Positions 1 to 64,000 of a DNA stretch of 64,000 nt are shown one piece after another; position 1 is the stretch's first letter, and every line of letters starts with the position of its first letter. Source of the DNA: Thermococcus chitonophagus (lineage in GTDB: Archaea; Methanobacteriota_B; Thermococci; Thermococcales; Thermococcaceae); NCBI RefSeq assembly GCF_002214605.1, contig NZ_CP015193.1, positions 124,001 through 188,000 of the forward strand, given 5' to 3'. A program made the translations under genes and the position numbers. The notes beneath the pieces are model-generated. The model saw only the letters and a list, made by a program, of their open reading frames with translations. It did not search any database and was not told the DNA's origin.

Positions 1-973
1 AAGATTTGACATTTAAACACTCGAAGGGCTTTATCCCCCTTCCGAGGATCTTTGAACCGTAAAACAAGTATAACCTATCGGCAAAGGGTAGGAATTGACA
101 GGCTATCTTGCCCCCTTCAATTAGAACGCTGTCAATCCCCATGCTCCCCAGGAACTCGAGAATTGCCTTGGGCTCGGTTATGTTGTAGGCCTCGGCTATT
201 CCCTCGAACTCCTCAGGCCTCTCGGTAAAGAATATCACCCTGCCATCTTCAAACAGTTTGAACTTCCTTCCCCTCCTGACCTCTCGGGCAATCCTCGCGG
301 AGCGATCGAGGATAACCTTAATTTTCTCAGGGCATCCTAGGAGCCGGCAGTTAAGGGAGGGATTGTCTTTAAGGACCGTGTTTGCTCCAACCATTATTGC
401 CATGTGCTTCCTCCTGAGCTCCTGCACTTTCCTTCTTGCCTCTTCACCAGTTATCCACTTTGATTCGAACGTTTCTGTTGCTATGTATCCGTCGAGGGTT
501 AGGGCGAGCTTTATAGAGACGAAGGGGATTCCCGTAGTTATGTATTTAATGAAGATTTCGTTAAGCTTTCTTGCTTCTTCTTCAAGGATGCCTACTTCAA
601 CTTCAATTCCAGCTTTTCTCAGCTTTTCAATACCCTTACCTGCCACTAGGGGATTCAGATCTTCCAGCGAAATAACAACCCTCTTTATACCCTCAGCTAT
701 TATCCTATCAGCGCAGGGTGGCTGCTTCCCCCAGTGAACGCAGGGTTCAAGGGTTACGTACATCGTAGCTCCTCTTACCGAGTGACCTCTCAGCTTTGCA
801 TTCTCTATCGCATTTACCTCCGCATGCTTACCCCCATAGTACTCGTGCCACCCGACGCCGATTATTCTTCCGTCCTTAACTATAACCGCCCCAACCATGG
901 GATTTGGGTTTACTTTCCCCTCTCCCTTTCTGGCAAGTTCAAGGGCGAGCCTCATGAAGTGCTCGTCATTCAT
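1..973 (-). CDS. ribD: Riboflavin biosynthesis deaminase/reductase RibD (partial, runs off left edge)
   Basis: Catalyses the deaminase and reductase steps of riboflavin synthesis on the pyrimidine intermediate. The N-terminal cytidine-deaminase-like domain has the zinc and catalytic signature: H50-A-E52, then C78 and C87 in an EPC...PPC motif. The reductase domain follows from about residue 150. The ATG at 971-973 begins MNDEHFMRLA. The reading frame is still open at base 1, so the C-terminus lies outside the window. A TATA-like stretch lies just upstream (about 1000-1008). ribBA and ribH lie 4 kb upstream on the same strand, separated by accessory genes. Confidence 0.93.
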   Translation of the reverse strand, partial: MNDEHFMRLALELARKGEGKVNPNPMVGAVIVKDGRIIGVGWHEYYGGKHAEVNAIENAKLRGHSVRGATMYVTLEPCVHWGKQPPCADRIIAEGIKRVVISLEDLNPLVAGKGIEKLRKAGIEVEVGILEEEARKLNEIFIKYITTGIPFVSIKLALTLDGYIATETFESKWITGEEARRKVQELRRKHMAIMVGANTVLKDNPSLNCRLLGCPEKIKVILDRSARIAREVRRGRKFKLFEDGRVIFFTERPEEFEGIAEAYNITEPKAILEFLGSMGIDSVLIEGGKIACQFLPFADRLYLFYGSKILGRGIKPFECLNVKS

Positions 974-1169
974 GTTGCAGAATTAGAACCAATGCTTATA
1001 ATTATATGTTCCTAATATGAGACAAATGTAACTCTAACACTGAAAGCCTAAACAGGAAGAAAAGTGAAATCCCATAGACCCCCTTAACCGTGGCAGTCTT
1101 TGCTTAATTAGCCGAGTTCAGTACGATTTTACCAAAAGATATTTATTTTCCAAAATTTCAATAACTACC

Positions 1170-1412
1170 ATGAAAGTTGAAATTGTTAAAGTAGACAAAA
1201 ATGGAAGGATCTACCTCCCAGCATCTCTCAGAAAGAAATTTGGAAATGGGCCTTTCTACATTGTGGAGAGAGATAATGAAATAGTCCTAATACCCATTCG
1301 CAAAAAAATCGAGAAGTACTATGGAATATTCAGGGGAAAGAACTTAAGTGCAGAAGAGATGGATAAGATAATTGAAGAAGAAACAGAAAAGCTCCTGAGG
1401 GAGGAACTGTGA
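1170..1412 (+). CDS. vapB: VapB-type antitoxin, SpoVT/AbrB fold
   Basis: An 80-residue protein with an N-terminal swapped-hairpin AbrB DNA-binding domain (VDKNGRIYLPASLRKKFG, about residues 8-25) and an acidic C-terminal tail (about 50-80) of the kind that blocks a PIN toxin. By family precedent it neutralises the downstream VapC and autoregulates the pair. The stop overlaps the next start (GTGA), so the two are translationally coupled. An A/T-rich promoter lies at about 1135-1150. First of two VapBC pairs here. Confidence 0.85.
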   Translation: MKVEIVKVDKNGRIYLPASLRKKFGNGPFYIVERDNEIVLIPIRKKIEKYYGIFRGKNLSAEEMDKIIEEETEKLLREEL

Positions 1413-1774
1413 AGGTTTACGTTGACGTGAACGTGATCTACTATTTTCTCACTGCCAACAAGGAGTTTGGAGAACGCGCAAAGAGTCTGATTGAGAAATA
1501 CAGCGGGAAGATGATTACCTCAGCTCTCACAGTATGGCAACTCTACATCCTGTTTAGGAAACAGGGGACAAAATTAAGTCTCGTCAACATTCTTTCTGAG
1601 TTGGGTATTGAAATAGCCCCACTAACCGCAGATATCCTGAGAAACGCCGAAAAATGCAAAAAGCTTGATTTCGATGATGCCATCCACTACGCCACAATGA
1701 AAGCGCAAGGAATAACGACAATCCTATCGAATGATAGAGATTTTGATGAGGTGGATGTGAGGAGGATCTTTTAA
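1409..1774 (+). CDS. vapC: VapC-type PIN-domain toxin, possibly impaired
   Basis: A 121-residue PIN-domain protein, by family an Mg-dependent ribonuclease toxin. Acidic residues are visible at D6 (YVDVN), in LDFDDAIHY near residue 93, and in SNDRDFD near residue 113. The second acidic position, usually Glu in a motif like LxxxE, reads Q44 (TVWQLY), so activity may be reduced. The GTG start at 1409 overlaps the vapB stop by 4 bases, the usual arrangement. The partner antitoxin is immediately upstream. Confidence 0.82.
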   Translation: MKVYVDVNVIYYFLTANKEFGERAKSLIEKYSGKMITSALTVWQLYILFRKQGTKLSLVNILSELGIEIAPLTADILRNAEKCKKLDFDDAIHYATMKAQGITTILSNDRDFDEVDVRRIF

Positions 1775-2018
1775 GTCGTATCCGTTTCCGCTACCTGTTG
1801 CAGTGCAAGAGGTGCGGTTGGCCTTGTACTCCTATCCACATGCTACCAGCCACCTCAGACGGGAAGTAAGGCCGAACGGAACGACCACACAAACAACAAA
1901 AGACACCAACCAGAGAACAGCCTTTACGCTTGAATTACCGCCTCCTCTCGTCTTTCTCTGTCGCTTTATCAGAAGGTTTTTATGCCATGTTGGTAAGACT
2001 ATTCTGGGTGATTGTAAG

Positions 2019-2261
2019 ATGGTAACTGTTAAAGTTTCCTCGAAGGGTCAGATAGTCATACCAAAGGTCATCCGCGAGAAGCTTGGGATTAGGGAAGGGG
2101 ACGAGCTCGAAATCCTTGACTTTGGAAACGAGATAGTGATAGTTCCAATAAAAAGGAACATTAACCTCAAGGGAATATTAAAGCTTGAAAAACCTGTGAA
2201 AGAAATTATGGAGGAGGTAAGGAAGGAAGAAGAACTGGAGGCTAAAAAATGGAGAGAGTAG
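2019..2261 (+). CDS. vapB: VapB-type antitoxin, AbrB family
   Basis: An 80-residue AbrB-fold antitoxin. The signature VSSKGQIVIPKVIREKLGI is at residues 5-23, followed by an acidic tail. An open frame extends back to 1803, but the ATG at 2019 is preferred: it has a GGGTGATT ribosome site 5 bases upstream and a TATA-like GGTTTTTATG near 1975, and translation from it begins exactly at the AbrB domain. The 1775-2018 gap upstream holds no gene I can identify. The last 13 bases overlap vapC. Confidence 0.87.
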   Translation: MVTVKVSSKGQIVIPKVIREKLGIREGDELEILDFGNEIVIVPIKRNINLKGILKLEKPVKEIMEEVRKEEELEAKKWRE

Positions 2262-2647
2262 TGCTTGACAGTTACGCCATACTAACTTACCTCCTCAACG
2301 AAAAGGGTGCAGAGCGCGTTGAGGAACTGCTAAATAAAGCTAGAAATGGAGAAGTAAAGGTTTACATGAACGTTGTGAATCTAGGCGAGGTCTACTACAT
2401 CATAGCACGCAGAAAAGGTGTGGATGTTGCTGACTTCATCATAGCCAACCTGCTGAAAAGTCCAATCCTATTCATCCCCGCGGATGAGCGCCTCTCTCTA
2501 ATTGCTGGCAGAATAAAAGCCTTCCACAAACTAAGCTATGCAGATGGCTTCGCAGCCGCAACAGCAATAGACCTCAATGCGACACTTTTAACCGGGGATG
2601 AAGAATTCAAGAACATTGCGGGTAAAGTCAAAATCGAATGGCTCTAA
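2249..2647 (+). CDS. vapC: VapC-type PIN-domain toxin
   Basis: A 132-residue PIN protein with the full acidic set: D7 (LDSYA), E47 (NLGEVYY), D99 (SYADGFAA) and D117 (TGDEEF). It is predicted to be a metal-dependent RNase toxin held by the overlapping upstream antitoxin. The ATG at 2249 lies inside the vapB 3' end. Its stop overlaps the tail of the decayed gene on the opposite strand by a few bases, so the two genes converge. Confidence 0.88.
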   Translation: MERVVLDSYAILTYLLNEKGAERVEELLNKARNGEVKVYMNVVNLGEVYYIIARRKGVDVADFIIANLLKSPILFIPADERLSLIAGRIKAFHKLSYADGFAAATAIDLNATLLTGDEEFKNIAGKVKIEWL

Positions 2648-3917
2648 GCCTTCCCAACTCCAAGCATCTTAATGCTCTTGTCAATATGCCTTACTACAGC
2701 TTTCGCCAGTGACGAATTATCCTTAGCAGTTTCGATGAGGATATTTTATTGAAGTTCTGCCTTCAATGAGCATATTCAAAGCAAAATCGACAAATTCCTT
2801 CGCACTTATTCTGTACATCCGGCCTTTATCGAAAATCCAAGCCAGGGACTTGCCTTCCCTGACGAGTACCGCGTGAACGTTCGGATCAAAGGCCCCGAAG
2901 TCCATATCCACGTAGAGTTTGACTTCTGCCCGCGTTCTCCTTACCCAGTCAGGAAGCTCTCCGATGGGCTTTAGAATATTTTCAGGAACCATCCTGCCGT
3001 CCCCTGCAGGCGTTTTAACCCCTAGCCCTCCGATGAATTTCTCAAACTCATTCTCTCTTCCGAGCGCGTATAAGATTCCAGCTATGAATCCAGTGACCTT
3101 TAACGGGCAGGTAATATTTAAGGACATCATCGAAGTCAAAGAGTATCTCTGTCCACTCCAAGAGCTCGTCCACGCTTTTGGCGGTCGAATAAGGACTGTC
3201 CACGTAGAAGTACCAGTAAAAACCCAGGTTAGTGCTGTGCCTAACCATCATGCTTCTCACCATGTGCTGAGCCCATATCTCGCTATCGTCTTCACCCATT
3301 GTATCTGGGGGTATAAAGCTCGCAGGGGAGTGAACGTTTTTAAAATTTTTTCTACATCACGTATCCCCCTTATGAGGTCCCCCTTAATGCCCTCTACGTA
3401 CTCTTCAACCTCTACCTGGACAGCTACTCCCTTGTCCGGAGACCCAATTTCAAGGATTTTGCCATGTTTACGGCACAGGACAAACTTTATGGGGTCAAAG
3501 GTGCCGAAGAAGAGTTTAAGGGGGGCCCTCCGGAAAAAACACCTCCTCTATAGATATGTTCTTGGTAACGGGGTTGTTCCTGATGGAGTTTATTTCTACT
3601 GGGAGACTCATGAGTTCTGTAACTGCATGCTTTCCTCCCCTTGCGTAAACAATCGAAAGTGCTACGTCCTCGAAAAAGTCAATTAAGTTCCCACAAGCAG
3701 GTGCTATCAGCTCTTTACCATTCACTGCTAACCCATACTTAACGCTGTGTTCAAATGCTCTCATGACAATGCCTTTGAGGAGCTCGTTAAAATCTTCTTC
3801 ATCCTCCTCTTCAATGGATTCAGTGTAGGTTCCCACGGTGTCTGAGAGGGACGATAAAACAGCTTCCTTCAGGTAATCTTTAGTTGGGAGTGTGCACCAG
3901 AGGTGAACTCTTGTCAT
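2644..3917 (-). pseudogene. Decayed hypothetical gene with several frameshifts
   Basis: Translating the minus strand in successive frames gives one continuous protein of about 420 residues broken by at least four shifts. They lie near 3520 (a run of six G on the plus strand), near 3345 (A/T run), near 3100 (after LPVK) and near 2735. The pieces read MTRVHLWCTL..., then FFGTFDPIKF..., then MGEDDSEIWA..., then VTGFIAGILYALG..., ending NILIETAKDN...MLGVGKA with a stop at 2644-2646. I recognise no family. The lesions sit at short homopolymers, so decay or sequencing error are both possible, though the number favours decay. Confidence 0.72.
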
Positions 3918-3993
3918 TATGTACCACCTTTATTAGACAGAACATCTAAAGCATAAAAAGGGTAAAGAGTATGGGAACCAACTCAGCGGGACT

Positions 3994-4281
3994 TTACCAA
4001 GTATGTCGTAAGAACCTTGTAGCTTTTGTATCCTGTTCTCTCTGTAAGATTACCCTAACCCCACCAATTTCTGTATCTACCTCCAGTACAAGTTTACCTT
4101 TCCTAGGATCTGTTTTGCTACAGTTGACTTCACCTTCGAGTATTGCCTTTTTAATGACATCTGCAAGCCACTTTCCAGTTACACTCTTCGGGAAGACTGT
4201 TGCATCTGGTTCTCCGTAGTAAACTTTCCCTTCATAATGTCTCCTAATAATATGTCTTAAATCACTCTCAAGAAGTTTCAC
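3994..4281 (-). CDS. Hypothetical protein
   Basis: A 95-residue protein with no family I recognise. It is basic at the N-terminus and has no membrane segment. Its ATG at 4279-4281 overlaps the stop of the upstream membrane-protein gene (ATGA), so the two form a coupled pair and probably work together. Both lie in the accessory stretch between the riboflavin genes. Confidence 0.55.
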   Translation of the reverse strand: MKLLESDLRHIIRRHYEGKVYYGEPDATVFPKSVTGKWLADVIKKAILEGEVNCSKTDPRKGKLVLEVDTEIGGVRVILQREQDTKATRFLRHTW

Positions 4282-4913
4282 TTTCCCCGGAGGCCAGTAT
4301 CCACATGGTGCATCTCTTCCTTTGAATTTTGGTAGATTTCTAGCTCTCTGTATAACTCTTCAGCGAATTCCTTTGCCTTGTTAGCGTCCCATCCATTGAG
4401 CCACGCTTGTGCTAGGAGTTTACCATATTCCTTCGGGCTGAATAAGTCTTCGACAGCCTTGACTTCATCCCTAGTTATTCTTATAACCAGATTTACAATG
4501 ACGACTTCCTTTTTGAGTCCCCACCATTTCTCTCTTACGTAACCATAGCCAATCTCCGCTTCACTTCCCCAGATGTTAGTTTTGGTCACCTGAACAAGGT
4601 TTCCCTGCTTATCGGGAATTTCGCTTATAAACCCCTCAATGAACTCCGCCACTGGCTTTCCGTATAGATATCTAGCGAGTGTCGCGATTATTGTGGCTAT
4701 GGTGCCGATTATTACTACCCAACCAACGCCCGGAATGAAAATTGTGAGAACTCTTCCAACTACTGCCCCGACATTCTGTGGCTGAACCTCTCTGCTCTTA
4801 TCTGGGATCCTACTAACGAGATCTGCAGTAGCTGTGGCATAGCTGGCCGTTAAACCCAACACTAAAAGCACAACGAATATGGAAGCGGCATGCTTCCACT
4901 TTACTGGTACCAC
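4278..4913 (-). CDS. Hypothetical membrane or exported protein
   Basis: A 211-residue protein. Residues 9-29 form a hydrophobic signal or anchor helix (HAASIFVVLLVLGLTASYAT). A second, longer hydrophobic segment, rich in Val and Ile, spans about 50-87 (VGRVLTIFIPGVGWVVIIG). The rest is soluble and charged. I recognise no family. It is the first gene of a two-gene unit with the 3994-4281 gene. A TATA-like stretch lies upstream (about 4925-4945). The function is unknown. Confidence 0.6.
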   Translation of the reverse strand: MVPVKWKHAASIFVVLLVLGLTASYATATADLVSRIPDKSREVQPQNVGAVVGRVLTIFIPGVGWVVIIGTIATIIATLARYLYGKPVAEFIEGFISEIPDKQGNLVQVTKTNIWGSEAEIGYGYVREKWWGLKKEVVIVNLVIRITRDEVKAVEDLFSPKEYGKLLAQAWLNGWDANKAKEFAEELYRELEIYQNSKEEMHHVDTGLRGK

Positions 4914-4980
4914 CAGATACGGATAATATTTCCACCTATAGTAATTTTATCGATGTACAATAGAGAGGATAGCAATGTAG

Positions 4981-5445
4981 TCAGGAGACATATAATTTTT
5001 TAACTAAATTCACCATCTCCAGCGTCGTTAGTGCGTACTCAAAACCCCTGTTGACCTTAACTCCTGCCCTGCCTATTGCCTGTAGCTCGTCCTCAGCAGT
5101 CACTACACCAAACACCACAGGAACTCCCGTGTCAAGAGAAATCTGGGAGAGAGCCTTCGCAACTTGAGAAGAGACAAGCTCATAATGCCTCGTTTCCCCT
5201 CTTATCACGACTCCCAAGGCAAGAACCCCATCAACTCCCTTCTCAATAAGTTTTTTCACTGCCAAAGGGATTTCAAAGGCCCCAGGAACCCTAACAACCT
5301 TCACCTCCTCAACTCCGTGCCTCCTGAAGCAATCCAATGCCCCCCTAAGCAGTTCCTCCGTAAGGAGGTCGTTGAACCTTGAAACAACTATGCCAAGCTT
5401 AAGTCCCTCCCCTTTGAATTCGCCCTCAAATTCTTCAACCTTCAT
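4981..5445 (-). CDS. ribH: 6,7-dimethyl-8-ribityllumazine synthase
   Basis: Condenses the ribitylamino-uracil with the four-carbon phosphate made by RibBA to give lumazine, the penultimate riboflavin step. The 154-residue length is normal. Visible motifs are SRFN at 22-25 (phosphate and substrate loop), VPGAFEIP at 53-60, GVVIRGETRHYELV at 78-91 with the proton donor H87, and a C-terminal NRGFEYA. The ATG at 5443-5445 overlaps the ribBA stop by 4 bases, so the two are coupled. Confidence 0.95.
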   Translation of the reverse strand: MKVEEFEGEFKGEGLKLGIVVSRFNDLLTEELLRGALDCFRRHGVEEVKVVRVPGAFEIPLAVKKLIEKGVDGVLALGVVIRGETRHYELVSSQVAKALSQISLDTGVPVVFGVVTAEDELQAIGRAGVKVNRGFEYALTTLEMVNLVKKLYVS

Positions 5446-6611
5446 CAGGGCACCCCCGGAATCCTGTGGCCAAGCTTCTCAACCTTAACCTTCAGGTAGA
5501 ACCTATTGTGCTCGGTAACCTCTCCGGGCAATGGAATTACCTCAACAATTTCAATGCCGAGTTCTTTTAACTCCCCAACCTTCCTGGGATTGTTCGTGAG
5601 CAGTCTAATCCTTTCAACGCCTAGTGCTTTAAGCATCTGGAACGCAACTTCATAGCTCCTCTCATCCTCCGAGAAGCCGAGGGTCTTGTTAGCTTCAACC
5701 GTGTCGTAACCCAGATCTTGGAGTTCGTACGCTTTGATCTTCTCCGTAAGGTCTATTCCCCTTCCCTCCTGATCCAGATACAGCAAAATTCCTCCTTCCT
5801 GGGAAATCATCCTTAGTGAATTAATCAGCTGACTGCCACAGTCGCAACGGAGCGAGGCCAAAGTGTCCCCGGTGAGGCACTTCGAGTGAACCCTAACGAG
5901 GGGAGCCTCACCATAAGGCTTTTTGATAATAGCGACGTGCTCCTTAAAGTCCAGCTCGTTCCTGAAGCTTATGATCTCAAACTCCCCAAACCTCGTTGGC
6001 AGTTTTGCCCTGCCATAGATTTGAACGAGCTGTCTCCTCCTTACAAATTCCTTCCAGACATCCTTTACCGTTAGAATTGGGATGTCATGCTGCTCAGCGA
6101 AACTCACCGCATACTCTAGATCGTGCGAGTTGCCTTCCTCGTTTAGAACCTCAATTATCAACGCGTACCTTCTAAAACCCAGCATCTCCATGAGCTCTAG
6201 TGAGGCCTCAGTGTGGCCCTTTCTCCTGTTGAACCCTACGGATCCTAATAAAGGGAGGTGACCTGGATACCTAAAGCTTTCCACGCTTAAACCCTCGGCT
6301 ATCTTCCTCGCAGTCAGTGCCCTCTCCTCCGCGGTAATTCCAGTTTTGGTGTCCTTATAGTCAACTGGAATCAGGAAGTTTGTTTCACCGCCCTTCGAGG
6401 GGAGCCTGAAGAAGCCTCTCTTCAGGGCTTTATCCATGTCCATGGCCAGACACAAAAGTCCCTTCGCGGAGAGCATGAAGTTAACCACGTTTTTATTTGC
6501 AAGCTCGGCCGGGTAAACTAGATCGGCCTCCCCTTCCCTATCTTCCTCTATTAGGAGTACTGGCTTCCCTTTGAGGATGCTCTCTTCAATTGTGTCTAAA
6601 TTGATAGACAT
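5445..6611 (-). CDS. ribBA: Bifunctional 3,4-dihydroxy-2-butanone-4-phosphate synthase / GTP cyclohydrolase II
   Basis: Supplies both branches of riboflavin synthesis. The N-terminal RibB domain (about 1-200) has DREGEADLV near residue 24. The C-terminal RibA domain has the zinc cysteine set (KCLTGDTLASLRCDCGSQ) and LDQEGRGIDL. A longer frame starts at 6665, but the ATG at 6609-6611 (MSINLDTIEE) fits the family start, and a TATA element (about 6633-6643) sits some 25 bases upstream, suggesting a nearly leaderless message. Length from this start is 388 residues. Confidence 0.93.
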   Translation of the reverse strand: MSINLDTIEESILKGKPVLLIEEDREGEADLVYPAELANKNVVNFMLSAKGLLCLAMDMDKALKRGFFRLPSKGGETNFLIPVDYKDTKTGITAEERALTARKIAEGLSVESFRYPGHLPLLGSVGFNRRKGHTEASLELMEMLGFRRYALIIEVLNEEGNSHDLEYAVSFAEQHDIPILTVKDVWKEFVRRRQLVQIYGRAKLPTRFGEFEIISFRNELDFKEHVAIIKKPYGEAPLVRVHSKCLTGDTLASLRCDCGSQLINSLRMISQEGGILLYLDQEGRGIDLTEKIKAYELQDLGYDTVEANKTLGFSEDERSYEVAFQMLKALGVERIRLLTNNPRKVGELKELGIEIVEVIPLPGEVTEHNRFYLKVKVEKLGHRIPGVP

Positions 6612-6738
6612 CAAGTTCCAAAATGTTGATAATTTTTTATAGATTTTGTTCCATAAAAAGAACAAAAATCCGAGGAATAATTCCTAGGGATCAAAAATGT
6701 TAAGGCTAACAATTCCTCAACCAATCAAAGGGGTTATC

Positions 6739-6990
6739 ATGTCGTTGAAGGGTGCAGAAAGTGGTGTTGTCGCGGGAGTGCTGGGCACGGTGCTATTGGG
6801 GGCAATAATTTCCGTCCTGGCCCTTCCCGTCTCGGCCCTAACAAAGCTGGGCTACATAATCTATGATATGGGCATCGTGGGTCTGTCCTTTGCCCTTTTG
6901 AGTGAGGCCATAGGAGAAGAAAAATCAGAAATCATGAGGGTAGGATTTGCGATAGCGGGAGTGATAGCCCTCTTACTATTGAAGATTTAA
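6739..6990 (+). CDS. Small hypothetical membrane protein
   Basis: An 83-residue protein from ATG 6739 (AAAGGGG site upstream); an upstream ATG at 6697 would add 14 residues. It has three hydrophobic segments: about 11-31 (VVAGVLGTVLLGAIISVLAL), 37-54 and 65-82. There is no motif pointing to a function. It is convergent with the PLP enzyme, with a 15-base overlap at the stops. Confidence 0.6.
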   Translation: MSLKGAESGVVAGVLGTVLLGAIISVLALPVSALTKLGYIIYDMGIVGLSFALLSEAIGEEKSEIMRVGFAIAGVIALLLLKI

Positions 6991-7974
6991 CAGCCTAAGC
7001 ATGTCCTCGCCGTAGTGGAATATCCCCGGCATTCCACCCGTGTGTATGAAGAGAATTCTCTCGCCTAGCTCTCCTTTTCTTGCGAGATCCATTAACCCAT
7101 AGAATGCTTTACCTGTGTACACTGGGTCGAGGAGAATTCCCTCCTTAGTTCCAACGAGTCTTATCAGCTCCGCAACCTCCCTCACGATCTTGCCATAGGC
7201 GCCAAAGCTGTAATCATGAATCCTGGGCTCCTTAAGCTCTACACTCACGCCTAAAAGCTTTGCAGTTTCTTTAGCTAAGTCAACTACCTTTTGTGTCATC
7301 TTCTCACCGAATATTCCAACTGCCATGCCAACTGGATCTACTTCAAGCTTCGTCAACTCAAGACCCAGGAGTATTCCAGCTAAAGTGCCGCCACTTCCCA
7401 CTGCATCAACTATGGTGTCAAACTTCAAGCCTAATGACATCATCTGAGTTGATAGCTCGCCTATCATCCTGACGTAGCCCAGGGTTCCAACCGGAGATGC
7501 TCCACCTATTGGGATTATATAGGGTCTTTTGCCCTGCTCCTCAAGCTCTTTAGCTACTTCTTCGGCATATGGAATCAAATCAGGAGTTTTCTCAACGTCA
7601 TAAACCCTCGTCTCTATTCCCATCAGCTTGTCTAAGAGATAGTTACCCTTTATGGTCTCTTTTCCTCTCAACACTAAGACGACGTCAAGTCCAAGTTTCT
7701 TAGCTGCCAAAGCCGTTACGAATGCATGATTCGAGTGGACAGCACCCATAGTTATTATTGTGTCTGCACCCTTAGCTAGTGCATCTCCCAGGAGGAACTC
7801 AAGCTTCCTCACCTTGTTTCCTCCTATCCCTAGGCCCGTGAGATCGTCCCTCTTCACGTAGACCTCAACACCCAGCATTTCACTTATCTTGGGAAGGTAC
7901 TGGATTGGAGTTTCCCAGGGAATTAATTCAACCCGAGGAAACTTCGCAAGAAGTGCCCTAATCTTTGGGTGCAT
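6976..7974 (-). CDS. PLP-dependent ACC deaminase / D-cysteine desulfhydrase family protein
   Basis: A 332-residue fold-type II PLP enzyme, closely similar to the ACC-deaminase homologue of P. horikoshii (from memory). PLP motifs are KRDDLTGLGIGGNKVRKLE (about 41-59, with the Schiff-base lysine in GGNK), the AVHSNH loop, and a phosphate-binding GSGGTLAG. Archaeal members are often deaminases of D-amino acids or D-cysteine desulfhydrases rather than true ACC deaminases, so the substrate is uncertain. The start at 7974 (MHPKIRALL) has GGTGAT 4 to 9 bases upstream; in-frame alternatives are 7980, 7983 and 7986. Confidence 0.87.
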   Translation of the reverse strand: MHPKIRALLAKFPRVELIPWETPIQYLPKISEMLGVEVYVKRDDLTGLGIGGNKVRKLEFLLGDALAKGADTIITMGAVHSNHAFVTALAAKKLGLDVVLVLRGKETIKGNYLLDKLMGIETRVYDVEKTPDLIPYAEEVAKELEEQGKRPYIIPIGGASPVGTLGYVRMIGELSTQMMSLGLKFDTIVDAVGSGGTLAGILLGLELTKLEVDPVGMAVGIFGEKMTQKVVDLAKETAKLLGVSVELKEPRIHDYSFGAYGKIVREVAELIRLVGTKEGILLDPVYTGKAFYGLMDLARKGELGERILFIHTGGMPGIFHYGEDMLRLLNLQ

Positions 7975-8036
7975 AAGCATCACCACGTTTAGATACTTGT
8001 CTGATTATTTAAAGGTTTTGAAGTAACTTTCTAAAG

Positions 8037-9104
8037 TTGATAAAGAACACTTCGCAGACCAAGAAGAGGAACTTGAAAAATTAAAACTTGCAATGCTCAG
8101 TGGACAGAATGTTATAATATACTCCCCCCGTCGATATGGAAAGAGCTCCTCGTAAACATTGCACTAGAAGAACTTAAAGGCAAAATTTACCCAATTAAAA
8201 TTTGATTGTTATGGAATACTCACAAAGAGAGAACTAGCAGAGAAAATTAGCTCTGCCACAATCTCCTCATGGAAGGGAAGACTAGAAGAGATCATCAAAA
8301 GACTATTCAAAACTATAAAGCCAAAAATTATAATCGGCGATAAGATCGAAATTCAATTCTCCACTGAAAAGGAAGATGTTGCATTTGAGGAGGCCCTAAA
8401 GCTACCTGAAAGGATACACGAATTGGTAAACAAGAGAGTCGTGGTTGTGTTCGATGAATTTCAAGAAGTTGCAAATCTTGGCAAAGATGTACTCCCCAAA
8501 ATGAGAGCAGAATTTCAAAAACACAAAGGTGTCACCTACGTTTTTGGGGAGCAAGATGGGTATGATGAAGCAAATATTCCATTCTCCGAGTAGCCCTTTT
8601 TATAACTTCGGAATGCACATCACTTTAAAGAGGATTCCCAGGGATGAATTCGCTAAATTTATCCGAAAGAAGTTCGGAGAGAGTGGACTAGGCGTTGAGG
8701 GAGAAGTTATTGAGGGGATACTGAACATCACAAAGGGCCATCCATACTATACTCAAATGCTCTGCCAGAAGCTGTGGCTCAATCCAGTAATCCAAGGAAA
8801 AAAGGAGGTTAGCAGGAAAGATCTAGAAATAACACTTGATGAAGCTTTAAACTGAGCATCTGAGCTATTTGAAGAAATTTGGGACTCATTAACTCCAAAT
8901 CAGAGAAAGGCCTTAATTGCAATAACTAGGGGAGAAAAAGATTTTCACTCTAGAGACTTTTTGAATAGGTACGAATTCAAGAGATCATCTACCGTTCAAG
9001 CAGCTATAAAGGGGCTTAAAGACAGGGAGATTATCATTAAAGAAGGAGGAAAGTACATCATTGAGAATCCAATTCTTGAGCTGTGGATTAGAAGGATATT
9101 CTAG
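8037..9104 (+). pseudogene. Decayed archaeal ATPase (AAA, ATPase_2 / DUF234-type) gene
   Basis: Readable in pieces: EHFADQEEELEKLKLAMLSG with no obvious start, a Walker A stretch SPRRYGKSS, then VVVVFDEFQEV (Walker B), a sensor-like region, and a C-terminal winged helix ending LELWIRRIF at 9101. Lesions include a lost C in SSL near 8155 and an extra A near 8200. There is a further shift near 8540 in a T/G run, and an in-frame TGA near 8852 between DEALN and ASELFEEIW. The family is abundant in Thermococcales and of unclear function. Its stop abuts the SRP RNA 3' end. Confidence 0.85.
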
Positions 9105-9424
9105 CGGCGGCGGGCGCGCCCGAGGGTGGGAACCCTCCACCGCTCCCTTTCACCGGGGCCTACCTCATCCCCGCACCCCCGCGAGCGTGCTCCGTGGCCC
9201 CTACCGCTGCTCCCTTCCGGGCCTTGCGGGGTTCAGGGCCCAAAGGGGGTTAGCACGGCCCTTCAGCCGTGCCTCCCCCACCGGGCACCCCGCGGGACGA
9301 GGACTCATCGTTCGGCCCCGGCTTCCGGGAGCGGCTTCGGGAACCGCCCCCCGGGCTTCGGCCCCGGCATATCGGCGGTTTCCGGTTACAGGGGACGCCG
9401 AACCCCCCGGCCTAGCCCGCCGCC
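9105..9424 (-). ncRNA. ffs: Signal recognition particle RNA (7S RNA)
   Basis: A 320-base block, very GC-rich against an AT-rich background, read on the minus strand. The helix 8 signature GGCCCGGAAGGGAGCAGC is present (9204-9223 reversed). The 5' end GGCGGCGGGC pairs with GCCCGCCGCC at the 3' end, closing the long rod. A TATA box (CTTTATAAAAC on the minus strand, about 9447-9458) lies about 25 bases before the start. It scaffolds SRP19 and SRP54 for co-translational targeting. The plus-strand frames inside it are GC artefacts. Confidence 0.93.
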
Positions 9425-9689
9425 AAATAAAAGTTTTCTAGGCAGGTTTTATAAAGGTTTGGCCAATTGAGAATTTTACAAAATCTTGTGCAAAATACTT
9501 TTAAAGACTCATACCTATTGGGGTAAGGACAGTTTAATCAACTTACACGCACATGCTAAAATCAGACATTCTTAAATCAAATTTTAGCAAAATTATGTTC
9601 TGAACCTGGGTTCGAATGTAGAACTTCTAATATGCTACATAAATTCTAACAGGATAAGTGCTTAAAAATGTAAGCAAGCTAGGAAAAAT

Positions 9690-9754
9690 AGGCGATGACG
9701 ACTGAATCCAATGCTGAGCTAGGGCGATGATTGACCCCAGAGTGGCCGAGCCTA
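9690..9754 (+). ncRNA. C/D box methylation-guide sRNA (candidate)
   Basis: Box C GCGATGA at 9692-9698, 15-base guide, box D' CTGA at 9714-9717, 6-base spacer, an identical C' GCGATGA at 9724-9730, 15-base guide, then CCGA at 9746-9749 in the D position (a variant of CTGA). The flanks AGGC and GCCT can close a short terminal stem. The symmetric 15/15 guides support it; the variant D box is the weak point. A TATA-like CTTAAAAATG lies at about 9661. The 9425-9689 stretch before it holds no gene I can see. Confidence 0.6.
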
Positions 9755-10444
9755 GAGCTCTATAACCTCATAAGCATTGTTTGCTAAATCAACTATTAGG
9801 AGCTTGTTGGCCAAAGGCCTACCATAGCCCGTGATAAGCTTAACAACTTCAGTGACCTGAATACTTGCAATTACGCCAGCAGTAGCCCCCAAAATTGGAA
9901 ACTTTCCCTTTTTTCTGACTTTAGGAAATATCTCCTTTAGCCTTTTGGTTTTCCCGGGAATTATTGTTGTCACTTGACCGTATAACCCCTCCACCGCACC
10001 GTGAACTAACGGAATCCCTCTCTTGTGGGCATAGTCGTCCAGGAGATACCTAGTCTCAAAGTTGTCAAGGCAGTCAACTATAACATCAACATCCTTAAGC
10101 ACCTCATGTATGTTTTCTCCGGTGAGCTTACCAACGAACGTTTCTATCCTTACATCAGAGTTAAACCTCTCAAGCTTCCACTTGGCTGATATCGGTTTTG
10201 GATTCTTGCCGAGATCTTCCTCCCAGTGAAGTATCTGCCTGTTCAAGTTGCTTAACTCCGGTGTTTGCTCATCTACCAGCAGGATAGTTCCAACGCCGGC
10301 TGCAGTAAGATAGTAAGCTACAGGACTGCCCAAGCCACCAACCCCAACTACTGCAACTTTAGCCCTCTTTAACTTCTCTTGCCCCTCAACGCCGAAAAGC
10401 ATTATCTGTCTGTCGTAACGCTCAAGCTCTCTTTCACTCAACAT
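9752..10444 (-). CDS. moeB: E1-like adenylyltransferase of the MoeB/ThiF/HesA family
   Basis: Adenylates the C-terminal glycine of a ubiquitin-like sulfur carrier for molybdopterin, thiamine or tRNA thiolation. The 230-residue protein has the ATP loop [10 protein letters not shown] (about 34-43), RQI and NRQ substrate contacts, and the [11 protein letters not shown] stretch. The paired CxxC zinc motifs common in MoeB are absent: the [14 protein letters not shown] region has no cysteine. It overlaps the upstream HIT gene by 11 bases, so the two form an operon. Confidence 0.88.
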
Positions 10445-10928
10445 TTTCGATCTCCTCTATTGCCTGCTTGATTTCATCGTAGGCCTGCTCGAGCGATTCA
10501 GGGATTACTTTAGTGTCCGCAATTACCGGCATAAAGTTTGTGTCTCCGTTCCACCTTGGCACTATATGTAGATGAACGTGCCCGTCTATTCCAGCTCCAG
10601 CAACCTTACCTATGTTAAATCCTAAGTTGAAGCCATCTGGCTTCATTACCTTCCTTATGGCTTTCATTACTAGTGCCGCTAACTTCATTATTTCCAGCAT
10701 CTCCTCGTCTGTTAGATCTTCTATACTCTTCACGTGCCTGTACGGAGCAACCATTACATGCCCAGGGTTGTAAGGGTAGTTGTTCATTATTATAAATGCA
10801 TACTTCCCACGATATAGAATGAGCCTTTCCTTATCCCTGTTCTCCTTTGGAAAGTCGCAGAAGATACAGCCTTCGTGCTTGGGCGATCTTATGTACTCAA
10901 TCCTCCACGGAGCCCACAGTATCTTCAT
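10434..10928 (-). CDS. HIT-family nucleotide hydrolase
   Basis: A 164-residue histidine-triad protein of the Fhit/Ap4A-hydrolase-like branch. The catalytic triad is in [12 protein letters not shown] (about 115-126). The N-terminal WAPWR and the GCIFCDF cysteines (20-26) are typical of archaeal and actinobacterial HIT proteins with a zinc site. It probably hydrolyses nucleoside phosphoramidates or dinucleoside polyphosphates. It is the first gene of the pair with the E1-like enzyme. The minus-strand promoter (TATA near 10960) lies in the divergent region shared with rps15. Confidence 0.88.
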
Positions 10929-11064
10929 CTCACCACCTAATTAGGGACGGAAAGGAATTTTTAAAAGCTTTAGCTATGTACACAAACCTTTTAAATCAAT
11001 CTATTTAGCATGACGCGAAGGGGCGGCTGGCCTAGGCTGGCCGTCACCATAGGAGGTGGTGTAA

Positions 11065-11544
11065 ATGGCAAGGATGCATGCTAGAAAGAGGGGTAAGAGC
11101 GGTTCAAAGAGGCCTCCAAGGACTGCTCCCCCAATATGGCTCGAGCACATAACCGTTGAGGAAATTGAGAACTTAGTGGTTAAGCTCAGGAAGGAAGGTT
11201 ACAGCACCGCAATGATAGGGACGATCCTTAGGGACCAGTACGGAATTCCCACTGTCAAGCTCTTCAAGGATCCTGACAACCCCAACAGGAACTTAACGAT
11301 AACGAGAATCCTTGAGAAGCACGGTCTCGCCCCAGAGATTCCAGAGGATTTGATGTTCCTTATTAGGAGAGCAGTCAATCTTAGGAAGCACCTTGAGCAA
11401 CACCCGAAGGATCTGCACTCAATGCGCGGTCTCCAGCTAATAGAGAGCAAGATCAGGAGACTTGTCAAGTACTACAAGAGAAAGGGCAAGCTTCCAAAGA
11501 ACTGGAGATACGATCCAGAGCAGGCAAAGCTTCTCGTTCGCTGA
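11065..11544 (+). CDS. rps15: 30S ribosomal protein S15
   Basis: Archaeal S15P (159 residues, the normal long archaeal form) binds the central domain of 16S rRNA. The N-terminal archaeal/eukaryal extension ([19 protein letters not shown]) is followed by the S15 core, with [20 protein letters not shown] near the end. A strong GGAGGTGGTG site precedes the ATG, and a TATA element is near 10985. It leads a conserved cluster with GAN nuclease, Pcc1 and S3Ae. Confidence 0.96.
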
Positions 11545-11571
11545 TCTTCATTATTTCCTTTGGTGTTTTTC

Positions 11572-12999
11572 ATGGACAAGGAGGGATTCTTGGACAAGAC
11601 TAGGGAAGCTGTTGAGACCGTTAGAATTCACATCGAGTTAGGGCACACTATAAGGATCATCTCCCATAGGGATGCTGACGGCATCACAGCGGGAGCAATT
11701 CTCGTTAAAGCCCTTTCTAGGGAAGGGGCCAAAGTTCACGTTTCAATAGTTAAGCAGGTCAGCGAGGAGCTAGTTAAGCAGCTGAAAGATGAGGACTACA
11801 GAATTGTTATATTCTCTGACTTAGGTAGCGGGTCGATAAGCCTGATTAAGGAGCATTTGAGTGATAGAACTGTCGTTATTCTGGACCATCATCCCCCAGA
11901 AACAACGGAGACCCATGAAAAGCACATTCTCGTAAATCCAGTTCCTTTCGGGGCTAACAGCGTCAGAGATCTGAGCGGTTCTGGGGTTACGTACTTTTTC
12001 GCCAAAGAACTTAACGAGAGGAACAAGGATCTCGCTTACATAGCGATAGTTGGTGCCGTAGGGGATATGCAAGAGAACGATGGAGTTTTCCATGGGATGA
12101 ACCTTGAAATAATAGAGGATGGCAAGTCCTTAGGAATTCTGGAGGTAAGGAAGGAGCTAAGACTCTTTGGGAGAGAAACTAGGCCCCTCTACCAAATGCT
12201 AGCTTACGCAACAAATCCAGAGATACCAGAAATTACAGGTGATGAAAGGAAGGCAATGGAGTGGTTGAGAAACAAGGGATTCAATCCTGATAAGAAGTAC
12301 TGGGAGCTGAGTGAAGAGGAAAAGAAGAGGCTCCATGACCTCCTAGTTATCCACATGATAAAGCACGGAGCAGGAAAAGAAGATATAGACAAGCTAATTG
12401 GCGACGTTGTTATAAGTCCATTATACCCAGAGGGAGATCCAAGGCACGAAGCCAGAGAATTCGCAACCCTGCTTAACGCAACCGGAAGGCTAAACCTAGG
12501 AAACTTGGGAGTTGCAGTGTGTCTAGGGGATGAAGAGGCATTTAAGAAGGCAATGAAGATGGTTGAGGATTACAAGAGGGAGCAGATAGAGGCTAGGAAA
12601 TGGCTGATACAGAACTGGAGCAGTGAGGTGTGGGAGGGAGAGAACGTCTACGTTCTCTACGTTGGTAACAACATTAGGGATACCCTGGTTGGGATCGCCG
12701 CCAGCATGGCCATAAATGCCGGACTCGCTAAACCCGAAAAGCCAGTTATAGTGTTTGCCGATACCCCAGAGGATCCAAACCTCCTGAAGGGATCGGCAAG
12801 AACTACAGAAAAGGCCTTAGCTAAAGGATACCACCTTGGAGAGGCCCTTAGGAAGGCAGCAGAAATAGTTGGAGGAGAAGGAGGAGGACATGCCATTGCC
12901 GCAGGGATTAGGATTCCTAAGGCAAGGCTTGCGGAGTTCAGGAAGCTCATCGATAGATTGCTTGGAGAGCAGGTGAAAGGAAATGAAGATCAGGGCTGA
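11572..12999 (+). CDS. gan: GINS-associated nuclease GAN (RecJ-like DHH phosphoesterase)
   Basis: A RecJ/Cdc45-type 5'-3' single-strand exonuclease that in Thermococcus associates with GINS at the replication fork. DHH motifs are [13 protein letters not shown] (34-46), FSDLG, the LDHHPPE box and GAVGDM. The C-terminal DHHA1 domain ends in [13 protein letters not shown]. The frame is open back to a TTG at 11560, but ATG 11572 (MDKEGFLDK) has GGTG 6 to 10 bases upstream. The order S15-GAN-Pcc1-S3Ae matches the Thermococcus arrangement as I recall it. Length 475 residues. Confidence 0.9.
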
Positions 13000-13234
13000 C
13001 ATCGAGATGGTATGGGAATATGAGGATGAGGAAGTTGCAAAGGCCATAGCCAACGCCGTAAATGTTGACAACATTTCTATCCCCGAAGGGCTTAAGAAAA
13101 GTTTAAATCTTATTACCTTCCCCGAAGGAGCGAAGGTAATAACAAAAGTTAAATATGAAGGAGAGATTGAAACCCTCATAGTCGCTCTCGATGATTTGAT
13201 ATTCGCGATCAAAGTTGCTGAGGAGGTGTTATGA
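12983..13234 (+). CDS. pcc1: KEOPS complex subunit Pcc1
   Basis: An 83-residue Pcc1-like protein. It dimerises and bridges the Kae1 subunits of the KEOPS complex, which makes the t6A modification on ANN-decoding tRNAs. The length and the alternating pattern ([22 protein letters not shown] ... [17 protein letters not shown]) fit the family. The start overlaps GAN by 17 bases, and the stop overlaps the S3Ae start region, so translation is coupled. Confidence 0.82.
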
Positions 13235-13833
13235 TGGCAGCTAGGAGGAGAGTTAGTGCAACTAGAGATAAGTGGAAGCTAAAGCAGTGGTATATTATTT
13301 ACGCTCCAGACTTTTTCGGAAGTGTCGAAGTTGGACTTACTCCGTCTGATGATCCTGAAAAGGTGCTCAACAGGGTCGTTGAAGTAACCCTTAAAGATGT
13401 GACAGGAGACTTCACCAAGGGGCATGTTAAGCTGTACTTCCAGGTTTACGATGTTAAGGGGCAGAACGCATACACTAAATTCAAGGGCATGAAGCTCGCT
13501 AGGAGCTACATAAGGTCTCTTGTAAGGAGGAGAACCACAAGGATCGATGGAATATTCAACATAACAACTAAGGATGGCTACAAGCTTAGGGTTATGGCAA
13601 TGGCCATAGCGATGAGGAGGATTCAGACGAGCCAAGAGAGGGCAATAAGGAAGATTATGCAGGAAATAATCTACAAGAAGGCTGAGGAGCTCAACTTCAA
13701 GGACTTCGTTCTCGAAGCTGTAAACGGAAAGATCGCCGCAGAGATCGCCAAGGAGGCAAAGAAGATCTATCCATTAAAGAAGGCAGAGATAAGAAAGATA
13801 AAAGTTCTTGGGGAACCTGAGGTTGCAACTTAA
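13234..13833 (+). CDS. rps3ae: 30S ribosomal protein S3Ae
   Basis: Archaeal/eukaryal S3Ae (199 residues), a small-subunit protein near the mRNA exit. The start [19 protein letters not shown] is typical. Two ATGs stand side by side (13231 and 13234); the second gives better spacing from GGAGGTG. It closes the S15-GAN-Pcc1-S3Ae cluster and faces the Lrp-type regulator with only 3 bases between the stops. Confidence 0.95.
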
Positions 13834-13836
13834 GTC

Positions 13837-14283
13837 TTAAACTATCTCAAATTTTGGAACTTTGCTCACAAACACCACTTCGACGTTTTCTATATCTTTA
13901 ACATTTGATAAAAACTCATTAACCCTATTTTCTGCACCACTAAGATCCTTTGGGACAAGAATATGGACGATAAGGTTGTACCTACCAACTCCTTTTTCGA
14001 TAATCTTGACGTATTCAATATCAGAGATATCACTAACAACCTTATCAACATCTGCCATCGGTTTCAGCTTTATCAGTACTACTGCATACATGTAACCTAA
14101 TTTCTCTAGATCAGGAAGGATTGTAAATTTTTTGATAACTCCTAATTTTTTTAACTTTTCCATTCTCCTGGCAATTCTCTGCCTTGTTGTGCCTAACATT
14201 TCCGCTAATTCTCTATAGGTAAGGCGAGAATTTTGAGATAATATTTTAATCAATTGCAAATCAACCTTATCAAGTTTCCTCAT
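13837..14283 (-). CDS. Lrp/AsnC-family transcriptional regulator
   Basis: A 148-residue protein with an N-terminal winged helix-turn-helix (LDKVDLQLIKILSQNSRL and YRELAEMLGTTRQRIARRM) and a C-terminal RAM/AsnC ligand domain (from about 65). Archaeal members bind DNA as octamers and often sense amino acids. The ATG has GGGTGGGTG just before it, and a TATA-like TTTTTATAGA lies at about 14310-14320. The effector cannot be read from the sequence. Confidence 0.9.
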   Translation of the reverse strand: MRKLDKVDLQLIKILSQNSRLTYRELAEMLGTTRQRIARRMEKLKKLGVIKKFTILPDLEKLGYMYAVVLIKLKPMADVDKVVSDISDIEYVKIIEKGVGRYNLIVHILVPKDLSGAENRVNEFLSNVKDIENVEVVFVSKVPKFEIV

Positions 14284-14362
14284 ACACCCACCCTTTCTGA
14301 TGAAGAATTGGCTCTATAAAAACGTTTCGGACGATTTCCAATATTCCAAGGTTATTACAGCG

Positions 14363-14638
14363 TCACAAATCTCTCATTGAATATTTTCTAATTGTGTCCC
14401 TTAGAGCATCTTCCATGTCAATTTCGAAATAGTTGGCTATGCAGATTAATGCAAAGAGAACGTCCCCTATCTCTTCCTTTAATTTTGAGGGATCCTTTTC
14501 GCCTTTAACACCCTCAAAAGATAAAATAACATCAGCAAGCTCGCCTACTTCCTCAACCAAGGCTGTTAACATCTGAGCTGGCGTCCAATAGCCACCCAAT
14601 TTCTTTATCAGTTCATCAACTTCCTTTTGGACTTTCAT
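14363..14638 (-). CDS. MazG-like nucleotide pyrophosphohydrolase
   Basis: A 91-residue all-alpha NTP pyrophosphatase of the MazG/dCTPase type, which probably clears non-canonical NTPs. The metal-binding EExxE...ExxD pattern is visible as LVEEVGELADVI and LKEEIGDVLFALI. An upstream in-frame ATG (14662) exists, but MKVQKEVDEL at 14638 matches the family start. It overlaps the 3' end of the upstream ArsR-type gene by 23 bases, so they form a two-gene operon. Confidence 0.87.
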   Translation of the reverse strand: MKVQKEVDELIKKLGGYWTPAQMLTALVEEVGELADVILSFEGVKGEKDPSKLKEEIGDVLFALICIANYFEIDMEDALRDTIRKYSMRDL

Positions 14639-15014
14639 AACCAAGGTCCTCCAAGAGTGCATCTAGGTACTCCCTGAGCTTCTCCTTATTCGTCGTGTAG
14701 AACCTAAGCTTACCCTCTTTCTTTTCCTCAAGTATTCCAAGCTCCTTGAGAATCCTGAGGTGGTGACTAACAAGGGTTTGATCAACTTCCAAAGCCTCGG
14801 CTATCAGGCACACGCACATCCACCTATCCATAAGCATCTTCAGTATTCCATACCTTATCGGGTTTGAGATTATTTTAAGGAACCTATTTACATCGTCACT
14901 AGGGTACACCTCTATTTCCTCGTCAAGGTCGAGGAGGTTGCACCTCTCGAGGCATCCCATTACTGTCTTCCTCTGCCTATCACTAAGCTTTTCAATAAGC
15001 TCCCTGACTTTCAT
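14616..15014 (-). CDS. ArsR-family winged-helix regulator
   Basis: A 132-residue ArsR/SmtB-type repressor. The HTH is in ISNPIRYGILKMLMDR and DQTLVSHHLRILKELGILEEKKEGK. Cysteines at the metal-site position (WMCVCLIAE) and the extra CLERC pair near residue 24 suggest metal or redox sensing. Start ATG at 15014 (MKVRELIEKL) with GGTGAAGGT just upstream; the frame runs back to 15044. It shares a divergent TATA region (15047-15060) with the gene to the right. Confidence 0.85.
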   Translation of the reverse strand: MKVRELIEKLSDRQRKTVMGCLERCNLLDLDEEIEVYPSDDVNRFLKIISNPIRYGILKMLMDRWMCVCLIAEALEVDQTLVSHHLRILKELGILEEKKEGKLRFYTTNKEKLREYLDALLEDLGYESPKGS

Positions 15015-15133
15015 TACCTTCACCAACGTATAGTGTGTAACCAAAGGTATAAAAAATTTGTTTCATCTGAATTCATGCGCAACCCAAAAAGATTTTCAAC
15101 TTGGGTACAGAAGATAAACGGGAGGGACAAAGT

Positions 15134-15886
15134 GTGGAGGTAGTTGAATTCACAATGAAACATAAGGGATTCGCCGTGGGAGAGAGTGTGAATGAGCTGA
15201 CAGATGAAAATGTTGCAAGATTCTTGGCTAGAGTTTCTAACACTGTCCTCACTAAGTTCCCTGAATACTTGGAGGAAAAAATTGATGTTAAGGGACTGCT
15301 AACCCTAATCCCAAGCGGAAGTTTGGAAGAGAAGCTCAAATTCCTAAGGTCCCCAGGAACATCAAGAAAGATAGGGAACTATGTAAGAGAAGATGATAAG
15401 AAGCTGAAGAAACTATTAGTTGAAGTCGCAAAGGCTGTCCTCACTAGGGAAGCCCTAAAGGATGAGCTACCAGTGGAGTTCCCTGGGGGGAGGATAGAGG
15501 AGCTAAAAACCAAGCCCAGGTACAGAGAGGAGCACGTAAACTTCACAGCCAAATATGGAAGGTGGATAGTTGTTAAGAGGCTCATAATCGATGAGAAAAC
15601 TCCAATGCTCGACATAGCAAGGCTACTCGCGAGCATAAATGAGACGGCAGTAAATAAGATACAGGAGTTCGTGAGAATTGACATGAGCGGAATAGAGGAG
15701 CACTTCTCAGAATTCAAGAAGGTTAGGAAGGGAGAGGATATAGCAAAGCTCGTTGAAAAGTTCAGAGAGTTCAAGGGAAGTGATCTCGAAGTTAGATATG
15801 CAGTAAACGTTATGTTATCAAAGCTAAACTTAACAATAGACCCTCCAGCAAAGAACCTAGAGAAGTACCTCGAGAAAGCGGGATGA
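15134..15886 (+). CDS. Conserved archaeal protein, DUF2666-like
   Basis: A 250-residue protein with two related halves: MKHKGFAVGESVNELTDENV... and later FTAKYGRWIVVKRLIIDEKT..., each followed by a helical stretch with NTVLTKF or NETAVNKI. This double-repeat layout is what I recall for the DUF2666 family of hyperthermophilic archaea, whose function is unknown. The frame opens at 15101, but GTG 15134 has GGGAGGGA about 7 bases upstream and ATG 15155 is another option. The stop overlaps a C/D box sRNA. Confidence 0.6.
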   Translation: MEVVEFTMKHKGFAVGESVNELTDENVARFLARVSNTVLTKFPEYLEEKIDVKGLLTLIPSGSLEEKLKFLRSPGTSRKIGNYVREDDKKLKKLLVEVAKAVLTREALKDELPVEFPGGRIEELKTKPRYREEHVNFTAKYGRWIVVKRLIIDEKTPMLDIARLLASINETAVNKIQEFVRIDMSGIEEHFSEFKKVRKGEDIAKLVEKFREFKGSDLEVRYAVNVMLSKLNLTIDPPAKNLEKYLEKAG

Positions 15887-15934
15887 TGAAGCCGAGGACA
15901 CCTGAGCGGTGATGACTCTTCGCTTCGCCGACCG
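15880..15934 (+). ncRNA. C/D box methylation-guide sRNA
   Basis: Box C ATGATGA at 15883-15889, guide of 12, D' CTGA at 15902-15905, spacer of 4, C' TGATGA at 15910-15915, guide of 12, and CCGA in the D position at 15928-15931. The 12/4/12 spacing is the standard archaeal architecture. Box C overlaps the stop codon of the gene before it, and the D end runs into the ribosome site of prsW. I could not identify the rRNA or tRNA targets. The CCGA D box is a departure from CTGA. Confidence 0.7.
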
Positions 15935-15945
15935 GTGGTGATATA

Positions 15946-16659
15946 GTGTCCCTAATCACTTATCTCATATTTTTCGCGTACGCCCCTGCCCTAGCTTTGC
16001 TGTGGTACTTCTACCACCAAGACAAGCTTGAACCGGAACCAAAGAAAGTTGTTATTGGAACATTCATTATGGGAGGTAGCCTTTCTATTGCGGTTGCAAT
16101 AGTTCTCGAGAGCATCTTAGTGCCAAGGTGGTTCCAGAGCATTCCAGCCCTGCTCCCAGCCACGTTTTTCTACACTGCCCTTGTTGCTGGAGTCGTTGAA
16201 GAGCCCGCAAAGGCTGTAGCTATAAAGTATGCCTATAATACTGGAAACCTCTTTGGAATCATGGATGGTGTTGTCTATGGTGTTGCAGCGGGATTGGGCT
16301 TTGCAGCAACGGAGAACCTCCTCTACGGTCTAGGATATGGCCTTGGAACAACGATCTCCAGAGCCCTTCTGACTCCATTTGCACACGCAACGTGGAGCGC
16401 AATAGTTGGGGTCGGATACGGACTTAAGGCGGAAGGAAAGATACACACGGTAACTCCCTACTTTGCCATGGCCATATTGCTCCACTTTCTCTGGGACTAC
16501 TTCGCGTTCCTGTCAACTGTGGTTCCTCTGTACTCGATTATGATATACCTGCTACTCCTGCTAAACTTCCTTATACTTAGGAGATTGATAACCCTGGGGA
16601 AGATTGAAGATATGCAGAGATACTGGTGGTACTGGCTTTTGGGTGGTAGGAGATGGTAG
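15946..16659 (+). CDS. PrsW-family intramembrane metalloprotease
   Basis: A 237-residue polytopic membrane protein with about seven hydrophobic segments. The glutamate-type protease motif VVEEPAK (about 83-89), the GFAATENLLYG motif, HATWSAIVG and HFLWDY place it in the PrsW/CPBP-like glutamic intramembrane protease group. In Bacillus the relative cleaves an anti-sigma factor; the archaeal substrate is unknown. GTG start at 15946 with GGTGGTGAT upstream. It overlaps a small coiled-coil gene by 7 bases, a possible partner. Confidence 0.85.
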   Translation: MSLITYLIFFAYAPALALLWYFYHQDKLEPEPKKVVIGTFIMGGSLSIAVAIVLESILVPRWFQSIPALLPATFFYTALVAGVVEEPAKAVAIKYAYNTGNLFGIMDGVVYGVAAGLGFAATENLLYGLGYGLGTTISRALLTPFAHATWSAIVGVGYGLKAEGKIHTVTPYFAMAILLHFLWDYFAFLSTVVPLYSIMIYLLLLLNFLILRRLITLGKIEDMQRYWWYWLLGGRRW

Positions 16660-16859
16660 ATATAACTAATGCCCTACTCGAGATTAGACCCTATGTTGAG
16701 TACTATCAGAAGCTTAAAGAGCTCGCAGAGTCAATAGCTAGGGAAGCTCAAAGCATTGAGGAGGTTATCAAAAAGCTAGAAGAGGAAGAAGAGAGAGCGT
16801 CGGAACCCTTCAAAACGGATATAAGGATACTCATAAACCATTTAAGAGCCTTCAGGTGA
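16653..16859 (+). CDS. Small coiled-coil hypothetical protein
   Basis: A 68-residue, mostly helical, acidic protein with heptad-like spacing (YYQKLKELAESIAREAQSIEEVIKKLEEEEE). No family recognised. The ATG lies inside the prsW 3' end (GGTGGTAGGAG site just before), so it is co-translated with the protease. Its stop overlaps the 3' end of an sRNA on the opposite strand. Confidence 0.6.
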   Translation: MVDITNALLEIRPYVEYYQKLKELAESIAREAQSIEEVIKKLEEEEERASEPFKTDIRILINHLRAFR

Positions 16860-16905
16860 TGCGGACTTCATCACAGGTCAGCCGGTTGATCCATCATCAT
16901 CGGCT
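16847..16905 (-). ncRNA. C/D box sRNA; one guide fits the 5' end of 16S rRNA
   Basis: A canonical architecture on the minus strand: terminal stem AGCC/GGCT, box C GATGATGA, 12-base guide TGGATCAACCGG, D' CTGA, spacer CCTG, C' TGATGA, 12-base guide AGTCCGCATCAC, and D CTGA at 16852-16855. The first guide is complementary over 11 bases to CCGGTTGATCC, the conserved start of archaeal 16S rRNA. The D+5 rule places the methyl on the U following CCGG. A TATA-like CTTAAATAG lies upstream (about 16911-16919). Confidence 0.88.
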
Positions 16906-16940
16906 GAAACTATTTAAGCCCAGCCAAGTATAAAAGGATG

Positions 16941-16999
16941 TCCGATGATGGCAACAGGGTAGCTGCCGAGTTGATGAGGAAGCCGTTCCAGACTGAGGA
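16941..16999 (+). ncRNA. C/D box sRNA (candidate) with its own promoter
   Basis: Box C-like GATGATGG at 16944-16951, guide of 14, CCGA in the D' position (16966-16969), a short spacer, C' TGATGA (16972-16977), guide of 15, and D CTGA at 16993-16996. TCC and GGA flank the boxes and can pair. A strong TATA box (AGTATAAAAGG, 16928-16938) sits at the right distance. It is divergent from the sRNA at 16847-16905. Two boxes are degenerate, so confidence is moderate. Confidence 0.6.
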
Positions 17000-17044
17000 G
17001 GAAAAGTTTTATCTCCATAAAATAAATTCTGGATGGTGATGATC

Positions 17045-17257
17045 ATGTACATGGCCGAGTTCAAGTTAAGGTTTGGAAGCAGAAAGTGGTACGTCAGGAG
17101 AATAGTTGAGGCAGATAGCTACGAGAAGGCCGTAGAGCTAGCAAAGAAGTATGCGGAGCTCATGAATAAGGGAGAGGTTAAGTGGGAGCTCGCAGATGTC
17201 TATGAGGCAAAGAGACCCCTAATGATTGGAGAAGAAGAAATCAAGAAACTCGAGTGA
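17045..17257 (+). CDS. Small conserved-looking hypothetical protein
   Basis: A 70-residue basic/acidic mixed protein ([29 protein letters not shown] at the start) with an alpha/beta pattern. No family recognised. The ATG at 17045 has GGTGATG just upstream; in-frame ATGs at 17033 and 17039 are less likely. It converges with the asparaginase gene and overlaps its 3' end by 17 bases. Confidence 0.65.
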
Positions 17258-18227
17258 GCTCTCCTACCATGTTCTTTCTCATCAACTCTCTGATTTCCTC
17301 AACTTTTCTTGTGTGCCCCAAAATCCACATAAGTTTCGTCACGGTAGCCTCTTTTGTCATGTCTCCAGCCGGAATTATCCCAGCCCTGAGAGCCATTCTT
17401 CCTACCTTATACCTCATAAGATCTACCCCATCGTAGACGGCTTGGGTCGTCATTACAACTGGTACTTCCGAGGAAATCTCGGAGATAACCTGCAAAAGGT
17501 TGCTGTTCCTGTAAGGGATACCACCAGCCCCATATCCCTCTAAGATTATCCCCCTGTAGCCCACCTCTATAGCCTTGAGGATTATATCACCAGAAAGTCC
17601 AGGGATTAGCTTAAGAACCAGAACCTTAGGTTCGTGCCTGGTGTCTAACTTTGTCTTCCCAGGATCTAGCTTTGGCCTGTAAAGTACGCTCAGCCTATCA
17701 CCTATTAGTTTAGCGATGATGGGATAGTTTATGCTCTCGAAGGCATCTAGACTCATCGTTCTTACCTTCGAAGTCCTCACCCCAAGCATGACCTTACCAT
17801 TAAATGCTACGAAAATTCCTGGGATTCTACTCTCAAGAAACTTGAGAGCGGTAAGCAGGTTAAATGGAGCATCACTGTTTTTCTCCATTAAGGGTACCAT
17901 CGAGCCAGTAAGAACTATAGGCAGGTTCACACCCCTAACCATAAAAGAGAGCATGGAAGCTGTGTAGGCTAATGTATCAGTACCGTGAGTTATCAATATA
18001 CCATCAAAATCTCCCGCCCTCTTGTAAACCTCCTCAGCTAATTTAACCCAATCTGAAGGCTGAATTAACGTGCTGTCAATGTTCATTAGATCCAAGAACT
18101 CAATCTCATGATCAGTCTTTATCCCGGAGATCTTCAATATCTCTTCCGCCGAGAGGGCGCTCTCATAACCTTCGCTCCCCCTCACGCTTGCTATCGTCCC
18201 TCCCATTCCGATCATGAGAAACCTCAT
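17241..18227 (-). CDS. L-asparaginase (type I-like, Thermococcales)
   Basis: Hydrolyses L-asparagine to aspartate and ammonia. 328 residues, closely similar to the P. horikoshii enzyme as I remember it. The first catalytic Thr is in GMGGTIAS (residues 8-15), and the second triad is in THGTDTLAY, with [15 protein letters not shown] following. C-terminal [17 protein letters not shown] is conserved. ATG 18225-18227 ([10 protein letters not shown]) with GGTGATC upstream is clearly better than the open frame back to 18317. Confidence 0.93.
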
Positions 18228-18313
18228 TTGATCACCATAACTACTAGAGAAACCCAAATTTAGGATTTTTGGCAAATTATTTATAAAAATTTGGGTGAAA
18301 AATTGACAAAATG

Positions 18314-19003
18314 TCAATGCTTAGATGTAACTTCGAATATAAGGAACCTTCTGACTAAAGGATTTGGATATACCTCCCACTTAAGCCCCTCAGGAACTTC
18401 GAACTCAACTACGCCGAAGAGGCCGTACTCCCTAGGATCAAGACTCCTTCCAACGAGCTTACTGCCCTCAACTTTAACTTCCATATACCTGGGAAGGCCA
18501 ACAATCACATGACCTTTCTCTTGGGCCTCCTTGAAGGCCCACACAGCCGAGTATATCCCAGAATATATCTCAGCAATCCTAATTGGAACGCTACTCTTCC
18601 CTATTGCCACTACCTCTATCCCAGTCTCCTCCCAGAACTTCTTCGCTAAGGGTTGAAGATCCTTTGAGAGATCTTTCCAGACCTCCTTACCCCTATCGGA
18701 TATCCCAAGAGCATCTATAGTCGGCTCATCAAGCTTTCTGACTTCAATTCCACCTAATGTAGAGTCCAAGTGAATAACATCAGGCTTAACCTTCTTCGCG
18801 AGCTCTATAGCGAGCTCCATCTCATCCCTAATAGCCTGTCTTCCACTAAGATCATAATTATATGGATCCGCAAAGCGAACCATGACCTCACTTGCGGTTT
18901 TATACGGCTTTTCGACGAGAACGGCTACCGTCGCTATTAATCCCAAAGGTTGGAAAGCGTCATCAAGGACTGCTCCACCAGTATCGGCAGCTACTATCCT
19001 CAT
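18314..19003 (-). CDS. DUF4152-type protein, RNase H-like fold, possible exonuclease
   Basis: A 229-residue protein starting [17 protein letters not shown], the beta-hairpin and Asp of an RNase H-like fold. A further acidic candidate stretch is [20 protein letters not shown] (about 104-123). It resembles a P. furiosus protein (PF2046, from memory) reported as a RuvC-like single-strand exonuclease. I am fairly sure of the family and less so of the activity. It precedes the asparaginase on the same strand with an 86-base gap. Confidence 0.6.
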
Positions 19004-19077
19004 TATACCACCTCCAGAAAGCGTTAATGAGGAATTACTTAAGCGTTTTGAGGACGTATAAATTATGATGATTGAGT

Positions 19078-19521
19078 ATGGAGACAGTTAAGTTCGTAAT
19101 AGGAACGTATGTGAGGGATCTCTGTGAGGGACTCAGAATAGCAACGCTGAAGGGCATAGCATACATGATAATAGGGGACAGGGAATACCCAGTTATTGAG
19201 GGAACCATACCTCCTACAATTCAGGTGTTCCTTCGTGACGGGCATATGACATTTTATGCATTCTGGAGGGAAGATGGAACCGAGCACGAAGCCTTTATAA
19301 AAGCAGCCTTGACTAAAATGCACATACTTGAAAACACGATATACATAGAGCCTCACGGAGCCCTCGAAAAGTTTGATGCCTCAGTAGTTTTAAAGCTGGA
19401 TGCCCCTAAAGAAGTTCTTAAAATACTGAAGAAGATAGTTGATGAGGAGAGGCTCTGGACGATTGAAGAGGAAAGTGAAGTAGCATCAACTTATTTAGAG
19501 GAATACCTAAAAAATAAATGA
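19078..19521 (+). CDS. Hypothetical protein
   Basis: A 147-residue alpha/beta protein of unknown family (METVKFVIGTYVRDLCEGLRIATL...). No membrane segment or catalytic motif visible. ATG 19078 is preferred to the TTG at 19072. It is divergent from the DUF4152-type gene, with a TATA-like element between them. The stop codon overlaps the start of a C/D box sRNA. Confidence 0.6.
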   Translation: METVKFVIGTYVRDLCEGLRIATLKGIAYMIIGDREYPVIEGTIPPTIQVFLRDGHMTFYAFWREDGTEHEAFIKAALTKMHILENTIYIEPHGALEKFDASVVLKLDAPKEVLKILKKIVDEERLWTIEEESEVASTYLEEYLKNK

Positions 19522-19576
19522 GATGATGAGCTTGGCCGCTACCCGAGCGGTGAGGGAGTAACTCCGGTGCTGATCA
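19521..19576 (+). ncRNA. C/D box methylation-guide sRNA (candidate)
   Basis: Box C ATGATGA at 19523-19529, guide of 13, CCGA in the D' position (19543-19546), 4-base spacer GCGG, C'-like TGAGGGA (19551-19557), guide of 12, and D CTGA at 19570-19573. The outer C and D boxes are canonical; the inner pair is relaxed, as is usual for D'/C'. It lies between two convergent genes and touches both stop codons. Targets not identified. Confidence 0.65.
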
Positions 19577-20917
19577 CAAAGCGAAATCAAAGAACCTATC
19601 TACACTCCCCCCATATACCCTTACATACCTTTCAGCCGCTTTTTTCCAAGAAAAACTTCTTGCCCTTCTCCTGCAGTTCTCCCTCAGCTCCTCAACGAGT
19701 TTTGAGTTCTCTTTAGCCATGTGAAACATCTTTAGCATTGCATTAGCTAATGCCCAGGGATCACCAGGCTGAACTAGCAAGCCGGTGGCAGTATGAGGTT
19801 CCTTATCAAGGCTTATTATCGTGTCCCTGAGACCGCCAACCGAAGAAGCTATTGGAATAGCCCCAAGACACATCGCCTCAAGCTGGACAAGGCCAAAGGG
19901 TTCAAAGTATGACGGAATAACGACGAAGTCCACGGAACCATAAAGCTCCCTCACAAACTCCCTAGAGAGCATCTGAGTAAGGACAACTATATTCTTGTGG
20001 GAGTTTGCCAGTCTCTTCGCCCACTCTTCAAGCCCAGGATCACCCTTTCCCACTATTATAAACCTCATTTCTTTGAACTCCTCCCTAGAGGACAGTATCT
20101 CTATAGCCCTTAACAGAACGTCAACACCCTTCTGACCCCTATCAAACCTACCTATGAACATGAAGGTAACTCCATCATCCATACCAAACTTCGATAGCAA
20201 CTTTCTCCTCCGCTCTTCCCTCGTGCCCTCAAGGAACTCTTCGCTCCAGAAGCTACAGTCAATGCCGTTGAAAACGTAAGTGACCTTTCCATCGAAGTTC
20301 CTGAAGAAGCTCCACTCATCCAAGAGGTAGCCCCTACTAACCGTAGTTACGATGTCAGCGATGTAGCCTCCAGTGTGTTCAGGATCCAGGTCAGGATAGG
20401 GGGCCAGCTCGGAAAGGTTGGCCTCATGGAAGTAGTAAGCCGGAATCTTAGCTTTGTTAAGCCTATGGATAGTAAAAACGGCTGGAATCTGGAAGTACTT
20501 CTTTATTAGGGCCCCGGCAAATACGGTGTGCCAATCATGAAAGTGAACTACTCCTGGGAGGTCCTCATCCTTCAATAACTCATTTAACACGAGAACACTC
20601 GCCTTCCCAAAGAAGACGGACTTTCTAAGGAGACCATCCCATCCTGGGCCGTAAACATCAGTAGAATCTAAAAGGCCCCCACCGATCCTGTAGACCCTCA
20701 AATTTCCCTCCTTTTCAAGGTGAACCTTAACCTCAACGCTCTCGCCAAAGGCCTTAACCCTTCCAATTCTGTCCCCTTGAAACTTTCCGTGAGAAGGGGT
20801 GAAGACTATAACTTCATGACCAAGCTCAGCTAAAGCCTTCGATATGTAAGTCAGAGCCTCGGCAAGTCCACCAACCTTAATGGGGAGGTATTCAAATCCT
20901 AAAAGCAACACCTTCAT
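19574..20917 (-). CDS. glgA: Glycogen synthase (GT5 family)
   Basis: Transfers glucose from a nucleotide sugar to alpha-1,4-glucan. 447 residues, close to the structurally known P. abyssi enzyme, the short GT5 form typical of Thermococcales. Motifs are KVGGLAEA (14-21, donor loop), VVHFHDWHTVF, FIGRFDRGQKGVDVL (the GT-B C-terminal Arg and Lys contacts) and the ExFGLVQLEA sugar-nucleotide motif. Start MKVLLLGFEY at 20917 with GGTGTTG upstream; the frame is open to 20929. Confidence 0.93.
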   Translation of the reverse strand: MKVLLLGFEYLPIKVGGLAEALTYISKALAELGHEVIVFTPSHGKFQGDRIGRVKAFGESVEVKVHLEKEGNLRVYRIGGGLLDSTDVYGPGWDGLLRKSVFFGKASVLVLNELLKDEDLPGVVHFHDWHTVFAGALIKKYFQIPAVFTIHRLNKAKIPAYYFHEANLSELAPYPDLDPEHTGGYIADIVTTVSRGYLLDEWSFFRNFDGKVTYVFNGIDCSFWSEEFLEGTREERRRKLLSKFGMDDGVTFMFIGRFDRGQKGVDVLLRAIEILSSREEFKEMRFIIVGKGDPGLEEWAKRLANSHKNIVVLTQMLSREFVRELYGSVDFVVIPSYFEPFGLVQLEAMCLGAIPIASSVGGLRDTIISLDKEPHTATGLLVQPGDPWALANAMLKMFHMAKENSKLVEELRENCRRRARSFSWKKAAERYVRVYGGSVDRFFDFAL

Positions 20918-21001
20918 GTTCAACACCAATAGGGATAAACGCGGGCCTCTTTAAAGGGATTTCTCGCAAAGTTAATAAGGAAGGGGAAGAACGGCTGAGC
21001 G

Positions 21002-21851
21002 ATGAGGGGGTACATCTTAGTTTTCCTTGCAGCTGCAATGTGGGGAACTCTTGGAATATTTGCAAAATTCCTGTACCAGTACAACCTATCAACATACACG
21101 ATAATCTTCTACAGGGTGTTTTTCGCTGTCATATTCCTCTTTGCCTACCTGAAAGTTAAAGGAATTGACCCCTTCATCGAGAGGGAGAGGATAAGATTTT
21201 ACCTTGCTTATGCATTCTTCAGTATATTCCTCTTCTATGCTCTGTACTTTTACACGGTGAAAATTTCTTCAGTTTCATTCGCCGTCCTCATGCTCTATAC
21301 GGCTCCTGCGTACTCGGTTCTATTTGGGAGGCTGATATTCAAGGAAAAGATAACGCCAACTAAACTGTTAGCCGTTGCACTAGTGATTACCGGAGTTGTA
21401 CTCCTGAACACTGACTCAATCACCGTTTCGAAGCTTGCCATAGCAACGGGCCTCGCCAGTGGCCTTACATACTCCCTCTACGGTGTCTTTTCAAAGATGG
21501 CCGTTAGGAAAGAAGAGCCAGAGAAGGCACTCTTCAATGTTCTCCTCATCGGAATGCTTTTCCTGATACCATTCACTGACTTTAGGGTCCCAACGGGAGC
21601 AATTCCTTACCTAGTGGCCCTAGCTTTTTTTCCCAACATTCCTGGGATACATACTCTACAATACGGCCCTCAAAACCGTAGAGATAAGCAGAGCGTCAGT
21701 TATAGCAACGATAGAGCCAGTAGTTGCAATGACCCTTGCATTTCTTATCTTTGGAGAGCGCCTCACAGTCCTGCAGATAATCGGAGCGGGTTTAATAATA
21801 ACAGGAGCAATCCTTGTTCAAATCACTCCTTCCTACTCTCGCCAGTCATGA
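21002..21851 (+). pseudogene. EamA-type (DMT superfamily) transporter, frameshifted
   Basis: Ten-helix drug/metabolite transporter layout with two EamA repeats. The first frame reads MRGYILVFLAAAMWGTLGIF... through VALAFFP, then runs out of frame at a T7C3 run near 21630. In the +1 frame the protein resumes as TFLGYILYNTALKTVE... and ends ITPSYSRQS at 21848. The 850-base span is one base over a codon multiple, so one inserted base explains it. It could be a real inactivation or a single sequencing error. The substrate is unknown. Confidence 0.8.
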
Positions 21852-22404
21852 CGGCAGAAGCTATCATGTGGGCCAACCTCAGGGCCTCAGGAATTAAAGA
21901 ATTCCTTCTCGTTACAGTCAAGATCTCCCTGGCAGTTTCATCGTTTACGCCAACCGCTTGGTAGTACAACTTTCCTGGGATCAGCTCTCTTATCGGCCCG
22001 CCCCTTTTCAGTAGAGAAAGCCTAACATCGTAATCAGGGAAGTGTTTTCTAAGGGCATTCTCAATTGCCTCAAAGTTGGGCTTCTTCCTTATAACGACTA
22101 TAACAGGCAATCCCGTCTCCTCAGAGAGCCTGCAAACGTCGACAACGTTGAAACCTGCGTATGTTATCCCCTTGAGGAGGATAACTCTGAGATCCTTAAA
22201 CCTCGAAGACAGAATAGCATCTATCATCGCATCGGTAGCATCTAGACCATCAATAGAAATCCACCTGGTAACAACCCCAAGGACGTCCATTGACCCTTTC
22301 ATGACAACTCCAACTAGGATTACCTTCTCACCCTTAGCCTTAAATTTAAAAGTACCATCATCAAACCCAACAACCCTTATCTCCCTCTTGACCTTCCTTA
22401 TCAT
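21823..22404 (-). CDS. DUF99 / UPF0215 protein, endonuclease V-like fold
   Basis: A 193-residue DUF99 protein; the family is related to endonuclease V and the RNase H fold. Visible features are [11 protein letters not shown] near the start (first acidic site), [35 protein letters not shown] and [12 protein letters not shown]. The activity of archaeal DUF99 proteins is not established. It converges with the transporter gene, with a 29-base overlap. Confidence 0.78.
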
Positions 22405-22431
22405 CGCGAAAAATTCGGTGAGGGAGTTAAA

Positions 22432-23019
22432 ATGCTTGGCGTGATATTTGCGGTCAAGCTCAGGAAAACTGACAACTACCTCATCCCGATAAACGACGAG
22501 CCCATGGTGAAGATCATAGAGGAAAGGCTTAGACAGGCAAAGAGGGTAGAAGACGTTATAACCCTCGTCAAGAAGGGACAGGAAAGGAAGTACTCACTGC
22601 ACGTTAGTAACGTCAGGCCAGTGAAGGGCAAAACGGTGGTAGACGCCCTTCTCGAAGGCCTGCCCCCAGGGGGGGATATATTCCTGATAAAAGGAGACAA
22701 ACCTCTCGTGATGCCCTTTTTGATCAACTACATGACGTCATTGTACCTAGAGGAATTCCTCGATGCCCTAATCCCAAGGTGGAAAAATGGTGAAGCAGAA
22801 GTTTTCCACGCCGTGTACAATGTAAGGGCCTTGAGAAATGCCCTCGGAGGCATGAAGGCAGAAGGGGAGAAGGATATAAGGAAACTCCCAGAGTATATAG
22901 ATGCAGAGTTCTTGGAGATAGAGGAGCTTATGAAGAAAAACGAGAAAGTGTGGTGGAGCTTTTTCACCGTTAAAACCTCAGAGGATCTCAGGAAAGTTCT
23001 GCTCAGCGGGCTTGTATAA
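22432..23019 (+). CDS. Nucleotidyltransferase-like protein (MobA-type fold, tentative)
   Basis: A 195-residue protein organised like a MobA/GT-A nucleotidyltransferase: N-terminal strand [12 protein letters not shown], then [40 protein letters not shown] (where MobA has its DMPF motif) and EVFHAVYN. The glycine-rich nucleotide loop LAGGxSxRMG is missing, so it may bind but not catalyse, or be something else. ATG 22432 with GGTGAGGG upstream. Confidence 0.5.
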
Positions 23020-23097
23020 TAGAAAAGCAAAAATACTTGTTAGACCATTACTACTTGGCATACTTCATCGATTACCGCAGATTACATCAATGCCCAG

Positions 23098-23715
23098 GTG
23101 GCAACGATGGCAAGATGGGAGAGGATCGTTGAGGGTGTTAAGAGTATTGCACTGATAAAGAGCAAGATTATAACGCGAGGTAAGAGGATAGCCCTCCTAG
23201 TTGACGGGCCCAACATACTCAGGAAAGACCTCGGCATACATCTGGAAGATATAGTCGAGGCCCTAAGCAAACTCGGGAACATTAGAGTTGCTAAGGTTAT
23301 ATTAAATCAGTACGCACCCCAGAGCTTAATTGAAGCAGTATCAAATCAGGGGTTTGAGCCCGTAATAGTGGCCGGAGAGATAGGGGTAAAGCTGGCAGTC
23401 GAGGCAATGAGGGAAGTCTACAACCCAAACATAGACATGATAGCCCTAGCAACGAGGAATACCGAGTTCGTCCCAATAATCCTCAAGGCCAAGGAAAAAG
23501 GGAAGGAGACGGCAATTATTGGAGTTGAGCCCGGGCTGAGCTCAGCGCTAAAGCATGCAGCAGACTACGTAATAATCCTCACGCCAAGGGGTGAGGGGGT
23601 TGAGGAGGGTTATAGCGAAGATACTGAAGAGGGAGGAGGAAGAAGGGGAGAAGACGATAGGATTGATCATCGATGGACCCAACATCCTAAGGAAGGAGTT
23701 CGGGATAAAGCTTGA
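23098..23715 (+). CDS. NYN-domain (LabA/DUF88-like) protein, first of a tandem pair
   Basis: The NYN domain (a PIN-like RNase fold) spans about residues 28-165: LLVDGPNILRKDLG, LNQYAPQSLIEAVSNQGFEP, and a NTEF stretch where the paralogue has DADF. The last 40 residues, after ILTPRGEG, are low-complexity and read through the start of the next gene (125-base overlap), whose own NYN protein ends soon after the equivalent point. So the 3' end may be extended by a lost stop. A loss of the D-x-D acidic pair (N, E) suggests weaker nuclease function. Confidence 0.72.
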   Translation: MATMARWERIVEGVKSIALIKSKIITRGKRIALLVDGPNILRKDLGIHLEDIVEALSKLGNIRVAKVILNQYAPQSLIEAVSNQGFEPVIVAGEIGVKLAVEAMREVYNPNIDMIALATRNTEFVPIILKAKEKGKETAIIGVEPGLSSALKHAADYVIILTPRGEGVEEGYSEDTEEGGGRRGEDDRIDHRWTQHPKEGVRDKA

Positions 23716-24070
23716 GGACATAAAGGCAGCCTTGGAAAAGATAGGAAAGATAAGGGTAGCTAAAGTCGTTCTCAATCAGTACGCACCCCAGGGACTAATT
23801 GAGGCCGTGGTCAACCAGGGATTCGAACCCATAATAGTGGCTGGAGACACGGATGTTAGGGTTGCAATAGAAGCCATGGAGCTGATATACAACGCAGATA
23901 TAGACGTTCTTGCCTTGGCCACGAGGGATGCAGACTTCCTCCCCCTCATAAGTGAGGCCAAGAGGAGGGGAAAGGAGACAGTTATAATTGGAATTGAGCC
24001 GGGCTTTTCTGTGGCACTTCAAAATGCCGCAGACTACATAATTAAGATGGAGAAGAAGGGCGAAGACTAA
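23591..24070 (+). CDS. NYN-domain (LabA/DUF88-like) protein, second of a tandem pair
   Basis: A 159-residue paralogue of the gene before it, with the same LIIDGPNILRKEFGI, LNQYAPQGLIEAVVNQGFEP and ALATRDADFLPLISEAKRRGKE blocks, here with the full acidic set (DG, DTD, DADF). It is predicted to be a metal-dependent RNase of the PIN-like NYN fold. GTG start at 23591; the TTG at 23600 is an alternative. It overlaps the cobalamin gene on the opposite strand by 4 bases. Confidence 0.8.
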   Translation: MRGLRRVIAKILKREEEEGEKTIGLIIDGPNILRKEFGIKLEDIKAALEKIGKIRVAKVVLNQYAPQGLIEAVVNQGFEPIIVAGDTDVRVAIEAMELIYNADIDVLALATRDADFLPLISEAKRRGKETVIIGIEPGFSVALQNAADYIIKMEKKGED

Positions 24071-24591
24071 TACTCAACACCCCTCCTAGCAAGAATCCCT
24101 TTCTGGTAGGGATGCTTTATCTCCCTCATTTCGGTGACGTAGTCAGCCAGCTCGTAGAGCTCTTCTGGACAGTACCTGCCCGTTAGGACAAGCTCAGTGT
24201 TTGGGGCTTTACTCCTTATGAGCTCCTTAACCTCATCAACGCTTATCATCCCAAAGCCAAGGGCAACGCAGATCTCATCCAATATTACCAGATCCCACTC
24301 CCCGCTCTTCACTACCTCTTTAGCCCTCTCAAGGGCCCTTTTTGCAGCTTCTATATCATCCTGCCCGGGCTTTCCATGAACGAACTTTGGAAGGCCATAA
24401 GACTCTATCACAAAACCGCACTTCTCAGCCATGTGATACTCCCCATAGACCTTAGGAGCCTTCATGAACTGTATCACTATAACTCTACCGCCGGAACCTA
24501 GCATTCTAACTGCCAGCCCTATAGCAGCAGTCGTTTTGCCCTTCCCGTTTCCTGTGTATATGTGGACTAAACCGAGCTTCTCCCTCCACAT
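24067..24591 (-). CDS. cobO: Cob(I)yrinic acid a,c-diamide adenosyltransferase (CobO/BtuR family)
   Basis: Adds the adenosyl group to the cobalt of corrinoids using ATP, a step in adenosylcobalamin formation or salvage. 174 residues with the reversed P-loop GNGKGKTTAAIGLAVR (15-30), FMKAPKVYGEY, and Walker B DLVILDEICVALGFGM. Start ATG at 24591. Its upstream leader overlaps a C/D box sRNA on the same strand. Confidence 0.9.
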   Translation of the reverse strand: MWREKLGLVHIYTGNGKGKTTAAIGLAVRMLGSGGRVIVIQFMKAPKVYGEYHMAEKCGFVIESYGLPKFVHGKPGQDDIEAAKRALERAKEVVKSGEWDLVILDEICVALGFGMISVDEVKELIRSKAPNTELVLTGRYCPEELYELADYVTEMREIKHPYQKGILARRGVEY

Positions 24592-24597
24592 AAGACC

Positions 24598-24651
24598 ACC
24601 TCAGCCAGTATGCCCCTCATCACCACTCAGCCGAGCGAGATTCATCACAGG
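24598..24651 (-). ncRNA. C/D box methylation-guide sRNA
   Basis: On the minus strand: box C GTGATGA (24642-24648), guide of 11, D' CTGA (24627-24630), spacer GTGG, C' TGATGA (24617-24622), guide of 12, and D CTGA (24601-24604). All four boxes are canonical. CCT and AGG-type flanks can pair. A TATA element (CTTTATATCC on the minus strand) is at about 24654-24664. It ends 6 bases before the cobO start, so it is probably in the same transcript or promoter. Targets not identified. Confidence 0.85.
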
Positions 24652-24699
24652 ACAAAGGATATAAAGTCCAAGGCAAATTAAAATTTCTTGGGTTACACT

Positions 24700-25530
24700 A
24701 TGGAGATAGTGCACTTAGGCTATTTTGTCAGAGATTTAATAGTCATGGCAACGACTTTAACTGCAACAGTAATAATTTTCATCCTTAGGCGAAGAGCTAG
24801 AGCAACCCTCCGATACAGGCCCTTCGCACTAGCATCCTTTTTAGGATTCATAAGCTTCGTTGTAATAACTTTGGCCCAAATAATTGGTGCCTTAATAAAC
24901 ACTACGGTCTTATACGCTGAAAGAGAGTACTGGCAGGCTGTAAGGTCAGTGCTACTAACCGTCGCAGCCTTCCTGCTCCTTCTCTCAGTAATGATGTTCT
25001 ATGTTCCTTTTGGAAGGGGGAAATACATGGTTCTCAAGGTTGTCACGGAGCCAACACTGGAGGCCTGGGGAGGGTACTGGTGTAGACGAGAAGAGTGCTA
25101 TGCGGCGTTTAAGGAACTCTTAAAGATGAGGCTTCCTGGCATAGCCATAACTAGAAACCCACCGGAAATATTTAGGGAAAAACTAGGACTAAAGCTGACC
25201 CCCGTCATATGGATATCAAAAGTCCAGCATGAAGATGCAATAAGCCCCACAAGGCTAGAGTACCTAATCCAGAGACTCGCGGATTTCTTGAAGAGCGTTG
25301 ATGTTGATAAAGTCATTCTAATAGACTGCGTCGACTATCTAATTTTGGAGAATGGAGAAGATGCCGTGTTCAAGTTCATAACTACCCTTAAAGACTTGGC
25401 AACACTAAACAGGGGAATATTAATAGTGAGCATAGAAAAGGAGGCCTTATCAGACAAAGCCTACAATTTCTTAACATCGGAGCTTGAACCCATAGAGAAC
25501 CTCAAAATGAAGGCGAGGGAGGAAGAATAA
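24700..25530 (+). CDS. Membrane protein with C-terminal DUF835-like domain
   Basis: 276 residues. Three N-terminal membrane helices (about 8-28, 41-63, 82-104), then a cytosolic domain of about 170 residues with PTLEAWGGYWCRREECYAAF, VDKVILIDCVDYLILENG and ILIVSIEKEALSDKAY. This layout fits the archaeal DUF835 group, whose domain resembles a degenerate P-loop/signalling module of unknown role. The ATG at 24700 lies 12 bases inside a longer frame that opens with TTG. Confidence 0.65.
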   Translation: MEIVHLGYFVRDLIVMATTLTATVIIFILRRRARATLRYRPFALASFLGFISFVVITLAQIIGALINTTVLYAEREYWQAVRSVLLTVAAFLLLLSVMMFYVPFGRGKYMVLKVVTEPTLEAWGGYWCRREECYAAFKELLKMRLPGIAITRNPPEIFREKLGLKLTPVIWISKVQHEDAISPTRLEYLIQRLADFLKSVDVDKVILIDCVDYLILENGEDAVFKFITTLKDLATLNRGILIVSIEKEALSDKAYNFLTSELEPIENLKMKAREEE

Positions 25531-25555
25531 AAAACCAATGCACAAACATTCAAAC

Positions 25556-26635
25556 ATGAAGGCCCATGAGCTGGGAATCGAGATAGGTGTCTTCAAAAAA
25601 GGAAGGAAAGACTCAATAACTGACGTTAAGGGAGTGAAGATTGGCCACGTGACCCTGATAAAAGGTAATGGAAAGCTGATCCCCGGGAAAGGGCCGGTAA
25701 GAACTGGGGTCACAGCAATACTTCCCCACGATGGAAATATATACAAGGAGAAAGTTTTAGCCGGAGCCTTCGTTATGAACGGTTACTCCAAGCCAGTGGG
25801 ACTGATACAGCTCTGGGAGCTTGGGGTCGTAGAGACTCCGATAATACTAACAAACACCCTCAGCATAGGGACGGCTGTTGATGGTCTCCTCGACTACGTT
25901 CTGAGGGAGAACGATGATATCGGCGTGAAAACTGGATCGGTAAATCCTCTAGTTCTAGAGTGCAATGATTCCTACCTCAACGACATACGCGGGAGGCACG
26001 TGAAGAGAGAGCACGTTGTTGAGGCCATTGAGAATGCCAGTGAGGATTTTGAGGAGGGAGCGGTTGGAGCTGGGACGGGAATGAGTGCATTCGAGTTTAA
26101 GGGAGGTATAGGATCAGCGTCAAGGGTAGTAGAGATAGAAGGTAGGAAGTACACGGTCGGAGCATTAGTTCTCAGCAACTTTGGAAGGAGGGAGGATTTA
26201 ACGATAGCGGGAGTGCCCGTGGGTATTGAGCTGAAAGACTGGCCAGGTAAAGGAGGAGAGGGTAAGGGAAGCATAATAATGGTCATTGCCACCGATGCAC
26301 CCTTAACCTCAAGACAGCTAAACAGGCTGGCCAAGAGGGCAACGGTGGGGTTAGCTAGAACTGGAGGCTACGCCTACAACGGAAGCGGAGACATAGCGGT
26401 TGCATTCTCAACTGCAAACAGGGTTAAGCACTACGAGAAGGATATTATGGAAATTAAAGCGTTGCCCGACTCAGTTCTCTCACCATTGTTTAAGGCAACG
26501 GCGGAAGCCGTGGAAGAGGCAATAATAAACTCACTACTGAGCGCAAGGACTATGGATGGACGAGATAATCACGTGAGGTACGAGCTCCCAAAGGATAAAC
26601 TAGTGGAGATAATGAAGAAGTACGGCAGGATTTAA
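25556..26635 (+). CDS. P1-family aminopeptidase (DmpA-like, Ntn hydrolase)
   Basis: 359 residues, very similar to the P. horikoshii P1 aminopeptidase I recall. DmpA-family enzymes self-cleave and use the new N-terminal Ser/Thr as nucleophile. Conserved blocks are ITDVKGVKIGHVTL, GPVRTGVTAILPH, NGYSKPVGLIQLWELG, TLSIGTAVDGLLDY, GAGTGMSAFEFKGGIG and GALVLSNFGRREDL. MKAHELGIEIG at 25556 is the family start; ATG 25538 is an alternative. The CRISPR array begins 10 bases after the stop. Confidence 0.9.
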   Translation: MKAHELGIEIGVFKKGRKDSITDVKGVKIGHVTLIKGNGKLIPGKGPVRTGVTAILPHDGNIYKEKVLAGAFVMNGYSKPVGLIQLWELGVVETPIILTNTLSIGTAVDGLLDYVLRENDDIGVKTGSVNPLVLECNDSYLNDIRGRHVKREHVVEAIENASEDFEEGAVGAGTGMSAFEFKGGIGSASRVVEIEGRKYTVGALVLSNFGRREDLTIAGVPVGIELKDWPGKGGEGKGSIIMVIATDAPLTSRQLNRLAKRATVGLARTGGYAYNGSGDIAVAFSTANRVKHYEKDIMEIKALPDSVLSPLFKATAEAVEEAIINSLLSARTMDGRDNHVRYELPKDKLVEIMKKYGRI

Positions 26636-26644
26636 TACCCCTTT

Positions 26645-27414
26645 CTTTCAATTCTCTTCTAGTCATATTGGAACGTTTAATGCGAGGTATGCTAAATTAT
26701 CGAGATATCAACTTTCAATTCTCTTCTAGTCTTATTGGAACAAGCAGTAGGGGCAGCGATACTTACCCCAAGCCGTCATTTCTTTCAATTCTCTTCTAGT
26801 CTTATTGGAACTTCAAACCTCCGATCGACGTTAAAGCATTCGTTGAGAACTTTCAATTCTCTTCTAGTCTTATTGGAACATGGTGAACGACGACAGGGCG
26901 TTCAAGGCAGGCTACCGTCTTTCAATTCTCTTCTAGTCTTATTGGAACCAAACTTTGTTAATACCCTGAAGAACAACTTCTTAGGCTTTCAATTCTCTTC
27001 TAGTCTTATTGGAACTTGGGGACTGCAGCAGGAGCTGGATGTTTTGCCACTTTCAATTCTCTTCTAGTCTTATTGGAACTGAGATGGGAAATGTTGACGT
27101 GTCGATTATAGAAGTCTTTCAATTCTCTTCTAGTCTTATTGGAACGTGCTCGCCGCAATAATAGCCGTCGCCGCAGTCTCGTCTTTCAATTCTCTTCTAG
27201 TCTTATTGGAACAGCGTAAGGGTGGAGGTCTGGCTGAACAACACGAAACTCTTTCAATTCTCTTCTAGTCTTATTGGAACTGGCGCCCGGCCGAGCTGGG
27301 CCCGTCCGGAATGAAGCTCTTTCAATTCTCTTCTAGTCTTATTGGAACAAAGATAACTTTTGCCCTAACCTTCTCGGGGTCAAACTTTCAATTCTCTTCT
27401 AGTCTTATTGGAAC
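26645..27414 (-). CRISPR. CRISPR array 1, 12 repeats of 30 bases, read on the minus strand
   Basis: On the plus strand the repeat starts CTTTCAATTCTCTTCTAG and ends TCTTATTGGAAC; in the transcribed direction it is GTTCCAATAAGAC...GAATTGAAAG, a Pyrococcus-type repeat. Repeats start at 26645, 26712, 26782, 26850, 26919, 26986, 27050, 27116, 27183, 27249, 27319 and 27385. Spacers are about 34-40 bases. Only the first (26645) carries a substitution (CATATT for CTTATT), which marks the leader-distal end and puts the leader on the right. No cas gene is adjacent. Confidence 0.97.
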
Positions 27415-27900
27415 AGGCGCGATTTTTCGTGCAATTCTCCCAATATCCTCTAAAAAAGCTCCGATATTATAAGCCTTTCGATGACGGGCCACATTATACC
27501 TGCCAATAACGCGGATCTTAACTCGGGCTATAAACCTCGTATTCAATGTATAAAAGGAGGTGCAACCTCAAAATATCTAAAAGTTAAACACCCTTGCAGA
27601 CTCCAAAATGCCCTGAAGCCTTCTCTCGAATGCCACTCTTCTCTCATGTTCCATCATGCCAAAAGCTCAGGATATATCGTGCGTCAATATATAACTAAGA
27701 TTTCTGATAATTTAACAGACAAATTTGAAGAAAATTCGTTACATAGTATAACCAAAATTTAAACATTTAGTGATATTTTCACAGTATGTTACTAAAACCC
27801 TCCAAAGACTAAAGAGCAGAGAATTAGCAAATTCGAGAAAGGATCAGGGAAACTAAGAAAAATAGCTACCCAAGGAGGTGTTTCTAAAATTCTTAGAAGA
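27415..27900 (-). promoter_or_regulatory. CRISPR leader of array 1
   Basis: An AT-rich, gene-free stretch of about 490 bases between the last repeat and the tRNA genes. On the minus strand, GGCTTATAATATCGG (about 27461-27476) is a TATA-like element some 50 bases before the first repeat. The small frame at 27481-27762 has no ribosome site or family and is not counted as a gene. Position, composition and the degenerate repeat at the far end all fit a leader. Confidence 0.75.
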
Positions 27901-27904
27901 AGAA

Positions 27905-27982
27905 TGGTGCGGTGGCCGGGATTTGAACCCGGGTCGCCGGCTCGGAAGGCCGGCGTCCTAGACCAGGCTAGACTACCACCGC
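27905..27982 (-). tRNA. tRNA-Gly (anticodon TCC)
   Basis: A full cloverleaf on the minus strand: acceptor GCGGTGG/CCACCGC, D arm from TAGTCTAGCC, anticodon stem GCCGG/CCGGC around loop CTTCCGA (anticodon TCC), T arm GGGTTCAAATCCC, discriminator A, and encoded CCA at 27905-27907. It lies 8 bases downstream of tRNA-Phe, so the two are likely co-transcribed. Confidence 0.95.
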
Positions 27983-27990
27983 ACAAGCGC

Positions 27991-28067
27991 TGGTGGGGCG
28001 GGGGGGATTTGAACCCCCGACACCCGGATCTTCAGTCCGGTGCTCTCCCAGGCTGAGCTACCGCCCC
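27991..28067 (-). tRNA. tRNA-Phe (anticodon GAA)
   Basis: Minus-strand cloverleaf: acceptor GGGGCGG/CCGCCCC, D arm GCTCAGCCTGGGAGAGC, anticodon stem CCGGA/TCCGG with loop CTGAAGA (anticodon GAA), T arm with GGTTCAAAT, discriminator A and encoded CCA at 27991-27993. A strong TATA (GTTTATAAAAATC on the minus strand, about 28093-28105) lies some 30-40 bases upstream and may also serve the biotin ligase gene on the other strand. Confidence 0.96.
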
Positions 28068-28124
28068 ACCCTCGAAAGTTATGGTGAAGTATGATTTTTA
28101 TAAACCTTGCGGTTAGCTTAACAT

Positions 28125-28832
28125 ATGCTTGGCCTAAAAACTTCTGTAATCGGCAAAAGGGTGATATACTACCAGGAAATTTCCTCTACGAATGATGTGG
28201 CAAAATCCCTCGATGTTGAAGAGGGGACAGTCATTATCGCTGACAGGCAGGCAAGAGGAAGAGGACGACTTAACAGGGAATGGATTTCCCCAGAGGGAGG
28301 GTTGTGGCTTTCGGTAGTTTTAAAGCCAAAGGTTGAACCCCAGGACATTCCAAAGATAGTTTTCCTGGGAGCCATAGGGGTTGTTAGAATGCTAGAAGAG
28401 CTGTCAATTCCAGGGAGAATAAAGTGGCCAAACGATGTTTTAGTAAACTTCAAGAAGATATCGGGGATTTTAACTGAAAAGGTCGGGGAGAAGGTGATCC
28501 TGGGCATTGGAGTCAATGTAAACAACGATGCCCCCGAAAACGGAATAGCCGTAAAGGATGTTCTAAACAGGAAGGTAGATTTGGTGGAGGCCTTTAAAAC
28601 CCTGTTAGAGAACCTCGACGAGCTGTACGAGATCTATTTAGAATCCCCCGAGACAATAGTAGAATTGGCAAGAGAGTTAATGATACTCAACGTCCCGGTC
28701 AAGGTCATCGGGGATGGAGAAATTACGGGGGTTGCTGAGGGAATAGATGAAGATGGGAGGCTTATCCTTAGGCTTGACAGCGGTGAAGTGAGGAAGATAC
28801 TCTACGGTGACGTGTCCCTAAGGTTCCTCTAA
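28125..28832 (+). CDS. Biotin protein ligase, catalytic form without DNA-binding domain
   Basis: Activates biotin with ATP and attaches it to the carboxyl carrier protein. 235 residues, similar to the structurally known P. horikoshii ligase. Key motifs: [12 protein letters not shown] (GRGRxxR biotinyl-AMP loop, about 44-55), KWPNDVLVN (with the catalytic lysine), KKISGILTE, and a C-terminal SH3-like domain ending GDVSLRFL. A second BirA-type gene lies at 36921, so this one is probably the main ligase. The TATA near 28096 is close to the ATG, suggesting a leaderless message. Confidence 0.94.
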
Positions 28833-29723
28833 CATGTCAAGTCCTTTCTTCTTCATTATTTCCACTGTTTTTTCCATTATATCCTGCATTATCCTGCCAA
28901 CGGTCCCCTCGAGCTCTATGTTTTCTATTATTGGTATCCCAAAGCCCTTAGCCCTCTCTATAAGGTAGTCCTGTATTTCAAGTATTGCATCAAGGTGAGC
29001 TATGTAATACTCGGCGGATCTCTTGCTGTACCTAGTTCTCTCGTAGAACCTTGCCTCGAGCTCTTCCCTGCTTCTCGCAACTATCATGTACATAAAAGTC
29101 ATCTCATGGTTCATGTCAACGAACCCAGGGACAACGTGAATTCCCTCGATTATCGCGTTTAGTCCTTCCCTTCTAGCCCTCTGGATCACGGCGTTTATCC
29201 CAACGGAAACAGCACTCACTTGGCTTTCGAACCCAGCTATTACTGGCGATCCCTCTATAGTCCCCCTAAGCTCCTTCCAAGCCAAAAATGTGGATGTGTG
29301 GATTGTAGGGAGTAACTCAGGAGTAATTATCTTTCTCAGGACCTCCCTTATAGTGTCAGTCCCTATGACGCTCCTTATACCAAGTCTAAAGGCGAGCTCT
29401 GTGGCTATAGTGGACTTTCCAACCCCGGTGGGACCGCCCAGGAGGATTATTAGGGGAATCTTCATCTTTCGGAATCTCCTCCAGAAGAGGTATCTCTTTG
29501 CCTCCTCCTTAAACCCCCTCTCAACGAGCTTTTGATAGGTTAATCTCCTTATCTCGTCCTTGGTAACCAGGGTTTTTCCTTTCCTTCTAAGTTCCTCCTG
29601 AACCTCTATCGCTATGCTGTAGGCTAGGTCAACGTCTATTCCAACAGATGTTATTGACCTCGTGAGGATCCCCCTCGAAAAGGGAAGCGATACTTTGCCT
29701 CCCTTCTCAACCACCCTTATCAT
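28818..29723 (-). CDS. pgk2: 2-phosphoglycerate kinase
   Basis: Phosphorylates 2-phosphoglycerate to 2,3-diphosphoglycerate, the first step toward cyclic DPG, a thermoprotective solute. 301 residues: an N-terminal ATP-cone-like segment (1-85), then a P-loop kinase with [17 protein letters not shown] (about 94-110) and GTDTIREVL. It overlaps the cyclase gene upstream by 17 bases, so both enzymes are made from one message. Convergent 15-base overlap with the biotin ligase gene. Confidence 0.88.
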
Positions 29724-30999
29724 TTACAACCCTCCTCGCGAGCTCCCTAACAGCCTTTGCGAGGTCTTTGCCGTCAATGTTCCTTGGCTCGTTGTCGAGA
29801 AATACGATATTTCTGCCCTTGCCTAGGGCATCCCTAACCACAACATCAACCGCCCCGGCTTTAAGCTCCACTATGGCGGTGTCGTAACCAAAGTTCGAAA
29901 GCTCTTCCCTCAGCTTTTTCCTGTTGGCTAGGCTACCCGAATAACCAACGACATCAATTCCATCCCTTTTTAACTCCTCGGCAACTTTCCTCGCCGACTC
30001 TGGAGATGTAGTGACGACTATTGCCTTGCCCTCTACCTTACCTATGAGCCTGGGGGCGAACCTTGTAACGTGAACGTCAGCTGATGGATTGATTTCTTCA
30101 ACGACCCTGAGAATCTCCCTGAGCTCGCTCTCTCCAACAGAATCGGCCATTGTAACAACGACTATGTCAGCCAAGGAGACTCTAAAGGGCCCGAAGTAGT
30201 CCCTAACCTTGGATACTCCCTGCCTAGCGCTTACGACCGTTATGAAACCTTCAGAGAGGACGTTGGCGAACGTTGCCCCTGAGCCCTCGAATACTATTAA
30301 GTCCGGGTTTAGGGATTTCGCAACTTCTATCCCTTCCTTTACAACATCAAAGAATGAGAAGCCAGCTAAGCCTCCTCCGCACCTCCTACAGCCGACTGTA
30401 GCAACTCCCGCCATTAGGGCATCTTCAAAGTGATCGGAGGCAGCATGTTTCCCCTCCTCAGCAACCTTTAGAAGGAACTCGGGAGTTATCTCTATGAGAT
30501 CCCCCCTTATAACCTCGGGGCTCTCGGGTCCTCCCCTGCCCATTGTGACTATTACGACTCTGTACAGATCCTTTAATGTTCTGCCTACAAAGGCCCCAAC
30601 GGAAGTTTTCCCCACCCTTTTTCCGGTCCCTATGATGTTTATTGAGGGAACATCAATCTTAAGCCACTCTTTTGGCCTGAATTGGAAGTCCGCACCAATG
30701 TAGCTTATTCCCCTCCTTAAGAGAAATGAGGCAACCCTAAACCTGAGCTCTGGGGTTAAAACGGGATCATCGCTCAAATCAAAAACTTCTTTAACGTTAT
30801 TTTCTGATAGGGCTCTCTCCAGCGCCCTAAATATATCCGAGTTATGGTATAATTTCACGCCGAGGGCTTTTTCAACGTCCTCTATCCCACCTATCTTCTC
30901 AATTCCTCCCACGAAGACCGCACAGCAGGGTCTTATTTTATCAAGGGCCCATCTGTTCACGTCGGGATAGTGCTCTCCATCTATAAGGGCTAGCCTCAT
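29707..30999 (-). CDS. cpgS: Cyclic 2,3-diphosphoglycerate synthetase
   Basis: Closes 2,3-diphosphoglycerate to cyclic DPG with ATP. 430 residues, normal for the family. The P-loop [19 protein letters not shown] (about 120-138) and [12 protein letters not shown] are visible. Further on are a [15 protein letters not shown] block and [15 protein letters not shown] near the C-terminus. First gene of the two-gene operon with 2-phosphoglycerate kinase. The start codon ATG at 30997-30999 matches the conserved beginning [15 protein letters not shown]. Confidence 0.9.
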
Positions 31000-31057
31000 G
31001 AGAATCCCCCATTTAAGTATTCTGCTGGAATTAAAACGTTTCCTTCGAAAATTTTTA

Positions 31058-32189
<1,132 letters not shown>

Positions 32190-32207
32190 GGTCTTTCTTT
32201 TTCTTCT
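32190..32207 (+). terminator. T-rich terminator after wtpA
   Basis: GTCTTTCTTTTTCTTCT directly after the stop codon is a typical archaeal oligo-T termination signal. It would reduce read-through into the methyltransferase gene, which has its own promoter-like region. Confidence 0.5.
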
Positions 32208-32210
32208 AAA

Positions 32211-32280
32211 TTTTGGTAAAGTTGAGTTGACCAAAATCCTCGGATTTCGGTAAAGTCAGGTTTACCATAGTGCTATTAAG
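32211..32280 (+). promoter_or_regulatory. Twin palindromic operator-like sites before the methyltransferase gene
   Basis: Site 1 is GGTAAA-N6-TTGACC at 32215-32232, within longer TTTTGGT/ACCAAAA arms. Site 2 is a perfect GGTAAA-N6-TTTACC at 32249-32266. Their starts are 34 bases apart, about three helical turns. A TATA-like CTATTAAG follows at 32272-32279, some 25 bases before the ATG. The layout suggests a dimeric regulator bound upstream of the promoter. I do not know which. Confidence 0.6.
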
Positions 32281-32301
32281 ATCCCAGGATAATTAGATAA
32301 C

Positions 32302-32742
32302 ATGGAGTCTTCAAAGTTCAGGAGAATAGTGTTCGCGGTGTTCTTTCTTTTAATCCCCATATCAGCAATCTTTCACGTGCCAGTTGATGGATTGTCTCGG
32401 GCAATGCACATAGCAAGAGCTCTTATTCTTGCTATAACGGTTCCTTTAGCCATCTACATCCACTCACTGTTCCCGAAGAAGCACGATAGGCCAGAGGATT
32501 TTAAAGAGCTGTTGACGGATGGGCCCTATAGGTATGTGAGGCATCCGTTTTATTCAGCATTTATCTTCATGAGCTTCGGGATAGCCCTCTTCTTTTCAAG
32601 TATTCCTGGGCTTTTCTGTTACTCGCTGATGCTCCCGCTGTGGAACAAGCTGGCCGAGCTAGAGGAGAAGGAGCTCCTAGAGTACTGGGGAGAGAAATAC
32701 GAGGATTTCATGAAGACGAGGGGAGGTTCCTCCCGAAGTTAA
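32302..32742 (+). CDS. Isoprenylcysteine carboxyl methyltransferase-like (ICMT/PEMT family) membrane protein
   Basis: 146 residues with four hydrophobic segments. The family's C-terminal AdoMet-binding core is clear: TDGPYRYVRHPFYSAFIF (about 72-89) and a later EKELLEYWGEKYEDF with the terminal E/Y pattern. The substrate in archaea is unknown; S-prenyl cysteine and phospholipids are precedents elsewhere. It sits between wtpA and wtpB behind its own operator-like palindromes, with no clear ribosome site, so it may be leaderless. Confidence 0.8.
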   Translation: MESSKFRRIVFAVFFLLIPISAIFHVPVDGLSRAMHIARALILAITVPLAIYIHSLFPKKHDRPEDFKELLTDGPYRYVRHPFYSAFIFMSFGIALFFSSIPGLFCYSLMLPLWNKLAELEEKELLEYWGEKYEDFMKTRGGSSRS

Positions 32743-32776
32743 ACATTATCATTAAACAATAACGTTTTTTAAATCA
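32738..32776 (+). promoter_or_regulatory. wtpB promoter with GTTAAACATT element
   Basis: GTTAAACATT at 32738-32747 repeats the element found before wtpA, followed by ATTAAAC and a TATA-like GTTTTTTAAATC (about 32764-32775), some 20-30 bases before the wtpB ATG at 32795. It suggests that wtpB and the genes after it are controlled together with wtpA, despite the intervening methyltransferase gene. Confidence 0.45.
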
Positions 32777-32794
32777 GTCAAGATTTCAAGAGAG

Positions 32795-33541
32795 ATGAGG
32801 AGGGACTACACAATTTACTTCTTCGCAGCAATCGGGAGCTTCCTCATAGTCTTCATAGCCCTCCCGCTAATGGTGATATTCGCAAAGCAGGCCTATGACT
32901 ACAAGATGCTCATAAAAACCCTCCACGATCCCCTCGTTTTAGAGGCCTTAAGGAATTCCGTTCTAACTGCCACTGCTACAGCCGTCCTGTCCGTCCTGTT
33001 TGGAGTTCCCCTGGGTTACGTGTTGGCGAGGAAGGATTTCAGGGGCAAAAGCCTAGTGCAGGCCATAGTTGACGTTCCCGTTGTAATCCCCCACTCCGTC
33101 GTTGGTATAATGCTCCTCGTGACCTTCTCAACTGCAATCTTGGACAGCTATAAGGGAATAGTTGCTGCCATGCTGTTTGTTTCCGCTCCCTTCGCGATAA
33201 ATGCCGCTAGGGATGGATTCCTAGCTGTGGACGAGAAGCTCGAGCAGGTAGCGAGAACTTTGGGTGCCTCTCAGCTCAGGACCTTCTTTTCGGTGACGCT
33301 CCCAATAGCGTTTCCCTCGATAGCCAGTGGAGCAATAATGGCGTGGGCCAGGGCCATAAGCGAGGTCGGTGCGGTTTTGATAGTTGCCTACTATCCAAAG
33401 ACCGCCCAAATTCTGGTGATGGAGTACTTCAACAACTACGGATTAAGGGCTTCAAGGCCGATCTCGGTGATACTGATCGCGATGAGCCTTACGATATTCG
33501 TCATCCTGAGGTGGCTGGTTGGTAGAAAAATTAAAGTATAA
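32795..33541 (+). CDS. wtpB: Tungstate ABC transporter permease WtpB
   Basis: 248 residues with about six membrane helices. The permease EAA loop, which docks the ATPase, is seen in [24 protein letters not shown] (about 149-171, EAA...G-type). Works with WtpA outside and WtpC inside. In P. furiosus wtpA, wtpB and wtpC are contiguous; here wtpB is separated from wtpC by an ATPase-TOPRIM pair. Confidence 0.92.
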
Positions 33542-33575
33542 TTAAGGGGTTCTCCCACAGGAGGTAGAGATAGGT

Positions 33576-34652
33576 ATGATAACATCCCTCCACATTAAGA
33601 ATTTTAGAGGTATCTCAGAGTTACGTCTCACCGATTTAGGCCAAGTTAACGTTATCGTAGGAAGGAATAATGTTGGAAAATCATCTATTCTTAAAGCAAT
33701 TTCAATTGCCTTAGGAGCCGTAAATCAGGATGTATCAGTACTAAAGGAAATTCTAAATCGAGTGTTAAAGTGGAGGGGATGGTTAAAACGTGCATCGGTG
33801 CACTCTTTGTTTAATACCCCTTCGACCCCAATAGAGCTAACATTCGTTGCCAACAATACTCCCTTTTCCGCGAGATTCATGTACCCCAGCTATCTCCCGC
33901 AGACCATTGAAAAAGAATTCGGTATCAAGTTTGACAGTGAGACTCTCAAGAACATGCTTTCAGAATCTGTTGAGATTGTACCGGTCCAGATTAAAGCAGG
34001 TTCATTTAGCCGTAGAGCCTTGGTTTTAATTTCAGAGAATGGAGCAATGGTAATAACTACCCCTAACGACGAATTATATCCAATCGAATTTCCTATTGAG
34101 TTTGTAACGCCTTATGACATGAGCACTCCTGGATTTATTGAAGAGGTTTTTTCAAAGGCGTTTAAGGCCAAGTCTTATTATAAGGCACTTGAAATTATCC
34201 AAGAAGCATATCCGGAAGTCGAAGGGCTTAGCCCTGTCCCCGAAGATGGAAGTGTTCTAATGTATGTAGACACAAAACATGCCCCCAAAAGCATTCCCTA
34301 CTATAGTATGGGGGATGGATTCAAGTTCCTCTCTATGATAGCATTTCTCGTTTCTTCAACAAAAAATGGATACCTCCTTATAGACTCCGTTGAAGCGTTC
34401 CACCATCCCAAATCACTAGAAGTGACCACTGAAACTCTAATAAAAGGAGCGAAAGAAAATAACGTTCAAGTTTTTTTAACAACTCATAGCCTAGAGTTTA
34501 TTGATACGATTCTAGAATACGGAATGGAAGAAAGTGTCAATGGGAGGATCATTTATATAAAGCAGGAAAAGGGGGAACTCGTGCATAGTATAGAGACATT
34601 TGAAAACGCCAAAGAGATCAGAGAGATCCTCGGAATCGATTTAAGGGGATGA
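33576..34652 (+). CDS. AAA_15/OLD-type ATPase, partner of a TOPRIM-like protein
   Basis: 358 residues of the ABC/SMC-like ATPase group used in OLD, Gabija and PARIS systems. It starts SLHIKNFRGISELRL (the typical 'NFR' strand), with Walker A GRNNVGKSS at 29-37, a signature-like YYSMGDGFKFLSM, Walker B LLIDSVEAFHHP (about 267-278, with Ser where Glu often follows Asp), and the H-loop TTHSLEF. GGAGGTAGAG precedes the ATG. Only 34 bases separate it from wtpB. Its codon use looks more AT-rich than that of the wtp genes, suggesting acquisition. Confidence 0.85.
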   Translation: MITSLHIKNFRGISELRLTDLGQVNVIVGRNNVGKSSILKAISIALGAVNQDVSVLKEILNRVLKWRGWLKRASVHSLFNTPSTPIELTFVANNTPFSARFMYPSYLPQTIEKEFGIKFDSETLKNMLSESVEIVPVQIKAGSFSRRALVLISENGAMVITTPNDELYPIEFPIEFVTPYDMSTPGFIEEVFSKAFKAKSYYKALEIIQEAYPEVEGLSPVPEDGSVLMYVDTKHAPKSIPYYSMGDGFKFLSMIAFLVSSTKNGYLLIDSVEAFHHPKSLEVTTETLIKGAKENNVQVFLTTHSLEFIDTILEYGMEESVNGRIIYIKQEKGELVHSIETFENAKEIREILGIDLRG

Positions 34653-34655
34653 ATT

Positions 34656-35369
34656 ATGGAGGTTAACATATTATTGGTAGAGGGCCAGACAGACAGGGCC
34701 GTCTTTGAAACTCTGATAGAAAAGATCTACGGCTTCAGGAAAGAGAAAGTCGAGATTGAGGGGCTCGGAAAAACGGGGTTTAATTTAACATATGTAACAT
34801 TCAGGAAAGACAATACTGTTATAGTCCTGATAAACGCTCAAGACAAATACAGAATGAAGGACGTCCTTAGAAATGTGCTCTCATGGGCCAATTTCCACAA
34901 AGTAAAACTCCATAGAATTAGCTTGTTGAGGGATATAGACACAAATCTTGATATAATAGGGTGGGCCAAGAGTTCCCTTAGACAATTTAGCCCAACTGTG
35001 AAAGGAACTTCTCTATGGATTAATGACACCGAAATTATACCTTTCGGCCTTGGTAATGTTGATATTGAGAACCCAGTCATTGAGAAAAAGAGAGAGCTTG
35101 AACTACTGCTCACACTACTTGCAGAAAAAGAGAGCACGCTATCAAGGTTCCAGCGTTCTTTAAATCAACTTAAAGAAGACACTGGAAGAAGGCTCAAGCC
35201 TAAAGATATTATGCATGTTCTTGCGATTGCAAAGGAATACGATGGGAACTCAATGTCAGGGCTCTATAGAAAACTCATTGAAGACATACTCAGAAGGAAT
35301 CCTGAGGTCATAGAGGAGTTTCTTAAAGAAACTGGACTAAGAGAGTTTTTAGATAAAATAACCGGGTGA
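34656..35369 (+). CDS. TOPRIM-like protein (DUF3226/DUF4435 type), ATPase partner
   Basis: 237 residues. The TOPRIM signature is readable: [16 protein letters not shown] with E9, and [11 protein letters not shown] with D93 and D95. OLD-type TOPRIM domains are metal-dependent nucleases; PARIS AriB is a TOPRIM toxin held by an AAA_15 ATPase. The rest of the protein is helical and charged. The start lies 3 bases after the ATPase stop, so the pair is co-translated. The exact family is not certain. Confidence 0.7.
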
Positions 35370-35373
35370 TCCC

Positions 35374-36408
35374 ATGCTCAAGGTTGAAGGTGTCAATAAG
35401 GACTGGAAGGAGTTTAAGCTGAGAGATGTGACATTTGACGTTAAAGAGAAAGAACACTTCATAATCCTGGGCCCCAGCGGAGCCGGAAAGACCGTCCTCC
35501 TGGAGATAATAGCCGGAATAATCGAGCCCGACAAAGGTAAAATCTACCTAAACGGTGAAGATATAACCGATTATCCGCCAGAGAAGAGGGGTTTAGCCTA
35601 CATCCCGCAGAACTACGCGTTATTTCCCAACATGACCGTTTACGATAACATAGCCTTCGGCCTCAAAATAAGGAAAACTCCGAAGGCCGAGGTCGAGAAG
35701 AAAGTGAGGGAGATAGCGGAAGTCCTTGGGATTAAGCACTTACTCCACAGGAAGCCTAAGACCCTCAGCGGTGGAGAGCAGCAGAGGGTGGCAATTGCCA
35801 GGGCCTTGGTTATTGAGCCCGAGCTAATCCTCATGGACGAGCCCTTCGCGAACCTTGATGTTCAGACCAGGAGTAAGCTTATCAGGGAGATGAAGAGGTG
35901 GAGGAGGGAGCTTGGGTTTACTGCTTTACACGTCACCCACTCCTTCGAGGAGGCCGTGAGCCTAGGGGACAGGGTTGGAGTTATGCTCAGCGGAAGGCTG
36001 GTTCAAGTCGGAGAAGTGAGTGAAGTCTTCTCAAGGCCCAAGAGCGAGGAGGTAGCTAGGTTCCTGGGGTTTGAGAACATAATAGAAGGAGAAGCCAAGG
36101 GAAGGTTCCTCGAAGTCGGCGGAATAAGGATAGAGCTACCCAGGGAAGCCCAGGGAAGGGTAAGGATTGGTGTAAGGCCAGAAGACATAATCCTATCCCT
36201 AAGCCCGATAAGATCCTCTGCAAGAAACGAGTTCAAAGGGAGTGTAGAGAGCATTGAGGATCTTGGGGCCCTCGTTAGGGTAACGGTTAACGTTCAGGGG
36301 GTCAGGCTTAGGGCTTTCATAACTAGGTCATCCTTAGCGGAGATGGGGATAGGAGAAGGAAAGGAAGTCTACGTGAGCTTCAAGGCTTCAGCCGTTCATA
36401 TCTTCTAG
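35374..36408 (+). CDS. wtpC: Tungstate ABC transporter ATP-binding protein WtpC
   Basis: 344 residues. Walker [12 protein letters not shown] (34-44), Q-loop [10 protein letters not shown], signature [15 protein letters not shown], Walker [13 protein letters not shown], then a C-terminal TOBE-like regulatory domain (from about 240). Powers WtpA/WtpB import. The ATG is 4 bases after the TOPRIM gene stop, so wtpC expression now depends on read-through of the inserted pair. Convergent 29-base overlap with bioY. Confidence 0.94.
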
Positions 36409-36871
36409 CAACCACAAGTGCCAATGCAACTTTTCCCAAGTCCGGAAGGATGAAGGGGAGGACACCGAGCTTCAATGCCTTCTCAGAACCGAGGAACCTC
36501 GAGAGCCAGGCCCACCCCATGATATAGACTATTGCAAGGCCCAAATATGCCGTTAGGATTCTTAGTTTGCCCTTGCCTAGACCGGCTATCCCAGATGCTA
36601 TTGGGAAAGCCAGTATATATCCTCCAGTTGGACCCACAACTATACCAAGCCCTCCCTTCATCCCCGCGAATACTGGAAGTCCCAAGACACCCAGGAGGTC
36701 ATAGAGGGCTATGCTAACGAAGCCGAGTCTTGCTCCAAGTATGAGGCCGGCCAAGATCACGAAGAAGACCTGCATCGTGAAGGGCACTGGACCCAGAGAA
36801 ATTCTTATTTGAGCACCTATTGCCGTCAAAGCCACGAACAGCCCTATTAAAGCTACTTCTTTAGCCTTCAT
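36380..36871 (-). CDS. bioY: Biotin transporter substrate-binding subunit BioY
   Basis: A 163-residue S-component of an ECF-type biotin importer with about six helices. Family motifs are [15 protein letters not shown] (after helix 1), [14 protein letters not shown] and [14 protein letters not shown] at 36871; a GTG at 36880 would add three residues. No EcfA/T genes are adjacent, so it works alone or with a shared energising module. It is divergent from birA, with a repeated operator between. Confidence 0.92.
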
Positions 36872-36880
36872 GGCTTCCAC

Positions 36881-36913
36881 TTAGGTTAACCTTTTAATAT
36901 TAGTTAGGTTAAC
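36881..36913. promoter_or_regulatory. Candidate BirA operator between bioY and birA
   Basis: Two identical TTAGGTTAAC elements at 36881-36890 and 36904-36913, 23 bases apart, each containing the palindrome GTTAAC. They flank a TATA-like TTTTAATATT. The region lies between the divergent bioY and birA genes. Archaeal biotin operators are described as paired GTTAAC-type half-sites, and the neighbouring gene is a BirA with an HTH, so autoregulation by biotinyl-AMP is likely. Confidence 0.7.
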
Positions 36914-36920
36914 GAGATTC

Positions 36921-37622
36921 GTGAGGTGCATTAAACCTGAATTCAAGGCCAAAATCCTCAGGATGCTTAGAGGGGGTATCGTTTCTGGGGAGAAGATAGC
37001 TGGGGAGATAGGAATATCGAGAGTTGCAGTGTGGAAGCACATTAAGACCTTGATCTCGGTAGGATATGTAATCAGGGCCACGGCTCAGGGATACCAGCTG
37101 ATTAAAACTCCCGACTTTCCATTTCCCTGGGAGATCGGTCTCGATTTCCTGTACTGCAGGAAGGTTAAATCAACTATGGACGTCGTCTGGAGGTCAAAGT
37201 ATGATGGTGCAATAGCCGAGGAGCAGACCGGAGGTAGGGGGAGTAGAGGGAGGTGGATATCTCCCAAGGGAGGCCTCTACTTCTCGGTAAAGGCTCCATG
37301 CTTAATCGATGTCAACGATGTGGGGAATGCTATTGCCAATGCTCTCGGGAAGTACGCGGACGTTGAGAACGAAGGCGGAAAGCTCTACATAAACGGAAGG
37401 AAGATTGGCGGGATAATCCTCGAGGTCAGAGGAAGTAATTATAACCTAAAAGCAGTCCTAGGGGTTGGTATTAACGTGAACAATCCAGTACCTCCCGAGG
37501 CCACCAGCCTAATGCTCGAAACCGGAGAAAGGGTTAGTTTGAGAGAGGTGGGTGAGGTAGTGATTAAATCTGTCATAGAACACCTGAAATGCACTCAGGA
37601 GGAACGTGCCTCACAATCCTGA
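36921..37622 (+). CDS. birA: BirA-type bifunctional biotin ligase/repressor with altered active site
   Basis: 233 residues. An N-terminal winged helix ([34 protein letters not shown], 11-44) is joined to a biotin ligase domain with [20 protein letters not shown]. The usual catalytic KWPNDxxVN stretch is shortened: the sequence goes [13 protein letters not shown], missing W-P-N-D. The protein may bind biotinyl-AMP poorly or catalyse weakly, and serve mainly as the bioY regulator, with 28125-28832 as the enzyme. GTG start at 36921. Overlaps tpt1 by 50 bases, tail to tail. Confidence 0.85.
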
Positions 37623-38112
37623 CCTTTTTCCCAGCCTTGTATATCTTCAGGCCCTTCTTCCTGAGGCATTCGCAGTCAATCATTAAAACAACGACGTCAC
37701 TCCCGTGCCTCCTTCCCGTAGAGTACGCATCTTCATAGTTAACGCTTAAGTGGACAAACTGCCTCTTCATTGGCTTAATTCCTTCTCTCATTATCGATTT
37801 AAGGTTCTTCCTTAGGGTGCCGTGGAAAAGAACTTTCGACTCTTTGTCTTCCTCATGGTTCAACGCCACAGGATAGCTGTGCCCGTACCTCGCCCTTATC
37901 CTGCTCCCCCTTATCTCATACCTCCCTTTATCGTCCTTTTCAACGATCTCCCTTATCGTTTCCTCGGTAACCCAAGGATAGTGAGTTCTAATTGCCCTAA
38001 CCAGATCCCCAAGTTCAACAAAGCCTTCTTCATCAGGGTTAAGGTTGAAGTCCCACGGGCCGTGCCTTAGGATATAAGCCATCAACTTGCTGACTCTAAC
38101 CCTGTCCTTCAC
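37573..38112 (-). CDS. kptA: RNA 2'-phosphotransferase Tpt1/KptA
   Basis: Transfers a 2'-phosphate from spliced RNA to NAD, releasing ADP-ribose cyclic phosphate. 179 residues, normal. Conserved features: [16 protein letters not shown] (the RH motif, 9-24), [18 protein letters not shown] (H-G-T), FVHLSVN, and ADP-ribosyl-type [10 protein letters not shown]. It has no obvious link to the cas6 gene transcribed away from it. Confidence 0.92.
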
Positions 38113-38251
38113 GATCCCCGATAGTCAGCGGAGGAATTTATAGATTTTCCCAAGATTGAGTACTCCGAAGATAATTTAACTATCAATGGTAATTGAGTAA
38201 GATTTTTAACTTTCCATGTTAACGCTATTATGGTACTCTGTGGTGGTAAGT

Positions 38252-38825
38252 ATGAGGCTCAAGCTGTCCTTTCTTCCCCTCAATGAAATGGGAGAGTGGA
38301 GAGAGAACAAGCACGCCGTTCAGGGGTTCATCTATGCGATGCTCAAAGACTCGGAGTATGGCTTGAGGCATGACGAGAAGAGGTTCAAGTTTTTCACTTT
38401 TTCGGACATCTTTAGGGATTCTAAGGGACTCTACACGCTCCTGATATCTTCCCCGGACAGGGGGTTCATAGAGACCATCTACCAGAACGTCAAAGACAGG
38501 GAAACGATATACATAGGGAAAGACGAGTTTAGGCTCATTGAGGTCAAGAAGTTCAGGCTTAAACTGAAGAGGGCGTTTCAGACCGGTTCCCCGGTTGTAA
38601 TATACAAGGACTCTACCGAAGCTGAGGAGGAACGGGAAGCTTGATGTGTACGTTAAGGTTGTGAAGAACGGAATTCCGTTTCCAGTCATAGGGAGCAACT
38701 GGGAGTTGCTCGAGAAGGAGAGGATAAAGCCAGAAGAGAGGAAGCTCTACGAGTTTATCATGGACTGTGGCCTGGGGGAGAAGAACTCCCTCGGTTTTGG
38801 GTTTTTGAATCCGATAAGGAGGTGA
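38252..38825 (+). pseudogene. cas6: cas6, frameshifted and internally shortened
   Basis: Cas6 cuts CRISPR precursor RNA. The N-terminal RAMP fold is present (MRLKLSFLPLNEMGEW..., through VVIYKDST), and the C-terminal glycine-rich loop is clear (DCGLGEKNSLGFGFLNP). Between them the reading frame changes at about 38635: the first frame stops at 38644, and the second reads KLDVYVKVVKNGIPFPV. The total is about 190 residues against 240-265 for Pyrococcus Cas6, so a mid-protein segment of some 60 residues is missing as well. Functional Cas6 must come from elsewhere in the genome. Confidence 0.85.
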
Positions 38826-38829
38826 TCTA

Positions 38830-41085
38830 GTGGATATAAGGGACTTAATAGCCTTAGGAGGCCTCCTTCACGACATAGGTAAGCCCGTCCAAAGGGCCCG
38901 CCTTTATAATGGAGATCATTCAATTCAAGGCCACAACTTTCTCCTCGATCTTGCGGAGAAAACTGGAGTCAAGGAATACGAAATTCTTGCCCTCTTCTCA
39001 AGGTTCCATCATAAGAAGTATATGGAAGAAGTGAGAGAGCTTAATATCCCTAACGACATAAAGATTGCTCTATATGTTGTCTACGTAGCAGACAACATTT
39101 CCTCAAAGGAGAGGGAAGAAGAAAAAGGATATGATATTAGAAGACCCCTGAAGTCGGTCTTCAACAGAAACTTAGGTTATCCCCTTTATGAGCTCAACCT
39201 AGAGACATTGCCCATCCCGGGAGAAGTGGATGGGATAACGAGCGAAGAGTACAGGAAGCTCGTTAAAGCGCTCAAGGAAGACTTGAAAAAGGTAGAGCTA
39301 AGAGTCGACAAGGTAATGCCTATTCTGGAGAAGCACTTAACCTTCGTTAGTTCTGTCACGACGGAAAACAACGTGATATCCCTCTACGACCACCTTAAGA
39401 TGACTTCAGCTATCGCGCTAGCCCTGTACAACGCTGGCTGTAGGCCAGGAAGCGTCGAAGAAGCTGAAAGGTGCATGAGGGAGAAGAACCTCCTCCTTGT
39501 AGAGGGTGACTTTTCCGGAATTCAGAACTTCATATACTCGGTGAGTGGGAAGGGGACGCTCAAGTACCTTAGGGCAAGGAGTGCCTACCTGGAGCTGATA
39601 GGCTGGGACATCGTTCTCAAGATAATAGAGGATTTAGACCTAACACTTGCCAATGTTGTCTTCAACGCCGGCGGGCACTTCATGATAATAGCTCAGAACA
39701 CAAAGGGGGCAAGGAACAAGCTTGAGGATATCAGAAGAAAGGTGACGGAGTGGCTATGGAAGAAGTTTGAAGGGAGGCTGTACATAGGAATTGACTGGGA
39801 AGAATGCACGGGAGAAGAGTTAATGAAGGATTTCAACAAAGTCAGGGGGAGGCTGAAGAAAAAGGTTACGATAAGAAAACTAAAGAGGTTCGAGTTTGTA
39901 AACAATGTTTTCACGGTTGGAGACAGAGGCAGGTTAGAGGAGTGCCAAATCTGTGGCGTTGAGGTTCCAGAGGAGGAGCTAAAGGAATTAGGGTTTGAAG
40001 ACGGAGAGGTAGCAAAAGTCTGTGAAACCTGTCACGCTCTCTGGTTCCTGGGAGAGAAGCTAATAAAGATGGAGAAAGGCCTCGTTCTCACAGACAAAAT
40101 AACTGGGGAAGGGATTCCGGGGCCCTTCTCGGAGTTTCTACCATATGAGGGGCAACTGCAAGGGAAGTACCTCCTGATGAAGAACACTTTCAGCCCTCCC
40201 AGGACGGACATGGTTTTCGTTCCTTACATAGTCGCCGACTACTATAGGGAGAAGGAGGGGAGGGTAATAAACTTCAATGAACTCGCGGAAGAGTCAGTGG
40301 GAGCAAAGAGAATTGGAGTTATAAAGGGGGACGTTGATAAACTGGGAGAGTATTTCGCCAATAGAAAGTCAATATCAGAGTACGCTACCGCTTCAAGGTT
40401 CATGGACTACTTCTTCAAGTTCTACCTAAAGGGAGTAATTCGGGGGTACTACTCCGATATTATTGGGGAAGTTCCCTCCCTGGGAGAGTGGAAGGAGAAT
40501 CCAAATGTAGTCGTCGTGTACGCCGGTGGAGATGATTTCCTCATAGTGGGGAGCTGGAACGAGATTTTTGAGCTTGCCTTCAGGATAAGGGAGGCCTTCA
40601 GGAAGTACACGGGAGAAGGCCTTACAATTTCAATAGCCCTGGGCTACTTCCACTCGAAGACACCGATATACAGGATCGCGGATGTGATGACGGAGAGGTT
40701 AGAGAAGGCTAAAGAGGAGGGAAGAGACGCCATCTACGTAATCGAGAGAACAGGATGGAGAATCTCTTATCCCTGGGATATTTACATGGACTTTTGGAGA
40801 GAGATTGGGAGGAAAGTGTACAGTGATGGCAGGTTAACCGGAAAGTTCAGGGATAAGAAAGGGCTACTCCACAAGGTACTCGAGCTCAGGGAACTCTATG
40901 TCAGGGATCCTAAGGATGTAAGATGGGCTTATCTCCTCGCATATCACCTTTCTAGGCATGAGGTCGAGGAAGTGTTTAGGAAGATTCTGGGTATAGACTC
41001 CAAAACATTAGAGGAGGAGAAGCCCCAGCCGATTTATTGGGTTGATGGGATATTGAAAGTTATTCTCATGGCCGTTAGGGGGTGA
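38830..41085 (+). CDS. csm1: Cas10/Csm1, type III-A signature protein
   Basis: The large subunit of the Csm complex. It makes cyclic oligoadenylates and cuts single-stranded DNA on target-RNA binding. 751 residues: an HD nuclease domain with GGLLHDIGKP (H14, D15), a zinc finger CQICGVEVPEEE...CETC (about 374-401), and the cyclase Palm with YAGGDDFLIV (GGDD near residue 566), both intact. GTG start at 38830 with GGAGGTGATC, which overlaps the cas6 end. Confidence 0.94.
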   Translation: MDIRDLIALGGLLHDIGKPVQRARLYNGDHSIQGHNFLLDLAEKTGVKEYEILALFSRFHHKKYMEEVRELNIPNDIKIALYVVYVADNISSKEREEEKGYDIRRPLKSVFNRNLGYPLYELNLETLPIPGEVDGITSEEYRKLVKALKEDLKKVELRVDKVMPILEKHLTFVSSVTTENNVISLYDHLKMTSAIALALYNAGCRPGSVEEAERCMREKNLLLVEGDFSGIQNFIYSVSGKGTLKYLRARSAYLELIGWDIVLKIIEDLDLTLANVVFNAGGHFMIIAQNTKGARNKLEDIRRKVTEWLWKKFEGRLYIGIDWEECTGEELMKDFNKVRGRLKKKVTIRKLKRFEFVNNVFTVGDRGRLEECQICGVEVPEEELKELGFEDGEVAKVCETCHALWFLGEKLIKMEKGLVLTDKITGEGIPGPFSEFLPYEGQLQGKYLLMKNTFSPPRTDMVFVPYIVADYYREKEGRVINFNELAEESVGAKRIGVIKGDVDKLGEYFANRKSISEYATASRFMDYFFKFYLKGVIRGYYSDIIGEVPSLGEWKENPNVVVVYAGGDDFLIVGSWNEIFELAFRIREAFRKYTGEGLTISIALGYFHSKTPIYRIADVMTERLEKAKEEGRDAIYVIERTGWRISYPWDIYMDFWREIGRKVYSDGRLTGKFRDKKGLLHKVLELRELYVRDPKDVRWAYLLAYHLSRHEVEEVFRKILGIDSKTLEEEKPQPIYWVDGILKVILMAVRG

Positions 41086-41089
41086 TTTT

Positions 41090-41566
41090 GTGGATCCTTT
41101 TGTTGTTAAGAACCAGTTGAAGATGGACAAAAATTACTGGAGCAAGGTGGAGCCGAAGGTTAAGGAGATAGCAAGAAAGGCTGAAAACTTCCAAGACTGG
41201 GAGCCAGGAGAAACCCTCGACTATGCGATAACAATAGCCTCATATCTAGTTTCGAAAGATCTGAGAACTAACCAGATAAGGAAGATACTTGAGATGGTAA
41301 GGAACGTCGAGTTGAAAGTAAAGACCGGAAGGGATGAAGACATAAGAGACGATGTTGCAAGAATAAGGCTTCTTTTGGCGTACACGGTAGGAAAGTCGCA
41401 GAAAAATACCAGAGAGGCATTGGAGCACTTGTATATGGTTCTGGAACCAATACTGAAAAAGATGAGTGAAGACAACAATTTCGCGGTCAATAATTTTGGC
41501 AAGTTTTTCGATTTCCTCCAAGCAATAGTCGCTTATCATAGGTTTTTAGGAGGGAAGGAGAAATGA
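41090..41566 (+). CDS. csm2: Csm2 small subunit
   Basis: A 158-residue all-helical protein in the csm1-csm3 slot, where Csm2 forms the inner filament of the complex. GTG start at 41090 with GGGGTGATT. ATGA overlap with csm3. The central charged block (TIASYLVSKDLRTNQIRKILEMVRNVE) resembles Csm2 helices. The call rests on position, size and helicity more than on motif. Confidence 0.85.
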   Translation: MDPFVVKNQLKMDKNYWSKVEPKVKEIARKAENFQDWEPGETLDYAITIASYLVSKDLRTNQIRKILEMVRNVELKVKTGRDEDIRDDVARIRLLLAYTVGKSQKNTREALEHLYMVLEPILKKMSEDNNFAVNNFGKFFDFLQAIVAYHRFLGGKEK

Positions 41567-42426
41567 ACAGGGAATTTTATGGTAAGGTCATTATAGAGGG
41601 AGAGATCGAGGCTCTCACGGGTCTTCACATAGGGGCGCAGAGGGATATCTCCGAGATAGGTGGAATTGACAATCCAGTTATAAAGGATCCGCACACAGGT
41701 CTGCCATACATCCCAGGTTCCTCCCTGAAGGGGAGGCTTAGGTCCCTCTTCGAGATCTATGTCAACTCGAAACTCGATGAGCTTAAGGATCAGTACAAAG
41801 GGCTAAAGAATTACACGAAAGGTAGTTGCAGGGAAATAGGGAAAGAGAACTGTGGGAGGTTTTTCAACAGAGAACTGCATAACATCTGGATCCACGTTTG
41901 CAACACATACGAGGAAGCAAGGAACTGTCCAGTCTGTAGGCTGTTCGGGGCGAGCGGAAAGGAGAGTAACTTCCCCTCTAGGGTAATAGTTAGGGATGCC
42001 TTCCTAACGGAGGAGTGGAAGGAGAAGTGGAGGAAGGGAGAAGAGATCACCGAGGCTAAAATTGAAGTCGGAATAGACAGGATAACATCCCAGGCTAACC
42101 CCAGGACTACTGAAAGAGTTGTCGCTGGAGCAAGGTTCAACTTTGAGATTATCTACACGGTCGAAGATCTAAATGAGGTGGAAGACGATCTAAAGCATCT
42201 CCTTATGTCGATGCTTCTCCTAGAGGACAGCTACCTTGGAGGTTCCGGAAGCAGGGGGTACGGTAAGGTCAAGTTCCACATCAAGAGGATAGCGTTCAAG
42301 CCCAGGGAGTTCTACGAGACCGGCGATGAAGGGAAAATAAAATCCACTAAACAGTACAAGAGCGTCCAAGAGTTACTGAACAACATAAGCGATGTTATAA
42401 GCCTGATAAAACCCCAAGGGGGCTAG
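41563..42426 (+). CDS. csm3: Csm3, backbone subunit with target-RNA nuclease
   Basis: A 287-residue Cas7-type RAMP protein. The catalytic Asp that slices target RNA every six bases is expected in GAQRDISEIGGIDNPVIK (D28, matching D33 of Streptococcus Csm3). YIPGSSLKGRLRS is the first RAMP glycine loop, and GGSGSRGYGKVKF the C-terminal one. The cysteines CSRxxC and CPVCRLF may bind zinc. Repeated copies make the spine of the Csm effector. Confidence 0.95.
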   Translation: MNREFYGKVIIEGEIEALTGLHIGAQRDISEIGGIDNPVIKDPHTGLPYIPGSSLKGRLRSLFEIYVNSKLDELKDQYKGLKNYTKGSCREIGKENCGRFFNRELHNIWIHVCNTYEEARNCPVCRLFGASGKESNFPSRVIVRDAFLTEEWKEKWRKGEEITEAKIEVGIDRITSQANPRTTERVVAGARFNFEIIYTVEDLNEVEDDLKHLLMSMLLLEDSYLGGSGSRGYGKVKFHIKRIAFKPREFYETGDEGKIKSTKQYKSVQELLNNISDVISLIKPQGG

Positions 42427-42431
42427 ATGTT

Positions 42432-43289
42432 GTGGGCAAGTACTTAGCAATTAAGATGATTCCGAAGGGGCCCTTCAGGGAAATCCCGAAGGCCACCACA
42501 CTCTTCGGAGCGATAGCCAACGCCGTAAGAGAGATCTACGGGGGTTATGAAACAGAAAAGTTCATAAGGGAGTTCAGCGAGAAAGCCAGGATTTCCTCTG
42601 CTTTTCCCTACTTGGGAGAAGAGTATTTCCTTCCTTTCCCCCTGAACGCCGAAGCAAGCCTATATGAGATCTTCAAGGGAGACATCTCAAAGATCAAGGA
42701 GACAAGAGAGAAGCCTTACATACCTTTAGACGCATTTGAGAAGGCCATAAGGCTCCAAGAGTTCACGGTGAAAGATATTCCCTACAAGAGGGTGGAGATA
42801 CCAAAGGTTTCGCTGGACAGGGTTTCCCAGGACTCTTCAATTTACTTCTGGGATGCAGTCGTGTTCAAGGAAAATGGTGGTCTCTACTTCCTATATGACG
42901 GGCCAAAAGATTTCTTTGAGAGGTACATAGGGCCCGCAATGAACTTCCTGGGGGATCATGGGATTGGAGGGAAGGGAACCTGGGGCTACGGATTGTTCGT
43001 GCCGGAAATAACGGAAGTCTACATAGACGAGCCCCAGGGAAACGCCTTCGTCACTTTATCCCCGATGTACCCGAGGAATGAGAACTCGCTGATCCTGTGG
43101 AAGGTCGAGAAGATCGGGGGATGGAGCTGGGGGAGGAGGAAGCCAAAGGTGCCAATGGTTCTGGAGGGATCCGTGATCAGAGACGATCCAGGAAAGATGA
43201 TCGAGCTCGATCTAGGCCTCCCGTTTAAAATTTACGTGAACGGAAAGGCCTTCCCAATTAAAGCTGAAGCCCCGAGGGATGCTCTATGA
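42432..43289 (+). CDS. csm4: Csm4, crRNA 5'-end cap subunit
   Basis: A 285-residue Cas5-like RAMP. It holds the 8-nucleotide crRNA 5' tag and contacts Cas10. Typical features are the N-terminal PKGPFREIPKATTLFGAI and the late GIGGKGTWGYGLF glycine loop. GTG start at 42432. Overlap with csm5 (ATGA). Confidence 0.93.
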   Translation: MGKYLAIKMIPKGPFREIPKATTLFGAIANAVREIYGGYETEKFIREFSEKARISSAFPYLGEEYFLPFPLNAEASLYEIFKGDISKIKETREKPYIPLDAFEKAIRLQEFTVKDIPYKRVEIPKVSLDRVSQDSSIYFWDAVVFKENGGLYFLYDGPKDFFERYIGPAMNFLGDHGIGGKGTWGYGLFVPEITEVYIDEPQGNAFVTLSPMYPRNENSLILWKVEKIGGWSWGRRKPKVPMVLEGSVIRDDPGKMIELDLGLPFKIYVNGKAFPIKAEAPRDAL

Positions 43290-44440
43290 ACGTTCTAACT
43301 CCGCTCCACATAGGAAACGGGAACGAGCTAACGCCAATAGACTTCTATCCTAGGGACAATGAGATTCTAGTTCTGGACGTCGAAAGGCTAGTGCACGACC
43401 TGCAGAGGCTTGGAGCCGATATAGGAGAGATCCTCGATATGATAAGGAACCCAACTGAAGACCTCTACGTCTGGAAGAAGTTTTTCGCCGAGTACAGGAT
43501 AAATCCGGAGCAGTACGCTAAGTACAAACTTAAGGTGAGGGGCAGGATAGGGAAAATGAGCTCGAGGATAAGGGAGTTCATAAAGGAAAATGGAAAGCCC
43601 TACATTCCCGGGAGTTCAATAAAGGGGGCAATAAGGACTGCAGTAATGTATGAGATCATCAAGGAGTGTGGAAACACGCTCACGGTTATAGAAGCCCTAA
43701 AAGAAGGGGCAAAAGTAGCAGGGAAAGATCCAATAGCGGTGCAGGGGCTTATAAGGGGCATAGGACATCCCGCGAATAGCGATATCCTCGATTACTACAT
43801 CCACTACATCGATATGGAGATCAAGAGGGCCTCCCAAAGGAGGAAGGGGGTAAACTTAAGGACAATTGACGACCTCTTAGAGGCGATAGTCTTCGGGTTC
43901 GATATTGGAAGGGGTGGAGTAAGGCACGAACCCAAGAGGGATCCACTGAGAGCCCTCATCGTTAGGGATTCCTCAAAGGTACAGCTCAAGAATCTAGCAG
44001 TTTATGAAGTCAGGATTATTGGAGCAGACGTTGACATTCCAGTGTGGGTCGAAGCACTAGAGCCGAACACCACGTTCAACGTTGAGGTTAAGTTTGACAA
44101 GGACTTAGCAGAGAGGAACTCCAGCTACTTCAACGGCCTCCTCTGGCACTGTAAAGGTGAGGAATTGGAAGATTTCATCTGGAAGGCAGTTGAGGACTTC
44201 TATGGTGAATTGGCTAGGATTGACGGAATTAGGGGGTCAAACCTCCTGAGAATAGGTTGGGGCAAGGGCTGGGTGTCTAACACCATAGGCCTTCTCCTAA
44301 AGAGGAAAGGTCAGAAATGGGAGAGGGTTAGGAAAAAGCTGGGACTTGGTAAAAAACCCAAAGGAAAGAGCATTTCCTCAGTATTTCCCAAGACCAGGAG
44401 AATTGCAGACGGAATGCCAATGGGGTGGGTAGAGTTATGA
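43286..44440 (+). CDS. csm5: Csm5, crRNA 3'-end subunit
   Basis: A 384-residue RAMP that caps the 3' end of the Csm filament and recruits nucleases for crRNA maturation. MNVLTPLHIGNGNELTP at the start and YIPGSSIKGAIRTAVMYE (about 106-123) are diagnostic. The C-terminal part has GWGKGWVSNTIG. It is the last csm gene; its stop overlaps the start of the broken csx1 gene. Confidence 0.93.
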   Translation: MNVLTPLHIGNGNELTPIDFYPRDNEILVLDVERLVHDLQRLGADIGEILDMIRNPTEDLYVWKKFFAEYRINPEQYAKYKLKVRGRIGKMSSRIREFIKENGKPYIPGSSIKGAIRTAVMYEIIKECGNTLTVIEALKEGAKVAGKDPIAVQGLIRGIGHPANSDILDYYIHYIDMEIKRASQRRKGVNLRTIDDLLEAIVFGFDIGRGGVRHEPKRDPLRALIVRDSSKVQLKNLAVYEVRIIGADVDIPVWVEALEPNTTFNVEVKFDKDLAERNSSYFNGLLWHCKGEELEDFIWKAVEDFYGELARIDGIRGSNLLRIGWGKGWVSNTIGLLLKRKGQKWERVRKKLGLGKKPKGKSISSVFPKTRRIADGMPMGWVEL

Positions 44441-45543
44441 AGGTCTTGATTTCCCCCTGGGGGAACTTCAGGAGCTGGAGTGAAGTGGAGTACCACTTCG
44501 AAGGTAAACGCATGAAATCGAAATCCCCGCTCCCCCTCCTTCACGATGCGATTGAACCGGACAAAACCATGGTTATCCTGCCGGATACCCTCGCAAGTGA
44601 TCTAGAAAGGGCGGAGAGAGAAGTCGAGGAAGGGGCCAGGGAATTCCTGAGGGAGCTTGGAGTTGAGGCAGAGGTAATAGTGATCCGGGAACTGGGAAGT
44701 TCCCCAACGGAGAGTTCCTGGGGCATCCAACGGACGCCTATTACTATCTCACCTACAGGCTTTCCCGGGAGATTCCAGTGAAAGATCTCGAGGTTCACCT
44801 CGACATAACCCACGGCCTGAGTCACAAGCTTAGGTGTAAACGTGATAGAGGAGAGGAATATTGTAGAGAGACCAGTAAGCGAGAAGGTAGGGAAACGGGT
44901 ACTCAAAAATTACTCCCTCGAGAACGCTGAATTTGGCAGAATAATGGCAAAGTTCAGGATTAACTCGGCGAAGCTCAATCTCTGGACTTCTTCAATATTA
45001 CTTGGACTACCCCTACTCCTAGCAACCACTCACCCAAATCTAACCGAAATACTTCAAATACTGGATGAGGCCCTCTGCGAGTTTAGGGAAAATACCGAAG
45101 TTCAAGGGAAGACCCTCGAGAGGAGGATTGGATTAGGAAAAGATTTCGCAACGCTATCAAAGCTCGCCTTTCAGGTTAGGGTTATCAACTGTCTCCTAGA
45201 GGATATGAACCTGCCCAAGGAAGAATTATCCGCCGACGAGCTTTTCGAAATAGCGGATAGGGTGTTCAAAGGCAGAATCGGGGCATCAACAAGAAAGGAA
45301 ATAGACAGGATACTAACAAGGGTTGGAGACGTGAAGGAGTGGACTAGGCTAAGAGAGTTCTTCCCGAATGCAAACCCCCAGGTAGACCCCAGGAACTTCT
45401 TAGCCCATGCTGGCCTCGAAGCTAACCTAGTGGAGGTAAAGAGAGAGAAGGACGTGCTTTTTAGGTATACTAAGGATCGGGTTCTCTACGGAGGGAAGAT
45501 GGAAGATCCATGGAGGGTTATATCGAGGATTTTGGGTGGTTAA
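44437..45543 (+). pseudogene. csx1: csx1 (CARF-HEPN), frameshifted and missing part of the CARF domain
   Basis: Csx1 is a ribonuclease switched on by cyclic tetra-adenylate. The first part (MKVLISPWGNFRSWSEVEYHF to REL) ends out of frame at 44781. The correct continuation in another frame reads FPNGEFLGHPTDAYYYLTYR and LDITHGLS, where intact relatives continue with NYMPVLTY-type sequence. Then the frame changes again to VIEERNIVERP. The HEPN part is readable, with the RNase motif R-N-F-L-A-H (RxxxxH). The total is about 370 residues against 450 or more for intact relatives. ATG 44437 overlaps the csm5 stop. Confidence 0.8.
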
Positions 45544-46798
45544 AGTGCTCCTCCCATATATGAGGAATGGCGAACTATTTTTGGAAAGAATTGGAGTAAA
45601 GGAAGTTAGTGAAGATGTGGTTAAGGAGAAGTACCTCGAACCAATAAAGGCCCTAACCCTCGACTTAATTCCGGTGGAAGATGACGCCCAAGCCCTCAAG
45701 CTATTAAAGAGCTACGGCTTCGAAGTTGCCGTAACTAGTAAGAGCATACTAGATGCTTTTCTAAAGAGGAGGAAGGGAGTATGCTCAATCTGCGGTAGGG
45801 AGGGAGAAGTCGTTGAGAACAGGGCCTTCATATACCCTTTCGAGAGGAAGATAGATTCTATAGTAAACGAAAAGAACAGGCTGACCTTCTGCTTAGAACA
45901 CGCCTTCAAGCTCTATTCGGCAATGGGATACCTCTACGTAGTCCCCATCGGAGGGAAGGATAAGCTCAAGTTCTTCTTTGAAGGTGAAAGCAGGGCATTT
46001 AGAAGATTTTCCTACCTGTTCAGGGAGTTCTGGAAGGAGAAATCGAATGTAAACAGGGACAGGGTAGTAACAAAGCTCAGCTTAAAGCCCTACCACGGGA
46101 ACGAGGCGTTCTTCTCAGTCCTCTACGACTTCGTTGACTTCCTCAGGGGAAGAAGGATGATACAGGAAGCCTACGATATCGAGAGGAGTATAAGGGCATA
46201 CCTAGTCTACGGCTCGGGCCAGTTCTACGGATCAACTATCGTGGAGGGGACTAGGCTCGTAGAGCTCACGAAGTTCCTGGCAACTTTAGCGGAGAAGAAG
46301 GTTGTGAAGGGCTTTTTTGACGACCTCGTTATTCCAAGGGGTAAGGATAAAAAGAAGAACACGCTCGAGAGGGAGAAGTTCTTCTCGAAACTGCTGGACG
46401 GAAAGTTCGATTTTATCTTACTGAACCAGATATTCATTGAGAGGGTGAAGAGAAAGTTGAGGGTGCCGAGATATTATCTTCCCTGGGCTCGCGCGTATTT
46501 TGAAGCCTTCGGAGGTGATATCTTGAACCTGGAGGTTTTTGAAAGGATAAACGGGCTGGGCTACTCCCTGGGGAAGAAAGTGAAGGGAACGAACCTAGAG
46601 AAGTACTTCTGGGAGCTCTTCAGGGCCAGGGGCTTTGAGGAATTCATGAACAAACTTGTCGAACTGCAGGCCAAGCTCGAAATTAGTATGGACGTTAGGC
46701 CCTTCTACGAGAACGAGAAGAATTGGAAGGTTTTGAAGGCCATCCTCCTGAACGGTATGCTAAACGCGATCCACGGTGGTGAAGATGAAGGCAATTGA
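45536..46798 (+). CDS. cas8: Cas8 (Cst1/Cas8a1-like), large subunit of a type I Cascade
   Basis: 420 residues. It carries a zinc-finger-like pair CSICG (82-86) and a following FCLEHAF. The order Cas8-Cas7-Cas5 fits the Cst (I-B/I-G type) cascade seen in Pyrococcus. Cas8 recognises the PAM and recruits Cas3. GTG start overlaps the csx1 end by 8 bases. The family is fast-evolving, so the assignment rests largely on position and zinc motif. Confidence 0.8.
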   Translation: MVKVLLPYMRNGELFLERIGVKEVSEDVVKEKYLEPIKALTLDLIPVEDDAQALKLLKSYGFEVAVTSKSILDAFLKRRKGVCSICGREGEVVENRAFIYPFERKIDSIVNEKNRLTFCLEHAFKLYSAMGYLYVVPIGGKDKLKFFFEGESRAFRRFSYLFREFWKEKSNVNRDRVVTKLSLKPYHGNEAFFSVLYDFVDFLRGRRMIQEAYDIERSIRAYLVYGSGQFYGSTIVEGTRLVELTKFLATLAEKKVVKGFFDDLVIPRGKDKKKNTLEREKFFSKLLDGKFDFILLNQIFIERVKRKLRVPRYYLPWARAYFEAFGGDILNLEVFERINGLGYSLGKKVKGTNLEKYFWELFRARGFEEFMNKLVELQAKLEISMDVRPFYENEKNWKVLKAILLNGMLNAIHGGEDEGN

Positions 46799-47768
46799 AG
46801 TTGTTACCCTAACAAAGGTTGAGGGGGCAAATCTAAACTCGAACGGAACCGAGGGGGTAATCTCGGTCTTAAAGAAGGTAAGGGATCCAGTGGACGGGAG
46901 GGAGTACGTTAGGATCTCGGGGCAGAGCGTGAAGTACCACCTAAGGCAGATCCTCAAAGAATTAGGCTGGGAGCTCAGCCAGATAGTCCCCAGGGCTGAA
47001 GGTGGGCAGAAAGTCATAGTTTCCCAGGGAGAGCCACACAGGTACATAGACGATGACCTCTTCGGCTACATGATTGCCAAGAAAGTCGAGGGCAAGAACG
47101 CCACCCTAAGGAGAACCGCGGTCGTGAGAACTAACGGAATGATGTCGATATTCCCCTACCAGGAGGACAGGGACTTTGGAGTTCGCTACGATCCGACGGG
47201 GGATCAGCACAACATATACGAGACCGAGATAACTACAAACGTCATGAGGGGGAACTTCTTCATAGAGGTTGACAGGCTTGGGGTTTTCAAGGAGGGCCTA
47301 GAGGTTCCAAGGCTTGAGGGCCTTGAAGTCAGGAGGGAGAGGGATCCGACGGGCAATGAGGTAACGCTCTACGTCCTACCAAAGGAGGAGAGGGAGAAGA
47401 GGCTTAGGGCGATAATAAAGGCCATCCTAGAGTACCACGGTGGGGCTAAGCTAAGCAACTTCTTCACCAAGGTGTACCCTGAGATTGCAGTTGTGGTATT
47501 ACTGAGGAGGAAGATACCAGTGGTTGGAGATGCATTACGGGTCAAGGAAGGTTACGTTGACGGGAAGTTCGTTCTAGACGTGGAGAGGCTCAAGGAGACG
47601 CTTGAGGCCTTCAGAGACAACATAGAAAAGATCTACATAGGGCTATTTGAGAGCAGGTTCGCCAACGTTGAAGAGCTTAAGGAGGCGTTCAAGGACTGGG
47701 ACAACGTGAAGATAATGAGCATGAAAGACCTGAAGGAGGAGATGGAGAAAATAGGCCTCGGTGAGTGA
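46785..47768 (+). CDS. cas7: Cas7 (Cst2/DevR family), Cascade backbone
   Basis: 327 residues. Cas7 forms the helical backbone along the crRNA. The first strand has EVVTLTKVEGANLNSNGTEG, then VRISGQSVKYHLRQIL and TRRTAVVRTNG-type sequence, as in the DevR/Cst2 group. ATG 46785 with GGTGGTGA upstream is better than the GTG at 46776. It overlaps Cas8 by 14 bases and Cas5 by 4. Confidence 0.92.
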   Translation: MKAIEVVTLTKVEGANLNSNGTEGVISVLKKVRDPVDGREYVRISGQSVKYHLRQILKELGWELSQIVPRAEGGQKVIVSQGEPHRYIDDDLFGYMIAKKVEGKNATLRRTAVVRTNGMMSIFPYQEDRDFGVRYDPTGDQHNIYETEITTNVMRGNFFIEVDRLGVFKEGLEVPRLEGLEVRRERDPTGNEVTLYVLPKEEREKRLRAIIKAILEYHGGAKLSNFFTKVYPEIAVVVLLRRKIPVVGDALRVKEGYVDGKFVLDVERLKETLEAFRDNIEKIYIGLFESRFANVEELKEAFKDWDNVKIMSMKDLKEEMEKIGLGE

Positions 47769-48448
47769 AATTGCTTGGACTTGTGGTGGACGCAAGGCCC
47801 CTTCAGGCGCACTTCAGGGTCCCCCACTCCTCCCTACTTTTAGAGACCTATCCTTTTCCGCCAAAGACGACAGCTATAGGAATGGTTGCTGGGGCAATGG
47901 GACTCGGTGAGAGAAACTTCCTCCAACTGGTGAGGGAGGTAAAGTATGGCGTGATAATAGAGGATCCTGGGGAAAGGATTGAGGAGGTAAGTGCGATATA
48001 CAAGAACCCCTACTCCCCAAGCTACCCGATAACGAGGGTTTCCCTGTACAAGCCGAGGTTCAGGATGTTCTTCCTTGGTGAGGAGGAGGTAATTGAGAGG
48101 GCATATGATGCCTTACAGGATCCTGTGTACGTCCCCTACATGGGCGACAGCGAGAGCCTCTTTTATCCCAACGGAAGGAAGTTCGTTGAGATATTGAACG
48201 TTGAGGAAGGGGAAGAAACAACGCTAAGGAGTGTTCTCCCTGGGGATGCAAAGATAAAGGAGTTCAAACCCCTTAGGAAGAGGATCCAAGTCCCCAGGAT
48301 GTACGAGGCTCCAGTTGACTTTACCGTTAAGGGCAAAAGTAGGAGAGCGGTGTATGGGAAGTTCGTTGCGTTCTCTGGAGGCTTCGTCGAGCTCGAAGAG
48401 CCCCTGAAAGTTGTGCTCTTCGATGGGGAACCGGTGTTCGTGTTTTAG
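47765..48448 (+). CDS. cas5: Cas5 (Cas5t-like), Cascade crRNA 5' cap
   Basis: 227 residues. N-terminal DARPLQAHFRVPHSSLLLETYPFPPKTTAIGMVAGAMGLG is the Cas5 start with the glycine loop. Cas5 holds the crRNA 5' handle in the Cascade. GTG start at 47765 overlaps the cas7 stop. Last gene before the leader of array 2. Confidence 0.92.
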   Translation: MKLLGLVVDARPLQAHFRVPHSSLLLETYPFPPKTTAIGMVAGAMGLGERNFLQLVREVKYGVIIEDPGERIEEVSAIYKNPYSPSYPITRVSLYKPRFRMFFLGEEEVIERAYDALQDPVYVPYMGDSESLFYPNGRKFVEILNVEEGEETTLRSVLPGDAKIKEFKPLRKRIQVPRMYEAPVDFTVKGKSRRAVYGKFVAFSGGFVELEEPLKVVLFDGEPVFVF

Positions 48449-48482
48449 TGTTACTATTTTTCTTTTTTGTGTTATTTTTTGT
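48449..48482 (+). terminator. T-rich terminator after cas5
   Basis: Right after the stop come several oligo-T tracts (ATTTTTCTTTTTTG, TTATTTTTTG), a typical archaeal termination signal. It would end the cas6-csm-cas8-7-5 transcript before the array leader. Confidence 0.65.
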
Positions 48483-48990
48483 TATGTTGGGTTTTTCATT
48501 TGTTGGTTTTGGGTTTGTTGGCGTTGTTTTATCCTATTGAAGGCCTGCTCGGGTCTGGAATTCTGGATTAAGGGTTTAGGTTGGGAACTACTGGGTTTAA
48601 TGTCGTATTATAAATTTTTGCTCTGAGAGTATCTCGTTAGTGGTAATTTATTGGATGTTTTAGCTAACTAGGTGGTTATAACTTCTCCTGGCCCTATTCT
48701 TGATTTAAAGTCATAGAAACCTTAAATTGGATAGTCTAGGAGTTTTAGTTAACTTGCATTTTTGGATTAATTTAACGCCTCGAACTTTTTCGAGTTTACT
48801 TAGTTTCGATTGTTTGGAAGTTGATTTTACGGGTTTGTAAGGGTGGGTTAGTGAATTATTGTCATTTTCTGGCCCCGTTATTTTCAGGGTAAGTTTATAA
48901 AGGAATGACAGTGCTACGGGTTTCCCAGGAAAGTAAATTATTTAAGCCCTCAGAAGAGAGTATCAGTCGAACAAAGCCAAAAACCCCAAA
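48483..48990 (+). promoter_or_regulatory. CRISPR leader of array 2
   Basis: About 510 bases with no credible gene, T-rich at the left and AT-rich throughout, ending directly at the first repeat. TATA-like elements are TTTATAAAGG (48893-48902) and AATTATTTAAGC (48935-48946), the latter about 50 bases before the first repeat. The degenerate repeat is at the other end of the array, so this is the leader side, where new spacers enter. Confidence 0.8.
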
Positions 48991-50288
48991 GTTTCCGTAG
49001 AACTCAATAGTGTGGAAACATCGCCTTCTTGGCACCCTCCTTGATCCATCCTGGGAGTTTCCGTAGAACTCAATAGTGTGGAAACTCAATAAGCCAGCCT
49101 ATGGCTCCTCCAACGAGTTTTCCGTTTCCGTAGAACTCAATAGTGTGGAAACATGGCCTTGACAACGATATCCCCCAATGCGGGGAAAGCGTTTCCGTAG
49201 AACTCAATAGTGTGGAAACACTACAAACTTGCTCAATCCATGACTCCTTGCAAATTCGTTTCCGTAGAACTCAATAGTGTGGAAACGAAAATCCACTCTT
49301 TCGACAGTTCGTCCTTTTCAACAACTCCAGTTTCCGTAGAACTCAATAGTGTGGAAACAAAATTTCTTGAATGACTTTTATCGAGTGCTCTGCCCCCTCT
49401 ATCCCTGCAATCTCAGGTTTCCGTAGAACTAAATAGTGTGGAAAGCTAAGTCGTCCGTATGAATTGTACCTGCCGCACTTGGTTTCCGTAGAACTAAATA
49501 GTGTGGAAAGGGGCCTGTTTACCGGGGCTAAGAAATACGGCTGGCTGGGTTTCCGTAGAACTAAATAGTGTGGAAAGATCTCAAGAACCCTAAGCCTGCT
49601 ACCCTAGCAGTTGTGTTTCCGTAGAACTCAATAGTGTGGAAAGTTTTTCTGGGTGGGTTCTAACGTAGGTGGTTACTTGGGGTAGTATGTTTCCGTAGAA
49701 CTCAATAGTGTGGAAAGTGGATCCTCCTAAAGCGCCATTCGGCCATCCTGCTGGCCCTTCTGAAGTTTCCGTAGAACTCAATAGTGTGGAAAGAAGGCTT
49801 TCTGGAGTGATGGCCCGCTGTTCTGCCTGTCCTTTGTTTGTGTTTCCGTAGAACTCAATAGTGTGGAAAGACACTAACTTCCTGCTCCTCAAATCCCAAT
49901 TTTATAAGTTTCCGTAGAACTCAATAGTGTGGAAAGGTCAAGTTGCGGACGATCTTGGCGTGGGCCCTGTCGAGGGCCTCGAAGGTTTCCGTAGAACTCA
50001 ATAGTGTGGAAAGAGGGATTCTTGATCCATCAAATGTGTCACCAAAATCAGTTTCCGTAGAACTGAATAGTGTGGAAAGATTATCTTCTGTACCAACTGC
50101 TCTGCGTTTTCAACACGTTTCCGTAGAACTGAATAGTGTGGAAAGCCGATGCTCTTTATTCCGCTCTCCTTGATTCCCCCTATGGTTTCCGTAGAACTGA
50201 ATAGTGTGGAAAGTCCATATTTGATCTTGGCGATCCTACTCCTGATATTCGGAGCCATAGTTTCCGTAGAACTGAATAGTGTGGAAAG
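48991..50288 (+). CRISPR. CRISPR array 2, 19 repeats of 29 bases plus a degenerate terminal repeat
   Basis: Repeat GTTTCCGTAGAACTNAATAG followed by TGTGGAAAG or TGTGGAAAC, a P. horikoshii-like type. Starts: 48991, 49057, 49124, 49191, 49258, 49330, 49417, 49482, 49549, 49615, 49689, 49765, 49842, 49908, 49985, 50051, 50117, 50185 and 50260. A decayed copy (TTTTCCGTAGTACTTAGTAG) lies at about 50321-50349, next to cas1. Spacers are mostly 36-48 bases, with one of 58 (49359-49416). Repeat variants are layered along the array. It carries a different repeat family from array 1. Confidence 0.98.
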
Positions 50289-50354
50289 AAATGATGCATT
50301 TTCCTAATTAGCTTTTGATAATTTTCCGTAGTACTTAGTAGTGGGCTGGAGGCT

Positions 50355-51308
50355 ATGAAAAGCCCAATATATATTACCCAGCCCGGGATATTGGAGAGAA
50401 AGGCAAATACAGTTTTCTTCGTGAACGAGAACGGAAAGAAAGCTTTGCCAATACAGAACATAAGTGAGATCCACTGCTTCGCTCCCACAACATTAACCAG
50501 TGGGGTAATAAAGCTACTTGCAGATAACGACGTTCCCGTGCACTTCTACAATAAGTATGGCTATTACCGAGGCTCCTTCATGCCCGCCGAAGGCCAGATT
50601 AGCGGAGCTATAGTGATAGCCCAAGCCTCCCACTACCTCGACAAAGAGAAGAGAGCCTATATAGCCAGGGAGTTCCTGAACGGAATAAAGGCCTCGATGA
50701 TAAGGCTACTCAAATCCCAGAGCGTGGACCCAATGGACATTGAGGAGATCGAGGTAAGAGGAGAGAGCGCCCAGGAACTCATGGGGATCGAAAGTCAGCT
50801 ATGGAAAGCATTCTACGAAAACTTTGCTGGAATGCTAAAGTACTTCTCCTTCGATGAGAGGAACAGGAGGCCACCGAGGGATGAGGTAAATGCAATGATA
50901 AGTTATGGGAACTCAGTTCTCTACACTGTAACCCTATCCGAAATCAGAAAGACCTACCTCCACCCCGCCATAAGCTTCCTGCACGAACCATTAGAAAGGA
51001 GGTACTCCCTATCCCTCGATTTGGCGGACATATTCAAGCCAATAACAGTCTTCAGGGTGATACTAAGGTTAGTGAACCGGAGGAAGATAAAGGAGGAGCA
51101 CTTCTCAAGGGACGTTGGTGTCCTACTAAACAGAGAGGGCCTAAGGATATTCCTGAAGGAGCTCAATGATGAGCTCGAGAGGAAAGTTATGCACCCAAAG
51201 CTCAAGAGAAAGGTCTCAATAAGGTATCTTATTAGGCTTGAAGCTTATTCCCTCGTGAAGCACGTCCTGGGGGATAAGGAGTACAAGGCCCTTAGGGCGT
51301 GGTGGTGA
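50355..51308 (+). CDS. cas1: Cas1 integrase
   Basis: 317 residues, Cas1 of the I-B-like branch. Catalytic residues: Glu in LMGIESQLWKAFYE (about 145), His in KTYLHPAISFLHEP, and Asp in SLDLADIFKP. It integrates new spacers with Cas2. ATG 50355 lies a few bases after the decayed end-repeat of array 2. Overlaps cas2 at the stop. Confidence 0.96.
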   Translation: MKSPIYITQPGILERKANTVFFVNENGKKALPIQNISEIHCFAPTTLTSGVIKLLADNDVPVHFYNKYGYYRGSFMPAEGQISGAIVIAQASHYLDKEKRAYIAREFLNGIKASMIRLLKSQSVDPMDIEEIEVRGESAQELMGIESQLWKAFYENFAGMLKYFSFDERNRRPPRDEVNAMISYGNSVLYTVTLSEIRKTYLHPAISFLHEPLERRYSLSLDLADIFKPITVFRVILRLVNRRKIKEEHFSRDVGVLLNREGLRIFLKELNDELERKVMHPKLKRKVSIRYLIRLEAYSLVKHVLGDKEYKALRAWW

Positions 51309-51565
51309 TGTACGTTATAGTTGTCTACGATGTCTCCGTTGAGAGGGTTAACAGGGTCCACAAGCTCCTAAAGACTTACCTCTTCTGGAGGCAAAACAGC
51401 GTATTCGAGGGGGAGTTGAGTAAGGCACAGCTGTACGAGCTCAAGAGAAGGTTAAGCAGGATAGTAAAGGATGAGGATTCGGTCTTAATTTACGAGCTTC
51501 CCTACAAGAACTTTAACCTCCACGTTATTGGAACTGATAAAAGCCCCGTGGAGACGATACTATGA
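51308..51565 (+). CDS. cas2: Cas2
   Basis: 85 residues with the ferredoxin-like start YVIVVYDVSVERVNRVHKLLK, including the conserved Asp. Structural partner of Cas1 in spacer integration. ATG 51308 (GGTGGTG upstream) overlaps the cas1 stop by one base; the open frame starts at 51299. Overlaps cas4 by 4 bases. Confidence 0.95.
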   Translation: MYVIVVYDVSVERVNRVHKLLKTYLFWRQNSVFEGELSKAQLYELKRRLSRIVKDEDSVLIYELPYKNFNLHVIGTDKSPVETIL

Positions 51566-52050
51566 GGGTAACTGGGCTTATGATACAGTACTACTTCACG
51601 TGCAAGAGGGAGCTCTGGTTCTTTTCGAGGGGCGTAAACTTCGACTTCGAGAACGACGACATGATAATAGGAAAGATAATTCACGAGGAAGCTAGGGAGG
51701 GGGACTGGAAGGAGATACTGCTTGAAGACATAAAGATCGACGCCATAAAGAGGAAAGGAGGACTCAGGGTCATAGAGATAAAGAAGAGCTCGAAGCTTGA
51801 AGAGCCCGCGAAGTGGCAACTAAAATACTACCTCTACTATCTCAAAAAGGCCGGAATTGAGGCTGTAGGCATTATCTCGTATCCAAAGGAGGGGAGGCAG
51901 GAGGAAATAAAGCTAACGAGGGAAGATATTAGGGTTCTTGAGGACGCCATAAAGGAGATAGAAGAGATAATTGCATCGGACAAACCACCAAAGGCAGTTA
52001 AAAAGCCTTATTGCAAAAAATGTTCCTACAAAGATTTTTGTTGGGTGTGA
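51562..52050 (+). CDS. cas4: Cas4 nuclease
   Basis: 162 residues of the RecB-like Fe-S exonuclease group, which trims prespacers to PAM. Cys14 (FTCKREL) and the C-terminal YCKKCSYKDFC supply the four Fe-S cysteines. The nuclease core has GKIIHEE and RVIEIKKS (ExK). ATGA-type overlap with cas2. Confidence 0.95.
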   Translation: MRVTGLMIQYYFTCKRELWFFSRGVNFDFENDDMIIGKIIHEEAREGDWKEILLEDIKIDAIKRKGGLRVIEIKKSSKLEEPAKWQLKYYLYYLKKAGIEAVGIISYPKEGRQEEIKLTREDIRVLEDAIKEIEEIIASDKPPKAVKKPYCKKCSYKDFCWV

Positions 52051-52053
52051 GGG

Positions 52054-54123
52054 ATGGATGAGTTAATAGGGATACTGAGGAAGAAGCTTGCAAAGCCAGA
52101 TAAAACCCTCTATGATCACTCTGAAAGGGCTAAGAGAATTGCCGAAAAACTCCTCGATAGGATAAATTGTGGGGAACTCAAAGATTGCATACTCCAGCAC
52201 GTCTTCTTGCACGACATAGGGAAGATAGATGACAGATTCCAGGAGAAGTTAAAGAGAGGTGGAAGGGCCCCTCCTCACGCTTATTTGGGAATCGAGCTCG
52301 CTTCAAGGTTCATCGACTGCGAGAGCCCATATAAGGAGATAGCCCTCCTCTCGATATTAACCCACCACAGCGACTTCCACGTCAACCTCTACCAGGATGA
52401 GATAGAGAGAGATGAGAAGCTGATAGTTAACGGCAAGGTAATCTCAAAGCCGGCAGAAACTGTACTCTGGCTAAGGGATGAAGTCTTTCCAGATTTTTTC
52501 GAGTTTGGAACTAATGAGTACTCTCCAGAGGAGCTCAGGAACCTCTACTCTCTATTTAACGGGGTTTTAAGGTTAGCAGATTGGCTCGAAAGTGCATCGC
52601 TAAGCCCGGAGATGTACCACACGAATAAGGAATTCGTACATGAGAGGGTTCTGGAATACCTCAGGAGGAGGGGCTTCAAACCTAGGGGTTATCAACTCCT
52701 AGTCATCGGAAAAGGCCCCGGCTATTTCCTCCTCCCAACGGGAGACGGAAAGACTGAAACTAGCCTATTAGCGACCCCAGAGTCAGTGAAAGTAGTCTAC
52801 ACCCTCCCGACAATAACCACCGTGGAGGGAATCAGGAGAAGGCTTGAGGAGATGTTCGGAAAGGAGAAGGTATCTTTTGGACATAGTATGCTCTTCTACT
52901 CCCTCTACAGAGAGGGAAGGCTCGATGAGAGGCTAATAAACAGGTACGCCATGAAGAAGATCCACGTCTCAACCATTGACCAAGTGCTTTTGGCTTTCCT
53001 CAACTACTTCAGATTTCCACTGAGGGAATTCTCCCTGAGGAGGGCCCACCTGATAATTGATGAGATACATTCCTACTCACCGTTCACGATGAGCCTGATC
53101 CTTGAAGGTATTGAGTTTGCAATGAAGTTCCTGGGGACTAGGGTAACCTTAATGTCGGCAACGATGCCCTCGCTCCTCCAAGAAAAGCTCAAGGAAATCG
53201 GATTAAAAGAGTTAATCCCCTTTGAAGAGGTCAGGGAGAGGTACGCAAGTAGGAAGAGGGTTACCGTGAAGTTTCACGACTACGGAATAATGGATGCAAT
53301 AGATGAAATCGTTAATGCAAAGGGAAAAGTCCTAGTGGTAGTTAATACCGTTACTAAGGCCCGAGAATTGTACGAGGCCCTGAGGGAGCACAGGGATGAC
53401 GTTTACCTCTTCCACTCGAGGTTCACGGTCAGGGACAAGCAGGAGAAGATGAGGCTTGTTGAGGAGATAAGGTCCGGAATTCTAGTTGCAACTCAGGTGG
53501 TGGAGGTTTCGCTGGACATAGACTACGACGTAATGTTCACCGAGGTTTCGCCCGTAGATTCCCTGATACAGAGGTTTGGGAGGGTGAACAGGAGAGGGTT
53601 AAGGAATGGCATTGTACACCTCTACACGCCCGAGAGGTATTTACCCTACACCAAGAGGGCAATTTCCATCTCCCTGACATTAATTGGTGAGTTAGAGAGC
53701 GCAAAAAGTGAACTAGACTTCCTAGCAGTTAATGACCGCTATTACGAGGAGCTCTGGGACGAGTATGAGAGGGCATTTAAAGAGGAGTGGCTCCACAAAC
53801 ACGGGCTGAGAACGATCCACAGGTTTAAAGCTGGAGAGAAGTGGCTATCGACGAGGGACACCTTTATATCCCTACCAGCGGTTCCCAGGAACTTCTGGGA
53901 TAAAGTTGTAGAGTTCGCGGAAAACTGGGGTAAGATGAGTGACGAGGAAAAGCTAGAGGCCACAGTTTACGTTATAGAGAACACCGTGAACGTCCCCATA
54001 TGGATACTCGAAAAGGCAAAGATAATCGACGAGAAAGTCTATTCAATCTTCGGTGTTTTCGGGATAGACATTGAGTACTCCTCCGAGTTAGGCTTAATTG
54101 AGGGCAGGGAGATAATATTCTAG
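52054..54123 (+). CDS. cas3: Cas3 nuclease-helicase
   Basis: 689 residues. HD nuclease at the N-terminus with VFLHDIGKIDD (H53, D54) and LTHHSDFH, then an SF2 helicase: Walker A LPTGDGKTETSL (about 229-240), DEIH box (IIDEIHSY, about 335), SATMPS and QRFGRVNRRG. Degrades target DNA recruited by the Cascade. Both domains are on one chain. ATG 52054 is 3 bases after cas4. Confidence 0.95.
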   Translation: MDELIGILRKKLAKPDKTLYDHSERAKRIAEKLLDRINCGELKDCILQHVFLHDIGKIDDRFQEKLKRGGRAPPHAYLGIELASRFIDCESPYKEIALLSILTHHSDFHVNLYQDEIERDEKLIVNGKVISKPAETVLWLRDEVFPDFFEFGTNEYSPEELRNLYSLFNGVLRLADWLESASLSPEMYHTNKEFVHERVLEYLRRRGFKPRGYQLLVIGKGPGYFLLPTGDGKTETSLLATPESVKVVYTLPTITTVEGIRRRLEEMFGKEKVSFGHSMLFYSLYREGRLDERLINRYAMKKIHVSTIDQVLLAFLNYFRFPLREFSLRRAHLIIDEIHSYSPFTMSLILEGIEFAMKFLGTRVTLMSATMPSLLQEKLKEIGLKELIPFEEVRERYASRKRVTVKFHDYGIMDAIDEIVNAKGKVLVVVNTVTKARELYEALREHRDDVYLFHSRFTVRDKQEKMRLVEEIRSGILVATQVVEVSLDIDYDVMFTEVSPVDSLIQRFGRVNRRGLRNGIVHLYTPERYLPYTKRAISISLTLIGELESAKSELDFLAVNDRYYEELWDEYERAFKEEWLHKHGLRTIHRFKAGEKWLSTRDTFISLPAVPRNFWDKVVEFAENWGKMSDEEKLEATVYVIENTVNVPIWILEKAKIIDEKVYSIFGVFGIDIEYSSELGLIEGREIIF

Positions 54124-54132
54124 GGGATCAAG

Positions 54133-55578
54133 ATGAAGGTTTATGTGACCTCTGTTGGAACTTCACCCGAGGCGGTCTTTAACCCCCTATGGTTCCTAGT
54201 TGAAGTTTATTCCTGGGTTCCCGACAAGATTTACCTGTTTTGGAATGACGAAGTCACTGATGTGCTAAACAAAGTCACAGAACTAATCGAGAGACTAAAG
54301 AAGGCCTACAACGTTGACATAGAAATTATCGCGGATGAATCAATGAAGTTCTCTGAAGAAAACCCAATAGAGTTCAGGGATAAGGTTTCATCGCTTCTGC
54401 AGTCGCTGAGAAGAGAAGAGGTCATAGTGGATATAACCCCAGGAAGGAAATTCATGAGCGCGCTAATGCTAGGTGCTGGGATGATAAATAACGTTGAAGA
54501 GATAGTCTACCTGCACCTCCAAGACTTCAGGAGGTACATGGGCAGGCTACTCTTTGAAATACCAATGGTAGAGCAACAGCTCTTCTTCAAGGAGCATCTA
54601 ACGGGAAAAAGAGGTAACGTTAAGTTCCCAGGAAGGAAGAAGGATGAGCCCCAGGAAGTCAAAATAAGGAGAGAAGACCTGATGGCCGTGATAAACTCTA
54701 TGTACATAGATGGTGAGGACGTCTTCACGGTGAAAGTTGGGAACGCATTAGTTGGCAGAGTAAGGCTCGATAAGAAAGTTGAATTCACGGTTCCCTCGTT
54801 CATAGACTTAAATGATGATGTTCATGGGAATTACAACCTCGTCAAGGAGGCCCTAATAGCCGGGGGCCTGGCAAAGTTCAGAAACTGGGATGAATTAATA
54901 AGCCTCATAAGGACTTTGAGAGCCTCAAAAAGGCCCATATACATCGGTTTCGATACGAATGCCCTGTACTTCATGGTTCCCTCAAAGATTCTGGAGGATC
55001 CAAGGTTCAGGGAAAGGGGCAACCTGATAGTGGACTTCGTATACTCCGACGAGGTTGCCGAGGAAGTTGGGAAAAAGCTCAACCAGAAGCTCCCCTATGG
55101 AAGGGAGTACGGAGAGTTCTCGAACCAGCCAACTCCAAAAGCGAGGCTTGCCATGCTGGGAAGCATTGAGCTGGAAAAGATAAAGATGCTCGGTGCCGAG
55201 AGAACGAAATCTAAGGAGATTGCAGAGGGGGATACGAAAATAGCCCTGGACTACAAGGTGTTCGCTGAAGAAAAGGATGCAAACGTTATAGTTGTAACAA
55301 CAGATGACACGGCGTATTCTGAAATGGAGGCGTACTCCGGAACTGGACTAATTCCATTTAAGCTTGAGTGGGAGTTTTCCTTCGGATCAACGTTAGAGGG
55401 GACGTGGGAGGAACTCAGGGACAGCATATACACACTAGCCGTCCTTTTAGGTGAGCTAAAGGTTGGGAAATACTCAATCCTGGGGATCTGGAGAGGCAAG
55501 AACCACAGGGACTGGAGAGACGAAACTGTTAAGGTCAGGAACTTTGAATACTCGAGGATACTCACCATGCTAAAATGA
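54133..55578 (+). CDS. CARF-domain protein with C-terminal PIN-like nuclease
   Basis: 481 residues. N-terminal CARF/Rossmann fold: VTSVGTSPEAVFNPLWF (4-20) and VDITPGRKFMSALML (97-111), the expected ring-binding loops for cyclic oligoadenylate. A winged-helix-like middle (about 190-265) precedes a PIN-like domain: YIGFDTNALYF (about 271-281, first Asp), YSDEV, and NVIVVTTDDTAY (about 383-394). PIN domains are RNases. It is the last gene of the cas1-2-4-3 string, 9 bases after cas3. By family it is probably a cyclic oligoadenylate effector; this is inference. Confidence 0.78.
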   Translation: MKVYVTSVGTSPEAVFNPLWFLVEVYSWVPDKIYLFWNDEVTDVLNKVTELIERLKKAYNVDIEIIADESMKFSEENPIEFRDKVSSLLQSLRREEVIVDITPGRKFMSALMLGAGMINNVEEIVYLHLQDFRRYMGRLLFEIPMVEQQLFFKEHLTGKRGNVKFPGRKKDEPQEVKIRREDLMAVINSMYIDGEDVFTVKVGNALVGRVRLDKKVEFTVPSFIDLNDDVHGNYNLVKEALIAGGLAKFRNWDELISLIRTLRASKRPIYIGFDTNALYFMVPSKILEDPRFRERGNLIVDFVYSDEVAEEVGKKLNQKLPYGREYGEFSNQPTPKARLAMLGSIELEKIKMLGAERTKSKEIAEGDTKIALDYKVFAEEKDANVIVVTTDDTAYSEMEAYSGTGLIPFKLEWEFSFGSTLEGTWEELRDSIYTLAVLLGELKVGKYSILGIWRGKNHRDWRDETVKVRNFEYSRILTMLK

Positions 55579-55580
55579 CG

Positions 55581-58500
55581 CTACTTCATCCGATAGGCCT
55601 CAACTCTTACATCTCCAACCTTCCATTCGAACCTTTCCCCTTCTCTCATCCTCACGTAGAACCTCTTCCACGGCCTGACAAGCTCGAAGGTGTCAAGATC
55701 CCTGGGGGTCAGGGTGAAGATGTTCCGTGAGGCTATCATTATCAGCTTTTCTTTAGCCCTGCTCGCGGCAACGTTGAGCCTGTTTGGATCGTAGAGAAAG
55801 TCCATGACCTTCGAGAGGTAAGCCGGATCGCTCGAGGTCATTGAGACTATTATAACATCCTTCTCCCCGCCCTGGAACCTCTCAACCGTATCAACCTGCA
55901 CGTCAATCCTAGACCTTATCAGCCTCTTCTGGGCCCTGTAGGGAACGACGACCCCAACACCAACATTCTCTAAGGCATTGACTATTCTCTCGACTAGAGA
56001 GGCCTCGAGCTCGTTGACCTTCGTAGATTCTCCCTCTTCGTGGACAATCAACACCACCGGGTAGTCAGGATCAAGCACGAAGCCCAGGAACTCATCCTTT
56101 CCGGCCCTCCTCAAAGCATCTAAAACCTCTTTCTTGGGCTTCTTTGCACTCCTGAGCTCTATCCCATCGAAGGAGTAGAAGAGCTCGGTGTGCAACCTAG
56201 CTAGGGTCTGAGGTAGCCTATAAGTTTCCTTAAGCCTGTACATCGGCAGTAGCTCATCCTTCTTCCCGTTCAGCTTTGGCGGATCCCTGCCTAGAATTCT
56301 CCTGAATCTCTTAAGCTCCCTCCCATCTAACTCTCCCCTGAGGAACCTCACGAAGTTTAAGGCCGAGAGGAATGGGAAGTGCCTCTCTATGGTCTTCCTG
56401 TCCTCGAGCTCCCACTCATGAACCTGTATTGGCTGCATCTGCCTGTGGTCTCCAACTAGGAGGACTTGACCTCTGGCTTTAGAAGTGGCAAGGAGGAACA
56501 TGGGAAGATCCATCATGCTGGCCTCGTCCACTACAACCAAATCAACACCCTTAACGTTCTTGAGCAATCTGTGGGCCGTTTGAGGGGTTGCGAAGAGTAT
56601 CTCGACCTTCCCACCACCGAAGAGGCTCATTTGACCTGACGAAAACTTGATCTCCTTGAACACGTAATCAACTTCCACGCCGAGATCCTTCCTTATGACC
56701 TCGATCGCTTCCTCACCAGAAACTCCTCTGAGCAGCCGAACTCTATCCAGTAGGGGAAACTTACCCTTCATATCCTGGATCAGCCTGTAAGTCCTCAGGA
56801 GAACCTCGTTCACGGCTCTGTGAGAGAGGCCGGTAACAAGGAAGAGGGCACTTCTTCCCTTCTTGAGTGTGGCGTAGGCCCTAGCGAGTATGGCGGGGGC
56901 CAAGGCTCCGGAAGTTTTCCCGGTTCCTGGGGGACCCTGGAGGGTTACCAGCCTATGCCTCACGTCCGAAGCGAAGGCCCTCTGCTCTTCGTTTAAATGC
57001 TCAATGCTTGCCAAGAACTCCTCAACGGAGCTTTCATCCCACAGATCAACGGTAACGTCGACTTCAGGGTTGTCCTCGTATAGGTTCCTGAGCAGATCGT
57101 AGATCACGTGGTTATCTATGTTTTCGAGGATCTCAAAGGCCCTAGACATGCCTATGTCATCGATTGCTGGATCTAAGACCAGATAGTTACCGGCCCTGAC
57201 CTTCACGCCGTTGATTACAACCTCACCGTTCATGCACTTATAGCCAAAGTGGGGGAAGGTAAACTTCATCCTCCGAAGTGAGATGAGCTTTATAACAATG
57301 CCTCCATGCTTGTGGTCTATTGCCTCAACTATTCCCAGGGGCATCCTCCTTATTATTCTGGCCGGATCATCCTCTCCCAAGCTGTCAAGGGGAGTTACAA
57401 CCACCCATGAATCTTCATCTATATCGACCAAAACTTCATCAGGTGAGTACCTGGCAAATCCATTCTCTCCGGGAATTACGAGCTGGCCCCATATCCTGCA
57501 CTCTCTGCCCTTCTCTACCTTAGTCACCTTGACTATGGCCGTCTTCTCCGAGTAAGCTCTAACGTCGAGGGGAAGCCTGTAGTACTTTTCGAGCATTCCC
57601 CTTCTCGAGTGGAATTCAAGGAGGAGGTACTCCATTAGAACCTTGGCCAAAGAGCCATCCTCCATGTCGAAGTTCTCCAGCTCGTCCCTCTTAATGGGTT
57701 CCTTCTTCACGAATCCATCCTTGTACCTCTCATCTATCCCCTTCTCTATCGTTGCCATGGCCTCAACTACCTGCCCCAGGATGTCGTGAAGGCCCAAGGC
57801 TATCTCCTCGCTATTGGAATTGCTCATCTCAACGAGGGCCTTCCAGAACGGCGTGAATGGAAGCTCAGCATCATCCCTATTTATCACGGGATAGAGGGGC
57901 TCCTCGAGCGGGTTATGTCGGGTAACGCTCTCCAGCTTTCCCAGGAAGAGCCTCCCATTGCTCTTCCACGCCAATACCTTAAAAATGTCCTCAAAGAGCC
58001 TGTTACTCCTCCATCTGTAGCCGAACTGTATTGATACCGGAATTATTCCGAGGCCCTGGGCGAAGGGGAGGGCATGCCTCTCTATGAGCTCATCTGTTAG
58101 AATAGAAAAGCCCTCCCAGTCTATGGCCCTCCTCAAGCTCAGGATTGCCCTTATGGGCTTGCTCCACCAGAGATTGTAATGCCTCCTGAGTGCATCAACT
58201 AGGCTCTCCCTCTGACCCCTCGTGTAGAAGTAGAGGTGTAGGTATATATCCTCGCTGGGAGAAAGATCCTTTATTGTGTTTATTAAATCCTTGAAGAACC
58301 TTTCCAGCATCTTTGCTTCCTCTTCGAGACCTGTCTGAACCTCAATAGGTGCCTCCTCCACGATCTCAGATATTATCCTCTCCTCTTTAAGACCCTTAAT
58401 CCCTCTAGGACCCTTAACAAGGGCCGAAATTCCAATGAGAGTTTCAGTTATAGGACTTTTCTGGACGTATATGAAGACCTTAACCAGGTCTTTGTAGTAC

Positions 58501-59540
58501 TCTCCCCTCTCTTTGGGAAGGTTGTAGCCCGAGCCTGGGATATACAGTCTTTCAACCCTTCCGCCCCTCTCCATGAGAACAGCCTGAGCTATCCTTGAGA
58601 GCCTGACGATGTTAAGGCCCGTCCTCCTCGCTATCTCCTTAACTGCATCCCTGTTCCTCACCTCGGGCTCCCTAAAATCGACGGGACTGTTTGAGGGGAA
58701 GGAGAAGAGGTTAGCTAAGTCCTGAATGTCCCTAACACCGTTCTCAACGAGCACTCTCTTCTCCCCTGGGGCCACGCCCAGTAGCCCAAGATCCCCGGTG
58801 CTTAAAGCTTGAGAAAGGCAGAGGGCTTCAAACTGGCATGTGGTGCATCTAACGGTTATCCACGGCTCAACTTCCCTGAAGTCCCTCGATAGCGTATCCT
58901 CGATCGTGAACACGAACTCAAGGACGTCATCAGGGAACTTGAGAAAGTTGGCAGGCCATGGAGCATTATCCCTTGTAACTACCGAGAGGTTTATCTCTCC
59001 ATCAATAAGCTTTGAGAGGAGCATTGAATATATGACGGCTTGAACCCTGTGAGGTAGCTTTTCCTCCTTGGTGAACTTCGTTTCAAGGAGGTAATACTTT
59101 CTCCCACGCTTAGCGATAAAGTCGGCCCTCCCCTTTATTTTGAACTTCCCTATCTCTCCAGTCAAGGGGGCCTGATAAACTAGAACGTTTTCATGCGACC
59201 CCAGGATTTTTAAGAGAGTCTTAACAGCGTCATATTCGCTCTCAAATTCAATTATACCCCCAGGGTTGTGTTTTTCAAACCACTTCTTCGTTACTGTATC
59301 CTCCCCTTTCCTAAAGAAGCCATAAATTGCCTCAAACTCACCCTTAAGAGCCCCCAATATCTGGAGCTCGAACTCCTCACCCCACTTAGCCAGCTCCCTA
59401 TCTTCAGTCTCTTTCTTCCTAATAATTCCCTCGTATTCCCTTAGCTCGCCTTTTTTCCTCTTTTGAAGGAATATCATGAACCTGGGGCAGTGATCAAGCT
59501 CGAAGAACCTAGCTATCTCGCTTGGATGAAGCTCTATCAT
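55581..59540 (-). CDS. Giant Dna2-like protein: Fe-S Cas4/RecB-type nuclease plus SF1 helicase
   Basis: 1319 residues. The N-terminus has Cys18 (DHCPRF) and VRCTTCQFEALC (about 229-241), four candidate Fe-S cysteines. Between them is the PD-(D/E)xK core GRADFIAKRG...YYLLETKF (about 135-155). The C-terminal SF1B helicase has Walker A GPPGTGKTSG (about 870), motif II VVDEASMMD (about 1003), motif III GDHRQMQP, motif V TVERFQGGEKDV and motif VI VAASRAKEK. The middle 600 residues are unassigned. Related genes occur next to AlaX in other Pyrococcus. Tail-to-tail with the CARF-PIN gene, two bases apart. Confidence 0.85.
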   Translation of the reverse strand: MIELHPSEIARFFELDHCPRFMIFLQKRKKGELREYEGIIRKKETEDRELAKWGEEFELQILGALKGEFEAIYGFFRKGEDTVTKKWFEKHNPGGIIEFESEYDAVKTLLKILGSHENVLVYQAPLTGEIGKFKIKGRADFIAKRGRKYYLLETKFTKEEKLPHRVQAVIYSMLLSKLIDGEINLSVVTRDNAPWPANFLKFPDDVLEFVFTIEDTLSRDFREVEPWITVRCTTCQFEALCLSQALSTGDLGLLGVAPGEKRVLVENGVRDIQDLANLFSFPSNSPVDFREPEVRNRDAVKEIARRTGLNIVRLSRIAQAVLMERGGRVERLYIPGSGYNLPKERGEYYKDLVKVFIYVQKSPITETLIGISALVKGPRGIKGLKEERIISEIVEEAPIEVQTGLEEEAKMLERFFKDLINTIKDLSPSEDIYLHLYFYTRGQRESLVDALRRHYNLWWSKPIRAILSLRRAIDWEGFSILTDELIERHALPFAQGLGIIPVSIQFGYRWRSNRLFEDIFKVLAWKSNGRLFLGKLESVTRHNPLEEPLYPVINRDDAELPFTPFWKALVEMSNSNSEEIALGLHDILGQVVEAMATIEKGIDERYKDGFVKKEPIKRDELENFDMEDGSLAKVLMEYLLLEFHSRRGMLEKYYRLPLDVRAYSEKTAIVKVTKVEKGRECRIWGQLVIPGENGFARYSPDEVLVDIDEDSWVVVTPLDSLGEDDPARIIRRMPLGIVEAIDHKHGGIVIKLISLRRMKFTFPHFGYKCMNGEVVINGVKVRAGNYLVLDPAIDDIGMSRAFEILENIDNHVIYDLLRNLYEDNPEVDVTVDLWDESSVEEFLASIEHLNEEQRAFASDVRHRLVTLQGPPGTGKTSGALAPAILARAYATLKKGRSALFLVTGLSHRAVNEVLLRTYRLIQDMKGKFPLLDRVRLLRGVSGEEAIEVIRKDLGVEVDYVFKEIKFSSGQMSLFGGGKVEILFATPQTAHRLLKNVKGVDLVVVDEASMMDLPMFLLATSKARGQVLLVGDHRQMQPIQVHEWELEDRKTIERHFPFLSALNFVRFLRGELDGRELKRFRRILGRDPPKLNGKKDELLPMYRLKETYRLPQTLARLHTELFYSFDGIELRSAKKPKKEVLDALRRAGKDEFLGFVLDPDYPVVLIVHEEGESTKVNELEASLVERIVNALENVGVGVVVPYRAQKRLIRSRIDVQVDTVERFQGGEKDVIIVSMTSSDPAYLSKVMDFLYDPNRLNVAASRAKEKLIMIASRNIFTLTPRDLDTFELVRPWKRFYVRMREGERFEWKVGDVRVEAYRMK

Positions 59541-59572
59541 GCTACTAAAAACTCAAGAAGAGAATAAAAGAG

Positions 59573-60214
59573 TTACTCAAGCCAGATTTCAATCCTCTGC
59601 TTGCCCCTTCCAATGCTGGAGCGCTTAAGCTTCTTTATGTGGCCGATTTCCCTGATGTCCTTAACGTGGGTTCCACCGCAGGGGATTACCTCGAAGTCTC
59701 TTATCTGCGTGTACCTCGTCTCTCCCTCCCACCAGATCTTCATCTCGCCGCCCTCGTCAACGTACTTGTTGAAGAGCTCAATTATCTTCTCCTTGTACTT
59801 GTTGATGTTCTCAGGGTAGGCTATATCGTACCTTCCCTTCTCGACACTCATCCCAGAGCCAACGAGCTCCCACTTTCCATATCCCAATACTTCGTTCAGA
59901 ACGTGCTCAAGTAGGTGGAGTGCAGAGTGGATCCTCATGAGCTTATAGCGGTAGTCCCAGTCTATCTTGAGCTCAACTTCATCTCCAACCTTGAACTTCT
60001 CCGGCTCTTTAACCACGTGCCACACGTTTCCATCTTCGTCCTTGTACACATCTAAAACCTCAACGCCGTTTATAGTCCCCCTATCGTGGGGCTGTCCACC
60101 GCCAGTTGGGTAGAATATCGTCTGATCTAAAAGCAGAGCATTGTCCTTTATTTCCAAAACTTTCGCCTTGGCTTCCTTTAAGTATGCATCCTCATAGTAG
60201 AGTTTCCTCGTCAT
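59573..60214 (-). CDS. alaX: AlaX-type alanyl-tRNA editing protein
   Basis: 213 residues. Hydrolyses Ser or Gly mischarged on tRNA-Ala. Zinc motifs: RIHSALHLLEHV (HxxxH) and VIPCGGTHVKDI (CxxxH). FYPTGGGQPHDRG is the family hallmark. ATG 60214 (MTRKLYYEDAY) with GGTGATACC upstream; the frame is open to 60265. Same neighbour as in P. horikoshii (from memory). Confidence 0.94.
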   Translation of the reverse strand: MTRKLYYEDAYLKEAKAKVLEIKDNALLLDQTIFYPTGGGQPHDRGTINGVEVLDVYKDEDGNVWHVVKEPEKFKVGDEVELKIDWDYRYKLMRIHSALHLLEHVLNEVLGYGKWELVGSGMSVEKGRYDIAYPENINKYKEKIIELFNKYVDEGGEMKIWWEGETRYTQIRDFEVIPCGGTHVKDIREIGHIKKLKRSSIGRGKQRIEIWLE

Positions 60215-60276
60215 GGTATCACCTAGCCCGAATATCATCAGAAACCTTTTAATTACTTTAGCCAAGCTAGGAAGGG

Positions 60277-61485
60277 ATGAGGAGGATCCTGGGATTCTTC
60301 GTCTTGGGATTCCTCACCATAACTGGCTTCCAGATAATATCCCAAATTAGTGATGGAAAGATACACCTAGAAGGATACCTAAAAGAGCCATTTGTGGTTA
60401 TAATGCTCCTGCTTTTCATTGCCTTTTCATGGTGGGACTACTTCATTTTCGAAATTCTCTCGACAAGGCTTACCGGACTCATGCTGGCGTTCATATTCGG
60501 AACCATAGAAGGACTCTTTAATGCAATTCCATTCTTAACGGTTTTCTGGATCTTCACTACCCTCCTGCTGTTTGGAAAAGAAAGAGAGGCTTACTATCTA
60601 ACACTCCTTGGAATTCCAGTAGCATTCTTTAATTCCTATATGCATCCGGATGCGGCAGCCTTCATTTGGGGAGTTTTTGGTTTAATGATCGGATATACGG
60701 AGAACGCGATAATAGAGGAAATGGCCGAGGGGGACATTGACCTGGCAACCTTCTACTTCTTCACATTGGGGCCTCTGGGCTTCATTCCTTACTCCTTTCA
60801 AGAGGGCCTCGGAAATCTTTTGTACGCAAAGAGGGAGAACGAGAAGATATACTATCCAGTCGCACCGTCCTTATACACGGCGTTTATCCTCCCGTTTTAC
60901 TTAGTTATCACTCATTACAAAGAGCTACCCGTTTGGATGACTGGTATCATTGGATCACCGAACTTCTGGGGTAGGGCTATGCTGTTGGCCTTTGCGGCGA
61001 TATTTTTCGGCATAGTCTTCTCTCCAGAAGGCATGCTGAAGTTCGTCCACTACCTAACACTAATCCTCATAGGTGAGGGACTAGCATACAAGCACCTGCA
61101 CAACGTCCTCTCTGAAAACAAGCTGATAATAGCACTAATTGCTGTCTTTATGATCCTCACCTTCATCGAACTTATCTTCCTCAGCGGAAAACTGCACTAC
61201 CACGGCTACAGCACCGTTAATCCATACATTCTCAGGTGGGTTTCCCTAGGTCTTGCAATCTGGGGATTGGTCCAGCTCTTCCCATACTTTCAAGGGATTG
61301 CATCTCCAGACATCCTTAAGAATGCGGGTATACTAGAGGCATTTTTCCTTACGCTCTACCTTATCTTACTTAAAAGGGACTACGGAGGTCTATCGGCGTA
61401 TGATGTCGTCAATGGGATCTTAGGAACAGCCCTCCTCTCCCTCACGCTTGCGTACTTCTACCCGTCCTTAAGGACTCTCATATAA
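60277..61485 (+). CDS. Polytopic membrane protein of unknown function
   Basis: 402 residues, with about 10 hydrophobic segments spread over the whole length. No transporter signature recognised. Its 3' end overlaps the CARF-like membrane protein by 18 bases, tail to tail. ATG 60277 with GGAAGGGATG upstream. Confidence 0.7.
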   Translation: MRRILGFFVLGFLTITGFQIISQISDGKIHLEGYLKEPFVVIMLLLFIAFSWWDYFIFEILSTRLTGLMLAFIFGTIEGLFNAIPFLTVFWIFTTLLLFGKEREAYYLTLLGIPVAFFNSYMHPDAAAFIWGVFGLMIGYTENAIIEEMAEGDIDLATFYFFTLGPLGFIPYSFQEGLGNLLYAKRENEKIYYPVAPSLYTAFILPFYLVITHYKELPVWMTGIIGSPNFWGRAMLLAFAAIFFGIVFSPEGMLKFVHYLTLILIGEGLAYKHLHNVLSENKLIIALIAVFMILTFIELIFLSGKLHYHGYSTVNPYILRWVSLGLAIWGLVQLFPYFQGIASPDILKNAGILEAFFLTLYLILLKRDYGGLSAYDVVNGILGTALLSLTLAYFYPSLRTLI

Positions 61486-62538
61486 CCTCTCAAAGTACTC
61501 CCTAAACTCCCTAACTAGGTCTTCAAAGTCGAATAAGGTTAGCTCTATGAGCTCTATGCACTCTGTTTTGTACTCTTTCTCACAATTTTGAAGCAGGTAT
61601 TCGGCCCTCGCATCACCTTTTATGGCTTCGAGTATCATTGCAACACTTATTACCGCAGTTCCGCTTGTAATGTCAAAAATGACTTCACTCCCTTCCCTTT
61701 CAAGGAGATCCGAGAGTCCTGTAGATACCGAGTTCTTAACTTCCTTTATATCTTGGCCACTACCGATCCTTATGAAGTGAACGTGAACTTCCCTACCTTC
61801 ACCAATGACCACCTCCCCTCTCCCAGGAAACAGCTCTCCAAAGTTTATGACGAACTTTAAGCTAAGACATTTAGACGTCATTGAGAAAAACCTCTCAATG
61901 TATTCTCTCCGTTCAATTTCACCAGCAACTCTATCGGAGACTAAAAGGAAAACTTCCTCAAGCCTGTCTTTGTGGTAGGCTAAGGCCACATAGAGTGGAA
62001 TTATGTTTAGGGGCCTATTTCCCTCATAAACTGCCCCCCGAAGGAAGTCCTCACACTTAGCTCTCTCAAACACACTATCATCCCCCCAGTTTGGGATGCT
62101 CAGGGAGGCAACAAGGTACTTGGCCCTCGCAGGGAGTTGAGTACTCTTCCTAGGGACTCCAAAGACCCAAGCACTCAGGAATACCAGGCCAAAAGTGTAC
62201 ATCAGAGTAGAAACCGCGAATACTATATCTCCCTCCTCCAAACCATCTGGAAGCCATGCGGTGAGGGTCATGGCGAACAGAATAAAGAGGGAGATACCAT
62301 AGAGCGTCAACACATCTCCAACCAGAAACTTTGGTATGAACAGCCTCAAGAACGTGAGAAGACTATCGGATCTTTCTCCTCGAATTTTCCACCCCGCATG
62401 CATTGCAAGTACTATAGACATGAGAAGGAAGGCAACTGCCCCAAACTCAAATGCTCGCTTACTCCAAGCTAGGAGAAATGCTACAGAGAAGGAAGCCAAG
62501 ATGCCAATGGCCCTTCTCTCTGAGCTCTTAAGCTTCAC
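61468..62538 (-). CDS. Membrane protein with C-terminal CARF-like domain
   Basis: 356 residues from GTG 62538 (GTGATTG upstream; the frame is open to 62547). Four hydrophobic helices in the first 130 residues (about 9-27, 31-48, 74-96, 104-128). Then a cytosolic domain: KYLVASLSIPNWGDD, PLYVALAYHKDRLEEVFLLVSD, and SEVIFDITSGTAVISVAMILEA (about 288-309). The D-I-T-x-G-T loop and the helix after it match the ligand loop of CARF/Cas02710-like domains. It may sense cyclic oligoadenylate at the membrane. Function is inferred. Confidence 0.65.
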   Translation of the reverse strand: MKLKSSERRAIGILASFSVAFLLAWSKRAFEFGAVAFLLMSIVLAMHAGWKIRGERSDSLLTFLRLFIPKFLVGDVLTLYGISLFILFAMTLTAWLPDGLEEGDIVFAVSTLMYTFGLVFLSAWVFGVPRKSTQLPARAKYLVASLSIPNWGDDSVFERAKCEDFLRGAVYEGNRPLNIIPLYVALAYHKDRLEEVFLLVSDRVAGEIERREYIERFFSMTSKCLSLKFVINFGELFPGRGEVVIGEGREVHVHFIRIGSGQDIKEVKNSVSTGLSDLLEREGSEVIFDITSGTAVISVAMILEAIKGDARAEYLLQNCEKEYKTECIELIELTLFDFEDLVREFREYFERLYESP

Positions 62539-62601
62539 GCTAGACAATCACAACGGGAAACATATAACCCTTTCCACCCTATATCTATACTAGGTGGTAT
62601 T

Positions 62602-63012
62602 ATGGACATGAGAGCTCCCGTCAAGGTGTACATGACCAAAAAGCTTCTCGGCGTTAAGCCAGATACAACGGTTCAAGAAGCATCAAAGATGATGATGGAG
62701 TTCGAAGTTGGCTCTCTAGTTGTCATAGATGACGAGGGCAAAGTAGTGGGGTTCTTCACGAAGAGCGATATCCTGAGAAGAGTTATAGTTCCTGGGCTAC
62801 CCTATACAACCCCAGTAAAGGAGATAATGACCAAAAATCTCATCACGGTCGATGCAAACACCCCCCTGGGAGAAGTCCTGAAGAAGATGGCAGAGCACAG
62901 AATAAAGCACATTCTCATAGAAGAGGAGGGCAAGATAGTGGGAATATTCACCCTGAGCGATCTCTTAGAGGCAAGCAGGAGAAGGCTGGAAACAGCAATT
63001 TCAACGGAGTGA
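62602..63012 (+). CDS. Two-CBS-domain protein
   Basis: 136 residues, two CBS motifs in tandem (about 5-62 and 70-127), a nucleotide-sensing Bateman module: VYMTKKLLGVKPDTTVQEAS, VGFFTKSDILRR, IMTKNLITVDANTPLGE and VGIFTLSDLLEA. Stand-alone CBS pairs in archaea bind ATP, AMP or AdoMet and modulate partners. ATG 62602 with GGTGGT upstream. Followed 6 bases later by the phosphoesterase. Confidence 0.88.
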   Translation: MDMRAPVKVYMTKKLLGVKPDTTVQEASKMMMEFEVGSLVVIDDEGKVVGFFTKSDILRRVIVPGLPYTTPVKEIMTKNLITVDANTPLGEVLKKMAEHRIKHILIEEEGKIVGIFTLSDLLEASRRRLETAISTE

Positions 63013-63018
63013 GGGGAG

Positions 63019-64000
63019 ATGCTCATAGCCCACATAAGCGACACCCACATAACGAATGAAGTTGCGTTCAAGTCCTATGCCTTCGACTTGATAGCGAACG
63101 AGATAAACACGAGACCATTCGACCTCGTCATTCACACAGGTGACGTCACCAACAACGGGCTGAGGGAAGAGTACGAGCACGCAAGCTACCTAATAAGGAA
63201 GATAGAGAAACCCCTAATAGTCGTCCCAGGAAACCACGATGCCAGAAACGTTGGGTATGAGCTCTTTGAGAGGTACATCGGGCCCCTGTTTGGCGTTCAC
63301 GAGTTTGAGGACGGAGTTGTAATATGGGTAGACTCCACGATACCAGACCTAAGCGACGGGAGGATAGGAGGGTACAAGTACAAGTGGCTCAAGGCAAAAC
63401 TTGAGGAGTACAGTCACAAGAGGATAAAGATAGTCGCGGCCCACCATCATTTAGTTCCTCTTCCTGATACCGGGAGGGAGAGGAACGTTCTATTTAACGC
63501 CGGAGATATCCTCGACCTGCTCCTGAGCCACGAAGTAACCCTGTACATGTGCGGCCACAAGCATGTCCCCAACGTGTACCGAGTAGAGGATCTCGTAGTA
63601 GATAATGCGGGATGTACATCATGCAGGAAGACGAGAAAGGGAGATGTAAACAGCTACAACATAGTAAAGATAACCAAGGACGGCGTTAAAGTTACGATAA
63701 GGAGGGTTACGGGGGAGGAACAAGAGAAAGAGCATAGGCCAATAAAGCCCAAGATATTCATCCCAAAGGGAAAGAGACTCCTGAGAATAGTTCAAGTTGC
63801 GGAAAGCAATGTCTCGGACAGGAGGTACTTCAGAAAGAAAGTCCTTGAGAATGCAATTAAGGCCATAAACGAGAGATACAAGCCGGACATAGTAATTCAC
63901 TGCGGTGACGTTGTAGAAAAGGGCATAGAAAGGTTCTACGAGATGGCAATGGAGTTCTACGAGAAAGTCAAGGCTGAGAAGCTAATAGTTCCTGGGCATA
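63019..64000 (+). CDS. Calcineurin-like metallophosphoesterase, two domains (partial at right edge)
   Basis: The first domain has the metal motifs SDTHI (7-11), HTGDVTNNG (39-47), PGNHDAR, AAHHHLVP and CGHKHVPN. A second, similar domain starts near residue 255 with LLRIVQVAESNVS and VIHCGDVVEKG. The frame is open at base 64000. ATG 63019 with GAGGGGAG upstream, 6 bases after the CBS gene. Substrate unknown; the family includes phosphodiesterases and nucleases. Confidence 0.85.
   Translation, partial: MLIAHISDTHITNEVAFKSYAFDLIANEINTRPFDLVIHTGDVTNNGLREEYEHASYLIRKIEKPLIVVPGNHDARNVGYELFERYIGPLFGVHEFEDGVVIWVDSTIPDLSDGRIGGYKYKWLKAKLEEYSHKRIKIVAAHHHLVPLPDTGRERNVLFNAGDILDLLLSHEVTLYMCGHKHVPNVYRVEDLVVDNAGCTSCRKTRKGDVNSYNIVKITKDGVKVTIRRVTGEEQEKEHRPIKPKIFIPKGKRLLRIVQVAESNVSDRRYFRKKVLENAIKAINERYKPDIVIHCGDVVEKGIERFYEMAMEFYEKVKAEKLIVPGH

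Follow-up and report, generated by a model that had tools for sequence, protein, structure and literature searches.

A broken cas6 in a nearly complete CRISPR locus of Thermococcus chitonophagus, and its possible replacement in trans

The locus

How does a CRISPR locus obtain its crRNAs when its own cas6 is broken? The question is raised by a stretch of 64,000 nucleotides (here called the window) from Thermococcus chitonophagus, which corresponds to C1:124001-188000. The genome is one contig of 1,961,979 bases and is 99.89% complete. The gene order is cas6 - csm1-5 - csx1 - cas8-cas7-cas5 - array 2 - cas1-cas2-cas4-cas3. The features are as follows.

26645..27414, minus strand: CRISPR array 1, 12 repeats of the GTTCCAATAAGACTAGAAGAGAATTGAAAG family (family 1)
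38252..38613, plus strand: 5' piece of cas6, encoding the N-terminal half (catalytic-type Tyr, His and Lys); the frame holds up to the deletion junction
38613..38614, plus strand: junction of the 143-bp cas6 deletion, relative to intact orthologs
38614..38825, plus strand: 3' piece of cas6, read in a different frame and carrying the glycine-rich loop GLGEKNSLGFGF
38830..41085, plus strand: csm1/cas10, full length, HD and GGDD present
41090..44440, plus strand: csm2, csm3, csm4 and csm5, each full length
44437..45543, plus strand: csx1 (CARF-HEPN), broken; the counterpart in the related genome G010 is intact (405 aa, L043:14055-15272)
45536..48448, plus strand: type I-B effectors cas8, cas7 (Cst2) and cas5, full length; cas8 is named from position and orthology, without a family match
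48991..50288, plus strand: CRISPR array 2, 19 repeats of the family GTTTCCGTAGAACTNAATAGTGTGGAAA(G/C) (family 2)
50355..54123, plus strand: cas1, cas2, cas4 and cas3, full length

The type III-A (csm) module thus has csm1 to csm5 all at full length, but its own Cas6 and Csx1/Csm6 are not intact. An earlier reading of this DNA from its sequence alone had taken the remaining csm genes to be functional, which holds for csm1-5 but not for csx1. In this gene one base is deleted near 44684, a stop follows at 44779-44781, and a further 110 bp are missing at about 44818; together these changes separate the CARF part from the HEPN part. The full-length effector genes have low dN/dS (0.04-0.12), and the range for the 12 full-length effector and adaptation genes is 0.02-0.12.

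A single deletion in cas6

The first cas6 frame opens with the ATG at 38252 and is closed by a stop at 38642-38644, and an open stretch in a different frame occupies 38628-38825, with GLGEKNSLGFGF and a few more residues near its end. Alignment to the intact G010 ortholog (L043:7712-8440) shows a single 143-bp gap at 38613/38614, and alignment to a second relative, G006, shows a gap of equal size in the same place, so that both relatives aligned agree. Past the junction, the 5' frame continues out of register to its stop. Since 143 = 3 x 47 + 2, one deletion accounts for the frame shift and the shortening alike: codons 122-168 are gone, together with parts of the neighbouring codons, a loss of about 47 residues. 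The two edges of the deletion show no run in common. The frame shift proposed in the sequence-only reading is therefore genuine, although the position given, 38635, is about 20 bases too far downstream. The gene is also shortened, as had been claimed, though not by some 60 residues relative to Pyrococcus Cas6, the appropriate yardstick being the 238-residue ortholog and not P. furiosus Cas6; and the glycine loop does survive at the end, in the other frame.

The TIGR01877 profile covers the 5' piece at positions 3-99 and the 3' piece from 151 or 153 to 200, and about 50 profile positions between them have no match. The pieces score 58.0 and 39.1 bits respectively, both below the curated cut-off of 58.65 bits, while the intact G010 ortholog scores 117 bits. 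The catalytic Tyr, His and Lys and the glycine-rich loop are all there, but divided between two frames; two tandem RRM-like domains in one frame are not found, about 47 codons of the second domain being absent. In its position before csm1 the gene resembles the csm-associated Cas6 of Pyrococcus and Thermococcus (a TIGR01877 subgroup, mostly 236-241 aa), and its identity to the G010 and G006 orthologs is 85-86% in the 5' piece and 97-98% in the 3' piece. It differs from that group in the deletion, in being two out-of-frame pieces, and in that neither piece reaches the family cut-off. Almost certainly, then, a single 143-bp deletion has inactivated the csm-locus cas6, probably recently, and no working Cas6 is made from it. 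The window cas6 is a genuine deletion pseudogene of an ordinary sort, its break being a common type of gene loss, and the CRISPR locus around it is otherwise nearly complete.

Three other accounts of the lesion were considered. That it is an artefact of assembly or sequencing is very improbable: only a single genome of the species is available, but the assembly is one nearly complete contig, the flanks align cleanly to G010 and G006, and a base-calling error cannot take out 143 bp, the gap size being the ground on which sequencing error was rejected. A working split Cas6 made from the two pieces is less credible still. The pieces are conserved relative to G010 (86% identical in the 5' piece, 97% in the 3' piece) and show no significant relaxation, but the 3' piece has no demonstrated start site, and the missing residues include a long helix, 134-154, in a structure model of low confidence (mean pLDDT 62, with much of the C-terminal half below 50), whose second domain is too weak for confident mapping of the deletion. 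The split protein was rejected because of the absent codons. The same absence tells most heavily against a programmed ribosomal frameshift that restores Cas6, for which we see practically no chance: the downstream frame is intact and conserved, but a slip is unable to provide the missing codons, and the 27 full-length orthologs are all read without a shift.

Orthologs and the modules that cas6 serves

Matches to the cas6 piece occur in 34 of the 94 family genomes, window included. At the 29 ortholog loci that were read (12 further matches had no loci given and are outside this number), 27 genes have their full length and the glycine loop, the reading starting at residue 14 or 18 in two of them. 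Of the other two, the G060 gene has been shortened without loss of frame and the G044 gene falls in a divergent subgroup. The product of the G060 gene (L083:4914-5495) has 194 aa and lacks roughly 43 residues of the N-terminal half.

The I-B Cas7 is found in 22 of the 94 genomes, two of these (G072, G080) being partial matches. A full-length csm-type cas6 accompanies it in 20 (at most two of them read from residue 14 or 18 only), and the two exceptions are the window, with its broken cas6, and G035, which is 69% complete and has no cas6 match. The reverse situation, cas6 without Cas7, occurs in 13 genomes. In G021 and G031 cas6 stands directly before cas8-cas7-cas5, with csm genes absent in the stretch read, and in G006 only a csm1-csx1 fusion is left of the csm1-to-csx1 region, and cas6 is still intact. 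This co-occurrence and these layouts indicate that cas6 is common to the I-B and III-A modules, and the csm-type Cas6 is accordingly predicted to serve the type I-B module as well. The original description gave cas6 as a gene of the Csm operon; it is not solely a Csm gene, given that in G006, G021 and G031 it accompanies cas8-cas7-cas5 and the stretch read has no intact csm genes. The window's genome is the only near-complete one among the 94 searched that keeps the I-B Cas7 without an intact cognate cas6.

It is worth adding that the G006 fusion (L044:10349-11470) is an in-frame gene of 373 codons, which joins the csm1 N-terminus (HD part) to the csx1 C-terminus (HEPN part) at a short run, GACGCT, in common with both parents. 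G006, with its csm module lost by deletion and its cas6 kept, is the mirror image of the window.

Repeat families

Family 2 numbers 63 copies in three arrays of the genome, the other two being at C1:769 kb and 1830 kb, and family 1 numbers 47 copies. The 8-nt repeat handle of the family-2 arrays is predicted to be GUGGAAAG or GUGGAAAC. The two families differ in length (29 nt for family 2, 30 nt for family 1), at five of the first 14 positions (4, 6, 7, 10 and 11), and at two of the last eight. The bases at the expected cut differ on both sides, being T and G in repeat 2 and A and A in repeat 1. Within array 2, the last base is C in repeats one to six and G in those that follow, and repeat position 15 changes blockwise (C, A, C, G) along the array.

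Among the 93 other genomes, 20 have both the csm-type cas6 and family-2 repeats, 13 have cas6 only, 7 have the repeats only and 53 have neither, as counted with a pattern that needs at least 4 copies, allows up to 3 mismatches and undercounts the family. Eight of the cas6-only genomes were read: five (G021, G025, G028, G031 and G046) carry arrays whose repeats belong to this family but are altered in the centre, and in G048, G049 and G060 family-2 arrays were not found in the stretch read. The seven repeat-only genomes speak against a strict link between cas6 and family 2. In G013 and G014, cas1-2-4-3 is present and an effector was not found in the stretch read; in G004 a match to the window's cas genes was not found in the stretch read; G035 is the 69% complete genome, and G045, G065 and G066 are outside the stretches read. 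Overall, the distribution shows the csm-type cas6 to be linked, as far as gene content can tell, to the I-B Cas7 and to repeat family 2.

The G013 and G014 loci (L058-L061) have related-repeat arrays beside cas1-cas2-cas4-cas3, and nearby effector genes or a csm-type cas6 were not found there. These arrays are apparently remnants.

Other Cas6 and Csx1 genes in the genome

A search of the genome for a second cas6 had been suggested beforehand, and one is indeed present. TIGR01877 identifies two further Cas6 proteins above the cut-off (168.8 and 159.2 bits), with both window pieces below it; the PF10040 profile found no Cas6 match in this genome. The gene at C1:1651412-1652230, in the Cmr (III-B) locus, is an ortholog of P. 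furiosus Cas6 (PDB 3pkm, 3i4h; E about 2e-121). It is full length, meets the family cut-off and, in the alignment to P. furiosus Cas6, keeps Tyr31, His46 and Lys52, which are given as the catalytic triad of that enzyme in the accessible part of PMC3652601. P. furiosus Cas6 represents a separate subfamily, and G010's intact counterpart of the window gene is only weakly similar to it (E 0.003-0.006, over short stretches). The other gene, at C1:1769847-1770416, matches PH0350 (E 9e-137; PDB 3qjj, 3qjp) and 3ufc, the latter being the non-catalytic PfuCas6nc according to the same portion of PMC3652601. The gene is of this PH0350/PfuCas6nc type and is without the catalytic residues, its triad columns reading L, M and G, and its product is not expected to cut. 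Because the triad is kept in the Cmr-locus Cas6 and absent in this third homolog, one Cas6 with a catalytic site remains in the genome.

Csx1 likewise has an intact copy in the Cmr locus, scoring 261 bits against a cut-off of 110. Both broken window genes are therefore trans-acting ones with spare copies. That the two broken genes among the seven of the cas6-csm-csx1 block are exactly those with spares has a chance of 1 in 21, a post hoc figure and suggestive only.

The source of crRNAs

On balance, the most likely working state is that the lost cas6 is compensated in trans from the Cmr locus. We propose that the III-A (csm) and I-B effectors once shared this cas6, which also served the array-2 repeat family, and that csx1 of the same operon decayed independently of it. 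The spare Cas6 and spare Csx1 of the Cmr locus could act in trans, and csm1-5 and the I-B effector genes would persist for this reason. The Csm complex would now most likely be loaded with crRNAs cut by the Cmr-locus, PfuCas6-type enzyme, the crRNAs coming from the array-1 family and perhaps from array 2 as well. Both this loading and the choice of repeats that the surviving Cas6 would cut are inferred. There is precedent: one Cas6 for several effectors, and promiscuous Cas6, appear in part of PMC4041471. The same part also gives repeat-specific Cas6 paralogs (Sulfolobus Cas6-1, and Synechocystis), and the differences between families 1 and 2 in the 5' bases, the length and the cut-site bases would count against cutting of array 2 by the Cmr-locus enzyme.

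The main rival is that cas6 is dead without a substitute for family 2, so that the pre-crRNA of three arrays goes uncut, the I-B module and the 63 repeats are silent and the operon is starting to decay. We regard this as a serious possibility, if a less likely one. It is favoured by the break in csx1 of the same operon, by decay elsewhere in the family (the csm module deleted in G006, cas6 shortened in G060), by G013 and G014, which retain family-2-like arrays and cas1-2-4-3 without a nearby effector or csm-type cas6, and by the dissimilarity of repeat 2 to repeat 1 in its 5' bases. The low dN/dS of the twelve full-length effector and adaptation genes argues the other way, but a recent loss would look alike. 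Part of PMC11096372 describes an I-B Cascade that has Cas6 as an integral subunit, and loss of cas6 could thus disable the I-B part. The statement in the sequence-only reading that crRNA processing must depend on another Cas6 is consequently too strong: such a Cas6 is present, but the repeats differ and array 2 may go unprocessed. Rather unlikely, in our view, is a Cas6 swap in progress, in which the III-A and I-B suite and its 63 family-2 repeats in three arrays have lost their cognate Cas6 and are supplied in one of two ways: by the Cmr-locus Cas6, which must then cut a repeat family that it does not normally handle alone, or through a Cas6-independent route.

Cas6-independent routes do have precedents. 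The sections available describe arrays without a cognate Cas6 whose maturation depends on another protein, namely Listeria RliB with PNPase (PMC3886909) and Synechocystis CRISPR3 with Cmr2 (PMC3575380); there is no sign of such a route in the window genome. The Sulfolobus solfataricus multi-Cas6 system likewise has several effector types, two repeat families and several Cas6 paralogs, and the accessible portion of its account (PMC4041471) differs in describing no broken cognate Cas6. A published report of the broken cas6 described here was not found in a literature search, though one may still exist. The strain is a natural knock-out for asking whether hyperthermophile Cas6 paralogs interchange between repeat families, a question to which the literature, as partly seen in PMC4041471, gives different answers by organism.

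Age and selection

Relaxed selection on cas6 could not be detected on the window branch: the two pieces together give 14 nonsynonymous and 20 synonymous changes there and 11 and 25, respectively, on the branch to G010 (p = 0.46), a comparison of few substitutions and little power. The result fits a recent loss of cas6. The genes csm1 and csm5 and the 3' part of csx1 tilt the same way on the window branch, not significantly. The dS relative to G010 is uneven along the operon (0.17-0.23 for csm2-4, 0.63 for csm1, about 1.2 for csm5 and the cas6 5' piece), so recombination complicates dating. The stretch 41090-43289, which holds csm2-csm4, is far closer to G010 than are csm1 and csm5, and this dip in dS points to block recombination.

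Neighbouring genes

Two further CARF proteins lie beyond the broken csx1. A CARF-PIN protein adjoins cas3 (54133-55578; PADLOC CARF_m1-CARF_PIN, E 3e-217), and the protein at 61468-62547 is a membrane CARF protein (PADLOC CARF8-CARF_TM, E 3e-144), both being possible candidates for cyclic-oligoadenylate effectors. At 33576-35369, set between transport-operon genes, is a pair like the candidate defence system PDC-M38, in which ATPase A matches with E 4e-43 and B weakly (E 2e-4). Lastly, a protein of 1319 residues at 55581-59540 combines a Cas4-like stretch with a helicase part, its top PADLOC match being MkoA (E 4.5e-44).
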